Assembly: GCF_020991455.1 (NCBI RefSeq)
Contig: NZ_JAJMOX010000016.1
Coordinates: forward strand, 1 to 64,000
Source: Flavobacterium sp. JAS
GTDB lineage: Bacteria > Bacteroidota > Bacteroidia > Flavobacteriales > Flavobacteriaceae
DNA: 64,000 nucleotides
Direction: 5' to 3'
Position 1 is the stretch's first letter, and each line of letters starts with the position of its first letter. Positions 1 to 64,000 of the stretch are shown in pieces. A model generated the notes under the pieces. It did no database searches, was not told where the DNA came from, and saw only the letters and a program-made list of their open reading frames with translations. Position numbers and translations under genes: made by a program.

Positions 1-1
1 A

Positions 2-217
2 GACGAAGCCAAAATTGGTTCTGCAGGATTGGTCATGGCTATTGTTGGCGGTGCATTAATGCCTGTTTTACAAGGCAGTATCCTGGATTGGGGCGGCCCG
101 GGATTTTCAGATGTTCACCTTTTAGGATTCATTCCTGAGGTGAATTTTTCATTTATTTTGCCTTTAATTTGTTTGGCTGTAGTGGCCAATTATGGTCGGG
201 CCACTTTAAAAAAATAG
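2..217 (+). CDS. C-terminal end of a FucP-like sugar:H+ symporter (5' end outside window)
   Basis: The reading frame is open from the first bases of the window to a TAG at 215-217, so this is the last 71 codons of a longer gene. The residues show the end of a major facilitator protein: a GLVMAIVGGALMPVLQG helix typical of the FucP/NagP family, a short loop, then a final membrane helix (FSFILPLICLAVVANYG) and a basic tail. In FucP-type proteins the region corresponds to transmembrane helices 11-12. The family imports L-fucose, N-acetylglucosamine or other hexoses across the inner membrane. Its position just upstream of a locus with a GH95 (fucosidase/L-galactosidase family) fits L-fucose or L-galactose import, but substrate cannot be read from this fragment. 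Confidence 0.8.
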   Translation, partial: DEAKIGSAGLVMAIVGGALMPVLQGSILDWGGPGFSDVHLLGFIPEVNFSFILPLICLAVVANYGRATLKK

Positions 218-520
218 TTCCAAATAAACTTGTAATAAAAAGTTTTTCTTTTTTTAATATTAAGCAATACGAAAGAAGTTTTTTTTTATATCATTATTTT
301 TTTTTTACAATTAGCAAAATTGCGGTTCTCATTGATGACGACAAGTTTCGACTACCAATGGGTTCTGCAATTTTGTTGTTAGTGTATCGCGAGAATTTTA
401 CAATTTATAATGTTAAAGATTACTTCCTTAATAAATTCCAATGAACTTGATACTCTAACCAACTTTAAAAAATTGTAGTTGGGTTACAGAGACTATCATG
501 GAAAGGTATAATGAAAATAA

Positions 521-563
521 AAAAATCCTTATTCTTTGTGTAAATCAATGTAAGGATTTTTTT
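521..563 (+). terminator. Intrinsic terminator
   Basis: A perfect 11-bp inverted repeat (AAAAATCCTTA at 521-531 and TAAGGATTTTT at 551-561) with a 19-base loop and a terminal T run. It lies about 300 bases after the transporter stop and would isolate it from the PUL 1 promoter. Confidence 0.75.
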
Positions 564-683
564 GTTTTCATTGAATCCGTCTGCTGCTAATATTTAATTC
601 TCTGTATTTTTCTTTCTGTTTTATTAGATATTGAATTATCAGATAATGAGATCTATTTTTTTGTTATTGAAAAATATATATAT

Positions 684-745
684 GGATTTTGTTTGTTATT
701 ATAAAAAATGTCATATATTTACCAACCAGACCAAACCAAACCAGT
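684..745 (+). promoter_or_regulatory. PUL 1 promoter, copy 1 of a repeated promoter/leader
   Basis: A TTG (693-695), an 18-base spacer and TATATTTA (714-721) match the Bacteroidota -33/-7 pattern TTG-N(17-23)-TAnnTTTG except for the last base. It is followed at once by an ACCAA/ACCAAA repeat tract (721-743). The block GATTTTG-TTGTTATT-TAAAAAA and the ACCAAA tract recur at 32528 and 35614, and similarity continues into the leader (for example TTACACTAGTTTT here against TTTACTAGTTTTT near 35720). It probably drives the FAD oxidoreductase-SusC-SusD operon. Confidence 0.6.
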
Positions 746-917
746 TTGTGCTAGATTAAATTTTGATAAGCTATATATCTAAGGTTTTTCAATTGTACTG
801 TTACACTAGTTTTACGCAGGATTGGTTTTGGGAGCAGGGCTTTAAATAGTTAGTAAACAAAGGAGATTGCTCTTAATAAATTTGGGAGAATCTAAAAGAA
901 TTCAAAAAATAAATTAC

Positions 918-3197
918 ATGTTAAAAGAAGATTTTAGTGAAGTTTCAAGAAGGAATAAAACCATCAGTACTAAATCAGATCTGGTTGTTGTAGGTGGTGG
1001 ATTGGCAGGTGTATGTTGTGCCATAGCTGCTGCCCGCGATGGAATTTCGGTGACATTAGTCCAGGATAGGCCTGTACTGGGAGGCAACGCATCGAGTGAA
1101 GTGCGATTATGGACCCTGGGAGCTACGTCCCACATGGGCAATAATAATAGATGGGCTCGGGAAGGTGGAATAATTGACGAGATTTTGGTGGAGAACCTGT
1201 ATCGAAATAAGGAAGGGAATACTTTGATTTTTGATACCATATTGCTGGAAAAAGTGATTAATGAAAAGAATATTACTCTTTTATTGAATACTTCTGTATA
1301 TGAGGTTAAGAAATCAAATGCGGCCACAATTAGTCAGGTCATTGGTTTTTGCAGTCAAAATTCAACAACTTACATCTTAAATGCTGGCCTCTTTTGTGAC
1401 GCTTCCGGGGATGGAATTGTTGGATTTCAGGCAGGTGCTGCTTTTAGAATGGGAGCAGAAAGTGAAGCGGAATTTGGTGAGAAATTTGCGCCGGATATCT
1501 CTTATGGAGAATTATTGGGGCATACTATTTATTTTTACAGCAAAAATGTGGGTGTTCCGGTAAAATATGTGGCTCCAGAATTTGCTTTGAAGGATATAAC
1601 AGATATTCCGCGTTATAAGGATATTAGTGATAAAGATTACGGTTGCAGATTATGGTGGTTAGAATATGGTGGCAGAAAAGATACCATACATGAATCGGAA
1701 GATATAAAACTCGAATTATGGAAAGTAGTATATGGGGTTTGGGATTATATTAAAAACTCGGGTGAATTTCCTGATGCTGAAAACTTAACCCTGGAGTGGG
1801 TAGGGACAATTCCTGGTAAACGTGAAAGCAGGCGTTTTGAAGGATTGTATATGATAAAGCAACAAGATATAGTGGAACAAAGGTTGTTTGAAGATGCTGT
1901 TTCGTTTGGAGGATGGGCGGTTGATTTACATCCTGCTGATGGTGTTTATGATTCTCAGCCGGGTTGTACACAATATCATTCAAAAGGCGTGTATCAGATT
2001 CCAATGCGCTCGATGATAAGTAAAAACATTACAAATTTATTTTTGGCAGGAAGGATCATAAGTGCAACACATGTAGCTTTTGGTTCTACAAGAGTTATGG
2101 CTACTTGTGCACTGGGGGCTCAGGCAGTTGGCCTTGGGGCAGCGCAGTGTATTAAAAATAATATATTACCAGCTGATTTAATTGAGGGCGATCAAATAAA
2201 ACTGCTCCAGCAAACTTTAAGTTTAAATGGTCAGAGCATACCTGAAATCCCAATAAATCAAGAACAGAATTTAGCGAGTAAAGCACAAATAGAAGTTTCC
2301 AGTGAATTGGTTTTAGATTCTTTGAGACCAAAGAGAGAATGGAGAAATTTAGATATTAGTGTAGCTCAGCTATTACCTTTAGAATCGAACAAAAGATATA
2401 ATTTTAAGTTTGACTTTTCAGCAATAGAGGATACAACTATCACTGTTCAGCTAAGAACATCCGAGCGTACAGGTTACTATTCACCGGATACCATATTAGA
2501 GAGTAAAGATATAAAACTCTCAGCAGGGGATCAGGAAGTATCGTTTGATTTTGACACTGTACTGGAAAAAGATCAATATGCTTTTATCACTTTTCTAAAA
2601 AATGCAAACGTTTATTATAGAACATCGGCAGATCGATTAACAGGGATACTTTCTTTATTTAATGGTAAAAATAAGGCGGTTAATAATAATGGAAAACAAG
2701 ATCCTCCAAGTAATTCCGGTTTAGATGCCTTTGAATTCTGGATACCAATGAGGCGTCCTAATGGAGAAAATTTAGCATTTTCTATCGAGCCTGCTTTAAA
2801 GGCTTTTTCAAAAGAAAATGTAGTAAATGGTTTTGTCAGGCCTTATTTAAAACCCAATGCATGGGTTGCCGATTTCTCAGATCAAAATCCTTTACTTTCA
2901 CTTAGTTGGGATTCGGTGCAGACCATCAGTGAGATAAAATTGTTTTTTGATACGGATTATGATCATCCCATGGAGTCTTCTCTTATGGGGCATCCGGAAG
3001 ATGTAATTCCGTTTTGTGCAAGAAATATTAAAGTCTTTGATATGCATGGAAATGTTTTATATACCCTTTCAAATAATTATCAGACTATAGTTACTCATAA
3101 GTTTGATTTACCAATCTCAACTTATGGTTTAATTATAGAAATAGAACCTCTCTCAGAGACTACTCCGGTAGCACTCTTTGAAATTCAAATATTTTAA
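918..3197 (+). CDS. FAD-dependent oxidoreductase (FAD_oxidored type) with C-terminal beta-sandwich region
   Basis: About 759 residues. Near the start a dinucleotide-binding Rossmann motif (DLVVVGGGLAGVCCAIAAAR) is followed by PVLGGNASSEVRLW, the signature of the FAD_oxidored family common in Bacteroidota glycan loci. Another FAD-contact block (LFLAGRIISATHVAFGSTR) lies near residue 380. The last 270 residues are beta-rich and end with a region resembling an F5/8-type (discoidin) fold. No signal peptide is visible, so it is probably cytoplasmic or exported by an unrecognised route. The ATG at 918 is preferred over an upstream TTG at 867, whose AGGAG would sit only one base away. It leads an operon with SusC 40 bases downstream. 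The chemical reaction is unknown; oxidation of a released sugar is an inference. A decayed copy of its 5' end lies at 35.84-35.98 kb. Confidence 0.75.
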   Translation: MLKEDFSEVSRRNKTISTKSDLVVVGGGLAGVCCAIAAARDGISVTLVQDRPVLGGNASSEVRLWTLGATSHMGNNNRWAREGGIIDEILVENLYRNKEGNTLIFDTILLEKVINEKNITLLLNTSVYEVKKSNAATISQVIGFCSQNSTTYILNAGLFCDASGDGIVGFQAGAAFRMGAESEAEFGEKFAPDISYGELLGHTIYFYSKNVGVPVKYVAPEFALKDITDIPRYKDISDKDYGCRLWWLEYGGRKDTIHESEDIKLELWKVVYGVWDYIKNSGEFPDAENLTLEWVGTIPGKRESRRFEGLYMIKQQDIVEQRLFEDAVSFGGWAVDLHPADGVYDSQPGCTQYHSKGVYQIPMRSMISKNITNLFLAGRIISATHVAFGSTRVMATCALGAQAVGLGAAQCIKNNILPADLIEGDQIKLLQQTLSLNGQSIPEIPINQEQNLASKAQIEVSSELVLDSLRPKREWRNLDISVAQLLPLESNKRYNFKFDFSAIEDTTITVQLRTSERTGYYSPDTILESKDIKLSAGDQEVSFDFDTVLEKDQYAFITFLKNANVYYRTSADRLTGILSLFNGKNKAVNNNGKQDPPSNSGLDAFEFWIPMRRPNGENLAFSIEPALKAFSKENVVNGFVRPYLKPNAWVADFSDQNPLLSLSWDSVQTISEIKLFFDTDYDHPMESSLMGHPEDVIPFCARNIKVFDMHGNVLYTLSNNYQTIVTHKFDLPISTYGLIIEIEPLSETTPVALFEIQIF

Positions 3198-3237
3198 TGC
3201 AAAAGATTTAATTACTAACTAACTCAACCAAATAAAA

Positions 3238-6200
3238 ATGAATAAACTTAAGTTACTGTTTTTGGCACTATTTATTTGCCAAATTGGATTCTCGCAACAA
3301 TCTTCTGTTTCAGGAGTTGTTTTGGATCAGAATAAATTGCCTATTGTAGGGGCTAGTGTTTTAGTTAAAGGCACAAAGAAAGGTACGTCAACGGATTTTG
3401 ATGGAAATTTTTCTATCAATTTAGGACAAGGAGAAAAAATTATTCAAATTTCGTCTATTGGATTTGTTACACAAGAATTTAATGTTACAGCAAATTCTAA
3501 AATAAGTGCAATACTTAAGGACGACGTTTCAAAATTGAATGAAGTTGTAGTGGTGGGTTACGGTACCCAGAAGGTAAAGGATATAACAGGTTCTGTGTCG
3601 GTGTTGGACGGGGCTGCGATAGAAGCTAAAAAAACAGTGCAAGTCTCAACTGCTTTACAAGGGGCAATACCAGGTGTTTTTGTTTCAAGGAGCTCTGGCA
3701 GGCCTGGTTCATCAGCAACCATCTTAATTAGAGGAGTTACGTCCTTGGGTGATTCTTCTCCTTTGGTATTGATAGATGGAGTACCAGGTGGAATTGATGA
3801 TGTTAATGCTGACGATATTCAAAGTATGTCTGTTTTGAAAGATGCGGCCGCGGCGGCTATCTATGGATCCAGAGCTGCAGCGGGAGTAATATTGATCACG
3901 ACCAAACGAGCTAAGGATGGTAAGGCAACTTTATCCTATAGTGTAGATTCGGGGTTTCAAATACTAGGGAAGCTGCCCGAATTTGCTGATGCGACAACCT
4001 ATATGGCCTACAATAATCAAATGAGAATTAACGACGGGCAGACCCCTACCTATACACAGGATTATATTGATAATTATTACAAAAACAACGCCTTGAATCC
4101 TGATGCCTATCCCAATACAAATTGGAATAAGACTTTTTTCAAAACTAGTGCATTACAAACAAGGCACAGTTTGTCGATGTCAATCGGATCAGAGAAACTC
4201 AAATCAAACGCATCTATTAATTGGATTGAGCAAGCATCACTCACACCCAATAACAATTACAAAAGATTAAATTTAAGATTAAATAACAATTATGCCTTTA
4301 CAGAAAAAGTATCAGGAATTTTTGATATTAATTATAAAAGATCAATTAAAAGAAGTCCTGCGCAAGCAACTGATGATATTTATGGTGTATACAGAATAGC
4401 GCCTATATGGGATGACTATTATCAGGATGGTCGTTATGCCCCGGGAAGAAGTGGCGAAAATCCAGTGGCAACAGCAATTGAAGGAGGAAATGTAGACGGG
4501 ACGTTTAATGTTTTGGGGGCTAGAATGGGACTTGAATTTGAACCTATAAAAAGATTGAAATTAAGAGCAATTGTAGCTCCAACTATTGGTTTTGACAGAG
4601 AGACAAATTTTACAAAAATTGTTCAATATACCGATGTTTTAGATCCTACTCAGGTTATTGCTACTTCAGCACAAACTGTAAATACACTTAGAGAAGAGAG
4701 TAATAACAGTGAGACGCTAAATATCCAGGCAACTGCAAATTATGATTTTAAATTTAAAGAGAATAAATTTGAATTTTTAGCTGGTTTTGAAGATAACAGA
4801 AATAAAACAGAAGGATTAACGCTAGGAAGAGATGGCTATTTATTTCCTGACTATACTTTAATAGATTCAGGTTCACAAGCAATTCAAACTACAAAGGGTT
4901 ATGCCTCCGAAACGGCTCTTAGATCTTATTTTGGAAGGATAGCTTATAATTTTAAAGATAAATATCATCTTCAAATTAATGGACGTTATGATGGATCATC
5001 TCGTTTTGCCGCTGATTATCGTTGGGGATTTTTTCCATCAGTTGCCGGTGGATGGACAGTATCTGAAGAGCCCTTTGCTAAAAAGATTTTAGGGGATACT
5101 TATTTAAAAATTAGGGGATCCTGGGGTAAGTTAGGAAATCAAAAAATAAGTAATAATAGTTATCCTTATATTTCATCAGTTACTTTAGGTAACAACTTGT
5201 TCTATGATAATGGAGTGATTAAGACTTTAACAACAGGTGATATCAGGACTTTAAATATGGAAGACTTATCATGGGAAACAACGGAGTCCTATAATTTAGG
5301 TCTTGATTTAAAATTATTTCGAGACAGATTAGGCATTACTGCCGAAGGTTATAAGAAAAACACACATGATTTATTGAGGTCTATTCCAATTCTTTCTTAC
5401 ATAGGTTTAAATGCATCACCACAGAATGTTGCAGAAATAGAGACATACGGATGGGATTTAGGATTAAGCTGGAGAGATAAAGTAGGTGAACTCAAATATC
5501 ATATAGAAGCTAATGTGTCTGATAGTAAAACCGATGTAGTGGATTTAAAAGGAACAAAAGATTTAGGTGATAAAGCATTACTTGAAGGTCAGGAATTTGA
5601 AGTGTATTATGGATATAAATCTTTAGGATTTTTAAGTCAGCAAGATTTAGATAATAAAGTTGCACTAGTTAGCGGAACGGAAAAACCCGGTGATATGCGC
5701 TATGAGGACATAAGTGGTCCCATGGGAGTTCCTGATGGGAAAATAACGGGAGATGATAAGGTACCTTTGAAAAGTTCTACCCCGCATTACGTTTACGGAG
5801 GAACTATTGGTATTGATTATAAAAATTTTGATTTTAATGCTTCATTTCAAGGTGTTGGAAAACAAACACGTTATTATACAAGTTTTATGGTGAGGCCTTT
5901 TTTAGCTAGCACAGGTAATGTTCCAATAGATGTAGTTGGAAATACATGGACCCCTGATAATCCTAATGCAAAATATCCCCGCTTAACAGATCAGAATGCA
6001 AGTGCCAATTACAGATTATCAGATTATTGGTTAAGGACAGCTAGCTATTTTAGAATTTCAAATATAACCATAGGTTATACGCTACCTAAAGAGGTGATCA
6101 AAAATATTGGGTTGTCCAGTATTAGGCTTTATGCAACAGGCACCGATGTATTTCTTTCAACAAAATTCCCAAAAGGCTTTGATCCTGAGATTAAGGAAGT

Positions 6201-6252
6201 TGAATCACCAATTACCAGTACTTATTTATTAGGATTAGATGTTAAATTTTAA
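3238..6252 (+). CDS. SusC-like TonB-dependent outer-membrane receptor (PUL 1)
   Basis: 1004 residues, the usual SusC length. A signal peptide (MNKLKLLFLALFICQIGFSQ) is followed by a carboxypeptidase-regulatory-like domain (about 22-100; GKPI-like VVLDQNKLPIVGASV, then GTSTDFDGNFS), a TonB-box-like NEVVVVGYGTQK segment, the plug domain with SusC motif YGSRAAAGVILITTK (about 205-220), and a long beta-barrel ending in the aromatic LLGLDVKF. SusC proteins form the pore that imports oligosaccharides with TonB energy, capped by the lipoprotein SusD. The SusD partner starts 12 bases after the stop. The ligand cannot be read from the sequence; neighbouring enzymes suggest a galactose/fucose-type glycan. 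Confidence 0.95.
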   Translation: MNKLKLLFLALFICQIGFSQQSSVSGVVLDQNKLPIVGASVLVKGTKKGTSTDFDGNFSINLGQGEKIIQISSIGFVTQEFNVTANSKISAILKDDVSKLNEVVVVGYGTQKVKDITGSVSVLDGAAIEAKKTVQVSTALQGAIPGVFVSRSSGRPGSSATILIRGVTSLGDSSPLVLIDGVPGGIDDVNADDIQSMSVLKDAAAAAIYGSRAAAGVILITTKRAKDGKATLSYSVDSGFQILGKLPEFADATTYMAYNNQMRINDGQTPTYTQDYIDNYYKNNALNPDAYPNTNWNKTFFKTSALQTRHSLSMSIGSEKLKSNASINWIEQASLTPNNNYKRLNLRLNNNYAFTEKVSGIFDINYKRSIKRSPAQATDDIYGVYRIAPIWDDYYQDGRYAPGRSGENPVATAIEGGNVDGTFNVLGARMGLEFEPIKRLKLRAIVAPTIGFDRETNFTKIVQYTDVLDPTQVIATSAQTVNTLREESNNSETLNIQATANYDFKFKENKFEFLAGFEDNRNKTEGLTLGRDGYLFPDYTLIDSGSQAIQTTKGYASETALRSYFGRIAYNFKDKYHLQINGRYDGSSRFAADYRWGFFPSVAGGWTVSEEPFAKKILGDTYLKIRGSWGKLGNQKISNNSYPYISSVTLGNNLFYDNGVIKTLTTGDIRTLNMEDLSWETTESYNLGLDLKLFRDRLGITAEGYKKNTHDLLRSIPILSYIGLNASPQNVAEIETYGWDLGLSWRDKVGELKYHIEANVSDSKTDVVDLKGTKDLGDKALLEGQEFEVYYGYKSLGFLSQQDLDNKVALVSGTEKPGDMRYEDISGPMGVPDGKITGDDKVPLKSSTPHYVYGGTIGIDYKNFDFNASFQGVGKQTRYYTSFMVRPFLASTGNVPIDVVGNTWTPDNPNAKYPRLTDQNASANYRLSDYWLRTASYFRISNITIGYTLPKEVIKNIGLSSIRLYATGTDVFLSTKFPKGFDPEIKEVESPITSTYLLGLDVKF

Positions 6253-6264
6253 AACAGACTTAAA

Positions 6265-7923
6265 ATGAAAAAATATATAAATAAACTAGTTGTTCTAGTT
6301 GTAATTCTGGCAGTAGTTTCTTGTGATAATTTAGATCGTTTTCCTTTAGATAACCCTAGTTCAAAGACTTTTTTCTCGAATCAATTGGAAATGGAAACTG
6401 CCGTAAACAGATTGTATACATCAATATTTTTTGAAAAGGATAATGAGCGATGGGGAGATAACGAATGGAACCGTTCACTAAATGGAAATACTTTTTTAGC
6501 AGGTACCAACACCTCACAAACCTTTGACTTTTCTAATGGTTGGTCAAATTCATATACTGCAGTAAACAGAGCTAATGTAATATTAGAGAACATAGATAAC
6601 CCAAAGGATTATAAAGCAGGTGTTAGGAATCGTATTGAGGGAGAAGCAAAGTTTACAAGGGCATATAACTATGCCTTGCTTGCTATTAGGTTTAAAGATG
6701 TACCCCTTATAACCAAGACAATTTCTACTGATGAAGCTTTGAATGTTGTTCAATCTCCACAGGCTGAGGTCCTTGATTTTGTATTTAAAGATTTAGATGA
6801 TGCTATTGGTTTATTACCTGAGTCCTATTCTGGTGTACAACGAATCACTAAAGGAGCTGCCTTAGCACTAAAGGCAAGAATTGCACTTTATACAAAACGT
6901 TATGCAGAAGCTGCTGCTGCAGCAAAACAAATTATGGATGCCAAAAAATACGCACTATATCCATCGTACAGGGATTTATTTTTAGCAGCGGGGCAAACCA
7001 GTAAAGAGATTGTATTTAGTCTACCGCGTTCGTTAACATTTGCTGTGACGTATAATATTCAATATGATATTTCAAGATTGACGGGTGGGTACGCATCAAA
7101 TATTCCAATGATCTCTTTGGTGGATAGTTTTGAGTGCACTGATGGATTGACAATTGACAAATCCCCTTTATATAATGTAGCAAAACCATTTGATAACAGG
7201 GATCCCCGATTAAGGGCTTCACTGGTAGTTCCAGGAGATCCATGGCTAGGGTACGTTTATAACAGCAGACCAAGTGCGACACAAACCATAAGATTGTCAG
7301 ATAATAAATTAATCAGTAATCAGGATAGTCCATCGGTTAATACTTTTCCAAGTTATACGGGTTTATTAAAAAAGAAAGGAATTCCAAATGACCCTGCCAT
7401 TAATTGGAAAAGTCAGGACCTTGATTATGTTCTTATTCGCTATGCAGAGGTATTATTAACCTACGCAGAGGCAAAAATAGAATTAAATGAAATAGATCAA
7501 ACAGTTTTAGACGCAATCAACGCAGTTAGGGCCAGAGCATATGGTGTAGCTATAGGTAATACGTCAGGTTACCCTGCACTTACCACCACTAATCAATCTG
7601 AATTAAGACGATATCTTAGAAGAGAAAGACGTGTTGAATTTTGTTTTGAAGGCTTACGTTATCGTGATATTCTGCGTTGGGGAATTGCAAATGAAGTCTT
7701 TAATAAAAGTTTATACGGTTATCCGAAAACTGAAACTGCGGGATGGCCTATTGGGGGGACTCCAACATTTGATGCAAATGATATCCCAAATTACTCTGCA
7801 TTTGCATCTAATTTGAATGTCATATATACTACCTTTTTTGACCCTGAAAAGCACTATTTATGGGCAATACCATATGGAGAATTTACTATTAATAATACAT
7901 TAAAGCAGAACCCTAAATACTAG
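6265..7923 (+). CDS. SusD/RagB-like glycan-binding lipoprotein (PUL 1)
   Basis: 552 residues. It begins with a lipoprotein signal peptide (VVILAVVSC lipobox, lipidated Cys near residue 20), then the SusD-like N-terminal region (FPLDNPSSKTFFSN, ETAVNRLY) and TPR-type helices (RIEGEAKFTRAYNYALLAIRF), and ends with the conserved RagB block RRERRVEFCFEGLRYRDILRWG and a C-terminal WAIPYGEFTINN-like segment. SusD proteins sit on the cell surface and close over the SusC pore after binding glycan. The 12-base gap to SusC indicates co-translation. A perfect palindrome directly after the gene probably ends or trims this transcript. Confidence 0.95.
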   Translation: MKKYINKLVVLVVILAVVSCDNLDRFPLDNPSSKTFFSNQLEMETAVNRLYTSIFFEKDNERWGDNEWNRSLNGNTFLAGTNTSQTFDFSNGWSNSYTAVNRANVILENIDNPKDYKAGVRNRIEGEAKFTRAYNYALLAIRFKDVPLITKTISTDEALNVVQSPQAEVLDFVFKDLDDAIGLLPESYSGVQRITKGAALALKARIALYTKRYAEAAAAAKQIMDAKKYALYPSYRDLFLAAGQTSKEIVFSLPRSLTFAVTYNIQYDISRLTGGYASNIPMISLVDSFECTDGLTIDKSPLYNVAKPFDNRDPRLRASLVVPGDPWLGYVYNSRPSATQTIRLSDNKLISNQDSPSVNTFPSYTGLLKKKGIPNDPAINWKSQDLDYVLIRYAEVLLTYAEAKIELNEIDQTVLDAINAVRARAYGVAIGNTSGYPALTTTNQSELRRYLRRERRVEFCFEGLRYRDILRWGIANEVFNKSLYGYPKTETAGWPIGGTPTFDANDIPNYSAFASNLNVIYTTFFDPEKHYLWAIPYGEFTINNTLKQNPKY

Positions 7924-7941
7924 TTTAAATTTAGGTACTAA

Positions 7942-7971
7942 AAGACCTGTTCCTTATAAGGAACAGGTCTT
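7942..7971 (+). terminator. Perfect 30-base palindrome after SusD
   Basis: AAGACCTGTTCCTTA is followed immediately by its exact reverse complement, giving a 15-bp stem without spacer bases. No T run follows, so it may act as a 3' stabilising/processing hairpin rather than a classic terminator; such a hairpin between SusD and enzyme genes would let SusCD be expressed more strongly than the enzymes. Confidence 0.6.
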
Positions 7972-8258
7972 ACAACTACTTAGAGCGCTTTTAAATTAAA
8001 AGAGATGAGTTTATTTTTAACATTGGATTACTTTTTTAAGTCCACTATGATTTTGGTGCAGCGCCGCAATCTTAGGGCAATACAGCTGTAAAGAATTTGA
8101 CAAAAAAGCATACACGATACTCTGTGTTATGCTTGAAGAATTTGGAGGGTAAGCCCACAAGTAAAGGTTGAATGGATGATGTGCAGCGGCCTTTTAAAAA
8201 TAAGGGCAGCCAGAGAAAGTATCTGAAACAAAATACACAGAAAACCATAATAAATGAA
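7972..8258 (+). other. Intergenic leader before the GH9-like gene
   Basis: With the palindrome this makes a 335-base gap. An imperfect inverted repeat lies near 8104-8135 (AAGCATACAC against GTGTTATGCTT, one bulge). No clear -7 box or gene was found. Confidence 0.4.
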
Positions 8259-10388
8259 ATGAAAAAAATAATAATCGTAATAAGTTTTTTATTTTCCAGC
8301 ATTAGTTTTAATGCTCAAACTTATGTGAATTATGCTGAAGGAAAATCTATTGAAACTACAACTAAAAATAATAAAGATCTAGCGCTTTTGGTTGATGGTA
8401 ATCTTTCGACAGGTTCTTTGATGTTTAACCCTAAGGGTAAGCCATATGTTATTGAGTTAAATTTAACAGCTGAATTTAAAATAGGAGGGGTACATCTTTA
8501 TATGGATGATAAAGGAATCTTGCCGATTCGTAATTTTCAAATTCAATATAAAAGCGGTACAGAATGGTTCGATATTCCCGAGGCAGTTATAAAAGATAAT
8601 TTCAGCAGTGAAAAAAGCATTGTTTTTAATTATCCTATATCTATGAGTGCTATCCGTATCGTTACTTCTAACGAAAGTACTTTTGGATTACTTGAATGGC
8701 AGGTTTGGGGGACTGATGTTCCTAAAATGCCTTATCAGATTAAAAAAGAGATCTCAAAACCTTTTCTTGCAAGCAAGCATTGGATTTGTGTGAACCAAAT
8801 GGGCTATAATTTAGGTGCACCAAAAAGATTCACCGTACCAACTGCCAAAACAAATTTATTATTTTCTATCTATGAAACTAAATCAGGCAAACTTGTTTAC
8901 CAAGGAATAGTAAATAATAAGACAGGAGATTTTTCAGATTTTAACCCCAAAGAATCCACTAAGAAAGAATACTATATCGAATTAGGGGGTGATGGTTTAG
9001 GCAAGGCAAAATCTTATGCGTTTGCCATAGGAAGACATTTACTTCAAAATATGTCTTATCAACCGGCTGTTGACTTTTTTAATGATTCCAGAAGTATTAT
9101 GGGGAGTCATCCTTCGGCATATGGAGGGACCCCGTGGAGAGATGGGACTTATTATACTGATGAAGTCCCTTCAATGATTCTTATGTATCTTTCCAACCCT
9201 GTTTTTTTTGATAAGATGCCCGTTACGATGAATTGGAAAGCTGAAAAAGAAAAGGCACTTTCCAAGGACTTTACCTATATTTCTGCTTATAAAGATGATA
9301 ATCCTATGGAAAAAGTAATAGGATATTATTCAAAGTTGCCACCATTAAAAAACGCTAGTACTCCTGATATTATTCAGTGTATTCGATATGGGATAGGATG
9401 GAATTTAATTAATCCTGTAAGTGAGGATCCCTCAGGTGATCCTTTAGGTAAAGAATTGCATAGTCAAACAATTGAACAGTTTGCTTATTTTTTATATGGG
9501 TATCCTGCATACAAAAAATATATTGGAGAAGAATTTTATAAAATTGTTTTAGATTCGACTGTAAAATGGTGGTATGAATCAGGTCTGTTTAATGTGATTA
9601 CAGAAGTAGGTGATCCAAAAGGACGTCATGCGCCGGGGCATTCTATTATGCCAAATTTGATGATGTATGAAGTAGCTAAGAGAGAAAATTTAGCCAATGC
9701 GGATTATTATTTAAAAGCCGCTCAGGTACAAACCCAGTGGATGATTAAAAATGCTGATTGGAGTAACCCTGCTTTTACAAAAGGCCAGCGCATGAGTGAG
9801 CATAAAACCATAAACGGTTTAGCACACTTTTTATATCATTATCCGGAATTGGCTCCAGAGGGATTAAAACAAAAATTAGTGGATTGGGCCCAGCAGGCAG
9901 TGTTACTTTCTGATAATATGTGGGACTTTAGAAAATTTGACCAGAGTACCTGGACCCTTCCTGGTTACAATGAAGCCGGTAATGTTATCGGATTTCCTGC
10001 ATGTGCTTTATCTGTGGCGATGGTCTTAGACAATGGGGAGCTCAAGGACAGATTAGTTGAATTAGCGTATGCTCATTATGATAATTTTATGGGGAGAAAC
10101 CCACAAAACTCAAGTGCTGCAAACCATCCCCATTTAGGGTTCAAGGGACTTGATAGTGCATGGCCTTTTCCAGATAAAAGAACAGATGTTTGCGCGAGGC
10201 TTGAACTCACCCGCGGTTCATTAAGTTCCTTGCCGGGCTCGGAAATGTATCCTTTTAATCCAGTGGGGCGCCCCAGACATGGGGAAGGCTGGACAGCCTA
10301 TAATTCGTGTTGGAATTTGAGTATTGCTTATTTAAATTTTTTCGAAAATGTATCAGATCCCTCTGTTTTATCTAAAATAGATCCATAA
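8259..10388 (+). CDS. Secreted GH9-like glycosidase with F5/8-type and CelD_N Ig-like domains
   Basis: 709 residues from the chosen ATG, which opens a clean signal peptide (MKKIIIVISFLFSSISFNAQ); an earlier in-frame ATG at 8172 would place 29 hydrophilic residues before it. Domain order by eye: a discoidin-like sandwich (about 25-150, DLALLVDGNLSTGS...RIVTSNESTFGLLEWQVWG), an Ig-like domain of the cellulase N-terminal type (from HWICVNQMGYNLGAPKRF, about 170-255), then a helical catalytic region with PWRDGTYYTDEVPSM and a C-terminal NFMGRNPQNSSAANHPHLGF that resembles the GH9 signature (G-x-NP...HxR). It is probably a periplasmic or outer-membrane hydrolase of the (alpha/alpha)6 class. GH9 membership is by resemblance and the exact family could differ. 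Confidence 0.55.
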   Translation: MKKIIIVISFLFSSISFNAQTYVNYAEGKSIETTTKNNKDLALLVDGNLSTGSLMFNPKGKPYVIELNLTAEFKIGGVHLYMDDKGILPIRNFQIQYKSGTEWFDIPEAVIKDNFSSEKSIVFNYPISMSAIRIVTSNESTFGLLEWQVWGTDVPKMPYQIKKEISKPFLASKHWICVNQMGYNLGAPKRFTVPTAKTNLLFSIYETKSGKLVYQGIVNNKTGDFSDFNPKESTKKEYYIELGGDGLGKAKSYAFAIGRHLLQNMSYQPAVDFFNDSRSIMGSHPSAYGGTPWRDGTYYTDEVPSMILMYLSNPVFFDKMPVTMNWKAEKEKALSKDFTYISAYKDDNPMEKVIGYYSKLPPLKNASTPDIIQCIRYGIGWNLINPVSEDPSGDPLGKELHSQTIEQFAYFLYGYPAYKKYIGEEFYKIVLDSTVKWWYESGLFNVITEVGDPKGRHAPGHSIMPNLMMYEVAKRENLANADYYLKAAQVQTQWMIKNADWSNPAFTKGQRMSEHKTINGLAHFLYHYPELAPEGLKQKLVDWAQQAVLLSDNMWDFRKFDQSTWTLPGYNEAGNVIGFPACALSVAMVLDNGELKDRLVELAYAHYDNFMGRNPQNSSAANHPHLGFKGLDSAWPFPDKRTDVCARLELTRGSLSSLPGSEMYPFNPVGRPRHGEGWTAYNSCWNLSIAYLNFFENVSDPSVLSKIDP

Positions 10389-10632
10389 AGTAGCCAATAC
10401 GTTTTTGCTCAACTAGTAATTAGTTGTAAAAATGAATTTGGTTGTACAAGATCAAAGATGATGAGGTAGTTTCAAAAATAGGCAAAACATATAGGTACCC
10501 AAGGGAAGTTTTCTAAACATAAAACAATATTTTTAAAGTTAAGGCTTCCCAGTAAAGGTTATCAGCAAATAAATTGATTAATTAAGAAAAATTATGGTTA
10601 TACAGAACAGTTTAGGAGTTAAAATTATAACT

Positions 10633-13446
10633 ATGAAATTCATTACAGGCATTTTTTTTTCCTTATTGAGTTTATCGGCCTTCGGGCAGTTAGATCCTTC
10701 TTCAAATTATCGGGAAAAACTTTCCCTGGATAACGGATGGAGGTTTCATTTGGGAGACATACCTTTTCCGGAGGTTAAAGGCCATCAGAAAAGCTATTCA
10801 AATGCCAAAGCAGGAAAGGCGGGAGGTGCCGCGGCAACAGATTATGATGATACCGATTGGAGGACTCTTAACCTGCCTCACGACTGGGCAGTAGAAGGCT
10901 CGTTTGATTCGATAGCCAATCTTGCTCAGGGCTATCGAAAACGTGGGATCGGATGGTACCGTCGCAGTTTTAAAATAGACCCGAAAGACAAGGGTAAAAA
11001 CCTTGAACTTCAGTTTGACGGCATAGCAACTCATTGTACAGTCTGGTTTAATGGGATTGTGGTACACCGCAACTGGTCCGGATATTCTTCCTTTTATATT
11101 GATATATCGGATATGGCCAAGTATGGAGATGCCTTGAATAACATTGCAATCAGGGTGGATGCTATTGATCAGGAAGGCTGGTGGTACGAGGGCGCAGGAA
11201 TTTACCGTCACACCTGGCTTGTCAAACGCTCTCCATTGCATATTGCCACTGATGGTGTATTTGCCCATCCTGTTAAAAAAACAGCGGTAGAATGGGAAAT
11301 ACCTGTGGAGGTAACACTTGCTAATAGTGGTGAGTTGCGTTCTGATGCGCGTGTTATTTCAACTCTTTTTGACCCACATGGAAATAAGATAGTAAGTGAG
11401 CAGAGAGTCATCAATGCGGCTTCGCTAGATAAAACTATAGTTCATCTGAACCTTAAGACCAGCAATCCTAAATTATGGTCCGTGGAGCAGCCAACATTGT
11501 ATCGTGTGCAGACACTGGTGGAGCAAAACGGGCATGTAACTGATACTTTGTCCACTTCTTGTGGATTTAGAACTATACGTTTTGATGCAGATTCCGGTTT
11601 TTACCTTAATGAAAAGCCTGTTAAGCTCCAAGGGGTATGCAATCATCAGGATCATGCCGGTGTAGGAGTTGCTGTTCCTAATTCATTATGGGAGTTCCGT
11701 TTAAGGAAGCTTAAAGAAATGGGAGCAAATGCTTATCGCTGTGCCCATAATCCGCCCTCAGCGGAGTTTTTAGATGCCTGTGACAGGATGGGTATTTTGG
11801 TGATGGATGAAAATAGAAATTTCAATTCTTCACCTGAGTACATGGGGCAACTGACCTGGATGGTACGTCGTGACAGGAACCATCCCAGTATCATTTTGTG
11901 GTCTATTTTTAATGAGGAGCCCATGCAGGGAACAGAAATAGGTTATAAAATGGGACGCCGGATGAGCGCCGAAGTAAAGAGATTAGACAGCACACGACCT
12001 GTAACTGCGGCGATGAATGGAGGACTTTTTGAACCTGTTAATATCTCACAGGCCGTTGATGTGGTGGGTTTTAATTATCAGACCAATAATTACGATCGCT
12101 TTCACAAGGAGAATCCCAAAATGATGCTTACCAGTTCAGAAGATGCTTCTGCCCTTATGGTAAGGGGCAGTTACATCACAGACGCCGCAAAGCATACTTT
12201 AGATTCTTATGACACCCAAAAGCCAGTCTGGGGATCTACACACCGAAGAGCCTGGAGGGTCATAGCCGAGAGGCCTTTTATGGCAGGATGTTTTATCTGG
12301 ACCGGTTTTGATTATCATGGCGAGCCCACCCCTTATGACTGGCCTACAACAGGCTCCAGTTTTGGTATTATGGACTTATGTGGTTTTCCAAAAGCTGCTT
12401 ATTATATCCATCAGGCGCAGTGGATTAAGGATAAACCGATACTTCATTTGGTGCCGCATTGGAATTGGGAAGTAAAAGAGGGAACTCCTGTTAAAGTTAT
12501 GGCCATGAGTAATGCTGAAAAAGTAAAACTGATCCTGAACGGTAAAGTAATTGGGGAGCAAGAGGTAGATAAATATGAAATGAACAGTTGGGAAGTCCCT
12601 TATAAGCCCGGAAAATTAGAAGCTATAGGGTATGTAAAGGGAAAGGAAGTTTCCCATTTTAGTGTAGAGACTACTGGGCAGCCCGTGCAGATCAAATTAA
12701 CTGCGGATCGCAGTAAGATAAAGGGAGACGGCTGGGACGCTGTTCCTGTAAAAGTTGAAGTTTTAGACCATAAAGGACGGCCGGTACAAACGGCAAATCT
12801 GCCTATAGAATTTGAAGTGCAGGGTGAGGGTACTATTATCGGACTAGGGAACGGCGACCCTAATTCACATGAAATGGAAAAGGGCAACAAAAGGAGTTTA
12901 TTCAATGGTCTTGCCCAGGTTATTTTGCAGAGCAAAGCCGCAGGAAATGGTGAATTACTATTAAAGGCCAACTCTAAGGGCTTAAAATCAGGTATAGTTA
13001 AAATAGACATTGAACCTGTGAAAAACATACCGTCTGTTGCAGTGGAGAAACCCTCTATGGTATTGGACAAGTGGCTTCTATCGCCAATAAGTGCCGTTAA
13101 GCCGGATCCAAACATGGTACTTGCCTCCAATGACATGAACAGCTGGCAACCGGTCGGCGCGGGGAATCCACGCGTTTTTCCAAATGGAAATTTTGCGGTT
13201 TTCCGTGCCAGTTTTACGCCATATCTTGCCCAGCAGAATAACGGGGGCAGTATAATTTTAAAAAACTTAACCGGCAAAGCCGAAGTTTGGCTCGATAAAA
13301 AATTATTGGCGGTAAAAAACGGGGAAGACCTGAGTGATTTTTCAGTGCAGTTTCCCGCAGGGAAAGGAAAAAGAGAGCTGAGTATACTTATTGAAACAAG
13401 CTTTGGGAAACCTGCCGGTTTAGGAGGCTTGGTTACTATTGAATAA
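10633..13446 (+). CDS. GH2 family beta-galactosidase-type glycosidase
   Basis: 937 residues from the ATG at 10633, which starts the signal peptide MKFITGIFFSLLSLSAFGQ; the ATG 39 bases upstream would mask it. The GH2 order is visible: N-terminal jelly roll (LDNGWRFHLGD, NLPHDWAVEGSFD, GWYRRSFKI), Ig-like sandwich (about 190-320), TIM barrel with KLQGVCNHQDHAGVG and YRCAHNPPS, acid/base in SIFNEE (E428) and candidate nucleophile in MLTSSEDASALMVRG (E503), then DUF4982/invasin-like sandwich domains. A C-terminal beta-rich extension (about 780-937) may bind carbohydrate. Family members remove terminal beta-galactose (or glucuronate/mannose in other branches). It stands between the GH9-like and GH16 genes and is probably periplasmic. 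Confidence 0.85.
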   Translation: MKFITGIFFSLLSLSAFGQLDPSSNYREKLSLDNGWRFHLGDIPFPEVKGHQKSYSNAKAGKAGGAAATDYDDTDWRTLNLPHDWAVEGSFDSIANLAQGYRKRGIGWYRRSFKIDPKDKGKNLELQFDGIATHCTVWFNGIVVHRNWSGYSSFYIDISDMAKYGDALNNIAIRVDAIDQEGWWYEGAGIYRHTWLVKRSPLHIATDGVFAHPVKKTAVEWEIPVEVTLANSGELRSDARVISTLFDPHGNKIVSEQRVINAASLDKTIVHLNLKTSNPKLWSVEQPTLYRVQTLVEQNGHVTDTLSTSCGFRTIRFDADSGFYLNEKPVKLQGVCNHQDHAGVGVAVPNSLWEFRLRKLKEMGANAYRCAHNPPSAEFLDACDRMGILVMDENRNFNSSPEYMGQLTWMVRRDRNHPSIILWSIFNEEPMQGTEIGYKMGRRMSAEVKRLDSTRPVTAAMNGGLFEPVNISQAVDVVGFNYQTNNYDRFHKENPKMMLTSSEDASALMVRGSYITDAAKHTLDSYDTQKPVWGSTHRRAWRVIAERPFMAGCFIWTGFDYHGEPTPYDWPTTGSSFGIMDLCGFPKAAYYIHQAQWIKDKPILHLVPHWNWEVKEGTPVKVMAMSNAEKVKLILNGKVIGEQEVDKYEMNSWEVPYKPGKLEAIGYVKGKEVSHFSVETTGQPVQIKLTADRSKIKGDGWDAVPVKVEVLDHKGRPVQTANLPIEFEVQGEGTIIGLGNGDPNSHEMEKGNKRSLFNGLAQVILQSKAAGNGELLLKANSKGLKSGIVKIDIEPVKNIPSVAVEKPSMVLDKWLLSPISAVKPDPNMVLASNDMNSWQPVGAGNPRVFPNGNFAVFRASFTPYLAQQNNGGSIILKNLTGKAEVWLDKKLLAVKNGEDLSDFSVQFPAGKGKRELSILIETSFGKPAGLGGLVTIE

Positions 13447-13538
13447 AATATTGAACAGTTTGCTGGCAAGCCAGGGAACAGCAGCCAAAAAAATAAAATT
13501 AAACCAATGGCTTTATTAAGCCAAAAAAATATATTCTG

Positions 13539-14876
13539 ATGAAAAATATAGCAATATTAGCGGTGAGTGTTTTAACATTTTCCACAGTAAATAAAACTTA
13601 TGCCCAGCATAATTCAATTACATCTCTTGATACCCTTTCAATTGATCATACCGATAAGGCAGGTAGCTACCAGCTTATGTTTGAAGATAATTTTTCGAAA
13701 GCCGGAAAAATCAATGCTAAAGATTGGTTATACCGCAACAATGTAAAAATGGGAGGGGTGAGCTGGCCGCAGAATGTAGTGCAGGGAAAGGCTACCGACG
13801 GTAGCGGGGAAGATTGTCTGCTCATTAAATTTACTTATGATGGTTCCAAAGCTGAAGGACAGCAGTATTTAGGTGGTGGGGTAGTATCGGCCCACAATTT
13901 TGGATATGGATATTACGAGGCCAGGGTAAAGCTCTACGGTGGCAGTAAAGAATTGGCGGGTTTACATCAGTCATTTTGGTCTATGGGCCTAACTGGTACA
14001 AACGAAGCAGAAGGTAAGGGCGTAAGAGACCATTTAACTTCTACAGGGGTTATCCCAAAAGAGAACAGAGTGCTTGAAATTGATGGGTTTGAGCATAATT
14101 CATTGAATGATAAACTTGCCCAGAATTATCACATTTACACGCCTACCCATAAAAGCAAGGCCCCGGAACCGGAAAGCACCCATAGAGATTTATCAAAATG
14201 GATCACTATGGCCTACGAGTGGTTACCCGATAGAATTAATTTTTATTGTGACGGCAAATATATTTCAACAAAACATTTGGACAGTATCTGGAAGGTATAT
14301 GCTCCTCAAAATTTATGGCTTACTGCTTTACCTGTTGATGTTGCCGCGTGGGGTGGTTTGAAAAAACCAGCAGAAAACGCGGCAATGCAGGTAGATTATG
14401 TACGCTACTATGCTAAAGTTTTACCTGGTGTCAACCGTATTGGTAATGGTAGTTTTGATTATGGTAAGGCAAAGAATACTTATCCTATTGCGTGGATTGT
14501 TGATCCAAAAAAAGATAGTAATGCAGTGACTGTGGTCTCAGACAGTATTTCTTCCCAATCCGGTAAGGGTTATCTGTTTTTTAAAGCAGATAAAGCGTAT
14601 AAAGCTTCGGTAAGGCAAACAGTAGCATTTATACCTGATGGAAACTATACTTTTGGTGCATGGATTAAAAGCTCGGGTGGACAAAAAGACGCCTCTATTA
14701 TTGTAAAAACCGGAAATAAAGAGCAGGTCATTGCCCTGAGAGAAAGTGCCAACTGGGAAAAAGTTGTAATTCCTATGGTTAAGGTTGTAAATAATCAGGC
14801 GGTTATTGAGATCAGATGTACCGGTGATGCGGGGCAATGGTTAGTGGTTGATAACGTAAGTTTTACTAATTTTTAG
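13539..14876 (+). CDS. GH16 family endo-glycanase with CBM-like C-terminus (paralog A)
   Basis: 445 residues with signal peptide (MKNIAILAVSVLTFSTVNKTYAQ). GH16 catalytic motif ExDxxE appears as EIDGFEH (E180, D182, E185), with upstream GYGYYEARVKLYGG and downstream ITMAYEWLPDRINFYCDG strands typical of the clan B jelly roll. Residues about 300-445 form a CBM4/9-like sandwich (IGNGSFDYGK...GQWLVVDNVSF). GH16 enzymes cut internal beta-1,3 or beta-1,4 linkages in glucans and galactans including agars and carrageenans. Two longer paralogs in this window (36.2 and 47.6 kb) share the same GYGY, E-I-D and FRYYNK/FRYYHK blocks, so all three are related. Subfamily and linkage cannot be assigned by eye. 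It lacks the extra golvesin-like domain of the others. Confidence 0.85.
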   Translation: MKNIAILAVSVLTFSTVNKTYAQHNSITSLDTLSIDHTDKAGSYQLMFEDNFSKAGKINAKDWLYRNNVKMGGVSWPQNVVQGKATDGSGEDCLLIKFTYDGSKAEGQQYLGGGVVSAHNFGYGYYEARVKLYGGSKELAGLHQSFWSMGLTGTNEAEGKGVRDHLTSTGVIPKENRVLEIDGFEHNSLNDKLAQNYHIYTPTHKSKAPEPESTHRDLSKWITMAYEWLPDRINFYCDGKYISTKHLDSIWKVYAPQNLWLTALPVDVAAWGGLKKPAENAAMQVDYVRYYAKVLPGVNRIGNGSFDYGKAKNTYPIAWIVDPKKDSNAVTVVSDSISSQSGKGYLFFKADKAYKASVRQTVAFIPDGNYTFGAWIKSSGGQKDASIIVKTGNKEQVIALRESANWEKVVIPMVKVVNNQAVIEIRCTGDAGQWLVVDNVSFTNF

Positions 14877-15006
14877 CTTGAAGTTTAAAAATAAAAATAG
14901 CAATATGCGAAGCACCCGGTAGTTTGGTGTATTTAGAAAAAGAATCACCAATAAGATTCAAAAAAACTATCAGTTTATGTTACTTCATTAAAAAAAATAT
15001 CAATTT

Positions 15007-17316
15007 ATGCGTGTATTCAAACATTTATATTTTCTGGTTTTTATCATTATACTAGGGGGACCTGCTTTATTAAAAGGCCAGTCCGTTAAAAATACCCCTT
15101 TAACACTCTGGTACAATCAGCCCGCCAATAATTGGGGTGAGGCTTTGCCCTTAGGCAACGGGACTATCGGTGCGATGGTTTCTGGCGGGGTCCAGAGGGA
15201 ACACCTTTATCTAAATGAATCCAGTGTATGGTCTGGTGAGTATCATTTCAATGAGAATAAAGAAATGCCTGAAAAGATTAAAGAGATCAGGCAGTTATTA
15301 TTTGAAGGGAATTATAAGAAGGCCGAAGAACTGGTGGCTAAATATTGTACCACACCCAATGACCCGCGTTATGGGAGTTACCAGCCCCTGGGAGATTTAT
15401 ATTTGAATTTTAAAGATGTTGACGGGGAGGTAAAGAATTACAGAAGGACTTTAGACCTGAATAATGCCACCAGTACTGTTGAATTTACCTCAGGTAATGC
15501 CACTTTTAAAAGGGAAAGTTTTATCAGCGCCCCTGAAAATGTAATGGTGATAAAGCTAACTTGTGATAAAAAGCAAAAAATTAGCTTTGATCTGGCATTA
15601 AGCCGTGAAAAAGGTGCCACTACCACCTTTAAAGGGAAAGACGGCCTGCTTATGCAGGGAACAAATGATTTTGGCGGCTCCACTTTTAGCAGTGCCTTAA
15701 AGATTATAACCGTTAAGGGATCTATTGCTACTGTAGATGGTAAGCTCAGTGTGAGTAATGCGGATGAAGTTTTAATCCTGTTTACTGCCAGTACTGATTT
15801 CTGGGGTAAAGATCCCACCGAGCAATGTGAAAAAACTATTGCCGCGGCGGCCAAAAAAAGTTATAAGCAAATGCGAGCCGATCATATTAAGGATTACCGT
15901 TATTACTTTGATCGTGTAAGTATTGATCTTGGCTCATCTATAAATAATGCTCTTCCTATGGGCGAACGTGTTAAAAAAGCTAAGGATAGCAACGATAATG
16001 AGCTTTGCGCTTTGTTTTTTCAGTATGGAAGGTATCTATTGATTTCCAGTTCCCGTCCAGGTGGCCTGCCTGCGAATTTGCAGGGTATCTGGAACAAAGA
16101 CTTTAAGCCTGCCTGGTTTTCTGATTTCACTGTTAATATTAATTTTGAAATGAATTACTGGCCGGCAGAAGTCACTAATTTATCTGAGCTAACCCAGCCG
16201 ATGTTCAGTCAGATAGAGCGTATGTACCCGGCAGGGAAAAAGTCTGCCAGGGAACGTTATGGTATGCCTGGCTGGGAAATGTCTACCCGAAGTACCCCTT
16301 GGGGAGTCAATGAGCTTAGAGCAAGTCCGAGTTTGTTGTTTCAAGATGGTGCAGCCTGGCTATGCACGCATTTATGGGAGCATTATTTGTACACCAATGA
16401 TAAAGAATTTTTGAAAAAATATTATCCTATTATCAAAGACGCAGCGCTATTTTATGACAGTTTTCTAATTAAGGACCCAAAGAGCGGCTGGCTCGTGTCA
16501 GGGCCTTCAACATCACCCGAAAATAGGTTTAAGGGGCCTGATGGTAAAAGCTATTCAGTAGATATGGGCACTACCATGAGTACTCAAATTGTCTATGACA
16601 TATTTACTATCAGTGCCAAGGCTGCCCAGGTGCTGGATGTAGACAAGGAGTTTGCTGAAAATATCACGCAGAAACGCTCAGCGCTGGCTCCAATGCGAGT
16701 GGGGTCAAAAGGTCAACTATTAGAGTGGATGCAGGAATATGAGGAAACTGAACCACAACACAGGCATGTATCGCATTTATATGGATTATTCCCAAGCAAT
16801 CAGATTTCGCCAGCTACTACACCTGAATTATCAGAGGCTGCTAAGAAGAGCTTAACGGTTAGGGGAGATGGGGGAACAGGCTGGAGCAAAGCCTGGAAAG
16901 TTTGCTTTTGGGCGAGGTTACTTGATGGGGACCATGCCTATAAAATGCTGATGGAAACTTTTAATGAAAGTACACTCCCCAATTTATTTAATAATCATCC
17001 GCCTTTTCAAATTGATGGAAATTTGGGAAATACGGCCGGAATTGCGGAGATGCTAATGCAGAGTCAAAACGGGGAAATCGTTCTACTACCAGCATTACCC
17101 ACACAATGGAAAGCGGGAAGTATTAAAGGCCTGGTGGGCCGTGGTGGTTTTATTGTTGATCTTTCCTGGGAAAATAACAAGCTGGTAAAAGGCACTATTT
17201 TTTCTAAAAATGGTGGGGAATGCAGGGTTAGCTACAGCGGCCAAACCGTGAGGTTCAACACCGTTAAAAATCAACAATATGAGTTGGATCAAAGTTTAAT
17301 ATCTCAGATTAAATAA
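15007..17316 (+). CDS. GH95 family alpha-L-fucosidase / alpha-L-galactosidase
   Basis: 769 residues, the normal length for the family. Signal peptide ends near LLKGQ; the mature start LWYNQPANNWGEALPLGNGTIGAMV is the GH95 N-terminal signature. Catalytic region residues recognisable from bifidobacterial AfcA are N377 and N379 (NINFEMNYW), E505 (STSPENRF) and D670 (IDGNLGNTAGIAEML). Position 380 is Phe where I recall Thr in many relatives, which may affect substrate choice; that is uncertain. The family inverts and removes alpha-1,2-L-fucose or alpha-L-galactose side groups. Together with a FucP-like importer upstream it supports a glycan bearing L-fucose or L-galactose. It is the last enzyme gene of PUL 1; a hairpin follows. 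Confidence 0.9.
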   Translation: MRVFKHLYFLVFIIILGGPALLKGQSVKNTPLTLWYNQPANNWGEALPLGNGTIGAMVSGGVQREHLYLNESSVWSGEYHFNENKEMPEKIKEIRQLLFEGNYKKAEELVAKYCTTPNDPRYGSYQPLGDLYLNFKDVDGEVKNYRRTLDLNNATSTVEFTSGNATFKRESFISAPENVMVIKLTCDKKQKISFDLALSREKGATTTFKGKDGLLMQGTNDFGGSTFSSALKIITVKGSIATVDGKLSVSNADEVLILFTASTDFWGKDPTEQCEKTIAAAAKKSYKQMRADHIKDYRYYFDRVSIDLGSSINNALPMGERVKKAKDSNDNELCALFFQYGRYLLISSSRPGGLPANLQGIWNKDFKPAWFSDFTVNINFEMNYWPAEVTNLSELTQPMFSQIERMYPAGKKSARERYGMPGWEMSTRSTPWGVNELRASPSLLFQDGAAWLCTHLWEHYLYTNDKEFLKKYYPIIKDAALFYDSFLIKDPKSGWLVSGPSTSPENRFKGPDGKSYSVDMGTTMSTQIVYDIFTISAKAAQVLDVDKEFAENITQKRSALAPMRVGSKGQLLEWMQEYEETEPQHRHVSHLYGLFPSNQISPATTPELSEAAKKSLTVRGDGGTGWSKAWKVCFWARLLDGDHAYKMLMETFNESTLPNLFNNHPPFQIDGNLGNTAGIAEMLMQSQNGEIVLLPALPTQWKAGSIKGLVGRGGFIVDLSWENNKLVKGTIFSKNGGECRVSYSGQTVRFNTVKNQQYELDQSLISQIK

Positions 17317-17408
17317 GACCGGACCCAATTAATTATGAGTATGGCAGGGCCTGTTTATGTGACAAATGATTTCCTGTTATGGAAAGCTTTAAAGGGGACT
17401 GAGGGAAT

Positions 17409-17451
17409 AATTCTGCTTTTAAAGTTTTTTTTAATCTTTAAAAGCGGAATT
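17409..17451 (+). terminator. Terminator-like hairpin after GH95
   Basis: A 16-bp stem (AATTCTGCTTTTAAAG / CTTTAAAAGCGGAATT, one G-U pair) with a loop made mostly of T. It separates the enzyme operon from the regulator gene. Confidence 0.6.
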
Positions 17452-17551
17452 AATTTACAGCAATAAACCAATTACAAGGATGCAGCTTTAATCTTCCCCA
17501 GTTTTTGTTTGCATAATATACCTTACCTGAATCTTATTTAAATTAATATTT

Positions 17552-18139
17552 ATGATTTATTACAAGTTACAAATTAGCCTTGTACTGATTTTTATCATTT
17601 TAATAGTGGTTTCTTATTTGTTAAACAATAGTAACAAGCGTGGTAAAGAAATGCTGATTATAAAAGAAGAGGACTTTGAAGCCTTAGAGAAACAGAAAAA
17701 AACAGAAAGGGCGAAATTTGAAAATGATATTGAGCAGAAAGAAAACCAGCTACGGATTATTATGCTACAAGTACTCAAAAAAAATGAATTGTTAAACGAA
17801 ATTAAAGCAAAAATTGAAGAAAAGGACCCTTTGTCCAACCAGCAATTATTAAAAATGTTGAATCAACATTTTGAACAAAATAAGAGATGTAGTGATTTTG
17901 ATCTTTGCTACGAGAGCATTAATAAAAATTTTTACATGCGAATAAAAGAAAACTATTCAGAAATTAATTCTAATGACTTAAAAATTTGCGCTCTTATAAA
18001 ACTTAATATGTCAATCAAAGAAATGTCCTCTATCCTGAATATTTCTCCTGATAGTGTAAAAACGGCACGTTACCGTTTACGTAAAAAACTACAGCTCACC
18101 ACTGAGCAAAACCTCAGTGATTTTATTCTTTCCATTTAA
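17552..18139 (+). CDS. Membrane-anchored LuxR-type HTH regulator without sensor domain
   Basis: 195 residues: an N-terminal membrane helix (LQISLVLIFIILIVVSYLL), a charged coiled coil (about 35-90, EDFEALEKQKKTERAKFE...), and a C-terminal helix-turn-helix (about 135-190; LKICALIKLNMSIKEMSSILNISPDSVKTARYRLRKKL). This is the tail half of a Bacteroidota family in which TPR or Y_Y_Y propeller sensors precede the same coil and HTH. Here no sensor is present, so either it is a short form that relies on a partner, or it lost its sensor. It directly follows PUL 1 on the same strand and is a candidate regulator of it. The HTH assignment is secure, the target is inferred. Confidence 0.75.
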   Translation: MIYYKLQISLVLIFIILIVVSYLLNNSNKRGKEMLIIKEEDFEALEKQKKTERAKFENDIEQKENQLRIIMLQVLKKNELLNEIKAKIEEKDPLSNQQLLKMLNQHFEQNKRCSDFDLCYESINKNFYMRIKENYSEINSNDLKICALIKLNMSIKEMSSILNISPDSVKTARYRLRKKLQLTTEQNLSDFILSI

Positions 18140-18504
18140 AAGCATTACTTTATCTTAATTATTATGGACCTGCAGGATGCAAACCTTAAGCCCGGAACCC
18201 CTTTTTATACTGCATTTATAATTGTTGTTTCCCCATTGCAATATTTACAATAAGCATGGCTGCGATTTTAAGTTCCTGGCTCAATTAAAAATAATTTGTT
18301 TACTAAATGTCTACCTAAATTATCTCTTCGTCTACTTTTTGTTTACTTCTTTTTTAATGTTCAAATTACGATTTAAGATAGTTTTGCGGCAGCTTCTTTT
18401 AATGATTTTATGTCAAATTACTTATTCAGCAGGCAGCTAAAAACCAGTTGTACAAATTTCATAATTAACTCCTTGCCGGGTAAAAGAGAAAATAATTAAA
18501 CCAA
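18140..18504. other. Intergenic region, nothing recognised
   Basis: 365 AT-rich bases. A 72-codon open frame (18222-18440) has hydrophobic, low-complexity content and no start context, and is not accepted as a gene. No strong hairpin was seen. Confidence 0.5.
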
Positions 18505-19053
18505 ATGAGAATACCAATTAAGACTAATTTAGAAATCTTTCCGTGTGGTGATAACAATGTAAAATTGAAAACTTTTAATGGGGGCATAAGAATTAAAAGA
18601 TTTGTAAAAAGAGCTATAAGAAAAAGCAATCTTAGTACAAATGTAAAAGTAATGGGACAGTGTATAATGGGCTTTATTGTAATTATGGCAATTTTTTCTT
18701 TTGAATCATTTGTGTTTTCCAAACCCCAAAATCAAAATCTACTTATTGGTAAATGGATATGGAGAGAGTCCATACATATTGATAATAGGAGTTATTTGTC
18801 TACTCCAAAATTGATGGGATTTCGAAGGAGTATTGTTTTTACCAATGATGGAAATGTTATTACCTACAAAAATGATACAGAAATTAGAGTTAGCAAATAT
18901 GAACTTAGCAGAGGGACCAGCATTTTTGATCAGCAAGTACACGACCTGCTTACTTATGATGGCGGAACTTATGTTATTGAAGAGCTTACTAATAAATATT
19001 TAGTCTTAACAAAAAATTCTAGTGACGGTTATCGTTCCAGGTTTTATAGATAG
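18505..19053 (+). CDS. Lipocalin-like hypothetical protein
   Basis: 182 residues. A basic N-terminus is followed by a hydrophobic segment (MGQCIMGFIVIMAIFSFESF, from residue 50) that could be a signal anchor, or the true start could be this Met at 18652. The rest (LLIGKWIWRES..., RRSIVFTNDGNVITYKN, KYLVLTKNSSDGY) resembles small lipocalin-like proteins of Bacteroidota in which a GKW motif opens a beta-barrel. Function unknown. No link to neighbours except its strand. Confidence 0.5.
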   Translation: MRIPIKTNLEIFPCGDNNVKLKTFNGGIRIKRFVKRAIRKSNLSTNVKVMGQCIMGFIVIMAIFSFESFVFSKPQNQNLLIGKWIWRESIHIDNRSYLSTPKLMGFRRSIVFTNDGNVITYKNDTEIRVSKYELSRGTSIFDQQVHDLLTYDGGTYVIEELTNKYLVLTKNSSDGYRSRFYR

Positions 19054-19455
19054 GAGAATCAAAAAAGTCAGGGAAGGTGATTTTTCTGCCTGGAAGACTC
19101 TTTGCTCTATTTTTGGCTCTTGAATTTTAAAGATGATTTATTTTCCAAACTTTAGAAAAAAGCAAGCAGTATTGTTTTTTCTGTAAAGTTCTTTTAATAA
19201 AACAATTGAGGTTAACTGATTAATGGATTACAAGTACATCTAAAATATCCTGATTCAAAATAATTAAAATAAAAAATATGAACTAAAAAAATCTGATAAA
19301 AAACGGGTGGGTTTAGAAGGGTATTAACCTTTTGAGCACTGCTTAATTTTTACCTGCTATTTATAGTGCAAATGGAACTGAATAGGCCCACAATTCAAAT
19401 TCTACACCTTATAAATATTTAAGAATAATCCCCAAATCGATAAACTTAACTAATT
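19054..19455. other. Intergenic region, nothing recognised
   Basis: 402 AT-rich bases before the T9SS cargo gene. No gene, strong hairpin or full promoter match could be supported. Confidence 0.5.
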
Positions 19456-21573
19456 ATGAATTTACACCATAGAAGATATCTTTCTTGCCTGGTCATTTCC
19501 AGAATAGCTATAATTATTTTCTTTACGTCTGCTTACACCATAAATGCCCAATGTACAGTACAAACAATAAATAACGATTTTGAGTTACCTGTAGTGTCTC
19601 AAAGTGCTGCGTTCCTCAATCAGAGGGAGGTCCCCGGATGGAGAACAACGGCCCCTGACGGTATTATCGAATTCTGGAAAAATGGATCTCTGGGAGGTTT
19701 CGCCTATTCAGGGGAACAATATATTGAGCTAAACGCATTTTCTGCCTCGGGCTTATATCAGGATTTTGATTCTTCAAGAAATACTGTTTTTAATTATTCC
19801 TTTGCACACAGAGGCAGGGTGGGAACCGATAAAATGGTTGTAAGGGCAGGTCCCCCAGCAGGTCCTTATACCATAATCAATACAGTTTCTACGGGGAATT
19901 TACAATGGAAATTGTATAGTGGAAGTTACACAGCCCCAAAGGGGCAAAAGAGTACACGATTTATTTTTGAGGCTGTTTCAACAGCTAGTGGTGACCCGAC
20001 AGTAGGTAATTTTCTGGATGCTATCAATTTTTCGGGTAAAATAGCTGCGCCAACTATCACGGGGGAGCAAACAATCTGCGCAGGTACTTCAGCTTCTCTT
20101 ACAGCTTTAGGACAAGCCAATTCCACTGTGAATTGGTATGATAAAAACGGGGGTTTAATTCATAGCGGCTCAACATTTGTATCACCACCTTTACTTAATG
20201 ATACCAGCTACAGCGTTGAACAAGTTAATGCCTTAGGGTGTAAAAGCGATTTAGAAATTGTAAAGATTAATGTCACTTCTAAGGCTAAAATTGAAGTTGC
20301 ACTATCAGGTGCTACCTCAATTTGTTCGGGTGAATTTGCAGATATATCTTTTAAAAGTACAAGTCCCGATGTAAATTACCAGTGGACTGTTACACAAACG
20401 GGTGTCAGTGGAGCCATTGCAGGCTCTGGAAATCGTATTAATGAGCTGCTAAAAGCCACCTCTACGACAGTAGGAATTGCAAAATATAGTATTGTTCCGA
20501 TCCTAAAGGGATGTATGGGAGAACCTATTATTGTAGAGATAAAAGTAAATCCCTTAGAGCAGGCAGTTGAAACTTCTGAGATGAGAATTTGCAGTAAAGA
20601 ATCTGTTAAAATTAATTTATCATCCTATTTAAAGGGAACGGTTTTTACCTGGAGGGCAGTTTCGAGTAATGTCAGAGGCGCGTCAGAGGGCAGTGGAGGT
20701 TTTATTGATCAGATCCTGGAGGCTTCCACTATAGATCAGGGTAGTGTTCTATATACTGTTACTACAGAGAATCAAGGTTGTGGAGGTGAAATGCTTGTTC
20801 TCAAAGTAGTAGTGGATCCCCTGGCAGAAGTGGTTTTAAATGATGGGACTATATGCAGGAATCCATCCACGGGGGAAGTCATTAAAACGTACCCTTTGGA
20901 GAGTAACTTAAGCAGCGCTGACTATGAATTTGAGTGGTACTACAATTCAATAAAAATAGATAATGCGGTATCCGATACATTTGATGCTGATAAAGAAGGA
21001 GCGTATAGTGTTATTGCAACAAATAGAAAAACCGGATGTATATCTTCTCCAGCCGGGGCTAAAGTAGAATCGTTTTCAAGCTCCGGGGCAGACCTGGAAT
21101 TGTCAATTAAACAAATCCCGGGTTTTTCGGATTATAACTCAAGGGTCTTAATTACAACAAAGGGGGGCAGTGGTAGGTATCAATATCAATTGGATAATGA
21201 TGATTTTCTAGGTTCCAACGAATTTTATAATGTAAAGCCAGGTGCCCATACTATTACAGTGAGGGACCCTAATGGCTGCGTGAATATCAGCAAGAGATTT
21301 TTTGTGATTTGGTACCCTACTTTTTTTACCCCTAATGGTGATGGTTTTAATGACACCTGGAATATCTATGGTTTGGAAGATCAGTCGCTTTTTAATGTGA
21401 ATATATTTGACCGCTACGGAAAATTATTGAAACAACTTACGTCCAAAGATCAGGGGTGGAACGGGCTATACAATGGAACTGATTTACCCTCGAGTGATTA
21501 TTGGTTCTCAGGGGAATACATAGATGAAGGAGTTACAAATAAATTCAAAGCCCATTTTTCTTTAAAGAGATAA
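19456..21573 (+). CDS. T9SS type-B secreted adhesin-like protein (gliding-motility C-terminal domain)
   Basis: 705 residues. After a long signal peptide (ending YTINAQ) come a jelly-roll-like N-domain (about 35-195, NNDFELPVVSQSAAFLNQ...GEQYIELNAF), an Ig-like domain (about 200-270, TICAGTSASLTALG), two PKD-like repeats (about 280-455) and further Ig-like segments. The C-terminus (about 615-705) is the CHU_C / type-B sorting domain: FFTPNGDGFNDTWNIYG, FDRYGKLL, GWNGLYNGTDLPSSDYWF. Type-B cargo crosses the outer membrane through the type IX secretion system and depends on a PorP/SprF protein, which is encoded 153 bases downstream. Probably a surface adhesin; ligand unknown. Confidence 0.85.
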   Translation: MNLHHRRYLSCLVISRIAIIIFFTSAYTINAQCTVQTINNDFELPVVSQSAAFLNQREVPGWRTTAPDGIIEFWKNGSLGGFAYSGEQYIELNAFSASGLYQDFDSSRNTVFNYSFAHRGRVGTDKMVVRAGPPAGPYTIINTVSTGNLQWKLYSGSYTAPKGQKSTRFIFEAVSTASGDPTVGNFLDAINFSGKIAAPTITGEQTICAGTSASLTALGQANSTVNWYDKNGGLIHSGSTFVSPPLLNDTSYSVEQVNALGCKSDLEIVKINVTSKAKIEVALSGATSICSGEFADISFKSTSPDVNYQWTVTQTGVSGAIAGSGNRINELLKATSTTVGIAKYSIVPILKGCMGEPIIVEIKVNPLEQAVETSEMRICSKESVKINLSSYLKGTVFTWRAVSSNVRGASEGSGGFIDQILEASTIDQGSVLYTVTTENQGCGGEMLVLKVVVDPLAEVVLNDGTICRNPSTGEVIKTYPLESNLSSADYEFEWYYNSIKIDNAVSDTFDADKEGAYSVIATNRKTGCISSPAGAKVESFSSSGADLELSIKQIPGFSDYNSRVLITTKGGSGRYQYQLDNDDFLGSNEFYNVKPGAHTITVRDPNGCVNISKRFFVIWYPTFFTPNGDGFNDTWNIYGLEDQSLFNVNIFDRYGKLLKQLTSKDQGWNGLYNGTDLPSSDYWFSGEYIDEGVTNKFKAHFSLKR

Positions 21574-21726
21574 TACCCCAAATTTCAAGAAAATAAAGGT
21601 TTTAGAATGCTGCTATATATTTTAGTTTTAATGGAAGGTGCCCGGGTTTTACCAGCAAATGCAGACTGCTTCTATTTTGCTTAAATATCTTATAGGCCAA
21701 AATAACTTAAAAAAAACCTACTTTTT

Positions 21727-22710
21727 ATGTACTATAAAAAAATACTGTTTTTGTTTTTATTATTTGTTTTTTCCTTTGCCTATTCTCAGGAAGGAATTCC
21801 CGTTTATTCGGATTATTTGTCTGATAATTATTATTTGATACATCCTTCGATGGCAGGAGCAGCAAATTGCGCAAAATTAAGATTAACAGCCCGCAGGCAA
21901 TGGCTTGGTGAGGAAGATGCTCCTTCACTTCAAACTTTGAGTTTTAATGGCAGGATCAGTGATCGTTCAGGGGCCGGTATTATACTTTTTAATGATAAAA
22001 ACGGGTACCATTCCCAAAAAGGGGTAAAACTTACTTATGCCTATCATATTCTTTTTTCCAGGGATGAAATAGATTTAAACCAACTTTCATTTGGTGTCAA
22101 TGCCGGAATCATTGAAAATCAGCTCGATCAAAGTACCTTTCAAACTTTTGATCCGGTTATTTCCGGGGATATTACAAAAGATTCTTATTTTAATTTGGAT
22201 TTTGGACTCTCGTACAATTATCTTGATTCTTATGCCCATTTTACAGTCCAGAGTGCCCTGGAAACAAGGCGTGAGTTGTATAGCGAAGTAGAGAGTGATA
22301 ATCTCAGGAAATATCTTTTGAGTGTGGGGCACATTTTTGGAAACCCGGAAAAGTTATTATGGGAGCCTTCGGTACTTTTTCAACTCTATGATAAAACAAA
22401 GGAAAGAAAGATTGATTTGAATCTAAAGGTTTTTAAAAACATAAACATTGGCAGTATATGGGCCGCAATATCCTACCGAAAAAGCGTAGACAATACCAAA
22501 AACAATGATCTTACTGCTTCTCAAAACCTGCAGTATATAACCCCTATTTTAGGGATTAATGCTAAGAATTTTATGTTTGCTTATACTTATTCTCAAATTA
22601 TTGGAAATGTAAAGTTTGACAGCAGCCCCTACCATCAAATTACATTAGGACTAAATCTATTTTGCAGAGAAAAGCGGTACGATTGCTACTGTCCTGCCAT
22701 TAATCCTTAA
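21727..22710 (+). CDS. PorP/SprF family type IX secretion outer-membrane protein
   Basis: 327 residues with a signal peptide (FLFLLFVFSFAYSQ) and the PorP/SprF hallmarks: an early YSDYLSDNYYLIHPSMAGA segment, RRQWLGEEDAPSLQTLSFNGRI, and alternating beta strands to a terminal strand (ITLGLNLFCREK). SprF-type proteins are 14-stranded-barrel-like partners needed to export or anchor the type-B cargo encoded next to them. The pairing with the upstream 705-residue protein is the standard cargo/partner arrangement. Confidence 0.9.
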   Translation: MYYKKILFLFLLFVFSFAYSQEGIPVYSDYLSDNYYLIHPSMAGAANCAKLRLTARRQWLGEEDAPSLQTLSFNGRISDRSGAGIILFNDKNGYHSQKGVKLTYAYHILFSRDEIDLNQLSFGVNAGIIENQLDQSTFQTFDPVISGDITKDSYFNLDFGLSYNYLDSYAHFTVQSALETRRELYSEVESDNLRKYLLSVGHIFGNPEKLLWEPSVLFQLYDKTKERKIDLNLKVFKNINIGSIWAAISYRKSVDNTKNNDLTASQNLQYITPILGINAKNFMFAYTYSQIIGNVKFDSSPYHQITLGLNLFCREKRYDCYCPAINP

Positions 22711-22805
22711 AAAAGCAGAATAGATGGCAGCGACGGAGCACTTTGAAGAAGAGCCAAAGTAAACAGGGGTACGCCATCAATGAAAAGAATAAAAAAAATA
22801 TAATT

Positions 22806-22964
22806 ATGGAAAAAATAAGAATTATAGAAAAGACATGGTTAACCGATAGTAAACTTTCTAATAATCCTGGAGCTGTTTTACAAGCAGAAGCAGAGAATTA
22901 TTTTCTTGTACATTCTCGTGTTATCCAATTGCAGAGAGTGAATGGAATCACAACCTGTATATAA
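22806..22964 (+). CDS. Small hypothetical protein
   Basis: 52 residues from the ATG at 22806 (MEKIRIIEKTWLTDSKLSN...), or 73 from an upstream start at 22743. No family recognised. The short purine-rich stretch before 22806 and a hairpin right after the stop suggest a real small gene, but evidence is weak. Confidence 0.35.
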   Translation: MEKIRIIEKTWLTDSKLSNNPGAVLQAEAENYFLVHSRVIQLQRVNGITTCI

Positions 22965-22967
22965 GGC

Positions 22968-22998
22968 AAAATGCACCTTGGTAAGTGCATTTATTTGT
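22968..22998 (+). terminator. Hairpin after the small gene
   Basis: AAATGCAC and GTGCATTT form an 8-bp stem with a 9-base loop, followed by a T-rich tail, four bases after the stop codon. Confidence 0.55.
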
Positions 22999-23031
22999 TA
23001 ATTAGATAGTTTGTTTTTTGTTTTTAGTATT

Positions 23032-23069
23032 TGACAAATGATTGATTCTATTTTATCGGTCATTTGTCA
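23032..23069. repeat. 10-bp inverted repeat with 18-base spacer
   Basis: TGACAAATGA (23032-23041) and its exact reverse complement TCATTTGTCA (23060-23069). It could be an operator or a loop structure ahead of the 23224 gene; no protein is linked to it. Confidence 0.4.
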
Positions 23070-23223
23070 TTACTTGTATTTTTTAGCAATAAATTAATTC
23101 AGTAAAGACCGTTCTGTCTATAAGGTATGATTGCCTTACGCAGATTCCCTGTAAAGCAGGCAAGATAAATAACATAAGGAAGCCCAATCACTCTATTGGC
23201 CGGTTTTTAAAATCTTATCCTCT

Positions 23224-23775
23224 ATGAGAAGATTTCAAAAACTTTTAAATAACTGCTTTTTATTTAAATCCGGTCAGAGTAGGGAGAAACAAAAAATCAA
23301 GATTTTGCAAACACGCACCATTAAAGCAACAATAGTAGTTAAAGCGCCATTACCGATGGTGTTTACTACTTTTTTTAAGTTTGATTTTCTGCAGATATTC
23401 AATGAATTGTGGTTTGTTCCCAATTTTAAGTATCTAATTTTAGCCCAGCATGATTTTAGACCCGGTCAGCAGCACACGATCTACTTTGATAACGGAGCTA
23501 CTGCTCTGGTAAGGCTTAAAACATTTTTGCCTGAATTGTGTTTTTCGTCAGAGGTATATAATTTTGTCTGCCATCTCAGTGGATTACAGTCTATAGAATA
23601 TGTCTTTTGTTTTTCTGAGGACCTGCCCGATGACCATCGCAGGGTTGCCTGTGAGTACCATTTCAAATTTAGATGGAGATTAAGAGCCTTTCTTTTTGAG
23701 ATTTTCGTCAGAGGGACTATTGAGAAGAATCTTGAAAAGGCTTTAGAGCAGAGAGCAAAAGCATTAAGGTATTAA
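23224..23775 (+). CDS. Hypothetical protein, possible SRPBCC (START-like) fold
   Basis: 183 residues without signal peptide. The pattern TIKATIVVKAPLPMVFTTFFKFDFLQIFN at about 33-60 resembles the first strand and helix of SRPBCC/polyketide-cyclase-like proteins, and later strands (HTIYFDNGATALVRLKTFLP, ACEYHFKFRW) and a long C-terminal helix fit the same fold. No enzymatic motif is visible. It converges with the pcfJ-like gene across a strong shared terminator. Confidence 0.45.
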   Translation: MRRFQKLLNNCFLFKSGQSREKQKIKILQTRTIKATIVVKAPLPMVFTTFFKFDFLQIFNELWFVPNFKYLILAQHDFRPGQQHTIYFDNGATALVRLKTFLPELCFSSEVYNFVCHLSGLQSIEYVFCFSEDLPDDHRRVACEYHFKFRWRLRAFLFEIFVRGTIEKNLEKALEQRAKALRY

Positions 23776-23817
23776 GGGAAAATAATTTCTGATGTACTAT
23801 AGTCTCAGGGCGATGCC

Positions 23818-23854
23818 AAGCGGAAAAACCGAAATTTCTTCGGTTTTTCCGCTT
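23818..23854. terminator. Bidirectional terminator
   Basis: A 16-bp perfect stem (AAGCGGAAAAACCGAA / TTCGGTTTTTCCGCTT) with a 5-base loop, placed between two convergent genes and abutting the stop codon of the minus-strand one. T-rich ends on both strands. Confidence 0.8.
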
Positions 23855-25162
23855 TTAGCATTTTTGTGCTTCTTGCTTTTTTATTCGGGAGCGAATTTGA
23901 TACAGGTTTTTTCTCATCAGACCCACAATGACTTTATGATGTTTTGAGCTCTTGTTTTTCATGCCACGGCTTTGGATGATTTGCATTTTGGAGAGAGAAA
24001 CTTCTATGGTCTCGACAGCTTTGTTCTCTACAGAGGCGCAGAAGAGCAGGGAATCTGTCTTTTTGAAATATTCATTGGTAAATACACAATGTTTTAAACT
24101 GTCGCCTTGCTCCATAAAATCAGACACCTTTTCAAGTACTGAAATAGTGATAGCGTCCTCTTTGAAGCAAAGCCCGAAAAACGGTTTTTTTTGCTGGGCG
24201 TACAAAAGCTGAGCCTCATGGATTTGCGCCCTGATTTCTTTGAGGTGCTTTTTTCTCTGCAAGTCCCGTTTTCTCTGAACGAGTCTGTCATGTTCGGCAT
24301 TTAGATCCACAGGACAGAGTTGCAGTGGCGAGCTGATGTCTTTTTTAAACCATCGTAAGAGTTCAAGATAGTCTTCCCAGATACCAATGTCGGCGGGGCT
24401 GTAGTTCTGTTTGAGACATACCTTTACAGCCTGCCAGTTATGGCGAATCTTTTGATGCGGGGATTCGAGGTAATAGCAGAGCCATGAAGCCTGCGCGGAT
24501 TTCAGCAGGGTTTCAGCGCAGGAATCCTTTAGCAGTGCGCTAAGGAATACCTGCGGTGCGATAGTGTAAAAACGGGCTTTAAACCCATTTCTTTTTACAA
24601 CAGGCAGTACTTTACTCTTTGGATAAACCCTGTAGGGCTTGATGCGGAATTTTGGCGAATTTTGAAAATCTTTCGGGCGGATTTCAAGGCAGGTGTAATA
24701 CTGCCACGCATCATAGGCATAGGAAAAGGGATTGGTACTAAGGGACATCGTGCGTACTTCGCCTTTTGGGTCAATGAAGTGTTGCATGACCTCGGTATGT
24801 GAGTAGGTAGGGAGGCAGTTTTTTTTCATGTGTTTGTGCGAGCATAGGATGCGCACGACCTGAAAATCCCCCATTGTAGTTACCATGGCACTGTACTCGA
24901 TTTCCCTGAAATGCACCTGATTGTGTCCCTGCATTTTGAGTTTCCCCCTGCAGGCGGTACATTTTGTAAATTTTGCAGACCCTTTGACACACTGTGGTTT
25001 CCAAGAGTGCCCGCAGTCCAGACAGTGAAATTTTCCCCTTGAGAGTACGCCCCATTTGAGAAAAATGTTTTTTTCTGCCCAAGAATGCATTTCAGTAGGG
25101 ATTGGGGCAATAGACCCGCTGAGGGTTGTGATGTGTTTTTCGGTGGTTGTTTGTGGTTTCAT
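23855..25162 (-). CDS. PcfJ-like mobile-element protein
   Basis: 435 residues. Cysteine pairs (CLDCGHSW, KCTACRG) near residues 45-80 form a zinc-ribbon-like segment, followed by the PcfJ-domain region with SWLCYYLESP, FKKTDSLLFCASVENKAVETIEVS and a basic C-terminus. PcfJ-domain proteins occur on conjugative plasmids and integrative elements, and their biochemical role is not established. The start ATG overlaps the pcfK-like stop by four bases (ATGA), so the two are translationally coupled. Base composition is visibly richer in GC than the flanking loci, consistent with transfer. Confidence 0.8.
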   Translation of the reverse strand: MKPQTTTEKHITTLSGSIAPIPTEMHSWAEKNIFLKWGVLSRGKFHCLDCGHSWKPQCVKGSAKFTKCTACRGKLKMQGHNQVHFREIEYSAMVTTMGDFQVVRILCSHKHMKKNCLPTYSHTEVMQHFIDPKGEVRTMSLSTNPFSYAYDAWQYYTCLEIRPKDFQNSPKFRIKPYRVYPKSKVLPVVKRNGFKARFYTIAPQVFLSALLKDSCAETLLKSAQASWLCYYLESPHQKIRHNWQAVKVCLKQNYSPADIGIWEDYLELLRWFKKDISSPLQLCPVDLNAEHDRLVQRKRDLQRKKHLKEIRAQIHEAQLLYAQQKKPFFGLCFKEDAITISVLEKVSDFMEQGDSLKHCVFTNEYFKKTDSLLFCASVENKAVETIEVSLSKMQIIQSRGMKNKSSKHHKVIVGLMRKNLYQIRSRIKKQEAQKC

Positions 25163-25533
25163 AAGTCAAAGAGTGTTAAGGTGGAGGGTACGGCTTTCGG
25201 GGTGGGTACTGCCACAGGGGTTTGGGCGTTAGAGGGCTCAGCTACAGGGGTAAATAAATCAGCCTTTACAGGCTGATTTACGACCGCTTTAAAGTGTATC
25301 TGCGCAGGGGCAGAGATGGTGTCATCGGTATAATATTTGACTGCCATGTCAAAGATTTCCTGCTCTGCAAAGGCGCATAAGCCCGTTTTTTTTACCTCAC
25401 CACCGATGTAATCCATACAGTTTTGGATATTCTTGCTGTCTTTGGCAAGGCATTGCGCAAAGGCAGGATCGGTCACTGCTTTTTGGCTGAGATAATTCTC
25501 GATGATGGTTTTAAATTGCTCAGAAGCTTTCAT
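25159..25533 (-). CDS. PcfK-like mobile-element protein
   Basis: 124 residues. The N-terminus (MKASEQFKTIIENYLSQKA) and central CAFAEQEIFDMAVKYYTDD segment match PcfK-like proteins, which are nearly always encoded directly before pcfJ on Bacteroidota conjugative elements. C-terminal 40 residues are Pro/Ala/Val-rich and probably disordered. Coupled to the pcfJ-like gene by ATGA. Confidence 0.8.
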   Translation of the reverse strand: MKASEQFKTIIENYLSQKAVTDPAFAQCLAKDSKNIQNCMDYIGGEVKKTGLCAFAEQEIFDMAVKYYTDDTISAPAQIHFKAVVNQPVKADLFTPVAEPSNAQTPVAVPTPKAVPSTLTLFDL

Positions 25534-25562
25534 AAGGGAAGGTTTAAAGATTTAAAAGGTGT

Positions 25563-25922
25563 TCACTCAAAACTGTTGGTGTAGATGTCATAACAGTACT
25601 CTTCAAAGCAGAGCCAGCACATAAAAGTGTAATGCGGGCTATCATATCGGTTCTCAATAGGGGTTCCAAAGGCATCTTCGAGCTCTTTTCGGATATCCTG
25701 CAAATCATCGATATGTTCGATGTAAAAAGCTTTACAATCGGAGTGATAAATAAAATCACTTATCATCCCGCTTACACAGCCCCCATTTTGCAGGTCTTCC
25801 AAAAAGGATTTTAATTGCTCTTTCTTGCGTCCGTTGTAGCCGTCCAAATGGCTCAGGATTATTTCGTTAAAGGCGTTGCTTACTTCATACTCACGGTAAG
25901 CTGATTTTTCTAAGGCTTTCAT
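25563..25922 (-). CDS. Hypothetical mobile-element protein
   Basis: 119 residues, acidic, no signal peptide (MKALEKSAYREYEVSNAFNE..., SGMISDFIYHSDCKAFYIEH, FMCWLCFEEYCYDIY). I do not recognise the family. It lies between ssb and pcfK on the same strand with short gaps (30 and 47 bases), so it is probably part of the same element operon. Confidence 0.65.
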   Translation of the reverse strand: MKALEKSAYREYEVSNAFNEIILSHLDGYNGRKKEQLKSFLEDLQNGGCVSGMISDFIYHSDCKAFYIEHIDDLQDIRKELEDAFGTPIENRYDSPHYTFMCWLCFEEYCYDIYTNSFE

Positions 25923-25969
25923 ACTACTTTTTTTTTGGCGTTTATAAATTTTAAATTCGATTCAAGGGA

Positions 25970-26362
25970 TTAAAACGGAAGGTCGTCGGGCTCGTCCTTG
26001 GTGTTTTGTGCTATTTTCGGATGTGAAGCCCCAGGGTGGTTTTGTTCTTTTTTGGCAAAGACCAAAATTTTGAGATTGCTCGTGTGAAAGGTCAGACTGC
26101 CCAATGCTTTCCCGTCAGAGGATAAGTAGACACTGAGCCCTATACGCCCGAAAAGCTGAACAAGCGCACCTTTTCGAAGCCAATTAGCGGATTTGGGGTT
26201 CAGCCAATAGGAGCAGTCGATATAGGTCACAACTTCTTTATACTCACTGCTTCCTTTGGGTTTGTAGCTGTCATTTATGGCGATAGAGAAATTAACGACT
26301 TGTTTGTCATCTGTAATTTTGTGCACGGTGGCATCTTTTGTAAGGCGTCCTGTGATTTCCAT
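25970..26362 (-). CDS. ssb: Single-stranded DNA-binding protein (mobile-element copy)
   Basis: 130 residues with the OB-fold pattern of bacterial SSB (MEITGRLTKDATVHK, VVNFSIAINDSYK, YIDCSYWLNPKSANWLRKGALVQLFGRI) and the acidic C-terminal tip DDLPF that recruits partner proteins. It is shorter and more divergent than typical chromosomal SSB and starts a four-gene minus-strand operon with pcfK/pcfJ, so it is probably the element's own copy protecting transferred single-stranded DNA. Confidence 0.85.
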   Translation of the reverse strand: MEITGRLTKDATVHKITDDKQVVNFSIAINDSYKPKGSSEYKEVVTYIDCSYWLNPKSANWLRKGALVQLFGRIGLSVYLSSDGKALGSLTFHTSNLKILVFAKKEQNHPGASHPKIAQNTKDEPDDLPF

Positions 26363-26464
26363 GATTTCTAAATTTTAGGGTTATTGTTATTTTAAATTTC
26401 TATTCCCATGCCCCTCAAAAATTATTTTCAAAAGAAAAAACGGGAAAAAAGAAAGCAAGAATTC

Positions 26465-26556
26465 AGTGTGCATTAGAGGATCCGCAGTGCTATAAGTCCC
26501 GAAGGGTTGCGAAGGGCAGCGGAGCAATTATGCGCACGGAGGATACGCTGCACACT
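26465..26556. ncRNA. Compact GC-rich structured segment (possible RNA or element site)
   Basis: In a 354-base gap between ssb and the next gene. An 8-bp outer inverted repeat (AGTGTGCA 26465-26472, TGCACACT 26549-26556) bounds about 76 bases that are much richer in G+C than the surroundings and contain two GGGTTGCGAAGGG-like repeats (CGAAGGG twice at 26500-26517). It lacks an open frame. It could be a small RNA, an origin or a cis site of the mobile element. Nothing else is recognised in the gap apart from a TAATTTTG (-7-like) box at 26654-26661. Confidence 0.35.
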
Positions 26557-26716
26557 ATCTTAGCTGTCTTTTATGCCGTTTCGAGTGAAAATTTAATTTC
26601 ATAACATTTTTTAAAAAGAGTATTTATACGCGCATGAGATTGATTTAAAAATGTAATTTTGGTAAGATTTTAACTGTTTAATTACGTGCAAGATGCTAAC
26701 CCTAAATCAACTACAT

Positions 26717-29548
26717 ATGATAAAAAAAATACTATCTCTTATAATTATGTTTTATTGTTATGCATTACAGGCGCAAAAGTCTTCCCCTGTAATGGGAGAT
26801 GCGGCAATTTTGCTGGATCTTCTAAAGAAAGATTACAGCAGTGTGAACCCTGATATTAAACTTGAAGAGATAAATACAGACAGGGAAAAAGTAATCGGGA
26901 TCTTTAAATCCTATTTAAGGGATGATCAAAAAAATGGTCTCATAGCTACCGATTTTAGTAATAAGCTGGAATCAGACAAAAAAGAGTACACCGAAAGCCT
27001 GCAGTCCTATAACGCAGTGCTTAAAACTTCCATTACAGCCAATAAAGAGTACAATCTAACGACTTTAGAGGGGGAGTTAAAAACGATATATAATAAGTTA
27101 TTAACCTGCAAAAGCAGCTATTATACCAGTAAATATTACAGCGATATTGACCAACTCGGAAAGATACAAGTATTGTATGATACTGTTGATAATGATACAT
27201 TGGTAACCAATGACAATCCTTATTTAGTGGCAGTTATTGAATTGTTTGAAACAAAATATGAAAATGTGGAATTGAACATGCTTGATAATTTTGCCCAAAA
27301 CAATTATAATTCTTCGATTCAAAAATCGCTCCCTTTTATTGGAGGTGATCTGGCTTTTGAAACACTGATAGACGGATTGAGCCGTTTTTTGGCAAAGCGT
27401 ATCAAGCAAGAATTGACCGTATATGCCATTGATAAAATAAAAAAGTACCTCAATGATCCCAAACCGGAGAATTACAGTCAGGAGTTAGTGGTAGTACTGC
27501 CCAAAACAACCAATTATTTAAAACGCTTTGATGCCAATCAATTAATGAGTTTTACCAATGAACTCAAACAGCTTATTGAGGAAGATTTGAACAATATACT
27601 GATCAATGCACAGGGGCTTCGTGATCTTCCAAAAATTAAGAAGTATACAGCAGGCCATCCGGATCTGGAATTTGCATTTGACGGGCTTGAGGTCTTATCC
27701 CAGCTCTCAAAGGTTAAAACTCCCGTTGACTATTTTGAACTGCTAGAGAAAAGCAGGGGACTTGCAGGGTGGCGGGATGATGCCACTAAAAACCCGGAAA
27801 AATACGATATTGCCCAGGGAATCCGATTGGCTTCTATGCTGGCTTATAGTTTAACTGTAGTGGAGAATGGAGAGCAAAGATTTGCCAGTATTGACTTCCT
27901 TTCCAATTATGGCTCAGATGCCAAGTTTTATTTTATGTATTTTGGTTTTCTGCACCAACAGAATCAGAAGTATTTTAAGATTAATTTCAGCAATAATATA
28001 GTACTTAATGTTAGAGGGCTTATGGATCTCATGCCGGTTTCGGATATTGAAAACGGTACGAAAGATTTTAACTTCATACGCGATAATATTACCAGCGTTG
28101 CACAGTATGCCGAAAAGATCCATACAACGGCGCAGTCCATTAAGAAAAAGAATAAAAATAATGAAGAAATAAAGTATGAAGAGATTCATGATTTTGTGGA
28201 TGAGATTATTGAATTTACACAGCAGGTTATTGTCACGGCAGATGTACTACTGAAAAAGGACTATAAGTTTATAGTGCTGCCTGAGGGTGCAGCTGATTTC
28301 GATTTTAAAGCGAAGCTTAATCCTTATTTTACAGTGGCTTCCACAGGTAATGACCTTGTTTTTGATCTGCATCAGAAGAAGTATTCCAATGCTATTATTA
28401 AAGCTGTGGAAATCCCGCTTCTTTTAAATCGGAAAAACACTAAACTCAGCAGTGATCTTCTTGATATCAAGTATCTGGTAGAACAGCAAAATGATTTAGT
28501 ACTGCTTGGAAAAGTATTTAATCCAACAGTTACTCCAGAACAGCTCAAAGCGCTAAAAAGCCCATTGAAAATACTAAGTCTTAAAAAGTCAGATAACGGA
28601 AAGTTAAAAAATATTTCAATGTCACTTGATACACTTATTAATGCAATAGCTGATAAAACTTATGATGCTAAAAGGGATGCTCTAGGTGAAAATATAAAGC
28701 TGGCTTTAAAGGAAAACAAAGATGAGCTGCTGGATTATTTTGGTGTAGATTTAAAAAAAATAAAAAAGCAGATCACTGCTTATCTGCAGGAAAAGAACCA
28801 GTCCAGGGCCGTACGGGATCAGTTTGTGAAAGTAATTGACAGTTATGCAGGTGCCTTGTTCTCGCAGGTTGTTTTGCATGAACCGGACAACACGGGTTCA
28901 AGTACGGAACTAAAAGATCTGTTTATAGCTTTTGCTCCTGACTTTATTAACAGTAATGACATTTTAAAGGATGGACAGGCCTTGAAAATTATTAATTTTT
29001 TAAATGACATTTCACTTGCCGCTACTCCGGAAGATGTAGAGAAAGCCATTGATGCTTTTGCACTTCCTGTAGGGAGTTCTTCTTTAAAAGAAAGAGCAAC
29101 AAGTTATTATGCTATTAATTCCTTTCCCGGAATTATAGGAGGTTTTGAATTTTCAGATCAGCAGCCAAGGGCCGAAACAATTGGTTTTACGGCGCCTGTG
29201 GGGCTTTATTTCCAGCCTTGGGGGGCATTTAAAAAAGGGGGGAGCCTGGGTATTTTTCTGCCTATTATTGATATTGCTGCTCCGGTACGCCTTCGTTTGG
29301 ATAGTAATAATGATACCCAAACCCTGCCTGAATTTGATTTTAAGGATATCTTCTCGCCCGGAGTTTATCTGATCTATGGATTTAGAAATTCTCCAATAGC
29401 GCTAAATCTGGGAATGCAGTATGGTCCTAAATTACGCGATATACCTGTTGGAGACGGCAGTGTTGAATCAGTGGATTCTTATCGAGTAAATGTGGGAGTT
29501 ACCATTGATATTCCCCTGCTGACCTTATCGGGAAAATACAAAAATTAA
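26717..29548 (+). CDS. Large secreted protein of unknown function, partner of the downstream protease
   Basis: 943 residues from ATG 26717, which begins a signal peptide (MIKKILSLIIMFYCYALQAQ); an ATG 24 bases upstream is less likely. The middle 700 residues look largely helical and charged with no repeats or motifs I recognise. The last 130 residues switch to Gly/aromatic strands (AETIGFTAPVGLYFQPWG, GSLGIFLPIIDIAAPV, SPGVYLIYGF, LNLGMQYGPKLRDI, VNVGVTIDIPLLTLSGKYK), which resembles a small outer-membrane barrel. The downstream protease starts two bases after the stop, so they are one operon. A TAATTTTG -7-like box is at 26654-26661. It lies between mobile-element genes and a toxin-antitoxin pair, so it is probably element cargo. 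Function unknown. Confidence 0.75.
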   Translation: MIKKILSLIIMFYCYALQAQKSSPVMGDAAILLDLLKKDYSSVNPDIKLEEINTDREKVIGIFKSYLRDDQKNGLIATDFSNKLESDKKEYTESLQSYNAVLKTSITANKEYNLTTLEGELKTIYNKLLTCKSSYYTSKYYSDIDQLGKIQVLYDTVDNDTLVTNDNPYLVAVIELFETKYENVELNMLDNFAQNNYNSSIQKSLPFIGGDLAFETLIDGLSRFLAKRIKQELTVYAIDKIKKYLNDPKPENYSQELVVVLPKTTNYLKRFDANQLMSFTNELKQLIEEDLNNILINAQGLRDLPKIKKYTAGHPDLEFAFDGLEVLSQLSKVKTPVDYFELLEKSRGLAGWRDDATKNPEKYDIAQGIRLASMLAYSLTVVENGEQRFASIDFLSNYGSDAKFYFMYFGFLHQQNQKYFKINFSNNIVLNVRGLMDLMPVSDIENGTKDFNFIRDNITSVAQYAEKIHTTAQSIKKKNKNNEEIKYEEIHDFVDEIIEFTQQVIVTADVLLKKDYKFIVLPEGAADFDFKAKLNPYFTVASTGNDLVFDLHQKKYSNAIIKAVEIPLLLNRKNTKLSSDLLDIKYLVEQQNDLVLLGKVFNPTVTPEQLKALKSPLKILSLKKSDNGKLKNISMSLDTLINAIADKTYDAKRDALGENIKLALKENKDELLDYFGVDLKKIKKQITAYLQEKNQSRAVRDQFVKVIDSYAGALFSQVVLHEPDNTGSSTELKDLFIAFAPDFINSNDILKDGQALKIINFLNDISLAATPEDVEKAIDAFALPVGSSSLKERATSYYAINSFPGIIGGFEFSDQQPRAETIGFTAPVGLYFQPWGAFKKGGSLGIFLPIIDIAAPVRLRLDSNNDTQTLPEFDFKDIFSPGVYLIYGFRNSPIALNLGMQYGPKLRDIPVGDGSVESVDSYRVNVGVTIDIPLLTLSGKYKN

Positions 29549-29549
29549 G

Positions 29550-30707
29550 ATGAGAGCTGTTTTTATACTGTTTTTTATCTGCTTTTCAATGTGGGCGCAG
29601 GACAAGGACCCTGCCAAGGTATCGACTGAAAGAAGTAAACTGCAGACTGACAAAGCACTTTTTAACAGTGATGCTACAAAAAAAGGCCTTGATGAATCTT
29701 ATATACAGATTATGCAGACCGGTGATGCTCTCTTGAAGCAGGATTTTGATTTAGCCGCTAAAAAACTGTTGCTTGAGGATCAACAAAAAGGTTTAGTTGA
29801 TGCCGGTTCAAAAGAAGCTAATAACGCAACAGTCGTTATCACTGAGAAGGTACTAGACAGTTCTGCCGTCGAATCGAAAATTGAAGCTGAAATTTCAGTG
29901 AAAAGACTCTACGGCCCATCCCAGTTTGACAGCCGAATAGAGCTCCTAGAGTTGGACGTAAATACAAATTGGCAGTTAGAGCTTCTCAATAAGAGCCGAT
30001 CCGTTGCCATGATAGTGGAAAAAGAGAATCTTCACCAACTGGCGAAAGAAGTCTATGTACTTGATGTTTCCCATACACTGGGAGATTTATATGGATTGTG
30101 CCCCAATGAAGCATTTTACAGACAGCCCTCGGCAGGGGTGGGAACCTGTTTTATTTTTAGTAAAAACACTATGCTGACAGCCGCTCACGTTTTGGAAAGG
30201 CCCATTACGGATTATGTTATTGTCTTTGGATATAAGCTTCTGGTTTCCAGTACTAGTGTTCCGGATTATTATTTTGACAAAAATGATATTTACTTTCCAC
30301 AAGAAGTTCTAAAGTGGGACGATGAGCTGGATGTCATAGAATTTAAAGTAGACCGGGATTTTGACAGGCCAGTTTTAGAATGGGAAAACTCTTCGAGAAT
30401 TAAAGCTGAAACTAGTGAGATCTATATGATTGGACATCCAAGTGGTCTGCCGACAAAAGTGGCCTTAAATGCAGGTATTGAAGAGAATAGCCATCCCTTA
30501 TATTATTATACTTCATTAGACAGCTTTCAGGGAAATTCGGGATCACCTGTTTTTAACCTGCAGACCAATAAAATAATAGGAATTTTGGTTGCGGGAGAAA
30601 TTGATTATAAATTTAATGGAAATTGTTATTACAGTTCAATCTGTAAACTTCCTTACTGTAAAGGTGAAAAAGTCATTAGAATTGAAGAAGTGACTGGGAG
30701 ATTTTAA
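29550..30707 (+). CDS. Secreted trypsin-like serine protease
   Basis: 385 residues with signal peptide (MRAVFILFFICFSMWAQ). Residues 20-170 are a charged helical region without a recognised family; the protease domain follows. The complete chymotrypsin-type triad is visible: H213 in MLTAAHVLE, candidate D261 in DELDVIEFKV, S330 in FQGNSGSPVF, with the oxyanion GNSG. An IGHPSGLP segment near 295 is typical of V8/HtrA-like S1 proteases. No PDZ domain is present. The start follows the 943-residue gene by one base, so translation is probably coupled. The helical N-terminal part may be a propeptide or bind the partner. Substrate unknown. Confidence 0.85.
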   Translation: MRAVFILFFICFSMWAQDKDPAKVSTERSKLQTDKALFNSDATKKGLDESYIQIMQTGDALLKQDFDLAAKKLLLEDQQKGLVDAGSKEANNATVVITEKVLDSSAVESKIEAEISVKRLYGPSQFDSRIELLELDVNTNWQLELLNKSRSVAMIVEKENLHQLAKEVYVLDVSHTLGDLYGLCPNEAFYRQPSAGVGTCFIFSKNTMLTAAHVLERPITDYVIVFGYKLLVSSTSVPDYYFDKNDIYFPQEVLKWDDELDVIEFKVDRDFDRPVLEWENSSRIKAETSEIYMIGHPSGLPTKVALNAGIEENSHPLYYYTSLDSFQGNSGSPVFNLQTNKIIGILVAGEIDYKFNGNCYYSSICKLPYCKGEKVIRIEEVTGRF

Positions 30708-31058
30708 AAGCCTTTTTTTTCAGAAACAAGGCCAAGAGATCCTATTACCAGAGAGCAAGAGCAAAACATCCAATTTAAGGATGAAATTCCATACTATTGA
30801 TTTGACTTTTTTTTCGATTCAATACTGAACAATCAGATTGCGGAATCAAACAATCAGTATTCTTATTTATCGCGCTATAAAAGCTAACGATTTCAAAGTG
30901 GACAAGAAGAGTCTTTAGGGGCACGATGGGCGTGGTGCTCATTATTGTGACTGTTCTTTTAGTTCTTTCGGGTGAAAATGAATTATCAAAAAAAAGATAA
31001 GTTTCTTACTTATTTTAATTAACATTGTTGTGTAAACAAAAATGTTTATTTTTGCTTT
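30708..31058. other. Intergenic region before the toxin-antitoxin pair
   Basis: 351 bases. Only the promoter at 31025-31054 is recognised; no gene or strong terminator hairpin was seen after the protease gene. Confidence 0.5.
31025..31054 (+). promoter_or_regulatory. Promoter of the toxin-antitoxin operon
   Basis: TTG at 31025-31027 (or 31028-31030), then TATTTTTG at 31047-31054, an exact TAnnTTTG. The -7 box ends only four bases before the ATG at 31059, so the start of transcription would fall at or next to the start codon and the mRNA would be nearly leaderless. Confidence 0.6.
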
Positions 31059-31529
31059 ATGAAAACAATACTTGATACCATAAAAGGAATTCATCCGGGC
31101 TTTGTACTGGAGCGTGAACTCGAGAAACGGGATCTGGCCAAGGGCCAGTTTGCGATTTCCATGGGAGAATTTCCACAGACACTCACGGCAATCACCAAGG
31201 GCAAGCGCAGGATGAATACCCCCCTGGCGATGAAGATTGAGAAGTTACTTGGGATAGAGGAGGGGTATTTTATGGTCTTGCAGGTGTATTATGATATAGA
31301 GCAGGAGAAGAAGAAAGAATACCAGCAAGAGAACAAAAGCCATGCAAAGCCTGACTTTACAAAGCTTAGAAAAGTACTGTTTTGGGATACGGATATGGAG
31401 AAGATAGACTGGCAAAAACAAAAAAAAGCGGTTATCCAAAGAATTTTTGAACGCGGCAACGAGGAAGAAAAAAAAGAGATTGCACAATTTTATGGCCATG
31501 ATACAGTTAATACCATTTTAAACAAATAA
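31059..31529 (+). CDS. XRE/HigA-type antitoxin
   Basis: 156 residues. Residues 10-75 (IHPGFVLERELEKRDLAKGQFAISMGEFPQTLTAITKGKRRM...KIEKLLGIEEGYF) form the HigA-type helix-turn-helix seen in antitoxins; the remainder is a charged helical tail (EQEKKKEYQQENKSHAKPDF) that may contact the toxin. The AbiEii-type gene starts four bases after the stop. Such antitoxins usually repress their own promoter, and the close promoter fits that. AbiEii toxins more often pair with AbiEi (COG5340); here a HigA-like protein takes that place. Confidence 0.8.
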   Translation: MKTILDTIKGIHPGFVLERELEKRDLAKGQFAISMGEFPQTLTAITKGKRRMNTPLAMKIEKLLGIEEGYFMVLQVYYDIEQEKKKEYQQENKSHAKPDFTKLRKVLFWDTDMEKIDWQKQKKAVIQRIFERGNEEEKKEIAQFYGHDTVNTILNK

Positions 31530-31533
31530 AGTT

Positions 31534-32184
31534 ATGCCCTTACATTTCAATACCGTTACCCCGCTTTTGAAAAGCATATTGGAAGATTTGATGCAGGCTG
31601 AAGAGTTCAGGGCTTTTCGTCTGGTTGGTGGTACGGCGCTCAGCCTGTATTACGGGCACAGGATGTCTGTGGATATTGACCTTTTTAGTGATGCGGATTA
31701 TGGGAGCCTTGATTTTAAGGCCATGGATGACTACTTAAAGGCACATTATTTTTATGTAGACTCACTCGATATATCCCCAATAGGGATGGGCAAGTCCTAT
31801 TATGTGGGAAGAAGCGCAGAGGAGAGTGTAAAACTCGACCTTTATTACACCGACCCTTTTATAGAAGAGGTTCAGGGCTTCAACGGCATCAGACTGGCGA
31901 GCAAGGGAGAGATCACGGCCATGAAACTTGATGTGGTGCAAAGAGGGGGTAGAAAAAAGGATTTCTGGGATATTGACCAACTAAAAGACGATTTTACCAT
32001 AAAGGAGATGTTCGAACTACACCAGAAAAGGCATCCCTATATCCATGACAAGAAACTTTTAAAGAAGCAATTTACGGATTTCAGCAATGCCGATGGTGAC
32101 TTCGAACCGCTCTGTCTCAGAGGAAGGCACTGGGAACTTATAAAGCTTGATATGATTGATTTTATCGGCACGTTGAATCATTGA
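31534..32184 (+). CDS. AbiEii/AbiGii-family nucleotidyltransferase toxin
   Basis: 216 residues. The nucleotidyltransferase core is clear: VGGTALSLYYGHRMSVDIDL with G32-G33 and metal-binding D47 and D49, a later candidate acid near D102 (VKLDLYYTD), and the family block MKLDVVQRGGRKKDFWDI (131-147). AbiEii-type toxins transfer nucleotides, in characterised relatives to tRNA 3' ends, and arrest growth; some act in phage abortive infection. It forms a two-gene operon with the XRE antitoxin and ends at a strong terminator. Confidence 0.85.
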   Translation: MPLHFNTVTPLLKSILEDLMQAEEFRAFRLVGGTALSLYYGHRMSVDIDLFSDADYGSLDFKAMDDYLKAHYFYVDSLDISPIGMGKSYYVGRSAEESVKLDLYYTDPFIEEVQGFNGIRLASKGEITAMKLDVVQRGGRKKDFWDIDQLKDDFTIKEMFELHQKRHPYIHDKKLLKKQFTDFSNADGDFEPLCLRGRHWELIKLDMIDFIGTLNH

Positions 32185-32217
32185 TTTTCATTTTACAGTT
32201 TGACTTATAAAGAAGAT

Positions 32218-32251
32218 AAAACCCCCTAAAATAATAATTTTAGGGGGTTTT
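32218..32251 (+). terminator. Strong intrinsic terminator
   Basis: A 15-bp perfect stem (AAAACCCCCTAAAAT / ATTTTAGGGGGTTTT) with a 4-base loop AATA, 33 bases after the toxin stop. Confidence 0.9.
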
Positions 32252-32527
32252 GCCTTTGAGGGTTTGCAGCACCTGCTATCGAAAAAAATATATGGAAAAG
32301 TTTTTATAAAAAAAGGGACGGTTCCAGGATTACAGGACTATTTTTCTTTGAATCTAATTTTAAAAAAATCCTTATTCCCGGATCAATGAAAGACCGGCCC
32401 TTTCTTTTATTGAATCCTTGGTTTGCTCGCAGTAAGTCTTGGTGTCTTTGTTTGTCTTTCGGATAAATGTTTTGTAAGGCGCTGGTATATTGTATAGTAT
32501 AATTGGTTTTTCGCTATCGAAAAAAAA

Positions 32528-32590
32528 GATTTTGCTTGTTATTGTAAAAAAGATTTATATATTTACCAACCAAACCAAACCAAACTAGTC
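32528..32590 (+). promoter_or_regulatory. Promoter/leader repeat, copy 2
   Basis: TTG at 32536-32538, 19 bases, then TATATTTA (32558-32565), followed by ACCAACCAAACCAAAC and one more AAC. It is nearly identical to copies 1 (684) and 3 (35614) over the promoter, and to copy 3 for about 70 more bases of leader (CTTTAATTTGC-GTGTATTTTGTTCTATTGA). It is expected to drive the 32961 gene. Confidence 0.65.
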
Positions 32591-32728
32591 AAATTGTTTT
32601 AAACTTTAATTTGCCGTGTATTTTGTTCTATTGATTGTTTTGTTATAATGTTTTGTATTTATCGAAATCGATGATGCAAAGGTTTGAGATAGAAGAAGTG
32701 ACATGGGAGAGTTCAAAAGGAAATTCGT

Positions 32729-32759
32729 AATAAATGTTTAGAAATATTAAACATTTATT
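32729..32759 (+). terminator. Hairpin in the leader (possible attenuator)
   Basis: AATAAATGTTTA and TAAACATTTATT form a perfect 12-bp AT stem with a 7-base loop, about 200 bases before the start codon. Confidence 0.4.
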
Positions 32760-32960
32760 TTAAATCTAAATTAACCAATAGTAAAAACTTGTTGATTAAT
32801 CTGAACCAAGGTAAATTATGTTCCAATTGTTATTCAAATTTCAAAGCATTTTTAATTGCTATAGAAGCAAATAGAATAGATGAAATTCATTTAAATGAGT
32901 CTTAGGGGCATACATTCCAGCGCAGTAGCAACCGTTAGAAAGTAAACCAAATATATACAA

Positions 32961-35339
32961 ATGAAAATAAGATCAATTTTGCAAAGTATTGCACTTTTTT
33001 GTTTGCTGTTTTTTATTAACCCATTTGTAATGGCGCAAATAAAACATTTGAAAGTGAGTGGAGTATATCCGCATCTTGCCACTTTTAATGAAAGCTGGAC
33101 ACTGCCCGGATCCCGTAAGAACATCGGTGGGGATGGAGGCGAAAATGGTATTGGTGCAATCATTCCCTGGGCGGGACAATTATGGATGGTCACCTATTCG
33201 CCTCATATGCCAAATGGTAGTTCAGATAAACTTTACAGTATTACTAAAGATTTGCAGGTTACTATTTATCCCCAGAGCATTGGAGGAACTCCGGCAAATC
33301 GAATGATCCATAAGGAATCAAACCAATTAATAACCAGTAATTATTTTATAGATAACAAAGGAAAGGTAAGAGTAATTCCATTTTCAATAATGCCGGGGAG
33401 AATGACAGCAAATGCCCGTCATTTGACAGATCCCGCTAACATGGTTTATTTTTATGATATGGAAGGGATGCTCTATGAGGTGAATGTGCATAGCCTAGCT
33501 GTAAAGAAGTTGTTCCACAAACCGGTACCTGGTTGGCATGGAAAAGGGGCTTATACCGCTCAAAAACAATTGGTGGTTGCCAATAATGGAGAAGAGCCTG
33601 TCTTTAAGCTAAAAAAAGAAGATCTGCAAGCTGGTGATTTGCCAAAAAGTGCTGAGGACAAAGGTGTTTTAGCAAGTTGGAATGGAAAAGAATGGAAAAT
33701 TATAGAACGTAAACAATTCACAGATGTAACTGGTCCGGGTGGTATTTATGGTTCACCAAATGATAAAAGCCCGTTGTGGAGCATAGGCTGGGATAAGCGT
33801 TCTGTAATATTAAAATTACTGGATGATGGCCAATGGTACACTTACAGGTTACCAAAAGCGGCCCATACTTACGATCACCGTGGAGGATGGTATACAGAAT
33901 GGCCTCGTATAAGAGAAGTGGGTAATGGAAAGATGCTGATGGATATGCATGGGATGATGTACGATTTTCCAAAAACCTTTTCCAGAGATAACAGTGCAGG
34001 CATTACTGCGATAAACACGCACCTGCGTTATATTCCCGATTTTTGTTACTGGAACAATCAATTGGTAATTTCGACCGACGAAACCACAGTACTTGGGAAT
34101 CCATTGGCAGGTCGTTCACAATCCAATTTATGGTTTGGGCAATGGAATGATTTGAAAAACTGGGGTACTCCAACAGGATGGGGTGGGCCTTGGGAGAATG
34201 ACCAAGTGAAAGCAAATGAGGAGTCAGAAAGCTTTTTAGTTAACGGGTTTGATCAAAAGGTACTGCATTTAGAAGCGGATAAGACTACGAGTATAACGCT
34301 GCAAATTGACAGAACAGGAAACAATAAATGGGAAGATTATAAAGTTATTAAAGTTCTGGCAAACCAATACCAATATTTTGTTTTTCCAGCTGATTTTAAA
34401 GCAACCTGGATTCGTTTCAAAACAACTCTTGATTGCACAGCAACAGCGTTTATGCACTTTACCAGTAAAGCTAAAAATGCAGATCCAGCACTGTTTAAGA
34501 CCCTTGAAAGCATAGAAGGGAATGGTGTAATCAACGCTAACATCATCCGTCCCTCGGATTTCAACAAAAACTTGCAGGTACTAAATACCAACGGAAATAA
34601 GTACACCGAAGTTGACGAAAAATTGAACACGGTACTCAACACAATAGACAGCACAAGCCAGTTGCTTAGGCTGGGTGAATTTAAGAGAGATTATCTAACG
34701 GACGATGCGTCAGTGATCATAAAAGACCATACCGGAACTTTTCGTTTACCAAAAGGCTCAGCAGTTTATGAGAACTTCATATACCGCGATAAAAGAGAGG
34801 TAGAGTCAGAGCGGTTCATGAACAATATTACGGGAACTTTCTATGAAACGGGCAGGGAATCAGGATATCTTGCCATCAGGCCGATTACTACTCACAATAA
34901 AAAGATTGTAGATTTCTGTACCTGGAGAGGTTTATTGGTGTTAAGCGGAACCAAAAAAGACAGCAAAACAGACGGTCATTATTTCGGTGATAAGAACAAC
35001 GGTTTATGGTATGGTGCCATAGATGATTTGTGGAAATTAGGCAAAGCAGTCGGTGAGGGAGGAGTTTGGAAAAATACCAATGTGATGGCTAATGAAAAAT
35101 CATTACCCTATTTGATGACAGGCTATGATCAAAAATCTGTTCAATTGACAAGTGATAAAGAAGTTGATATTACATTGGAAGTTGATTTTGATTTAACCGG
35201 TTTTCATAATTACCAAACTTTTCATGTGCCTGCGGGAAAAACAGTCGTATATCAGTTTGCGAAAGGCTTCAGTGCACACTGGATAAGAGCAGTTTCCAAT
35301 AAAGCCTGTAAGGCCACAGTTTGGTTTACTTACCAATAG
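32961..35339 (+). CDS. Secreted beta-propeller-like protein of unknown function
   Basis: 792 residues with a signal peptide (LFCLLFFINPFVMAQ). I do not recognise the family. The sequence is rich in Trp/Gly/Tyr strands with repeating pieces such as WAGQLWMVTYSPH, SPLWSIGWDKRSVI, WNNQLVISTDETT and WRGLLVLSGTKKD, suggesting propeller blades. Two internal segments are similar: SNLWFGQWNDLKNWGTPTGWGGPW (about 385-405) and NGLWYGAIDDLWKLGKAVGEGGVW (about 680-705), each followed by VKANEESESFLVNGFDQKVL or VMANEKSLPYLMTGYDQKSV and a beta-sandwich, so the architecture may be propeller-sandwich repeated. It is driven by the PUL 1-type promoter and is probably a glycan-active or glycan-binding protein; catalytic residues cannot be named. 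Confidence 0.65.
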   Translation: MKIRSILQSIALFCLLFFINPFVMAQIKHLKVSGVYPHLATFNESWTLPGSRKNIGGDGGENGIGAIIPWAGQLWMVTYSPHMPNGSSDKLYSITKDLQVTIYPQSIGGTPANRMIHKESNQLITSNYFIDNKGKVRVIPFSIMPGRMTANARHLTDPANMVYFYDMEGMLYEVNVHSLAVKKLFHKPVPGWHGKGAYTAQKQLVVANNGEEPVFKLKKEDLQAGDLPKSAEDKGVLASWNGKEWKIIERKQFTDVTGPGGIYGSPNDKSPLWSIGWDKRSVILKLLDDGQWYTYRLPKAAHTYDHRGGWYTEWPRIREVGNGKMLMDMHGMMYDFPKTFSRDNSAGITAINTHLRYIPDFCYWNNQLVISTDETTVLGNPLAGRSQSNLWFGQWNDLKNWGTPTGWGGPWENDQVKANEESESFLVNGFDQKVLHLEADKTTSITLQIDRTGNNKWEDYKVIKVLANQYQYFVFPADFKATWIRFKTTLDCTATAFMHFTSKAKNADPALFKTLESIEGNGVINANIIRPSDFNKNLQVLNTNGNKYTEVDEKLNTVLNTIDSTSQLLRLGEFKRDYLTDDASVIIKDHTGTFRLPKGSAVYENFIYRDKREVESERFMNNITGTFYETGRESGYLAIRPITTHNKKIVDFCTWRGLLVLSGTKKDSKTDGHYFGDKNNGLWYGAIDDLWKLGKAVGEGGVWKNTNVMANEKSLPYLMTGYDQKSVQLTSDKEVDITLEVDFDLTGFHNYQTFHVPAGKTVVYQFAKGFSAHWIRAVSNKACKATVWFTYQ

Positions 35340-35613
35340 AAACAAAGATAAGATACATCGAGATCTTATGTTGGTCAATATTTAATTCAATCCAAAGTGC
35401 AGAATTAATGTTGGGTGAATATGGATCGACATATAAGATGAATGCCGTAGAGCAAATGGTTATTTTGAATAATTTCCAGGGAGATGATCAGCAGGGGACA
35501 TTTTTACTTCAGCAATTTAATATGACCTATAATATTGGGTATGAAATTTACATTGTTGGAATGATAATACAAGTACATATACTAGTTCTGTTTTGTTATT
35601 ATCTAAATAAATA

Positions 35614-35760
35614 GGATTTTGCTTGTTATTGTAAAAAACGTTTATATGACTAACAACCAAACCAGACCTAATCTATTAAACTTTAATTTGCTGTGTATTT
35701 TGTTCTATTGACTGTTTTGTTTTACTAGTTTTTGCAGTATTGGTATAGCTAGGAGGACTT
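35614..35760 (+). promoter_or_regulatory. Promoter/leader repeat, copy 3 (degraded)
   Basis: TTG (35623-35625) is kept but the -7 box reads TATATGAC instead of TATATTTA, and the ACCAAA tract is interrupted. The leader matches copy 2 (AACTTTAATTTGC, TGTATTTTGTTCTATTGA) and copy 1 (TTTACTAGTTTTTGCAGTATTGG). It stands in front of the decayed FAD oxidoreductase remnant, so promoter and gene were duplicated together and are both decaying. The rest of 35340-36208 holds a 97-codon frame at 35321-35614 of doubtful reality. Confidence 0.6.
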
Positions 35761-35837
35761 TAAAATGTTTTAAAAAAAAATTGAAGGGGACTTTTATAAA
35801 CCAGACAATCCTTAAAAAAGATATTCACTAGAAAAAT

Positions 35838-35980
35838 TAGACGCAAAAGAACGTTTTAGTGAAGTTTCAACAATAAATAAAACTAGAAGTATTAAATAGG
35901 ACGTAGCCGTAGATGGTGGGATGGCAGCAGGTTTGTGTTTTGCTCTGGTTGGGGCTGGAAATGGAATTTCTGTGCGATTA
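35838..35980 (+). pseudogene. Remnant of the 5' end of an FAD oxidoreductase gene
   Basis: This stretch aligns with bases about 917-1058 of the intact gene. A 17-base block TTTTAGTGAAGTTTCAA is identical, and the translation FSEVSTINKTRSIK-stop-DVAVDGGMAAGLCFA...GNGISVRL parallels FSEVSRRNKTISTKSDLVVVGGGLAGVCCA...RDGISVTL. An in-frame TAG replaces a Ser codon, and similarity stops abruptly at about 35980, so only about 45 codons survive. The Rossmann glycines are partly lost (GGMAAG). It follows promoter copy 3. Confidence 0.8.
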
Positions 35981-36208
35981 CCATGATCAAAATTTAGCAT
36001 TTCATATGAACAAATCCGTGCTAATTTAACTATCGGGATTGTAGGTTCTTTCCTGAAGATAAATGATATATGCTCGCTATGGAAAGCTTGAAAAGACTGT
36101 TGGAATGCTTCTGGTTTTTTTCGTTTTTTCAAATCTTTAAAGACAGCTTTACTTTATAGCAATTTTTCAATACGATATAATCACATTACTAACTTAAACC
36201 ACAAACCC

Positions 36209-38257
36209 ATGAAATCAAGAATTTTATCTTTGACCGTTGTTTGGTCTTTTTACATCCTACTAGTGCTGACTTTATTTTGTCTGCCAGAACAGTTGTTTGC
36301 TCAGCCGCCAGCGGGCTATACCCTGGCATTTGAAGATAACTTCAACGACAATTTGCTTAATATCACCAACTGGTATTACCGCGCTTTCTCCAAACCAACC
36401 AAGGGATATAATATGAAAGAAAACGTATCTGTGGAAACAGCTGAAGGGACTGGGTACCTGAGAATCAATTTCAAAAAAGATGCAGATGTAGATAATGACG
36501 GACTACTGGATTTTACCGGTGGCGGTATTATTTCCAAAAAACCTTTCGGATATGGGTATTTTGAAACCCGTATAAAATTCTATAATGATACAAGGGGGCT
36601 GCACCAATCCTTCTGGACCCATGGAATGGGTAAATATGCCTACAGCTCAGGGGAAGACGGCTATACGGAAAGCGCTAAAAATGATAACGTGCCCACTGAG
36701 AATTGGCTTTCGGAAATAGATGGTATCGAGTTGGATTCTAAATATCAATTTGGCATTACCAACTTTCATTTTAACCTGCCTCCCTGCAATTGTCCAAGGG
36801 AAGTCGGTACTAAACCACATCGTAATCACTCCGGGGACTACATGAACCTGTCGAATTGGATAACAGTAGGATTTGAGTGGTCACCGGGTATGGTAGTGTA
36901 TTATGTGGATGGGATAGAGAGGCAACGGTTCTCCTATACCACTCCCGGATTTTCACCTGTAGAGCTCTGGCTCACTGCACTGGGTGGTTATGGAAGTGAC
37001 CTCAGTACAGCACCTCTTGCGGGAGCGGCAATGAAAGTGGATTATTTCAGGTACTACAATAAACCTACCTGGGGCAACCTGCTGGGTAATTTTAGTTTCG
37101 AATTCGGCAAACAAAACGAGGAACCAGTGAAAAACTGGATCGTGAACGATGGTGTTTATGACAACGAATTAACTGATGGTGCCAGGGTGGTGTATGATGG
37201 AACAGCTCAGGAGGGTGAGGGCTATCTGGCACAGGACTTTAAGGCCAATGGAGCTGCACTTACAGTGAAACAGAATTTAGCTTACATCCCCAACGGCTCT
37301 TATAAAATGACTGCCTTTGTAAAACGTTCACCCGGAGCAGGTTCTGCCAATATGCGGGTACTAAACTATGGAAGTGCCAAGGCGGTAGCTATTCCGGTAA
37401 CCAATACCTGGACAGCCGTAAGTATAGACAATATAGAGATAACTACTAATAAAATAACAGCCGGCTTTACCACACAGAATGGAACTGCGGGGGGAGGTAT
37501 TATGGTAGACAGGGTGGAACTTCTGAACAAGAGTTTTGGCGAGCCTGCGACCTCTTCCCTTATCGTGGACAATGGGGATCCCGGTTACTTAGAATCCGGG
37601 ACCTGGAATGACAGCGTCCTTACCGGTTATAATGCTACCAATACACGCCAGAGTTCCTCTGCTGGTGCGTATGCAAAATGGACGCCCAATATCCCGGTTG
37701 CCGATAACTATGATGTATACCTGTACAGGATTGTGAATTCAGCTTCAGATGGTAATTCCAAACTCACAGTAAACTACGCCGGAGGTGAGGCCACCTTATT
37801 TATCAATGATACATTAACTACAAAGAGCCAGTCGAGTTGGGTATTTATTGGTACTTATCCATTTGATCAAGGGAATGCCGGTTATGTGCAAAAAACCAAA
37901 AGTGCAGGTGGGGCCATGACCAGAGGCGATGCGGTTGCTTTTGTCAAGCCCGGTTCACCTTTATCGGCGCTAATTCCTGAGCAAACTCAGGCCAAGCAAC
38001 TAGCATCCCAAGCTATTGTTTATCCAAATCCGGTCACTGCAAACAGTTTCAACCTAAGTTATGAACTAAAAGAGCCAACAGATATAAGTGTCAAAATTTA
38101 TTCTTTAAGTGGTTCTTTGGTGAGTGAGCAAAATTTTAAAAGTACCCAAACAGGTCCCCAGCGACAGAATATACCATTTAACAGCCCACCGGGCAATTAT
38201 ATATTAAACCTGTATTACGGAAGTGAAGTGATCAAAACAATTTTAATAAAAAAATAG
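36209..38257 (+). CDS. GH16 enzyme with CBM-like, golvesin-like and T9SS sorting domains (paralog B)
   Basis: 682 residues: signal peptide (ending EQLFAQ), GH16 catalytic domain (about 35-285) with SEIDGIELDS (E169, D171, E174), GYGYFETRIKFYND and the WITVGFEWSPGMVVYYVDG strand, a CBM4/9-like sandwich (about 290-445, GNFSFEFGKQNEEPVKNW), a golvesin/xanthan-lyase-type sandwich (about 450-590, DNYDVYLYRIVN...SSWVFIGTYPF), and a T9SS type-A C-terminal domain (about 604-682, IVYPNPVTANSFNLSYEL...GNYILNLYYG). The sorting domain means it is exported across the outer membrane and anchored or released, so it is probably the surface endo-acting enzyme. It lies in the satellite of PUL 1; a remnant of its binding domain follows directly. 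Confidence 0.9.
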   Translation: MKSRILSLTVVWSFYILLVLTLFCLPEQLFAQPPAGYTLAFEDNFNDNLLNITNWYYRAFSKPTKGYNMKENVSVETAEGTGYLRINFKKDADVDNDGLLDFTGGGIISKKPFGYGYFETRIKFYNDTRGLHQSFWTHGMGKYAYSSGEDGYTESAKNDNVPTENWLSEIDGIELDSKYQFGITNFHFNLPPCNCPREVGTKPHRNHSGDYMNLSNWITVGFEWSPGMVVYYVDGIERQRFSYTTPGFSPVELWLTALGGYGSDLSTAPLAGAAMKVDYFRYYNKPTWGNLLGNFSFEFGKQNEEPVKNWIVNDGVYDNELTDGARVVYDGTAQEGEGYLAQDFKANGAALTVKQNLAYIPNGSYKMTAFVKRSPGAGSANMRVLNYGSAKAVAIPVTNTWTAVSIDNIEITTNKITAGFTTQNGTAGGGIMVDRVELLNKSFGEPATSSLIVDNGDPGYLESGTWNDSVLTGYNATNTRQSSSAGAYAKWTPNIPVADNYDVYLYRIVNSASDGNSKLTVNYAGGEATLFINDTLTTKSQSSWVFIGTYPFDQGNAGYVQKTKSAGGAMTRGDAVAFVKPGSPLSALIPEQTQAKQLASQAIVYPNPVTANSFNLSYELKEPTDISVKIYSLSGSLVSEQNFKSTQTGPQRQNIPFNSPPGNYILNLYYGSEVIKTILIKK

Positions 38258-38264
38258 GCCCGAT

Positions 38265-38420
38265 GAAGAAAATTTAGTTTTGAATCCGGCAAAGAAAACA
38301 AGGAGTCAGTCAAGAACTGAATTGTGCAGGCTGGTGTTTGTGAAAACTAATTCACTGATGGTGGCAGGTTGTTATAGCTCAGTAGCTTGAGGGATACTGT
38401 TTTCACAGCAATACTTCCTT
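38265..38420 (+). pseudogene. Remnant of a GH16 CBM-like domain
   Basis: Immediately after paralog B, a stretch reads NFSFESGKENKESVKN-stop-IVQAGVCEN-stop-FTDGGRLL after allowing one missing base near 38272, matching residues about 293-330 of paralog B (NFSFEFGKQNEEPVKNWIVNDGVYDNELTDGARVV). Similarity continues weakly through GCTCAG...GAGGG to about 38400. With two stops and a frameshift it is a relic of a fourth GH16 gene. Confidence 0.8.
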
Positions 38421-38545
38421 AATTAAATCACTAACTGGAGAAAATTAAAAGATTTTTAATCAAACTTAAAGGCCTTGTTTTGCTTTCAATTGTACCTTCG
38501 TTCAAAAATAAAAATACCCGTTACAAGAGAAAACATGAGGATTAA

Positions 38546-38809
38546 ATGATAAAAAATATAAGAACCCTCAATATTATTATTTATGCTTTAGTACTATTTT
38601 TTGGAAATATATACCAGCATTTCGTTCTTGTACTTTTGTTTTTTTACCTGCATTTATTGGTGATTTTATTATTTGTAATCCTAGAGATAAGGTATGCAGT
38701 GCTAACAAGAACAAATTTTTTAGAACACATTTTTACAAACTGGCTTGTATTTTTAGGTTTTTTAATTTTAACCTATGATATCGTTAAAATATTTGTGCCC
38801 AAGATCTAG
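38546..38809 (+). CDS. Small hydrophobic hypothetical protein
   Basis: 87 residues, with about three hydrophobic segments (TLNIIIYALVLFFGNIY, LVLLFFYLHLLVILLFVILE, FTNWLVFLGFLILTYDIV). No family recognised; it could be a genuine small membrane protein or chance AT-rich coding. A terminator follows. Confidence 0.4.
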   Translation: MIKNIRTLNIIIYALVLFFGNIYQHFVLVLLFFYLHLLVILLFVILEIRYAVLTRTNFLEHIFTNWLVFLGFLILTYDIVKIFVPKI

Positions 38810-38875
38810 TACGACCTTGTTTGGATGAAAGGAATCGCAGCCAGGGTCGGTTGGATTTACTCCTAACAATTAAAG

Positions 38876-38924
38876 AAAAAGAATAAGCTCCGCTGATAAA
38901 AAAGTGGTAGTTTATTCTTTTTTT
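38876..38924 (+). terminator. Terminator hairpin
   Basis: AAAAAGAATAA (38876-38886) pairs with TTATTCTTTTT (from 38912), ending in T7. The remainder of 38810-39237 shows no gene or clear promoter. Confidence 0.6.
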
Positions 38925-39237
38925 ATTTATAGGATATATTAAAAGGTTAGTGCGAGAATTGTTTGGGTATATTTTTTAGGTTTAAGGCACACTTTGAGCA
39001 CCACATCACGGAATTAAATCCATAATTCCTGTTAGGACCTATCCACTATGGTTGTTCTTGTGATGAATCTTTTTGCAATACAGCTGTCCTATGTAATATT
39101 TGTAGGTTAGTTTGCAGAAATATAACCGGTAAACATTTAAAAAGAACACACAAATTACTAAGGCTATTGCGGGCACTTGTCTCAAAAAATAGTAATTTTA
39201 ATTCAAAAACAGCTTTTCCTTAAACTATTCCTGAACA

Positions 39238-39834
39238 ATGCTAAAAAAAATTACGCCACTTTTCTTTCTGTTTTTTTTCTGTCCAACGTTTAGCAATGCG
39301 CAAAAAGGGTCCCTGGACAAAACATTCAAATATTTCTTAGAGGAAGGTCACCTATCTTTCTGCCAGCCTAAAGGTTACTTTGGAGTTGATTCGGTACAAA
39401 ATTACGACCCCTCGCCAATATATCTGCAATCTCTATTACTTTATAGCATTAAGAAGAATAAAAATGATATCATAATTGCTTTTTCACTGATAAAAGTTAG
39501 GAAACCAAACGAATTGTTAAAAAAAATGTTTCCTAAATCTGAAGAAATCAATGACCTAATGCCTTATTTGGTCACAGAGGCAGATTCGTCTGTATCAATC
39601 CCCATAAAAATTGATGATACCAATCTGAAGAAATTAAATGCTGATAATGGATATATCTATAACATGAAAATAATATATCCTTATCTGGAAAAATATACCT
39701 ATTGCAAAAAACTACTTATCCATAAAGACAATTTTTATCGCGCCGAAGTATTGTATTTCTACACCAAAAAAGAAATAGACAATGTTGATGGTATTATTCA
39801 AGAAACCTCTAAGATGCTTCAATTTAAAAACTAA
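39238..39834 (+). CDS. Secreted hypothetical protein
   Basis: 198 residues with a signal peptide (MLKKITPLFFLFFFCPTFSNAQ). The rest (GHLSFCQPKGYFGVDSVQNYDPSPIYLQSLLLYSIK..., AEVLYFYTKKEIDNVDGIIQETSKMLQF) resembles single-domain periplasmic proteins of unknown function. I do not recognise the family. An out-of-frame coding-like piece follows at 39843-40016. Confidence 0.6.
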   Translation: MLKKITPLFFLFFFCPTFSNAQKGSLDKTFKYFLEEGHLSFCQPKGYFGVDSVQNYDPSPIYLQSLLLYSIKKNKNDIIIAFSLIKVRKPNELLKKMFPKSEEINDLMPYLVTEADSSVSIPIKIDDTNLKKLNADNGYIYNMKIIYPYLEKYTYCKKLLIHKDNFYRAEVLYFYTKKEIDNVDGIIQETSKMLQFKN

Positions 39835-39842
39835 ATATCAAA

Positions 39843-40016
39843 AAAACTCGTGATTATTGGAGTGATTTAAGAAGTGTCAAATTTGCAGAGCAATGCAATT
39901 CAGAAATAAGAGATTATTTATTTAAAATTTCATCTGTCAATAATACGCAGAAAAACTTACTTTTTAGGCATATGATTGAGAATGGCCTGATTTTAAATTT
40001 GAATAAAAAAAAATGA
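39843..40016 (+). pseudogene. Coding-like fragment without start
   Basis: An open frame in a different phase from the preceding gene, with no good start codon, reads DYWSDLRSVKFAEQCNSEIRD...LLFRHMIENGLILNLNKKK up to a TGA at 40014-40016. Composition looks protein-like. It is probably the 3' end of a lost or frameshifted gene; family unknown. Confidence 0.4.
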
Positions 40017-40052
40017 CGGGTTCTTGTTTCCTAACGGCAATTTAGAAGGTGT

Positions 40053-41066
40053 TTATGTCGATTCCCGTATAATTAACTCGGTCTTTAAGACTTTCGTCAC
40101 AGCCTTCCAGTCGTTAACATCCCTGTTGATCTGTTCAATCAATAACTCTATGGCAGTACGGCCGATTTCTGAAAGAGGTTGAGCAACAGTTGTTAAACTC
40201 GGAGCAATCAAGGCTGATGCATAGTCGTTGCTAAAGCCCACAACAGCAATTTCTTGTGGAATCTTTAACCCTCTTTTTTTGATAATTTGTATAGCCTCAA
40301 TAGCAGTTGGGTCATTCACTGCAAAAATAGCATCCGGGGGACTTTCAAGATTAAGCAGATGATTTACATAGATTTTAACTTTAGAAATTTCAAGGTCATA
40401 AGAGATGATCAGCTCCTGGTCAATAGGTATGTCGTATTTTTTCAAGGCAGCTTTATAGCCATCGAGCCTATGGCCACTAACCCGCAATGAGAGAGGACCT
40501 GCCAGGTGCGCAATCCTTTTTCTCCCGCTTTTGATAAGGTATTCGACGGCGTTAAAAGCACCTTCATAATCATCTACTATCACTTTTGGTACTGACATTT
40601 CGCTACAGACTCTGTTAAAGAATACAATAGGAATACCCTTTCTTTCAAATATTTTTAGGTGATCATAATTTTGGGTCTCCTTTGTTAGGGAGATCAAAAT
40701 ACCGTCAACCTGGTTGGCCAGCATTACTTTTGTATTAGCAACTTCGGTTTGATATGATTCGTTAGATTGGCTGAAAACAGTATTGTAGCCAGCTTGCCTG
40801 GCGGCTTCCTGCGCCCCAATGATGACCTGGGGAAAATAAGAACTTGAAAACTCGGGAACAATAATGCCTATGTTATATGTTTTTTTACTGTTAAGACTAA
40901 TTGCAAGCATATTTTTCTGATAATCGAGCTTTTTTGCAAGCTCAAGTACAGCATCTTTTGTGTGCTTGCTTACATTAGGATGTCCTGTTAAAACCCTAGA
41001 AACGGTCGATTTTGACAGATTAAGTTCTCTGGCAATATCCATGATGGTTACTTGGTGGTTCTTCAT
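40053..41066 (-). CDS. LacI-family transcriptional regulator (PUL 2)
   Basis: 337 residues from the ATG at 41066 (MKNHQVTIMDIARELNLSKSTVSRVLTGHPNVSKHTKDAV), the standard LacI HTH plus hinge; longer starts upstream add unrelated residues. A periplasmic-binding-protein-like ligand domain follows (YNIGIIVPEFSSSYFPQVIIGAQEAARQAGY..., PDAIFAVNDPTAIEA). LacI-type repressors bind palindromes and release them with a sugar ligand. It is transcribed toward the left from its own region and stands 900 bases from the SusD/SusC genes of PUL 2. Candidate sites are a palindrome at 41132-41145 upstream of its own start and the 21-base palindrome at 47395-47415. Confidence 0.9.
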   Translation of the reverse strand: MKNHQVTIMDIARELNLSKSTVSRVLTGHPNVSKHTKDAVLELAKKLDYQKNMLAISLNSKKTYNIGIIVPEFSSSYFPQVIIGAQEAARQAGYNTVFSQSNESYQTEVANTKVMLANQVDGILISLTKETQNYDHLKIFERKGIPIVFFNRVCSEMSVPKVIVDDYEGAFNAVEYLIKSGRKRIAHLAGPLSLRVSGHRLDGYKAALKKYDIPIDQELIISYDLEISKVKIYVNHLLNLESPPDAIFAVNDPTAIEAIQIIKKRGLKIPQEIAVVGFSNDYASALIAPSLTTVAQPLSEIGRTAIELLIEQINRDVNDWKAVTKVLKTELIIREST

Positions 41067-41131
41067 TTTATTGGGTTGGTTGGTAAAGTATATATAAATG
41101 TAATGCTTTTTTATTGTATGGGAAAATACGT

Positions 41132-41145
41132 TGGGAATCTTCCCA
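41132..41145. promoter_or_regulatory. Candidate LacI operator upstream of the lacI-type gene
   Basis: TGGGAA-TC-TTCCCA, a perfect 14-base palindrome 66-79 bases upstream of the regulator's ATG. TTCCCA/TGGGAA half-sites recur nearby (41118-41124 and 41201-41206) and in the SusC upstream palindrome, although there the half-sites face the other way. Confidence 0.4.
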
Positions 41146-41605
41146 TAAAACTCAAAAAATCTCAAAAAATATGGAAATTTCTTGTACTCCAATGATTACA
41201 TTTTCCCATCGGCCCTTTTTTTTGAATTCTATATTGGCTTTCTTTTGAGTTGGATATGGTTCATTATTAAAATAAATTGGGTTGTTCATTATATGTTGTC
41301 ATGGCATTTATAAAATTAATGAGATCTTTTTGTTTGTAGGAGTCCAAAACTCTTGCTCTTCTTTATTAATTTTAGAAAGGCTTTTAAAATTTTTGAAGTT
41401 ATTTTTTAGAATCCCTGCATAATTTCAGGGACAAAAACAGAGCTCTGGACCAATGCGGTATAAAAAAATGAGCAGTGAAATATCTTTAAAAACCCGCTAA
41501 ACTTTTTGCTGCAATAAAGTTATCCACTGCGTGTTATTGATGCCACCAATATGCCAGAAAAAGTGGGATCATTTTTGTGAGTTGAATGTTAGTGGGGATA
41601 AAAAC

Positions 41606-41639
41606 AAAAAACCTGCAAATTTAGAACTTGCAGGTTTTT
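41606..41639. terminator. Terminator
   Basis: AAAAACCTGCAA and TTGCAGGTTTTT form a perfect 12-bp stem with a 10-base loop; A and T runs flank it, so it could work in both directions. It lies 330 bases after the SusD stop on the minus strand. Confidence 0.7.
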
Positions 41640-41969
41640 GTTGCTTATCAAGCTTTTAGAAATAAACATTTCTTAATCTCACAGAGAGTGGGGATTCAAA
41701 CTCTAATTTAAAGATTGGATTTTTAGTTTTTAACTCAATTGTATCTCCTTATTCAAGTTGACATAATACTCTGACTTATCCTATCAGCATGTGGGTCAAC
41801 TCTGTAGTGCTTTTAAGTCTGTTTATCCATATGTGATTGGGTCTTGCGGCCTTCAAGGTGAAGCAAATGGAAGCAATATGGATGAATATCTTTAGTTTTG
41901 GGATTATAAATAATTTAGATTGGTCTTTTTAGTATCATCACATCACATTAGATCAAACCGCACCACTAA

Positions 41970-44051
41970 TCAATAACCATCGTTTTGGCTAAGGTTGGGG
42001 TTATTGGTTCTTTCAGATTCAGGAATAGGCCAAAACATAATCTTTTCGTTGATATAACCATAATTTGCGATAGGCTGATTAAATTGGGTAGAGAGCTGTT
42101 GACGGAGTTTTTCCGGCATGATTCCCCATCGCTTCAGATCATACCATCGCTGGGCCTCAAAGGTGAATTCCCTGCGTCTTTCTAAACGCAGTTTTTCACG
42201 CAGGTCATTCTGGTCGGTGTAAGCAAGGTTTGTCAGCACGGGAACTGCAGGTGCTGCTGATGTTCCACCGTGTGCCCTGCGTATCTGATTCATTTGTTCC
42301 ATGGCAATGTCCATATTGGCTGCGCCGCCCATTTCGATCAGCGCTTCAGCATACATCAGAAGTACATCGGAATAGCGCAACCAATGAAAATCGTCTGCGT
42401 TGTCAGTATAACCAGTGTTGATCTGATCGTTATATTTAGTAACACGATAGGTTGAATTGATCGATACGAGTCTACGAGCGTCGGCCCATTCGAATACACC
42501 ACTTGGTATAATGGTAAAGATCTGTCCTGGTTGGAAGCGGGTTATATTGGTGCTGTAGGAGCTGATACTGAAGTCCCATTTAAAATCTGGTGCCGTGGCT
42601 GTGTTGCGAATTGAGCAATAGAAAGGGGATACCCTAAAGCCCACAGCTGTCGCTGTTGTGTTCACCGGATCCGAAATCTGATTGTATAACATTTCAATCT
42701 TTCCGTCTACCTCATATAGTTTCACCTGAAAGCTGATATTATTGGCAAGCGTAGTTCCTGTTTTCCATCGCCAGTTGCGCCATTCGACAGTGAGCACGCG
42801 GTTGGGAGCGCTACCTGTGGTCGCATAAGATGCCACGCCTCCAGAACCATTGAGGTTATCCATAAGCGGACCTATTATCGGATCTTTGACTGAACTTAGA
42901 TTAGATGCCAGGTTAGACCTGTTGATAAAGCTAATAAATCCATTGCTGCTCATATAAAACTTGTCATACCTGCTTCCGCCGTAGTTATAGGAAAAACCGA
43001 TCGGAAGGGCCAGTGAAATAGCATCGTCAACTTGCACCGAAGGTACTGTTGTACCACCACTGAGATTGTTGTAGGTGGTGGTACCGGCACTAAAGAGAAA
43101 AGGGACATAATCGGTAGATGCTGTTATTAATGAAGAGGAAAGGTAGTTTGATTTCATTCTGGTATAGGCCTGTAGGCTTGCCGGAAAACCTGATGCGCCT
43201 TTTATATAAAAAATCCGTTCTTTATCAGCTGCTTTCACCGCTTCATCGGCACTGAAGATATTAGCGTAATTAGGATTTATATCCAGATTATATGTGTCCT
43301 TGTTGTCGATTACTTCTTTGAGCTTATCTGCCGCTAACTGGTATTTAGAAATATCTTTCAGCGGAAAGCCCGCCATAGTAAGGTATACTTTACCCATAAG
43401 TGTCTTGGCTGCAGCCTGTGTTACCCGGCCACCATTGACCGAACTGTAGGGATAATTAGCATCTAAATTTTCCTCGGCATATTTCAAATCGTCTACTATT
43501 TGTTTATATACATCTTGCGAAGCTGCCCGGGTGGGCTGCAGGTTGTTTTTGGTAACATCTGCCGGTTCGAGTACCAGCGGTACATCGCCGAATAACTGTA
43601 CGAGCCTAAAATAGTAAAATGCCCTTAAGAATTGCGCCTCAGCCCTAGTGCGGCGCAGTATTTGGTCGGATATCTTTGAAGTTTTACTAGCATAGAAAAG
43701 TAGGCTGTTGGCCCTGTTGATTACCCGGTAGGCACCGGCCCATGTGCGTTGAATATAGGCATGTCTGGCATCATAGGATACGTCATCCAGTGCAAACCTT
43801 TCTGAAGTTATTGATCCCCCTAGGGTCGCGTCATCGGAAATAATTTCAACTGATGAAATTGGCCACATCTGGCCGTCATTAACATCGGCCCTCATACCCT
43901 GGTATATGCCATTGACAGCAGCAACCAGATCGGCATCTGTCTGATAAAATTTTTCGGTGCTGACTAGTCCGTCGGTTTTTTCTTCGAGGAATTCTTCGCA
44001 GGATGTGCATAAAAACACAACATAAAGTACTAAAAATATATTTTTTTTCAT
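41970..44051 (-). CDS. SusD/RagB-like lipoprotein with a large inserted beta-rich domain (PUL 2)
   Basis: 693 residues, about 100-200 longer than usual. A lipobox gives lipidated C18 (FLCTSC). The N-terminal SusD region (YQTDADLVAAVNGIYQGM, RRTRAEAQFLRAFYYFRL) and the C-terminal RagB block (LRYSDVLLMYAEAL, LERRREFTFEAQRWYDLKRWG, FWPIPESE) are complete. Between them, about residues 310-515, lies an insert absent from ordinary SusD proteins: VQVDDAISLALPIGFSYNYGG, YDKFYMSSNGFISFINRSN, PIIGPLMDNLNGSGGVASY, VLTVEWRNWRWKTG, a pattern known from secreted Bacteroidota sandwich domains (nidogen-like). It may add a binding site on the outer surface. Its SusC partner lies 21 bases upstream on the same strand. 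Confidence 0.9.
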   Translation of the reverse strand: MKKNIFLVLYVVFLCTSCEEFLEEKTDGLVSTEKFYQTDADLVAAVNGIYQGMRADVNDGQMWPISSVEIISDDATLGGSITSERFALDDVSYDARHAYIQRTWAGAYRVINRANSLLFYASKTSKISDQILRRTRAEAQFLRAFYYFRLVQLFGDVPLVLEPADVTKNNLQPTRAASQDVYKQIVDDLKYAEENLDANYPYSSVNGGRVTQAAAKTLMGKVYLTMAGFPLKDISKYQLAADKLKEVIDNKDTYNLDINPNYANIFSADEAVKAADKERIFYIKGASGFPASLQAYTRMKSNYLSSSLITASTDYVPFLFSAGTTTYNNLSGGTTVPSVQVDDAISLALPIGFSYNYGGSRYDKFYMSSNGFISFINRSNLASNLSSVKDPIIGPLMDNLNGSGGVASYATTGSAPNRVLTVEWRNWRWKTGTTLANNISFQVKLYEVDGKIEMLYNQISDPVNTTATAVGFRVSPFYCSIRNTATAPDFKWDFSISSYSTNITRFQPGQIFTIIPSGVFEWADARRLVSINSTYRVTKYNDQINTGYTDNADDFHWLRYSDVLLMYAEALIEMGGAANMDIAMEQMNQIRRAHGGTSAAPAVPVLTNLAYTDQNDLREKLRLERRREFTFEAQRWYDLKRWGIMPEKLRQQLSTQFNQPIANYGYINEKIMFWPIPESERTNNPNLSQNDGY

Positions 44052-44072
44052 TGTCTGATTTTTAGAGAAATA

Positions 44073-47000
44073 TTAAAAATTAGCATTCAATCCAAATCTG
44101 AAGCCTCTGCCCACAGGTGTAGTACCCTGATCTATACCGCGAGCGAGACCTGATCCTGAACTGACCTCAGGGTTATAGCCGGAATATTTGGTAATGGTGA
44201 ACAGGTTTTGGACATTTACATAGGTCTTAAGTGAAGATATTCCCAATACTTTGAGCCACTTCTGGGGTAAAAGGTATGAAAGTGTGATGTCGCGGCACCT
44301 TAAGAAGGAACCATCCTCAATATAATAGTCTGTGGACTCTCTAGGGTCCAGCACGGTACCTGCCACTTGTACCTGCGTAGTCTCGTTGTTTGCTCTCACT
44401 CTTTGAGCTTCTTCAGGACTCATATCGGGGGTAATAATGCGATATCGCTTGTCAAATATAGCTTTGGGCAAGTTATTTTTACCAGCCAATGAGTTGTTGG
44501 TTATTTCATAGTAATTAAAAATTTTGTTGCCTACAGAATAACTGAAGAATGCCACCAATTCCAGGTTTTTATACGATAATTTTGTATTGAAACCACCGAA
44601 AAATTTTGGAATTGCGCTCCCTAGATTGACTTTGTCGTCATTGTTCAGGACTCCGTCATTGTTTAGGTCGGCATATCTGCGGGCACCTTCTTTTACGTTC
44701 ACCTGAAAGGTTGCTGGTTTGGTAAGAATTGTCTGGTCTGTCCAGACACCAATACTTTTATAGCCGAAAAACTGCCCTATTGGCTTACCTGGTTGCAGCC
44801 TGTATAGATACGAACTGCCTGCCACTTGATTTAGATCAAGAAATTCGTCGTCAGCTCCTGATAATTTCTCTACCGTGTTCCTGTTAAAAGCGATGTTGGC
44901 GTCTACCGACCAACTCAGATCTTTTTTGTTAATAATTTTTCCGCCCAATGTAAATTCAAGTCCCTCATTGCTAATGGAAGCAACATTTTTTGTGTAAGTA
45001 GAGTAACCAGTAGTGAGCGGTGGCGTTACGTTAAACAGTAAGCCGTCTGTATACTTTCTATATACCTCAACTGTTAAGGATAAACGGTCTTTAAAAAGAG
45101 AGATATCGGCACCCAGATTGAGAGATGAAGTTTTTTCCCATTGAAGTTCAGGGTTAGCTAAGCGATTGGGAGCAAAACCCACGTTGATCTGATTGCCAAA
45201 TACAACACTTGCCACACCCAGTGTAGAAATGGTTGAATAGGAATTGATTCCCTGATTGCCTACTAAGCCCCAGCTGCTCCTTAGCTTAAATTCACTGATC
45301 ATGGGAAGTCTGTTTTTGAACCATTTTTGCTGATCGATACGCCAGGCACCGCTCAAAGAAGGGAAAAACGCATATTTTTCTTTATCAACAAATTTTGAGG
45401 ACCCATCGTACCTTCCTGAAAAGCTTAAATAATACAATGTCTTATAATTGTATGAACCCCGGAAAATAGCTGATACCAATTGATTTGCCGTATAGCTGCT
45501 ATTGGGTACGTCAGGGGTATTACCAGACTGAATGGAATTAAAAGTTGTGAGGTTTGAAGTAAAACCAGATGAAGCTGCTGTTTGGGTTTTAGATACAAAT
45601 TCTTCAGCAGAACCTACAAGGACGGCGGAGAGGTTATGATTTTTACCAAAGCGCTTATTATAGTTTGCCTGCATTTGGTATAAGATGCTGTTATTTTGAG
45701 AATTACCTAAACTTGCAATCCCTACCAGGGTGGATCCCGCCGGTCTTATTGTCGTAGGTATGTAATTTTGCAATAGGGAATTGAATGTAGTGATACCAAC
45801 TAACCCACTCAATTTTAAATCGTTTGTCAGTTTATAAGATAGCCCAAAATTGGCCAGTAGTTGAGATGAGGTATTCACATTTTTAGTGCCTTGTTCTCCT
45901 GAAAAACTCAGTGGGTTCCGGATAGTAGAGGTTGCAGTGAGTACGGTAGCTGTGGTAAACCTAGGGTTGTAATAAACGGTCCTCCCGGTGTCAGGATCGT
46001 AGTACTGGGCGGTGCCTGCTCCATACATATAATCCGAAACATAATTATAGCCTCCATCCGGATTGATTAGCGGAGATGTAGGCGCCCAGGTAAGGGCTGC
46101 AGAGGTAAGAGTTGCCGAAGGCTGTCCGTTACGAATGGTACTCGAATAATTTGCTATTGCCGTAAAAGTAAGTTTAGGACTTATTTTTCCTTCATAGTTA
46201 AGTTTTCCATTATATCGTTTTAGGGAAGTAGAAGGAAGTACACCTTCTTGTAGATAATATTGTCCAGAAAAATAAATTTTATTGATATTGTCTCCTCCCG
46301 AAAGGCTTAGATTTACGTCCGTGGTAGGAGCGGTTTGCAGCAGCTCTTTTTGGTGGTCGTAAGATTTAAGGGATTCAATTTCTGATGGGAGATAAGGTTG
46401 AAGCGTGGCTGCACTATAAGTACCAATCGAACGTCTGTAAGCCCATGCTTCATTTACTAATGTAGCGTAATCTTGTGCTTTCAACATTTCTATTTTCTTT
46501 GATCTGTTTACATAAGAGCGGTTAGCGTTTACCGCTATTTTTAATTTGCCTATCTGTCCAGATTTTGTAGTGATCAATACTACCCCGTTTGAACCACGGG
46601 ACCCATAAATAGCGGTCGCTGCAGCATCTTTTAAGATATCGATACTTGCGATGTCATTGGGATTGATCATGCTAAGCGGGTTTGAACTTCCGTAGGCAGA
46701 TAAGCTGCTTTGCCCGTTATTGAGACCTTCAATATCCGGACTGTTCATAGGCACGCCGTCTATAACGTACAAGGGTTGTGTGGAAAAGCTCAGTGAACTG
46801 GCGCCTCGGATCTCGATACTGATACCTCCCCCAGGATCGGCACTGTTCTCTATGACATTTACCCCAGCGGCCCGTCCGCCGATAAGTTGTTGAAAATTAG
46901 AATATCCACCTTCAGTACTGTTTTCTGTATCGACTTTTACAGTGGATGTTGCTATCTCGGATTTCTTTTTGCTCTCATATCCGATTACAATTACCTCGTC

Positions 47001-47309
47001 CATCTTGTTGCTATCGGTTTCTAAAGAAACAATGAGGGGTTGGGGGATATTTGCAATGCTGTATTCTTTTGGTTTAAAACCGAGATAGGTAATTCTGAGT
47101 TTGCTCTGTGCGTTTGTGTATTCAATCTCAAATTGTCCATCAAGACCCGATGTTACAGCTTTATTCTCAGGTATCACCTGTATCTGTGCACCGGGTAAGG
47201 GTTGTCCGAGATCATCGTTTATTGTTCCGCTGATCTTTTTTTGTTTTTGGGCCAGTAACTCGGCCCCGTAGAACATGGTAATGATCAAAATTATGCTTTT
47301 TAATCTCAT
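44073..47309 (-). CDS. SusC-like TonB-dependent receptor (PUL 2)
   Basis: 1078 residues from the ATG at 47309 (signal peptide MRLKSIILIITMFYGAELLAQ); a longer reading that starts 84 bases earlier would precede the signal with 28 unrelated residues. The carboxypeptidase-like domain (about 25-100, GTINDDLGQPLPGAQIQVIPENK) is followed by a TonB-box-like DEVIVIGYESKKKSE, the plug with AAATAIYGSRGSNGVVLITTK, and a long barrel ending FRFGLNANF. It is the importer partner of the SusD below it. The region upstream holds a perfect palindrome. Confidence 0.95.
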   Translation of the reverse strand: MRLKSIILIITMFYGAELLAQKQKKISGTINDDLGQPLPGAQIQVIPENKAVTSGLDGQFEIEYTNAQSKLRITYLGFKPKEYSIANIPQPLIVSLETDSNKMDEVIVIGYESKKKSEIATSTVKVDTENSTEGGYSNFQQLIGGRAAGVNVIENSADPGGGISIEIRGASSLSFSTQPLYVIDGVPMNSPDIEGLNNGQSSLSAYGSSNPLSMINPNDIASIDILKDAAATAIYGSRGSNGVVLITTKSGQIGKLKIAVNANRSYVNRSKKIEMLKAQDYATLVNEAWAYRRSIGTYSAATLQPYLPSEIESLKSYDHQKELLQTAPTTDVNLSLSGGDNINKIYFSGQYYLQEGVLPSTSLKRYNGKLNYEGKISPKLTFTAIANYSSTIRNGQPSATLTSAALTWAPTSPLINPDGGYNYVSDYMYGAGTAQYYDPDTGRTVYYNPRFTTATVLTATSTIRNPLSFSGEQGTKNVNTSSQLLANFGLSYKLTNDLKLSGLVGITTFNSLLQNYIPTTIRPAGSTLVGIASLGNSQNNSILYQMQANYNKRFGKNHNLSAVLVGSAEEFVSKTQTAASSGFTSNLTTFNSIQSGNTPDVPNSSYTANQLVSAIFRGSYNYKTLYYLSFSGRYDGSSKFVDKEKYAFFPSLSGAWRIDQQKWFKNRLPMISEFKLRSSWGLVGNQGINSYSTISTLGVASVVFGNQINVGFAPNRLANPELQWEKTSSLNLGADISLFKDRLSLTVEVYRKYTDGLLFNVTPPLTTGYSTYTKNVASISNEGLEFTLGGKIINKKDLSWSVDANIAFNRNTVEKLSGADDEFLDLNQVAGSSYLYRLQPGKPIGQFFGYKSIGVWTDQTILTKPATFQVNVKEGARRYADLNNDGVLNNDDKVNLGSAIPKFFGGFNTKLSYKNLELVAFFSYSVGNKIFNYYEITNNSLAGKNNLPKAIFDKRYRIITPDMSPEEAQRVRANNETTQVQVAGTVLDPRESTDYYIEDGSFLRCRDITLSYLLPQKWLKVLGISSLKTYVNVQNLFTITKYSGYNPEVSSGSGLARGIDQGTTPVGRGFRFGLNANF

Positions 47310-47394
47310 ATTTTTTGGTTTAATAATTAGTTTGGTGAAATTATAAAAGAAGCTCATTTCTCGGTGTACTATAACGATGTATTTCTTCTGCAAC

Positions 47395-47415
47395 CGTTCC
47401 CAATATTTGGGAACG
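47395..47415. promoter_or_regulatory. Perfect palindrome in the divergent SusC/GH16 promoter region (likely LacI operator)
   Basis: Arms CGTTCCCAA and TTGGGAACG around TAT give 21 bases of perfect dyad symmetry, the size of a LacI/GalR-type operator. It lies 86-106 bases upstream of the SusC start and about 50 bases upstream of the GH16 -7 box, followed by one more CTCCCAA half-like site. The LacI gene of this locus is the natural candidate binder. Confidence 0.65.
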
Positions 47416-47441
47416 CTCCCAATGAAAATCCCGGTTGTAAA

Positions 47442-47474
47442 TTGACATGGGGGAGGATCTAAGTTCTATTTTTG
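47442..47474 (+). promoter_or_regulatory. Promoter of GH16 paralog C
   Basis: TTG (47442-47444), a 22-base spacer, and TATTTTTG (47467-47474), an exact Bacteroidota -7 box. A leader of about 90 bases remains to the ATG at 47572. The palindrome lies just upstream of the TTG. Confidence 0.6.
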
Positions 47475-47571
47475 AAACAATTGTCATAGCAACAGATGAA
47501 TTCACCAGATTACCTAGCATTTGAGGTTTTTGTTGATTTTGAATTAAATGAAACTTTTAAACTAACCACAT

Positions 47572-49410
47572 ATGAACAGAATTAGAATTGGAAAAAGATT
47601 ATTGTCGGGCATTACCCTGATTATGTTATTGCCCATTGGAGAGGTATTGGCCCAGGAGGCAGGAAAAAAGGATATTACACATAGTAAGTCCCTCTCTGGG
47701 GCTTTAGCCGGATATCAATTGGCTTACGAAGACGATTTTAACGGGAATTCGTTAAATAAAGCCGATTGGTTTTACAGGCATGGCAACAAGAAACTCGGCG
47801 GTGGATTTAACCGAAGTGAAAATGTATCGATAGTGAGTAAAGATGGTGTGGGATACCTGGATATCGCCTACAAAAAAGATACCGACTACAATAACGATGG
47901 TGTAGCAGATCTCAGTGGAGGAGGGGTAATCTCTACCAAAGCTTTTGGCTACGGATATTATGAAGCGAGGATAAAGTTTTACAAAGGGTCAAAAGGCCTG
48001 CATGAATCCTTTTGGAACCATGGACTTGCATTGAATGTAAACGATACTGGGGATATGATTTTTAGCGAAGCAGTAAAACGCGATCTGAGACCCACAGACA
48101 ATGTGGCCATTGAGATAGACGCCATTGAGCTGGATTCTTACATGAATCTTGGCAAAACCAATTACTGGTTTAACAAAAAAGCCTGTGATTGTACCTCCGA
48201 GTCGACCGCAGCAGCATTTAATAGGTTCGATGCCTCCTATATGGATTTGGACCAATGGATCAATGTTGGTTTCGAATGGCTGCCTGGCATGGTAAAATAC
48301 TATATTAACGGAGTAGAGCGTTACCGTTATAGTTTCACTACTCCTTCCTACGCCGCGATGGAAGTGTGGTTAACTGCACTTGCCAATACACTTTGGTTCA
48401 AAGGTGAACCATTGCCCGATGCCAGTATGAAAGTAGATTATTTCAGGTATTACCATAAGCCCACCTATGCCAATTTAATTGGTAACAATAGTTTTGAGTT
48501 TGATGGCGCAGCTACTGAAACCGTGAGGAACTGGATAATCTATGATGGTATTTATGATAATGAAAAAACCGATGGTTGCAGGGTGGTATACGATGGGACG
48601 GCTTATGAGGGTAAAGGCTACCTGCAACAGGATGGTAAATCGTCAGTGCCCTATATCGCTTCAAAGTACCAACTGGATTATATTCCTAATAGCACTTATA
48701 AGTTAACTGCGTGGATTAAAAGGTCTGCGGGAATGCAGAAGGCTACTATGGAGGTTTTGCAGCCCGGGGCGAAGACGCTTAGTGTAAATATCCCGCCAGC
48801 GACCCAATGGACAAAGATAACCCTTGAAAACATTACAGTGGGGTCGAACACTGCAACTGTTGTATTTAACACTACAGGGGCAGACGGTGAATGGCTTAAA
48901 ATAGATAAAGTTGAATTATTTGATATGACTGTAAAGAACCCGGTAAAACAATGGCCGCTAATCGTACAGGAATTGGAAGACGGCTACAGTGAATCGGGCC
49001 CATTTAGGGGAAGTTTCAATTTTAGTCCGCATGAAGGCGGTATTTGGGGCAATGCAGTTAAAGGTTATAACAGCAGTTCTATACGTATGTCCAACGGTGA
49101 TGCAGGGCTTTTTGCGCAATGGTCACCAGTTATACCGGCCAAGGGCAACTATGATGTATATATCTACAAGCCGGTTTCAAAAGATGCCGATAGCAATGCT
49201 AAAATCGAGATAAAATATGATGGTGGGACGACTGTCAAGTATCTGGACTATACAGCAGGGCAGGCTGGGTGGGTATTTTTAGGTAACTATAAATTCACTG
49301 AAGGCAAAACCAACTACATCCGAAATTACGTCAATACAAAAGACAAAAAAATATTAGCCGATGCAATTGCCGTGACACCGACCGGTGAGAAGGCACCTAC
49401 ATTAGAGTGA
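47572..49410 (+). CDS. GH16 enzyme with CBM-like and golvesin-like domains (paralog C)
   Basis: 612 residues with signal peptide (ending GEVLAQ). The GH16 domain (about 40-300) carries AIEIDAIELDS (E181, D183, E186), FGYGYYEARIKFYKGSKGL and WINVGFEWLPGMVKYYING; then a CBM4/9-like sandwich (about 305-460, IGNNSFEFDGAATETVRNW) and a golvesin-like sandwich (about 470-605, GNYDVYIYKPVSK, GWVFLGNYKF). It is closest to paralog B over the whole length but has no T9SS sorting domain, so it is probably periplasmic or surface-attached by another route. It is divergent from SusC/SusD of PUL 2 and shares the palindrome region, so the two are probably co-regulated. Confidence 0.9.
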   Translation: MNRIRIGKRLLSGITLIMLLPIGEVLAQEAGKKDITHSKSLSGALAGYQLAYEDDFNGNSLNKADWFYRHGNKKLGGGFNRSENVSIVSKDGVGYLDIAYKKDTDYNNDGVADLSGGGVISTKAFGYGYYEARIKFYKGSKGLHESFWNHGLALNVNDTGDMIFSEAVKRDLRPTDNVAIEIDAIELDSYMNLGKTNYWFNKKACDCTSESTAAAFNRFDASYMDLDQWINVGFEWLPGMVKYYINGVERYRYSFTTPSYAAMEVWLTALANTLWFKGEPLPDASMKVDYFRYYHKPTYANLIGNNSFEFDGAATETVRNWIIYDGIYDNEKTDGCRVVYDGTAYEGKGYLQQDGKSSVPYIASKYQLDYIPNSTYKLTAWIKRSAGMQKATMEVLQPGAKTLSVNIPPATQWTKITLENITVGSNTATVVFNTTGADGEWLKIDKVELFDMTVKNPVKQWPLIVQELEDGYSESGPFRGSFNFSPHEGGIWGNAVKGYNSSSIRMSNGDAGLFAQWSPVIPAKGNYDVYIYKPVSKDADSNAKIEIKYDGGTTVKYLDYTAGQAGWVFLGNYKFTEGKTNYIRNYVNTKDKKILADAIAVTPTGEKAPTLE

Positions 49411-49414
49411 AGAT

Positions 49415-49440
49415 AAAGGTGGTGCGCCACCTTTTATTTT
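49415..49440 (+). terminator. Intrinsic terminator
   Basis: AAAGGTGG-TGCG-CCACCTTT, a perfect 8-bp stem followed by TTATTTT, right after the GH16 stop. Confidence 0.8.
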
Positions 49441-49810
49441 GCTGAGAAATTAAAAAGATCCCTAGATTGTCGCTATGCGAATTATTGACCCTTCGTGTGG
49501 AGCGAAATACTGCCCGGTAAACTTAAGGTTGTATCGAAAAACAGATTTTGCCCGCACGATTTTTTGTTCAGAAGTCTGAGTTGTACTTAAGACCTCACCT
49601 GTAGGCACATAAAAGAAAAGGACAAACCAGGGGGAATTAAGCCAATACGATTTAAATTCTTAAATATGGTTACAATAAAACAATCAACGGGGATTGCAGT
49701 ATCATAAGCGCACTGACCCTATACACCAGCATTATGAAAATGAACGATACTTATCTGCTACCCTATTGGAAAGCTTCTTTAAAACAATGGTGCAGCCTTA
49801 AAAATCGTGA

Positions 49811-50011
49811 AAGCAATTTTATGTAAAGGTTATAGCTGAAAATGGTGATTATCCAGCAGTACAATATTCAATTGCAAATCAGTTGAATGAAATCGGCAGT
49901 GATTTTCTAGATTTTAATTTGGTAGAAAAAAACAGCAATTCCAATAATATACTTGCAAAAATTTCCGGAAAGGCCCCGGGGCAATGGTTCTATGGCTATT
50001 TCGGATTTTGA
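49811..50011 (+). pseudogene. Coding-like fragment, family unknown
   Basis: Open frame bounded by an upstream TGA and ending TGA at 50009-50011. The translation (KQFYVKVIAENGDYPAVQ..., GSDFLDFNLVEKNSNSNN..., APGQWFYGYFGF) has protein-like composition, but there is no start codon. I cannot name the parent gene. Confidence 0.4.
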
Positions 50012-50526
50012 AAAGAATACAGGTTAGAAGTTTACCAATAATATAAATGTTCTAGCTCAAGTAACTGTTTAACACCATCCATTGAATGGCCTGTCAGTTA
50101 CTATGTTGGATTTTTATACTAGCTTCAGCCTGAACCATATGCATTTGCGAGATGAAGTTCGATAAGCATTTTTGGGTCAAAGTTCTATAATTTGAAAATT
50201 TTGATTAAATCGTATTACAAGATTAAGCAAATAAGCTTTACTTTCTACAGTGCTTTCCCAAAGGAAAGTAAAGGGAACAATTTATCATGATGAAAAAGAA
50301 TTACTAATCTTAAAAGAGTAAAAAAAAGAGTCACCTGATTTGTTGGAGTAAGAGTTGTCCAGGTTTAATATCCGTTTTGAAGATTTGCTTTTAGATTGGA
50401 TTTTTTAGATATATAAATGGTACTGTGGAATAATTCACTTCAATGAAACTTGAACAGTTTTTCTTGAAAACAGAGGTGTTTAAATTTTTTAAGAAATGGA
50501 AATAAAGTTTATCGGACTGCAAAAAA

Positions 50527-50560
50527 AAAAGCCTGAGGAATTAATACTGCTCAGGCTTTT
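50527..50560. terminator. Bidirectional terminator
   Basis: GCCTGAG (50531-50537) and CTCAGGC (50550-50556) flanked by A and T runs; it lies 110 bases beyond the stop of the minus-strand DUF4334 gene. Confidence 0.7.
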
Positions 50561-50671
50561 GGTTAAAATTTGGGGCAAGGATATGGACAATTGAACGGCT
50601 TAATTTTTTGTTGCAAAAAAAGTATCCACTGCATTTATAATTGACTACAATGGTGAGATTCTTTTAAGGAG

Positions 50672-51193
50672 TTATATGTCATCTCTTACCAGAATAAAGA
50701 AAAATGAATTAGAATCACCTTTTGCATCCATAACGCCTAATAAAGTGTCCTCATCAATTTTTTTAAAAATATCATTAATGGGCAAATTGTCGTAAATCAT
50801 GGTAGCTGAAATTTTATCTCTGTATTGTGTCATACGAAGACGTGCTTTATATTCGGTTGTTTCTATTTCTTCTCTAAAGTCACCAACTTTTCCTTCAACA
50901 GAAGGGTGATCCGCGCTCAATTTTGCTAGTTTGACAGGATCGGCAAAAAATGTATCCGTTCCATATGATGTATAGAAAACTAAGGGACTGACGTTTTGGG
51001 CGTCTTCAAAAATTTTTCCATACCATCCAGCTGCTTCTAAAGACCCATCTTGTGGATGGCCTGTATTTAATGAGTATCCCTTCCAATGACCAATTAATAA
51101 TTCTATTGTTGCGGACTCAAGCTCGTCAAAAATTCGAAATGCATTTTCAGTGGTTGTTTTTCCAGTTTGTAATACTTGATTTAATGTTTCCAT
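50672..51193 (-). CDS. GXWXG/DUF4334 domain protein
   Basis: 173 residues, no signal peptide. The GXWXG domain (about 30-90; LLIGHWKGYSLNTGHPQDGSL, GWYGKIFED) is followed by DUF4334 (about 115-170; EYKARLRMTQYRDKISATMIYD, PINDIFKKIDEDTLLGVMD). These two domains commonly occur together; the function is not established. It ends at a terminator and has no clear operon partners. Confidence 0.85.
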   Translation of the reverse strand: METLNQVLQTGKTTTENAFRIFDELESATIELLIGHWKGYSLNTGHPQDGSLEAAGWYGKIFEDAQNVSPLVFYTSYGTDTFFADPVKLAKLSADHPSVEGKVGDFREEIETTEYKARLRMTQYRDKISATMIYDNLPINDIFKKIDEDTLLGVMDAKGDSNSFFFILVRDDI

Positions 51194-51474
51194 GAAGTTG
51201 AAATTTGAATTATAAAGACAAATTTCTGATTATTAAGGATAACGATTGTGATACAAAAGTAGTCAATGATGAAACGTTTTAACGATTTATCTCTTTGATC
51301 AAGTTGCAAACCTAAACCCGGCAGGCTTTGTTTTTACTGAATTTCTGATTTTGAAAAACATCATCTGCTAAGATTCTGCCACCACGCGTGAGCATCTTAC
51401 TTATCATCTGGTTGCTAAAATTACCAGTTTTACGGCGCTAGATTCAAAGCGAATGCTTCAAATATTTTATATGA

Positions 51475-51669
51475 AGAATCGCAAAATTAATACTAATTCT
51501 AGTATTGTTATATTTGCTAGTAGACCAGAAAATAGAGAGACAAATTGCAAAACAGTACCCTCAAGAAGAAATTTACATTGATAAGATTCCAGAGAATGTA
51601 GAAAGGGAATATTACCTATATATTCTTGACTATTATAACTGGGATGAACCTACGTTGCTTTTTAGCTAA
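51475..51669 (+). pseudogene. Coding-like fragment with short membrane segment
   Basis: Open frame from after a TGA to TAA at 51667-51669 without a good start: LILILVLLYLLVDQKIERQI, YPQEEIYIDKIPENVEREYY, LYILDYYNWDEPTLLFS. The YNW(D) block recalls DUF4274 proteins, but this is too short to assign. Probably the remainder of a broken gene. Confidence 0.35.
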
Positions 51670-51739
51670 CATATAACAGCTAATCGAACAAAAGATTGTA
51701 GCGGATAGCCCTTACGCAAATACTATAAACATCGAAAAT

Positions 51740-52040
51740 ATTACCCCACAATTTTCTTTCGGTGTACAATTTCCCAATCTGTAAGATTGCTGATTATGGT
51801 TTGTAGTCAATTGCCGTGTTCCGTAAGTTCATATTGAACCGTTATAGGTTGTATATCTAAAACGGTTCGTTTTGCCAACTGGTTTATTTCCAATTCCTTT
51901 AATTCCTTGCTCAACATCCTGTTTGAAATTCCTTCTATGTCATTCAATATATCAGCCCCCCCTTTGTTGTAACAGCTAATAGAAGATGATCGATATTTTC
52001 CATTTACCGTCCATTGTCAAGTTTCGATTTTATCTGACAT
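51740..52040 (-). pseudogene. HxlR-family regulator, broken copy
   Basis: Read on the minus strand, DGKWKISIIFY-stop-LLQQRGADILNDIEGISNRMLS, KELKELEINQLAKRTV, ITVQYELTEHGN-stop-LQTIISNL match the HxlR winged helix. At least two in-frame stops (TAG, TGA) break it and the N-terminal cysteine region is missing. It lies directly downstream of an intact HxlR gene (52049-52399) on the same strand, so it may be an old paralog. Confidence 0.75.
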
Positions 52041-52048
52041 AATTTACT

Positions 52049-52399
52049 CTACTGGTAATCAGTCTCTTTCGGTATTGGAACTATTTCATATTTTAAATTC
52101 CATTCTTTTATGTTTTCTAAGATTGGCAAAAAAGCCAGGCCTTTTTCAGACAACTTATATTCTACCCTCGGTGGTAGTTCCTTGTAGGCCAATCTTTCCA
52201 ATAGTCCATCTTCTTCCAACTCTTTTAACTGTTCAGTTAGTACTTTCCTTGAAATGTGTGGTATTATGGCATCTAATTGACCAAAACGAATAGTACGGGT
52301 CCCCATCACATTTATAATGATCGGCTTCCATTTATTACCAATCGTGCCAATCGCCCTCGTAAAGGGACAATTTGAATTACAAAACTTTTCGTCTCTCAT
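52049..52399 (-). CDS. HxlR-family transcriptional regulator
   Basis: 116 residues: N-terminal cysteines (KFCNSNCPFTRAIGTIGNKWKPIIINVM) and the winged helix (FGQLDAIIPHISRKVLTEQLKELEEDGLLERLAYKELPPRVEYKLSEKG). HxlR proteins often sense reactive aldehydes, quinones or oxidants through Cys and control a divergent detoxification or oxidoreductase gene. Here the divergent partner is an SDR, with dyads between them. C6 and C10 are the likely sensing residues. Confidence 0.9.
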   Translation of the reverse strand: MRDEKFCNSNCPFTRAIGTIGNKWKPIIINVMGTRTIRFGQLDAIIPHISRKVLTEQLKELEEDGLLERLAYKELPPRVEYKLSEKGLAFLPILENIKEWNLKYEIVPIPKETDYQ

Positions 52400-52415
52400 A
52401 TTTTTAAATTTTGTA

Positions 52416-52480
52416 GTTACCTAATAGTAACCAGAATAAACTATAATAGTTACAAATATAAACTATTGATAGTATCTTTG
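52416..52480 (+). promoter_or_regulatory. HxlR/SDR divergent regulatory region with dyads
   Basis: Three inverted repeats lie close together: GTTAC-N6-GTAAC (52416-52431), ACTAT-A-ATAGT (52440-52450) and ACTAT-TG-ATAGT (52462-52473). The last two are centred 22 bases apart (two helical turns). A TATCTTTG -7 box for the SDR gene is at 52473-52480, overlapping the third dyad, so a bound dimer would block it. No good -33 element is present, which fits an activator- or repressor-dependent promoter. Confidence 0.6.
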
Positions 52481-52489
52481 TGAAATAAA

Positions 52490-52532
52490 TTGAATAATAA
52501 TTGAATAATAATTGAATAATAATTGAATAATG
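52490..52532 (+). repeat. 11-base tandem repeat in the SDR leader
   Basis: The unit TTGAATAATAA occurs three times (52490, 52501, 52512) with a fourth, partial copy (TTGAATAATG) that contains the start codon at 52530. Slippage would change the leader length by 11 bases at a time. Confidence 0.75.
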
Positions 52533-53282
52533 ACTAAATTAGAAAACAAAGTAGTAGTTATTACAGGTGGTAATAGTGGAATTGGGTTGGGCATTGCCCA
52601 AGAATTTAAAAAAGAAGGTGCAAAAGGAGTTATTGTTGGTAGAAATCAGGAAACTTTAGATAGTGCTGTGTTACAACTTGGCGATAATTTTTTAGCCATA
52701 AATGCAGATGTAACCAACGTTGCCGACCTGGAAAGAATATTTAAAGAAACATCTGAAAAGTTTGGGAAAATAGATGTGATTGTAGCCAATGCGGGCGCTG
52801 CAACTTTAGGAACTGTGGCAGATCTTGGCGAAGCCGACTATGACAAAGCGATGAATCTAAATCTTAAAAGTGTTTACTTCACTGTTAATAAAGCTCTGCC
52901 TTTTATGAATGATGGTAGCTCTATTATTCTTATCGGGTCGATTGCGGCTCATCGTTCATACCCCTCATTTGGGCTTTATGGTGCTGCAAAAGCAGCTGTA
53001 ATCTTTTTTGCAAAAGCATTTTCAAATGATCTTTTAGGCAGAAAAATTAGAGCAAATGTAATAACACCAGGTACAACAGATACACCAGCATTTGAGAAGT
53101 TTGTTCCCGCAGAACAAATTGAAGCTGTAAAAAAACACTTTGCAAGTGAAATACCGATAGGCAGGATTGGGCAATCATCCGACATAGGTAAAACAGCGGT
53201 ATTTCTAGCTTCTGATGATTCTTCGTTTATCCTTGGTGCTGAAATCCTTGTTGATGGCGGTACGACATATTTAGCTAAGTAA
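52530..53282 (+). CDS. Short-chain dehydrogenase/reductase
   Basis: 250 residues, classical SDR: cofactor loop TGGNSGIGLGIA (12-23), NAG motif (NAGAATLG), N111, catalytic S137, Y150 and K154 (YGAAK), and C-terminal LVDGG. The residue after the second strand (VGRNQE, R38) favours NADP(H). Divergent from the HxlR gene. Substrate unknown; related HxlR-linked SDRs are considered carbonyl-detoxification enzymes, which is inference. Confidence 0.9.
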   Translation: MTKLENKVVVITGGNSGIGLGIAQEFKKEGAKGVIVGRNQETLDSAVLQLGDNFLAINADVTNVADLERIFKETSEKFGKIDVIVANAGAATLGTVADLGEADYDKAMNLNLKSVYFTVNKALPFMNDGSSIILIGSIAAHRSYPSFGLYGAAKAAVIFFAKAFSNDLLGRKIRANVITPGTTDTPAFEKFVPAEQIEAVKKHFASEIPIGRIGQSSDIGKTAVFLASDDSSFILGAEILVDGGTTYLAK

Positions 53283-53297
53283 ATAATTGAACCATAT

Positions 53298-53938
53298 GTC
53301 TCGTCCTAAAAAAGCGATACAGATTATTACATAAAAATAATTAATAAAACAGTTGCAAGAACGTTCTTGCAACTGTTTTTTGTTTTATAAGTTCTCATTT
53401 GGATTTTATCTTGAGAATGCATCTGATTTGGTGTTAACATGTGATTAGAGTAATGTGGTCTGAGTTCATTATAAATATGGATTGATTCCTTTATTATTAG
53501 GTTTGTGATTTTTCTTTTTTGATGATACTTATCAATCATAAATTCTTGTTTTAAAATTCCATTAATTCTTTCTGCTATTGCATTTTCATAGGGATCCGAG
53601 TTTTGTGTCATACTACATAGTACTTTGTTTTTGATAAGCTCTTTTTGATATTCATTAGCACAATATTGCAAGCCTCTATCAGAATGATAAATTAGAGTTA
53701 GCGCATTATGCGTTCTTTGCTTAAGAGCCATTTTTAGAGCCTTTAAACTACTTTGAGTATTGAGATTCTCAGCAACATAATATCCCATTATCTTCTTTGA
53801 ATAAGCATCAGTGATTAAGCTTCGATAACACGGATTGTCTCTTTTTCCGATATATGTAATATCAGAATCCCAAACCTGTTCAGGACGATTTATTTCTAAG
53901 TCTAAAATTCGATTTTCATGCTTTCTAAAACGGTGATT
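53298..53938 (-). mobile_element. IS3-family transposase remnant
   Basis: Minus-strand sequence encodes the catalytic half of an IS3-type transposase (rve domain): VWDSDITYIG, LIYHSDRGLQYCANEYQKEL and NAIAERINGILKQEF hold the DDE residues. OrfA and the N-terminal half of OrfB are missing. A candidate terminal sequence TGTCTCGTCC begins at 53298. At about 53938 it is joined in frame to an IS6-type transposase, so one of the elements inserted into or recombined with the other. Confidence 0.8.
53346..53379. terminator. 34-base perfect palindrome / terminator
   Basis: AAAACAGTTGCAAGAAC is followed by its exact reverse complement, ending in a T run. It terminates the SDR transcript and, in the other direction, the transposase remnant. 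Confidence 0.8.
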
Positions 53939-54567
53939 TCGTCTGGCCGATTCAAAACTTTTAAAACCTAATCCGTTTTGTATGCGCCACTTGATAAAAC
54001 GATGGTCCTGTTCGACAATATTGTTGAGATATTTACACTGTCGGATTTTAATCTTTGAGAACGAACGCTTATTATAGACTTTAATAGCGGCAGTATTAGA
54101 ACCACTTTTATCAATGTTTATATCTTGGCTGGCAGTTATTACTAATTGGTTTAATTAGAAATGACTGAGCGCTCGTTCTCTGTCTTTTTCTAGTCAAAAG
54201 AAAGTCTACCGTATTGCCTAATTTATCTACTGCTCTATATAAATAACACCAAATACCTTTACCTTTTACTTTGATATAGGTTTCATCCAATCTCCAACTT
54301 CTATCTACTTTACCCTTTCTCTTTTTTATCTTTGACTCAAGCAAAGGTGTAAACTTATAAACCCAACGCTGAATAGTAGCATGATCAACAGAAACTCCCC
54401 GCATTTCCATGATCTCTTCAACATCCCGATAGCTTAATGCAAACCTAAGCTTAAAACATACGGCCTGCAGTAAAATAGACTTCGGATAGCAATGACCTTT
54501 CGTATTTATGAGTTTAAGAATTTAAAAAAAGGTAAAGATAAAACTTAGTTTTAGATGCGACAGAACC
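53938..54567 (-). mobile_element. IS6-family transposase remnant with terminal repeat
   Basis: The minus strand reads from near 54530 as KGHCYPKSILLQAVCFKLRFALSYRDVEEIMEMRGVSVDHATIQRWVYKF, KVDRSWRLDETYIKVKGKG and a later IDKSGSNTAAIKVYNK, IVEQDHRFIKWRIQNGLGFKSFESAR: the IS6 (IS26-like) DDE transposase. A frameshift near 54125 splits it and the C-terminus after SFESAR is missing. The outer terminal repeat GGTTCTGTCGCATCT is at 54553-54567. Non-functional. Confidence 0.85.
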
Positions 54568-54618
54568 AAAAATGTTTAAGTAATATATTGTTTGATAGTT
54601 GTTTACTTTTTTGAAATA

Positions 54619-56136
54619 CTATTTAACATAGCGATACTCTTTTTTTAGGCCTAATTTTTTAATAGCCTCTTCTCCAGGTTTTGGTGTTTTATCTCCATCC
54701 ATATAATATTCGGAATCATCCCAATTAAAGTTTTTGTTAGTTTCTCTAGGATCACTTGATTGAATAAGATAATTTAATAGTTTTTTAGAGAGCGTTGATT
54801 TTATGTTTTGGTATTCAGTCAATTGAGAGATGTTCTTCATCTGATAAGGATCTTTCTTAAGGTCATAGAGTTCTTCTGCAGGTCGTTTTCCAAAGGCTAA
54901 TTCAAAAAGTGGTTTTACTGTAATATCTTCTTTTTTCTCTAGCATAAATAATTTTGTAGGGCAAGGGTATTGCAACATATGTGAATCAACATCACCATAT
55001 AAAGGAGGGTCACCTGCAGGCCATCTTTCTGGTTCATAGTTTTTAATATATAGATAGTCTTTAGTTCTAATAGCTCTACCGGGATATCCTTTTCCATCTT
55101 TACGCACAAATGCATGACGTTCTCGGCCCATAACCATGAAGTCTCTATTATTTTCCACATTTTTGTTTTTATCAGAATATAAAATTTTGGCTAAACTTTT
55201 AGCATTCATCTCCTTTGGAATATCAATTCCAGACAACTCTAGAAATGTTGGAGCTAAATCATTTAAACTAACAAAGTCATTAATAACCCTATCCCCTTTA
55301 AAGTGATTTGGCCATAAAATTATTAGTGGGATCTTAGTACCAGAATCATAAAGATTTGCTAAACCCCTCGGCATTTGCCAACCATTATCACTGCATATGA
55401 TCACAATGGTATTATCCAGTTCTCCCATTTCTTTTACAAGAGCAATATAAGAGGCAACTTCTTTGTCAAATGATTGAATTTCATTGTAATAATCTGCGAT
55501 ATCTTTCCTTACTTCTTTAGTATCTGGAAGGTATGGAGGAACTTTTATTTTGTTTAAATCAATACCGGACTCTTTCCATCCATTTTTTCTAAATGGTCTA
55601 TGAGGATTTCGACTACTATACCAAAATATCCATGGCTTTCCTTTTTGAATCTCGTTATAAAATTCTTCAAATGAATTAAATTCTTCTCCACCAGGGTTGT
55701 GCTCCCATCCTGTTGCTTCTGCGTTTCCAGGTCCCCAACCTTTTCCTTCTATTCCAACATGGTATCCAGCATTTTTCATTATTTCAGTGTATACTTTTAC
55801 TTTAGGAAAGCTACTCCAAAGGTTTGCAGCATCCCCCAATCGCCAAGCATCTTGTCCTGTTAACATTGCTGCTCTAGCAGGAGAACATGAAGGAGAATTA
55901 CAAAAAGCATTAGCAAATAGAACGCCCTCTTTAGCTGCTTTATCTATATTGGGAGTTTTCAATAAATCATTCCCATAGCAGCCTAGGTCGTTATAAGATT
56001 GATTATCAGACATTAAAATTAAAAAATTTGGCCTTGTATTTATTTTTGCAGAATTATTTTTGGTTTCTTTATTTTTACAACAAACTAGTAGTAATGAGCA
56101 TAATAGAATTTGAATGTAATTGGTGTACGAATGCAT
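54619..56136 (-). CDS. Sulfatase lipoprotein, family S1
   Basis: 505 residues with a lipobox (LLLVCC; lipidated Cys near 19-20). Formylglycine site CSPAR (C84-R88) in SPSCSPARAAMLTG needs a cysteine-type activating enzyme. Metal-binding D44-N45 (LMSDNQSYNDLGCYG), later VIICSDNGWQMPRG, and RPAEELYDLKKDPYQMKN are typical of the S1 group that includes heparan N-sulfatase-like enzymes. It removes sulfate from a glycan or sugar in the periplasm or at the outer membrane. The importer lies 40 bases upstream on the same strand (operon ROK-MFS-sulfatase). Confidence 0.9.
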   Translation of the reverse strand: MHSYTNYIQILLCSLLLVCCKNKETKNNSAKINTRPNFLILMSDNQSYNDLGCYGNDLLKTPNIDKAAKEGVLFANAFCNSPSCSPARAAMLTGQDAWRLGDAANLWSSFPKVKVYTEIMKNAGYHVGIEGKGWGPGNAEATGWEHNPGGEEFNSFEEFYNEIQKGKPWIFWYSSRNPHRPFRKNGWKESGIDLNKIKVPPYLPDTKEVRKDIADYYNEIQSFDKEVASYIALVKEMGELDNTIVIICSDNGWQMPRGLANLYDSGTKIPLIILWPNHFKGDRVINDFVSLNDLAPTFLELSGIDIPKEMNAKSLAKILYSDKNKNVENNRDFMVMGRERHAFVRKDGKGYPGRAIRTKDYLYIKNYEPERWPAGDPPLYGDVDSHMLQYPCPTKLFMLEKKEDITVKPLFELAFGKRPAEELYDLKKDPYQMKNISQLTEYQNIKSTLSKKLLNYLIQSSDPRETNKNFNWDDSEYYMDGDKTPKPGEEAIKKLGLKKEYRYVK

Positions 56137-56175
56137 AATTATTTTTTATTAAATTTATCTTTATGAGTTTAAAAT

Positions 56176-57456
56176 CTATACAATAGGAGAAGCAGGGACA
56201 GATTTCTTAGAATTATTAATTCTGGATAAAAATGTTTTATTTTTCACTAACGGATTAGCCCAAATTCCTATTCCCAAAATATATGATAGTGTTAAAAAGT
56301 TAAAAAACATTCCTATTTTAAGAGAGAATAAATCACTAAGATATCCAACTATAAAGGGAGCGATAGCACCTCCAACTATTCCTGTACAAAGAATACCTGT
56401 TAATGAACCGTGATTGTGTTTTACGGAATTTAACGCAAGTGAAACTATTATAGACCACATAACAGATGCAAAAAAACCTACGGCTGGAAACGCTAAAAGG
56501 GAAATTTCTTTTGAACCAAAAAGAGCCATGGCCAATGAGATAAAAGCCATTACCGAAAATGTTTTAAGTACCAATTTACTATCAACAAATTTTAACAATA
56601 TTAAGCCTAGAAAACAACCTAAAGTTAATAGTCCCCAGAAATTCCCAACAGTCTCAGCTCCAATAGTTTCAGGATTTACTTGATGATAAGTTTCTAAGAA
56701 TTGCGATATCCAAAAAGAGACACCTTGTTCAAAACCAACATAACAGAAAATACCTATGAAATAAGCGATAATTATTTTGTTTTTTATCAGTTCTTTGATT
56801 ATTCGCCAATCTTCAGTTTTCTCATCTTCTTTTAGTTCTACTTTCGGGAATTTACAAGTGAAAATAATTACGACCATTATTAAAGAGATGCAGGCGAATA
56901 GTACATAAATTGAGACCCAACTCATATCTTTTGGAACAAGTGAATTTAATATCGCTTTAATATTTAACAATTCTGTGTCTTCATTTTTTTTTTCTACTAA
57001 ATAGGAGTAAAAATATGGGCCAGCTACACCTGCAGCACCAAAGAAAAGTTGTCCAAGTACCGAATAAAATGCAAAATTTTCCTCTCTTCCGGCAGTTCTT
57101 AACAAAGGATTTATTGCTACTTGCAACATAGCCATTCCTGTGCCAATTAGAAATAAAGAACCTAAAAACACTACAAAAGTAGGGATGAAAGCAAAGGCCG
57201 TTGCACCAATGAATGAAAGAACAAAAGCAAACAAAAGCACTTTTTTTTCTTTATATTTTTCAACTAATATTCCTGCAGGAATTGACATAATACCATAGGC
57301 TGAAAAAAAGGCAAGTGTCATAAAACCTAAGGAGGAGAATTCTAAGTTAAAACTTCCCTTAATTGCTGGATTGAGTGCTCCAAGTATATTGGTCAAGAAG
57401 GATATTACAAAAAAAATCAATAACACTAGTGCTATTAAGAGGCTTCTGTTTTTCAT
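56176..57456 (-). CDS. FucP/NagP-like MFS sugar importer
   Basis: 426 residues from the ATG at 57456 (MKNRSLLIALVLLIFF); a TTG at 57474 would add six residues. Twelve hydrophobic helices and the family pattern GALNPAIKGSFNLEFS, GAAGVAGPYFYSYL, GSLTGILCTGIVGGAIAPFIVGYLSD. Members import monosaccharides with protons. Starts right behind the ROK kinase stop and precedes the sulfatase, so it probably imports the desulfated sugar. Confidence 0.9.
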   Translation of the reverse strand: MKNRSLLIALVLLIFFVISFLTNILGALNPAIKGSFNLEFSSLGFMTLAFFSAYGIMSIPAGILVEKYKEKKVLLFAFVLSFIGATAFAFIPTFVVFLGSLFLIGTGMAMLQVAINPLLRTAGREENFAFYSVLGQLFFGAAGVAGPYFYSYLVEKKNEDTELLNIKAILNSLVPKDMSWVSIYVLFACISLIMVVIIFTCKFPKVELKEDEKTEDWRIIKELIKNKIIIAYFIGIFCYVGFEQGVSFWISQFLETYHQVNPETIGAETVGNFWGLLTLGCFLGLILLKFVDSKLVLKTFSVMAFISLAMALFGSKEISLLAFPAVGFFASVMWSIIVSLALNSVKHNHGSLTGILCTGIVGGAIAPFIVGYLSDLFSLKIGMFFNFLTLSYILGIGIWANPLVKNKTFLSRINNSKKSVPASPIV

Positions 57457-57474
57457 AGTTTTAATTTTAATCAA

Positions 57475-58401
57475 TCAAGTTTTTTTTGTTTCAGTGTACT
57501 TTAAACTATTAAGAGCGGCTCCAATTAGTCCAGCATTATTACCTAAAGTTGCTAGTACTATTTCGACACCTTCGAGACATTCTTTGATAGCATATTTTTT
57601 TATATGTGTTCTTATCTTTTCTAAAAAATCAATATTAGATTCAGTTATACCCCCACCAATGATAATTCTTTTAGGATTGAATATATTCACGTATCCGGCG
57701 AGTCCCATTGCGATATATTCGGTGAAAATATTTACAGTTTCTAATGCAATTATATTTCCTTTATTATATTCATTTGCAATATATTTTCCATTTATTTCTA
57801 ACGATAAGTCGGTAATCCCTAATTTTGATTTATATAGCTTAACAAGTCCTGTTGTTGAGGCTAGATCTTCCCAGTAATAATGTTGATTTCCAATTATAAT
57901 TGGTATTACACCAAGTTCACCACCTAAACCATTATGGCCCTGAAATAAATTACCATTAATAAATATAGCTCCCCCAATTCCCGTTCCTAAGGTGATATAA
58001 ATGTTAGTCTCATTATCTTTGAAAGAAAGTTCATATTCACCCATAGCCATTGCGTCTGCATCATTACAAACCTTTGTTAGAATTCCAAAACGATTAAAAA
58101 TGATTTCCCCCAAGGGAATATTATTCCAATCTTTTATATTCTCGGCTCCTCCAAGTATAACATTATTATTGTTTATTAATCCCGGACTACCCACTCCAAT
58201 TGATAGAATATTAAGTTTCAGTGAATCGGCAATACCTATGCAATCTCTAATAATCTCTAAAATATTATTTATAACTTTTTTTTTTGAGGTTTTAGCATTT
58301 GTAGGTTTATTTGAAGCCCAAATAAGTTTACCACTCGTATCAATCAAACCATACTTAATTATCGTTCCCCCGATATCGACTCCTATTGAACTATTTTTCA
58401 T
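57475..58401 (-). CDS. ROK-family sugar kinase lacking the zinc-binding motif
   Basis: 308 residues: phosphate-1 motif SIGVDIGGTIIKYGLID, catalytic-loop region VCNDADAMAMGEY, adenosine/phosphate-2 TLGTGIGGAIFINGNL. ROK kinases normally have GExGHM followed by CxCGxxGC that binds zinc. Here that region reads GGELGVIPIIIGNQHYYWED with neither the His of GHM nor any Cys, so zinc is absent. It is probably a sugar kinase in the cytoplasm, first gene of the operon; the substrate is unknown. It could instead have lost sugar kinase activity. Confidence 0.85.
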   Translation of the reverse strand: MKNSSIGVDIGGTIIKYGLIDTSGKLIWASNKPTNAKTSKKKVINNILEIIRDCIGIADSLKLNILSIGVGSPGLINNNNVILGGAENIKDWNNIPLGEIIFNRFGILTKVCNDADAMAMGEYELSFKDNETNIYITLGTGIGGAIFINGNLFQGHNGLGGELGVIPIIIGNQHYYWEDLASTTGLVKLYKSKLGITDLSLEINGKYIANEYNKGNIIALETVNIFTEYIAMGLAGYVNIFNPKRIIIGGGITESNIDFLEKIRTHIKKYAIKECLEGVEIVLATLGNNAGLIGAALNSLKYTETKKT

Positions 58402-58521
58402 TTTTAAATCAATAATTATTGTTTTTTTATTTAAGCCTTTGCAAATGTGTACTCCGATGGATATACGATGGCATATTTATTTGGCAAAAATATTTGTTTA
58501 TTTAGAAGATCATATAAATTC

Positions 58522-58550
58522 ATGTTACACTCTTAAGGGGTATATGTTAC
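58522..58550. promoter_or_regulatory. Direct-repeat site A (upstream of ROK operon)
   Basis: ATGTTACA (58522) and ATGTTAC (58544) start 22 bases apart, about 120-150 bases upstream of the ROK start codon; a third ATGTTAA follows at 58553. The same arrangement with similar spacer (TTAGAGG/TTAAGGG) is at site B. It is a likely binding site for the hybrid two-component regulator. Confidence 0.6.
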
Positions 58551-58689
58551 CTATGTTAATTTCTTATTTCTAATTAGTAACAATAAAAACATTGAAAATA
58601 ATTTTCAGGGAATTTATTTTCTAAATAAAACTTATATGTTTTTATTTAGAGTTAAGAAAGGTTTTAAGGATAGAGTAATTAAATATCAT

Positions 58690-58718
58690 ATGTTACATTT
58701 TTAGAGGTTATATGTTAC
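58690..58718. promoter_or_regulatory. Direct-repeat site B (upstream of the hybrid regulator gene)
   Basis: ATGTTAC (58690) and ATGTTAC (58712) again start 22 bases apart; the whole block ATGTTACAYTYTTA-R-RGG-TATATGTTAC matches site A. It lies 75 bases upstream of the ATG at 58793. The rest of 58402-58792 is AT-rich and has no gene. Confidence 0.6.
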
Positions 58719-58792
58719 ATCCTGATGTTTGTTTTTGGTGGGTGAGTTTTAATGTTTATTTTTAAAAATTAGAAATTTTATTATTCAGTCTT

Positions 58793-61700
58793 ATGTGCGG
58801 AATTTATTTGAGTGAAACTTATGAACATACAATTTTCAAATTTTACAATTTGAAGCGTTTCTGGATGAACTGCACTTTTTTATGCCTATTATTTTTTGTT
58901 GTCAATAATGTTTCTGGTCAATCTGAAGCAAATAATATAGCATTTAATTATTTGTCAATTAAAGACGGGCTGTCTCAAAACAGTGTTATGACAATTTTTA
59001 AAGATAGCAAAGGGATAATGTGGTTTGGAACCAGAGATGGAATTAATAGATATGATGGATATTCATTTGAGGTCTTTAGGCACGATTCGAAAGATTCAAC
59101 CAGTATTAGTAATAATTCTATTAGAGCTATTTCCGAAGACTTATCTGGAAGACTTTGGATAGGTACAGCCCATGGACTAAACGTTTTTGATCCATCAACG
59201 GGAGAATTTAAAGCTTACTTTAATGTGAATAATAAAAAGCATTCTCTTTCAAATGATGCAGTACTATCTATTTTATGCGCTAAAAATGGTGATTTGTGGA
59301 TTGGTACTGAAAATGGACTTAATCTTAAAAAGAGAAATGATGAAAAGTTTATAAAATTTTTGAATAATCCAAAGTCTCTTAGTACAATTAGTGATAATCA
59401 TGTTTATACGCTTTTTCAAGATAGTAAAGGTGGTATTTGGGCTGGAACTAGATTTGGAGGCTTAAATAAATATAATAATATTGATGGTAGTTTTGAAAAA
59501 TTCAAATACAGTCCAAAAATAAAAAATTCTATAAGTAGTAATTTTATAACTTGTATAGCGGAGGATAAAGATGGGTTGATTTGGGTGGGGACATCTATGG
59601 GATTAAATGTTATGAAAAAAGATAAATCATTTGATCATTTTTATCATAATATGGAGAATTCAAGTTCTGTATCAAATAATATGATTAGAGCACTAACCTT
59701 TGACAATTTGGGGAATTTATGGATTGCAACTTATCAAGGTTTAAGCTATTTAGAAATTAAAAAGAAGCATTTTCAAGTTTACAAGCATGTTGATGGGGGG
59801 TATAATAGTTTAAGTCATAACTCGATACGATCACTTTTATTTGATAAAAATGGATATTTGTGGGTTGGGACTTATTTTGCAGGTGTTAATATTTTTAATA
59901 GTAATTCTTCTAAATTCTCTTATTTTAGTTATAATCCAATGAATAAGAATAGTTTAGGTTTTAATATTGTTGGCGCAATGTGTGAGGATGATAAAGGGAA
60001 CATATATTTAGGTACTGAAGGTGGTGGCCTTTTTTATTTTGATAAATACAATCATTCTTTTTCATCCAAAAACATCTTTTTTGGAAAAAAGATTAATTTT
60101 TATACCATTAAATCTATTCTGTTTGATTCAAAAAAAAGATTATGGATTGGCACATACGAAGATGGTTTATATATGGTTGACTTAAATAAAGGGAAATATA
60201 AATCTTTCAAAGAAACACCAAATAATAGCGAAGGATTATGGGATAATACAATATTGTGTATGTTAGAAGATAGAAATGGTAATATTTGGGTAGGAACAAA
60301 TCAAGGGCTTAACTTATATAATTCTACAAATAATATTATAACTAAAAAACATATTACAAACTCTTCTTCGGATTCATTTCAAGATTCAATTATAAACTGT
60401 TTGTACGAAGATGAAGAAAAAACAATTTGGATTGGAACGAACTCAAATGGATTAATTAAATATATAGATGGATCTATTAAATATTATGTTCTTGATTCCA
60501 AAGATAACAATAGCATAAATAGTAATCATATATATAGTATTTCTCAAGATTCGGAAAAAAGATTATGGATTGGAACTTATGGTGGGGGACTAAATTTAAT
60601 GAACAGAAAAAATGAAACTTTTAAAAGTTTTACTATAGCAGATGGCTTGTTAAATAATATCGTATATGGATTGGTAGAGGACGTATATAATAAATTATGG
60701 ATTTCAACACCAAGTGGTATGTCAAGTTTTGATTATAAATTAAAATTATTTAAAAACTATACTGCTAATAAAGGGCTTCCTATAGAAGAATTTAATGAAC
60801 ATTCTATTCTAAAGCATACAGATGGAACGATTTATCTTGGAGGCTTTAACGGATTAATGTCGTTTAAGCCAAAAGAAATGAAAAATAATTTTTATCGGCC
60901 TCAAATTGTATTAACAAAACTTAAATTATTTAACAAAATCATTAAGCCTAATGATGAAAGTGGTCTATTAAAAACCTCTTTAGATAAATCAAAAGAGTTA
61001 ATATTTAGCAGTAGAGATAATGTTTTTACTATAGAGTACACGGCTTTTAACTATCCTTTAACTGGGCAAAACAAGTATGCTTATAAATTAGAAGGATTTG
61101 AGGATAAATGGAACTATGTAGGAGATATGAGATCCGCAACATATACAAATTTAGATGCTGGAAGTTATGTCTTTAAAGTTAAGGTTTCCAATGGTAATGA
61201 CGCTTGGAGCGATAATATAGTTTCAATAAATGTTATAAAAAAACCTCCTTTTTGGAAGACATTTTATGCTTATTTTATTTATTTGGTTTTTTTCGTATTT
61301 GTTTTTTATACAATTAGAAGATACATTTTAGTTAAATTGCATTTAGAGAATAGTTTGAAATTAAAAAAGTTGGAGCATAAGGAATTAGAGAAACTTACCA
61401 AATTAAAACTGAACTTTTTTACCAATATATCTCATGATTTTAGAACACCGCTAACTCTAATAGATGGCCCTTTACAAGAAATTTTAAAAAGTTCGAAAAA
61501 TACACCGATGCATGATCAATTATTATTGATAAAAAAAAATGTATCTTTTATGTTACGTTTAATAGATCAATTAATGGATTTTAAAAAAATAGAAAGTGCA
61601 AAAATACCGCTGAATCTGTTGAGTGAACCATTGGTGCCATTTGTTAAGGAAGTCGTTTATTCTTTTGAGGAATTTGCTAAAACACAAAATATTAAATATG

Positions 61701-62992
61701 TATTTACAAGTAGGTTTCCAGATAAAAAGATTTTGTTTGATAAGTCTAAATTAGAAAAGGTATTGTATAATGTGTTGTCAAATGCTTTTAAGTTTACACC
61801 TGAAAAAGGTGAAATAAAGGTAGAGCTATATGCTGTAAATCAAAATAAATTTGGTCCTAACTATAAATTTGAAATTACTGAATACATAGAAATAAGGGTA
61901 ATGAACACAGGTTCATCAATAAATGAGAAAAATATAGATAAAATATTTAAACGTTTTTATCAAGAGAAAAATCGTAATGTATATAGCCCGTCAGGAACTG
62001 GTATTGGATTGACTGTAGCTAAAGGACTTATGGAGTTGCACAAAGGTTATATTAATGTAAAAAGTGAAAAGGATAAAGTTGTGGAGTTTTTTATAGGTTT
62101 GCCATTGAACGATGTATACACTTCAGAAGAGAAAATAAACGAAATTCAATACTATAAGGATCAAAAAGATATAAATGAGATATCTAAAATATCTAAAACA
62201 AAAAAGTCATTAACTCATCAATATAATATAATGATAGTTGAAGATAATCACGATTTACTAAATTTTCTTGAACAGTCTCTTGCAACTGATTATAATGTGA
62301 TTACTGCAAAAGATGGAAAGATGGCTTTGGACTTAATTGATGATAAAAATCATCCATCTATAATTATTTCAGATATCATGATGCCAAATATGTCCGGTTT
62401 AGAGTTGTGCAGGGTATTAAAATTTAATTCAAAAACGAGTCATATACCTATTATTTTACTTACAGCAAGAAGCTCAAAACTAATAGAACTTGACGGGTAT
62501 GAAACCGGTGCAGATGATTTTATTTCAAAACCATTTAACATGGATTTATTAAAGTCAAAAATAAAAAGCATACTTAGTTCTAGAGAACGAATTGTTAATC
62601 ATTCTAGAAAAGAAATTTTGTTGAATGAATCTGAAATAAACAGAACAAGTTCTGATGAAGCTTTTTTAAATAAGGTGTGTAATTATATACGTGATAATAT
62701 TGAGGATCCTAATCTTAACGTGAATAATATTGGAGAATTTATTGGGATTAGTAGAGTTCATTTTTTTAGAAAAATTAAAGCAATAACTGGAAAATCCCCA
62801 GTAGTATTTATTAGAGATTTTAGATTATCTACTGCAGCAAAACTTCTAGAGTTGGATAATTACAATGTAAATGAAGTGTGTTATAAGGTTGGTTTTCAGG
62901 ATATTGGTTATTTTAGAAGATGTTTTAAGAAAAAGTATAATCTTTCTGCAATTGAATTTTCTAAAAGAACAAAAAATGAAAATATTAACTAA
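58793..62992 (+). CDS. Hybrid two-component system regulator (sensor propeller, kinase, receiver, AraC)
   Basis: 1399 residues; the start may be 58793 or the in-frame ATG at 58865 that opens the signal peptide MNCTFLCLLFFVVNNVSGQ. Domains in order: two-component regulator propeller repeats (about 50-700; repeated GLIWVGT and LWIGT units), Y_Y_Y-type domain (about 745-815, YAYKLEGFEDKWNYVGD), one membrane helix (about 822-842), HisKA with H881 (NISHDFRTPLTL), HATPase (N996 region, GTGIGLTVAKGLMELHKG), receiver with D1194 (IIISDIMMPNMSG, ...FISKPF) and an AraC HTH (about 1295-1395, FLNKVCNYIRDNIEDPNLNV, ISRVHFFRKIKAITGKSP). The periplasmic propeller binds an oligosaccharide and the AraC part activates genes. 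Divergent from the ROK-MFS-sulfatase operon, which it probably controls through sites A and B. Confidence 0.95.
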   Translation: MCGIYLSETYEHTIFKFYNLKRFWMNCTFLCLLFFVVNNVSGQSEANNIAFNYLSIKDGLSQNSVMTIFKDSKGIMWFGTRDGINRYDGYSFEVFRHDSKDSTSISNNSIRAISEDLSGRLWIGTAHGLNVFDPSTGEFKAYFNVNNKKHSLSNDAVLSILCAKNGDLWIGTENGLNLKKRNDEKFIKFLNNPKSLSTISDNHVYTLFQDSKGGIWAGTRFGGLNKYNNIDGSFEKFKYSPKIKNSISSNFITCIAEDKDGLIWVGTSMGLNVMKKDKSFDHFYHNMENSSSVSNNMIRALTFDNLGNLWIATYQGLSYLEIKKKHFQVYKHVDGGYNSLSHNSIRSLLFDKNGYLWVGTYFAGVNIFNSNSSKFSYFSYNPMNKNSLGFNIVGAMCEDDKGNIYLGTEGGGLFYFDKYNHSFSSKNIFFGKKINFYTIKSILFDSKKRLWIGTYEDGLYMVDLNKGKYKSFKETPNNSEGLWDNTILCMLEDRNGNIWVGTNQGLNLYNSTNNIITKKHITNSSSDSFQDSIINCLYEDEEKTIWIGTNSNGLIKYIDGSIKYYVLDSKDNNSINSNHIYSISQDSEKRLWIGTYGGGLNLMNRKNETFKSFTIADGLLNNIVYGLVEDVYNKLWISTPSGMSSFDYKLKLFKNYTANKGLPIEEFNEHSILKHTDGTIYLGGFNGLMSFKPKEMKNNFYRPQIVLTKLKLFNKIIKPNDESGLLKTSLDKSKELIFSSRDNVFTIEYTAFNYPLTGQNKYAYKLEGFEDKWNYVGDMRSATYTNLDAGSYVFKVKVSNGNDAWSDNIVSINVIKKPPFWKTFYAYFIYLVFFVFVFYTIRRYILVKLHLENSLKLKKLEHKELEKLTKLKLNFFTNISHDFRTPLTLIDGPLQEILKSSKNTPMHDQLLLIKKNVSFMLRLIDQLMDFKKIESAKIPLNLLSEPLVPFVKEVVYSFEEFAKTQNIKYVFTSRFPDKKILFDKSKLEKVLYNVLSNAFKFTPEKGEIKVELYAVNQNKFGPNYKFEITEYIEIRVMNTGSSINEKNIDKIFKRFYQEKNRNVYSPSGTGIGLTVAKGLMELHKGYINVKSEKDKVVEFFIGLPLNDVYTSEEKINEIQYYKDQKDINEISKISKTKKSLTHQYNIMIVEDNHDLLNFLEQSLATDYNVITAKDGKMALDLIDDKNHPSIIISDIMMPNMSGLELCRVLKFNSKTSHIPIILLTARSSKLIELDGYETGADDFISKPFNMDLLKSKIKSILSSRERIVNHSRKEILLNESEINRTSSDEAFLNKVCNYIRDNIEDPNLNVNNIGEFIGISRVHFFRKIKAITGKSPVVFIRDFRLSTAAKLLELDNYNVNEVCYKVGFQDIGYFRRCFKKKYNLSAIEFSKRTKNENIN

Positions 62993-63011
62993 TAATTAGG
63001 TTCTCTTTTAG

Positions 63012-64000
63012 TGAGACAGTGTCTCCAAAAGTGTGTAAGTTGAAAAGTTGAGGCTTCGATTTTTATAATCGCAGCCTTTTTTCAAATCTAAGGTTAATTG
63101 GTTTAAAAACGATTCACAAATTTTGAATAGGCACCGACCATTTTTTAGTTGCTTATCTTAAGGCCAAATATACAGATTTCAGCACTGCATCATCATTTGG
63201 AATGACATTTTATTTTTAGTTTATTTTCGGATTTTACTATTAAGGTTTTCGATTAAATTTGTAAGTAAATGATTTTTTCTGATTTTAAATGGGAAGTAAA
63301 AAAAGACCGTTAGTTCGTCCCAGTTATCACACTATGATTTGATGTTGTGAGAATATTTACTTCCCCATTTATTTGCAAAATCGTTTAAGGATAGTTCTGT
63401 GGCTTGTGTTGTTGTAAGTATCTTTCATATCGGTATAAATTGCTTTTTATCCTTCCAAACAGCGTATTTATAAGCATCTCTAATGTGATGGACTGCACAT
63501 ATTTGTGTTTGAGATTCAGCAAAGACACTTCTTATTGTTCGGGTAAAACCGTTCAAGTATAGATAGCTGTAATAGTGATATCCTCAACGCGAGCTTTTAA
63601 TCCGTTAAAACAATCATCCAAAAAGGATTGTTTTCATTCTTAACGAGCCACCCCTAAAACTTCTTTTTTTTTTTATTCTCGATATTGAGTCCTGCTGCTA
63701 AATAGATGATTTTATGGATGACTTTTAAGCCTTCTTTGTCTTTACAAACTAGCCATCCGTCCAAACAATTAAATAAAGATCTTGAAGGGGGCTGTCTTGC
63801 CAAGTAATTACTTCATTGGTAATTGTGTTGGTAATTCGAGATATAGGTATAGATGACATTTCACATTCATGCAATTCCTTGAGTTGTTCTTCAATATCAC
63901 TAATAGTCATTTTTTTAGCATAAGGTGAGATGATCATATTCTCGATACCCTGGGTTATATTCTCTTTTGGGAATAGGGGATAAAGGAAGAATATCTGTCG
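63012..64000 (-). mobile_element. Decayed IS256-family transposase, running off the window
   Basis: The minus strand reads YAKKMTISDIEEQLKELHE, ISRITNTITNEVITWQDSPLQDLYLIVWTDG (63749-63937), the core of an IS256 (mutator-type) transposase, followed in the next frames by IHKIIYLAAGLNI-, YNNTSHRTILKRF- and NLIENLNSKIRK-like pieces with several stops and shifts. The stretch starting GAGACAGTGTCTCCAAAA at 63012 is a candidate terminal repeat. It is non-functional. Confidence 0.7.

Follow-up and report, generated by a model that had tools for sequence, protein, structure and literature searches.

Modules that join a protease to a partner protein have so far been described mainly for cytosolic immunity. 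Bacterial gasdermins, which are cytosolic and carry no export signal, have an adjacent protease gene, and one constant partner is encoded beside proteases of different classes. Spl/V8 glutamyl endopeptidases, of class S1B, are related to the protease described below. In nuclease-protease and caspase-nuclease (canu) pairs a pro-nuclease partner is tied to immune systems (PMC12799240). In NTP-dependent conflict systems trypsin, caspase and S8 peptidases are mutually exclusive classes (PMC7159879).

The gene pair analysed here resides in a 64,000-nucleotide stretch of contig NZ_JAJMOX010000016.1 of Flavobacterium sp. JAS, hereafter the window. The listings of literature searches included nothing on this pair. 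The genes, called BIG and PROT, lie on one strand:

26717..29548, plus strand: BIG, 943 aa, exported protein of an unrecognised family, the constant component
29550..30707, plus strand: PROT, 385 aa, secreted trypsin-like serine protease, Spl/V8-like

Organization of the gene pair

The BIG stop codon ends at 29548 and the PROT ATG lies at 29550, which bears out the 1-base spacing given in the initial annotation. BIG may be read from an upstream in-frame ATG at 26693 (951 aa) or from the ATG at 26717 (943 aa); the latter, used in the initial annotation, gives the signal peptide common to BIG relatives. Signal peptides of the Bacteroidota type were read by eye in both proteins, with cut sites between LQA and QKSS in BIG and between SMWA and QDKD in PROT. 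A hydropathy scan flagged neither signal peptide, its settings being too strict. GC content is 0.36–0.41 over the pair, versus 0.42–0.45 over pcfJ/pcfK/ssb. A Bacteroidota promoter pattern is absent near the pair, and sigma-70-like sites occur at chance level (18 against 15.4).

The BIG protein

BIG can be divided into the following segments:

26717..26773, plus strand: putative signal peptide, residues 1–19, cut before Q20 (cut site by eye)
27284..27766, plus strand: conserved helical core, residues 190–350, common to the wider family
28517..28966, plus strand: poorly conserved stretch, residues 601–750, between the core and the C-terminal domain
29021..29545, plus strand: C-terminal beta domain, residues 769–943, probable small outer-membrane barrel

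Q20 is invariant in 12/12 aligned proteins, and signal-peptide-like N-termini were seen by eye in the window BIG and in most of its relatives, which measure 562–1261 aa. The core is helical in a low-confidence model (mean pLDDT 41.9), built on an alignment of three sequences, those of the window, L014 and L015. Hydrophobic residues at the C-terminus alternate as in strands (180-degree moment z 3.8 vs shuffles, 100-degree z -0.9), and about 6–8 strands are suggested. Sub-threshold Pfam matches of the C-terminal domains were found to PagL (best E 0.022, 2/37) and Phenol_MetA_deg (E 0.012, 1/37). Strand periodicity speaks for the barrel-like end proposed in the initial annotation; the remaining support for it is weak, and short of proof. 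The membrane anchoring suggested there is likewise hypothetical. The genome of the window carries a single copy of the domain.

Searches of Pfam, NCBIfam and PADLOC, and of the PDB by sequence, gave no credible match to BIG, and the protein stays unrecognised, as first described, no characterised family having been found in these collections. The best PADLOC match of the window BIG is PtuB1 (E 0.005). Four BIG proteins of the wider family, one TM protein and one TM-S1 fusion gave no PADLOC match at E<=0.001; other protease domains match the PADLOC subtilase, caspase and RT-Protease_XI models.

The PROT protease

PROT features are as follows:

29550..29597, plus strand: putative signal peptide, residues 1–16 (by eye)
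29598..29903, plus strand: N-terminal extension, residues 17–118, poorly conserved in the alignment, possible propeptide
30141..30584, plus strand: trypsin-like domain, residues 198–345 (Pfam Trypsin_2)
30186..30188, plus strand: catalytic H213, invariant 13/13
30330..30332, plus strand: catalytic D261, invariant 13/13
30537..30539, plus strand: catalytic S330 (GNSGSPV), invariant 13/13

The match to Trypsin_2 has an E of 1.1e-15 and 59 bits (curated cut-off 27.6), and the invariance of H213, D261 and S330 in all aligned proteins confirms the intact triad noted earlier. The solved relatives closest by sequence to the PROT profile are SplA (E 2.1e-7), SplE (9.5e-6) and V8 (4.2e-5); in PADLOC, PROT matches RT-Protease_XI (E 6.1e-13). 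The helical extension of 170 residues initially described gives way to about 105–118 poorly conserved residues. In the alignment PROT is conserved from L120 on (RLxGPSxxDSRxE), so residues 120–197 are probably part of the enzyme module, and four cysteines are invariant. The predicted structure of PROT, from the same three loci as that of BIG, is unreliable (mean pLDDT 31.1).

Pairing of BIG and PROT

PROT adjoins full-length BIG on the same strand in 13/13 loci, with gaps of -44 to +5 bases in gene-caller coordinates. Among 398 genomes of the genus, PROT (E<=1e-10) is found in 9, exactly the 9 that have full-length BIG. Distances among BIG and among PROT proteins are correlated over 12 genomes (r 0.949), a value reached in 0/5000 permutations. 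Both families are conserved, and within the genus sample the two genes match up without exception, so the association is beyond chance. The pair had been proposed to form a linked system, to be abandoned if unlinked homologs turned up; in the 398 genomes PROT (E<=1e-10) and full-length BIG were not found apart. Flavobacterium sp. SLB02 and 9AF are isolates that also carry the pair. Computation establishes for the window type a tight, co-inherited operon pairing.

A wider BIG family with different protease partners

Relatives of BIG make up a wider family within the Bacteroidota, featuring the helical core and the C-terminal beta domain; it was by the beta domain that members were recognised. 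The family is patchy, being found in 30/398 genomes of the genus. The reading of the locus as an unrecognised two-gene protease system holds, but both the wider family and the change of partners had been missed.

The sample analysed includes 61 loci from 58 genomes; loci L036 and L037, which come from the genomes of L014 and L015, were counted once, and L122 (a fragmentary BIG frame, adjoined by a subtilase and a TM gene) and L056 (the opposite end of the G224 gene, which lies on a different contig) were dropped before the count. By our own classification, 40/61 loci have a protease, either in an adjacent same-strand gene or as a fusion with BIG. S1 partners, several of which were assigned on motifs and local alignment, comprise secreted S1 (13), membrane S1 (6), TM-S1 fusions (3) and other S1 (3), and one further S1 enzyme sits behind a segment that elsewhere precedes S8. 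The other partners are S8 subtilases (10), M43 fused to BIG (2) and M48-like proteins (2), the last assigned weakly (L110 by motif only; L113 with E 0.0077, below cut-off). The M43-BIG fusions have a lipobox-like N-terminus (by eye). At 20/61 loci no protease was found in the neighbourhood inspected. The only protease-type gene at L105 is a divergent caspase-FGE gene, which was left out as a partner, as was the L117 subtilase, three positions off. At least L064, L111 and L115 lack an upstream neighbour because the contig ends there. In a later sample, 3/5 loci have a protease (2 S8, 1 C14 caspase) and 2/5 none.

In a Pfam control, the 111 immediate neighbours include 17 Trypsin_2 and 9 Peptidase_S8 proteins, versus at most 1 each among 120 genes located 4–5 positions away (137 picked, 17 left out of the scan). 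Among S1 partners scanned individually only L050 is above the Pfam cut-off; L066 matches at E 0.021, L068, L070 and L053 are below the cut-off, and L047, L048, L062 and L071 have no trypsin match at E<=0.02–0.05. The L069 subtilase has no Pfam match. Local profiles matched 23/88 neighbours and 0/348 distant genes, the near side being largely circular, as 20 of the 23 matches had built the profiles. The local S8 profile included L101, an S1 protein by a separate S1 profile and alignment. Catalytic D, H and S are present in 12/12 aligned S8 proteins, and H, D and S in 15/15 S1 proteins.

In the BIG tree, PROT-linked proteins form one clade (100/100), and the distribution of S8 takes 6 changes to explain, of which no fewer than 4 gains or losses are forced. 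Different protease families adjoin related BIG proteins. The N-termini of some partners were labelled SH3-like, for which Pfam gave no support. GH25 lysozyme, alpha/beta hydrolase and patatin-like lipase genes are companions in single loci. Relatives of the inner-membrane protein encoded at some loci are unlinked to BIG in six genomes. No ATPase/GTPase core was found among the 25 commonest of the 119 families of the 111 neighbours.

Genomic setting

The pair had been placed in mobile-element territory, between ssb/pcfK/pcfJ and a toxin-antitoxin operon. The ssb, pcfK, pcfJ and AbiEii genes are indeed present, the HigA-like gene is below the NCBI cut-off, and a DUF7222 gene also flanks the pair. 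As a mobile setting this is weak, and it is not common to other BIG/PROT loci: at the 12 further full-length loci, compared over four genes on each side (fewer at contig ends), blastp (E<=1e-3) matched none of the ssb, pcfK, pcfJ and toxin-antitoxin genes. No integrase was found in the 20 window ORFs scanned with Pfam, where PcfJ and PcfK are the only conjugation-type proteins. Full-length BIG relatives were found neither in plasmid or phage records (tblastn) nor in viral contigs (two peptide patterns). The downstream gene at 32961–35339 was found (E<=1e-50) in 1/60 genomes, its own. Relaxases, at L038 and L049, and HsdM, encoded at L045, are single cases. The window flanks contain genes of the SusC/SusD-like, glycoside hydrolase and sulfatase types.

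Interpretation

BIG and PROT travel together and distant BIG relatives adjoin different proteases, so that BIG and its partners have the look of a new, modular device for cutting proteins at the cell envelope. We give about even chances to BIG being an exported envelope component that stays constant and acts with an evolutionarily exchangeable protease. The C-terminal beta domain would serve as its outer-membrane anchor, from which the long helical body would extend through the periplasm, where it would dock the protease and control it. The Spl/V8-like PROT of the window type, with its variable propeptide-like N-terminus, would be exported beside BIG; in other types the enzyme coupled to BIG would be a membrane-bound trypsin-like protease or a subtilase devoid of a visible export signal, with a separate inner-membrane protein as part of the link. 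BIG would act as receptor or scaffold and the protease would deliver the output.

Alternatively, BIG may be the substrate. Its partner would cut it, perhaps within the poorly conserved residues that separate core and beta domain, and so free or activate a fragment that is toxic or forms pores, by analogy with gasdermins or protease-activated nucleases. The exact pairing fits this model, as does the low conservation of residues 601–750 (0.35–0.39) between two conserved modules; protease-activated effectors, too, combine one constant partner with proteases of varying class (PMC12799240). Yet L044 and L045 have PROT and lack the 601–750 stretch, N-termini of the S8 partners show by eye no signal peptide whereas BIG has one, and in two loci the protease is part of BIG; we hold the model to be rather unlikely.

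Bacteroidota often tether hydrolases, and PROT might be an ordinary secreted feeding protease, with BIG as surface anchor or binding partner. The SusC/SusD-like, glycoside hydrolase and sulfatase genes in the window flanks would suit such a role. However, the genes displayed around the remaining 12 full-length loci bear no resemblance to such a locus (by eye), BIG and PROT lack the T9SS sorting domain (Por_Secre_tail) found in the window protein at 36209–38257, many partner proteases have no visible export signal and the family is patchily distributed; this explanation is quite unlikely. A role for BIG in exporting or displaying its protease, as a translocator or a carrier of autotransporter type, might be suggested by the order of the two M43 fusions (protease first, beta domain last). 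It is very improbable, since BIG matches no autotransporter beta-domain family in Pfam, the strands suggested for it are fewer than the 12 of classical autotransporters, and PROT has its own signal peptide.

A conflict or defence role is a guess, prompted by patchy distribution and partner turnover. A bolder version, which we hold to be rather unlikely, is a trans-envelope executioner system of Bacteroidota. BIG would sense, from the outer membrane and with a long arm in the periplasm, phage or competitor attack on the envelope, which would trip the system, and would signal directly to the periplasmic protease in the window type, or via the inner-membrane protein to cytoplasmic-side proteases in others; the cell would be killed or remodelled. 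Lysozyme, hydrolase or lipase companions may add lytic outputs, and the protease would be swapped in evolution while the sensor is kept.

Should BIG be the invariable partner in a modular system of proteases, a family that fits none of the curated models searched here would become testable in culturable Flavobacterium, and the swapping of S1, S8, M43, C14 and perhaps M48 enzymes around one exported protein would extend protease-partner logic to the Bacteroidota envelope.

Comparison with known systems

NTP-dependent conflict systems resemble the BIG family in TM-fused trypsins, alpha/beta hydrolase companions and exclusive peptidase classes; the available portions of the source name ATPase/GTPase, vWA, Trypco or NucA components, and no exported barrel protein (PMC7159879). 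Canu-type pairs likewise consist of two genes, one for a protease, trypsin-like or of the caspase family, and one for its paired protein (PMC12799240), but BIG is exported and has no nuclease match. Like gasdermins, BIG has an adjacent protease gene; unlike them, it has a signal peptide, relatives of 562–1261 aa and no gasdermin match in Pfam or NCBIfam, and its cleavage is hypothetical. PROT resembles Spl/V8 enzymes in sequence and in its S1-type triad, and differs from them by the variable N-terminal extension, the LxGPSxxDSRxE segment, the four invariant cysteines and the partner gene.

The BIG-PROT gene pair

The two genes are separated by one base, as the initial annotation had it:
26717-29548, + strand, BIG, an exported protein of 943 aa
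29550-30707, + strand, PROT, a trypsin-like protease of 385 aa
A second in-frame ATG occurs upstream of BIG at 26693; the start was set at 26717 because the BIG signal peptide then aligns with those of the relatives. PROT matches Pfam Trypsin_2 (1.1e-15), and its profile recognizes the solved structures of SplA (2.1e-7), SplE (9.5e-6) and V8 protease (4.2e-5). The triad read earlier as intact is invariant (H213, D261, S330) in all 13 aligned sequences. BIG finds nothing above cut-off in Pfam or NCBIfam, is absent from PADLOC, where it yields weak matches only, and gave no credible match in PDB profile searches run with the long form or the C-terminus. Intergenic DNA 5' of BIG (26470-26560) is G+C-richer by eye, and may hold a structured or dispersed repeat.

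BIG relatives were identified in 30/398 genomes of the genus and 8/299 of the family (own genome counted in both). The search for co-occurrence suggested earlier gave a uniform picture: in the 13 genomes with full-length relatives, a PROT relative lies directly 3' of BIG on the same strand, overlapping it or at most 5 bases apart (13/13), one pair (G224) being split across contigs. The pair is not unlinked elsewhere in the genus, as the PROT profile (E<=1e-10) marks 9/398 genomes, the same 9 that carry full-length BIG, and each match adjoins it. Pairwise distances of BIG and PROT correlate at 0.949 (12 genomes), a value reached in none of 5000 permutations, which shows co-inheritance, not contact.

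Proteases associated with the wider BIG family

In the remaining genomes only parts of BIG are matched: the core (residues ~174-563) together with the C-terminus (~745-943), or the C-terminus by itself. The profile of the C-terminal domain, own genome counted, identified 23/395 genomes and 20/196 genera in a sample of the class, and 12/296 genomes in a sample of the phylum. Neighbours were surveyed at 61 BIG loci from 58 genomes, genes being called by a custom script. A protease adjoins or is fused to BIG in 40/61 loci, classes being assigned in part from local profiles and motifs.

Proteases adjoining or fused to BIG
PROT beside BIG: 13 loci
S8 subtilase directly upstream of BIG: 10 loci
Membrane protein with C-terminal trypsin-like domain (membrane S1): 6 loci
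Conserved membrane protein fused to trypsin-like domain (TM-S1): 3 loci
Trypsin-like domain preceded by the N-terminal segment found before S8 at other loci: 1 locus (L101)
Other trypsin-like genes: 3 loci
M43 metalloprotease N-terminal to BIG in the same protein: 2 loci (Pfam 1.8e-19, 1.1e-18)
M48-like metalloproteases: 2 loci (weak)

In the 36 loci tabulated, gene gaps range from -55 to +38 bases and the genes share a strand. No protease was found in 20/61 loci, at least 3 of which lack an upstream neighbour (contig end). L105, where a caspase fused to an FGE-sulfatase domain (9392-11299) is divergent from the adjoining BIG, is left out of the 40/61 count. Among S8 partners individually scanned, L046, L058, L063, L065, L107 and L116 passed Pfam and L069 failed. 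The 13 non-PROT S1 partners include one above the Pfam cut-off (L050), four below it (L053, L066, L068, L070) and four without match (L047, L048, L062, L071); L100, L101, L103 and L109 were covered only by the pooled scan or by a profile. Five later loci, from the phylum sample, feature two S8 partners (5.6e-33, 6.7e-33), one C14 caspase gene located 3 bases 3' of BIG (L139:4239-6299, 9.6e-18), and no protease in two.

Pooled Pfam scans of 111 immediate neighbours gave 9 Peptidase_S8 and 17 Trypsin_2 matches, up to 13 of which may be PROT relatives, the pooled count having no member list. Among 120 genes 4-5 positions off, neither appears in families with two or more members, hence at most one each. 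Local profiles, PROT loci excluded, matched 23/88 neighbours versus 0/348 genes at least 4 positions off; the test is informative only in the far-away absence, because 20 of the 23 helped build the profiles.

A maximum-likelihood tree built from 61 BIG proteins (634 columns) puts the PROT-linked BIGs in a single clade (100/100). On this and a quick tree, S8 partners require 6 changes, of which well-supported branches force at least 4, and 4 changes are required for membrane-S1 partners; 8 long branches leave some placements unsure, and changes may partly be losses. S8 and S1 partners look like working enzymes, because catalytic residues are complete in every aligned row (12/12 and 15/15, respectively).

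Topology of BIG and its partners

Short signal peptides fall below the threshold of the scan, and the assignments were therefore made by eye: the window BIG, most relatives, PROT and the M48-like proteins all carry one. The N-terminus of the L139 caspase is likewise signal-peptide-like; exported caspases are unusual in bacteria. S8 partners and L101 show no visible signal peptide at the N-terminus. Three predicted membrane segments come before the protease in each of the 3 TM-S1 fusions. The 6 membrane S1 enzymes have 2 or 3 by scan, and inspection by eye adds one in L047 and in L066; by the positive-inside rule their protease domain is likely, if not surely, cytoplasmic. A membrane companion, A8, is found at full or near-full length in 4/80 genomes, all carrying S8-BIG. 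With weaker or shorter relatives, which lie away from BIG in six genomes, it reaches 9/80, or 9/30 BIG-positive and 0/50 BIG-negative genomes of this chosen set.

The mean hydrophobicity of 37 sequences of the C-terminal domain alternates with a period of two (z 3.8 versus shuffles; -0.9 at the helical angle), with a peak in the final strand (920-936). Weak Pfam matches point to PagL (2/37 members) and a phenol-degradation family (1/37), both of them barrels. A low-confidence model of BIG is helical up to residue 781, mostly strand thereafter. On these grounds the domain is predicted as a likely small outer-membrane barrel.

Proposed function of BIG

The favoured reading is that BIG would act in the outer membrane as a scaffold or receptor, docking and controlling an exchangeable protease. 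An enzyme holder is preferred to a substrate because BIG is constant and enzymes are replaced, covalent fusions included. Direct cleavage of BIG by its partner is possible for the window type, where both proteins are exported, and the poor conservation of residues 601-750 is in its favour; however, L044 and L045 are devoid of this stretch, and proteases without export signal fit poorly with a substrate role.

Patchiness, partner turnover and single companions suggest that BIG may take part in conflict, a role that no neighbour proves. Companions include a GH25 lysozyme without visible signal peptide at the S8-type locus L058 (4220-5107, E 5.6e-33). Others directly follow BIG: L114 has an alpha/beta hydrolase of the DUF900 family (5966-7432, 1.1e-11), L108 an alpha/beta hydrolase below cut-off (6177-7385) and L140 a borderline patatin-like gene (7564-10260).

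Other genes were noted by eye. Those at L069 (10390-11286, no Pfam match) and L099 (4489-5376) resemble the GH25 gene in size, place and N-terminus. Genes behind the M43-BIG fusions (L059:6804-7829, L061:8145-9167) probably encode LpxR-like lipid A deacylases; LpxR matches account for 2/111 immediate neighbours. Large, seemingly related membrane proteins of 1193 aa (L101:3662-7243) and 1172 aa (L108:2629-6147) are encoded 3' of two BIG operons.

Genomic context and known systems

In the window, ssb, DUF7222, PcfK and PcfJ genes lie upstream of BIG on the opposite strand, HigA-like and AbiEii genes downstream of PROT. The mobile-element territory initially proposed does not extend to the 12 other full-length loci, which have none of these neighbours within the displayed genes. 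Ten further window ORFs were scanned, and those matching are mostly polysaccharide-use or regulatory genes. A secreted-looking protein of 792 aa (32961-35339) has no Pfam match and, at E<=1e-50, was found in 1/60 genomes, its own.

Literature searches, with subscription journals mostly outside coverage, found no paper on BIG-protease pairing. Nucleases activated by proteases are described in PMC12799240. The accessible part of PMC7159879 reports trypsin and caspase peptidases as mutually exclusive, TM-fused trypsins, and S8 peptidases. From these peptidase systems, as far as that part describes them, BIG differs by adding an exported, putative barrel partner.
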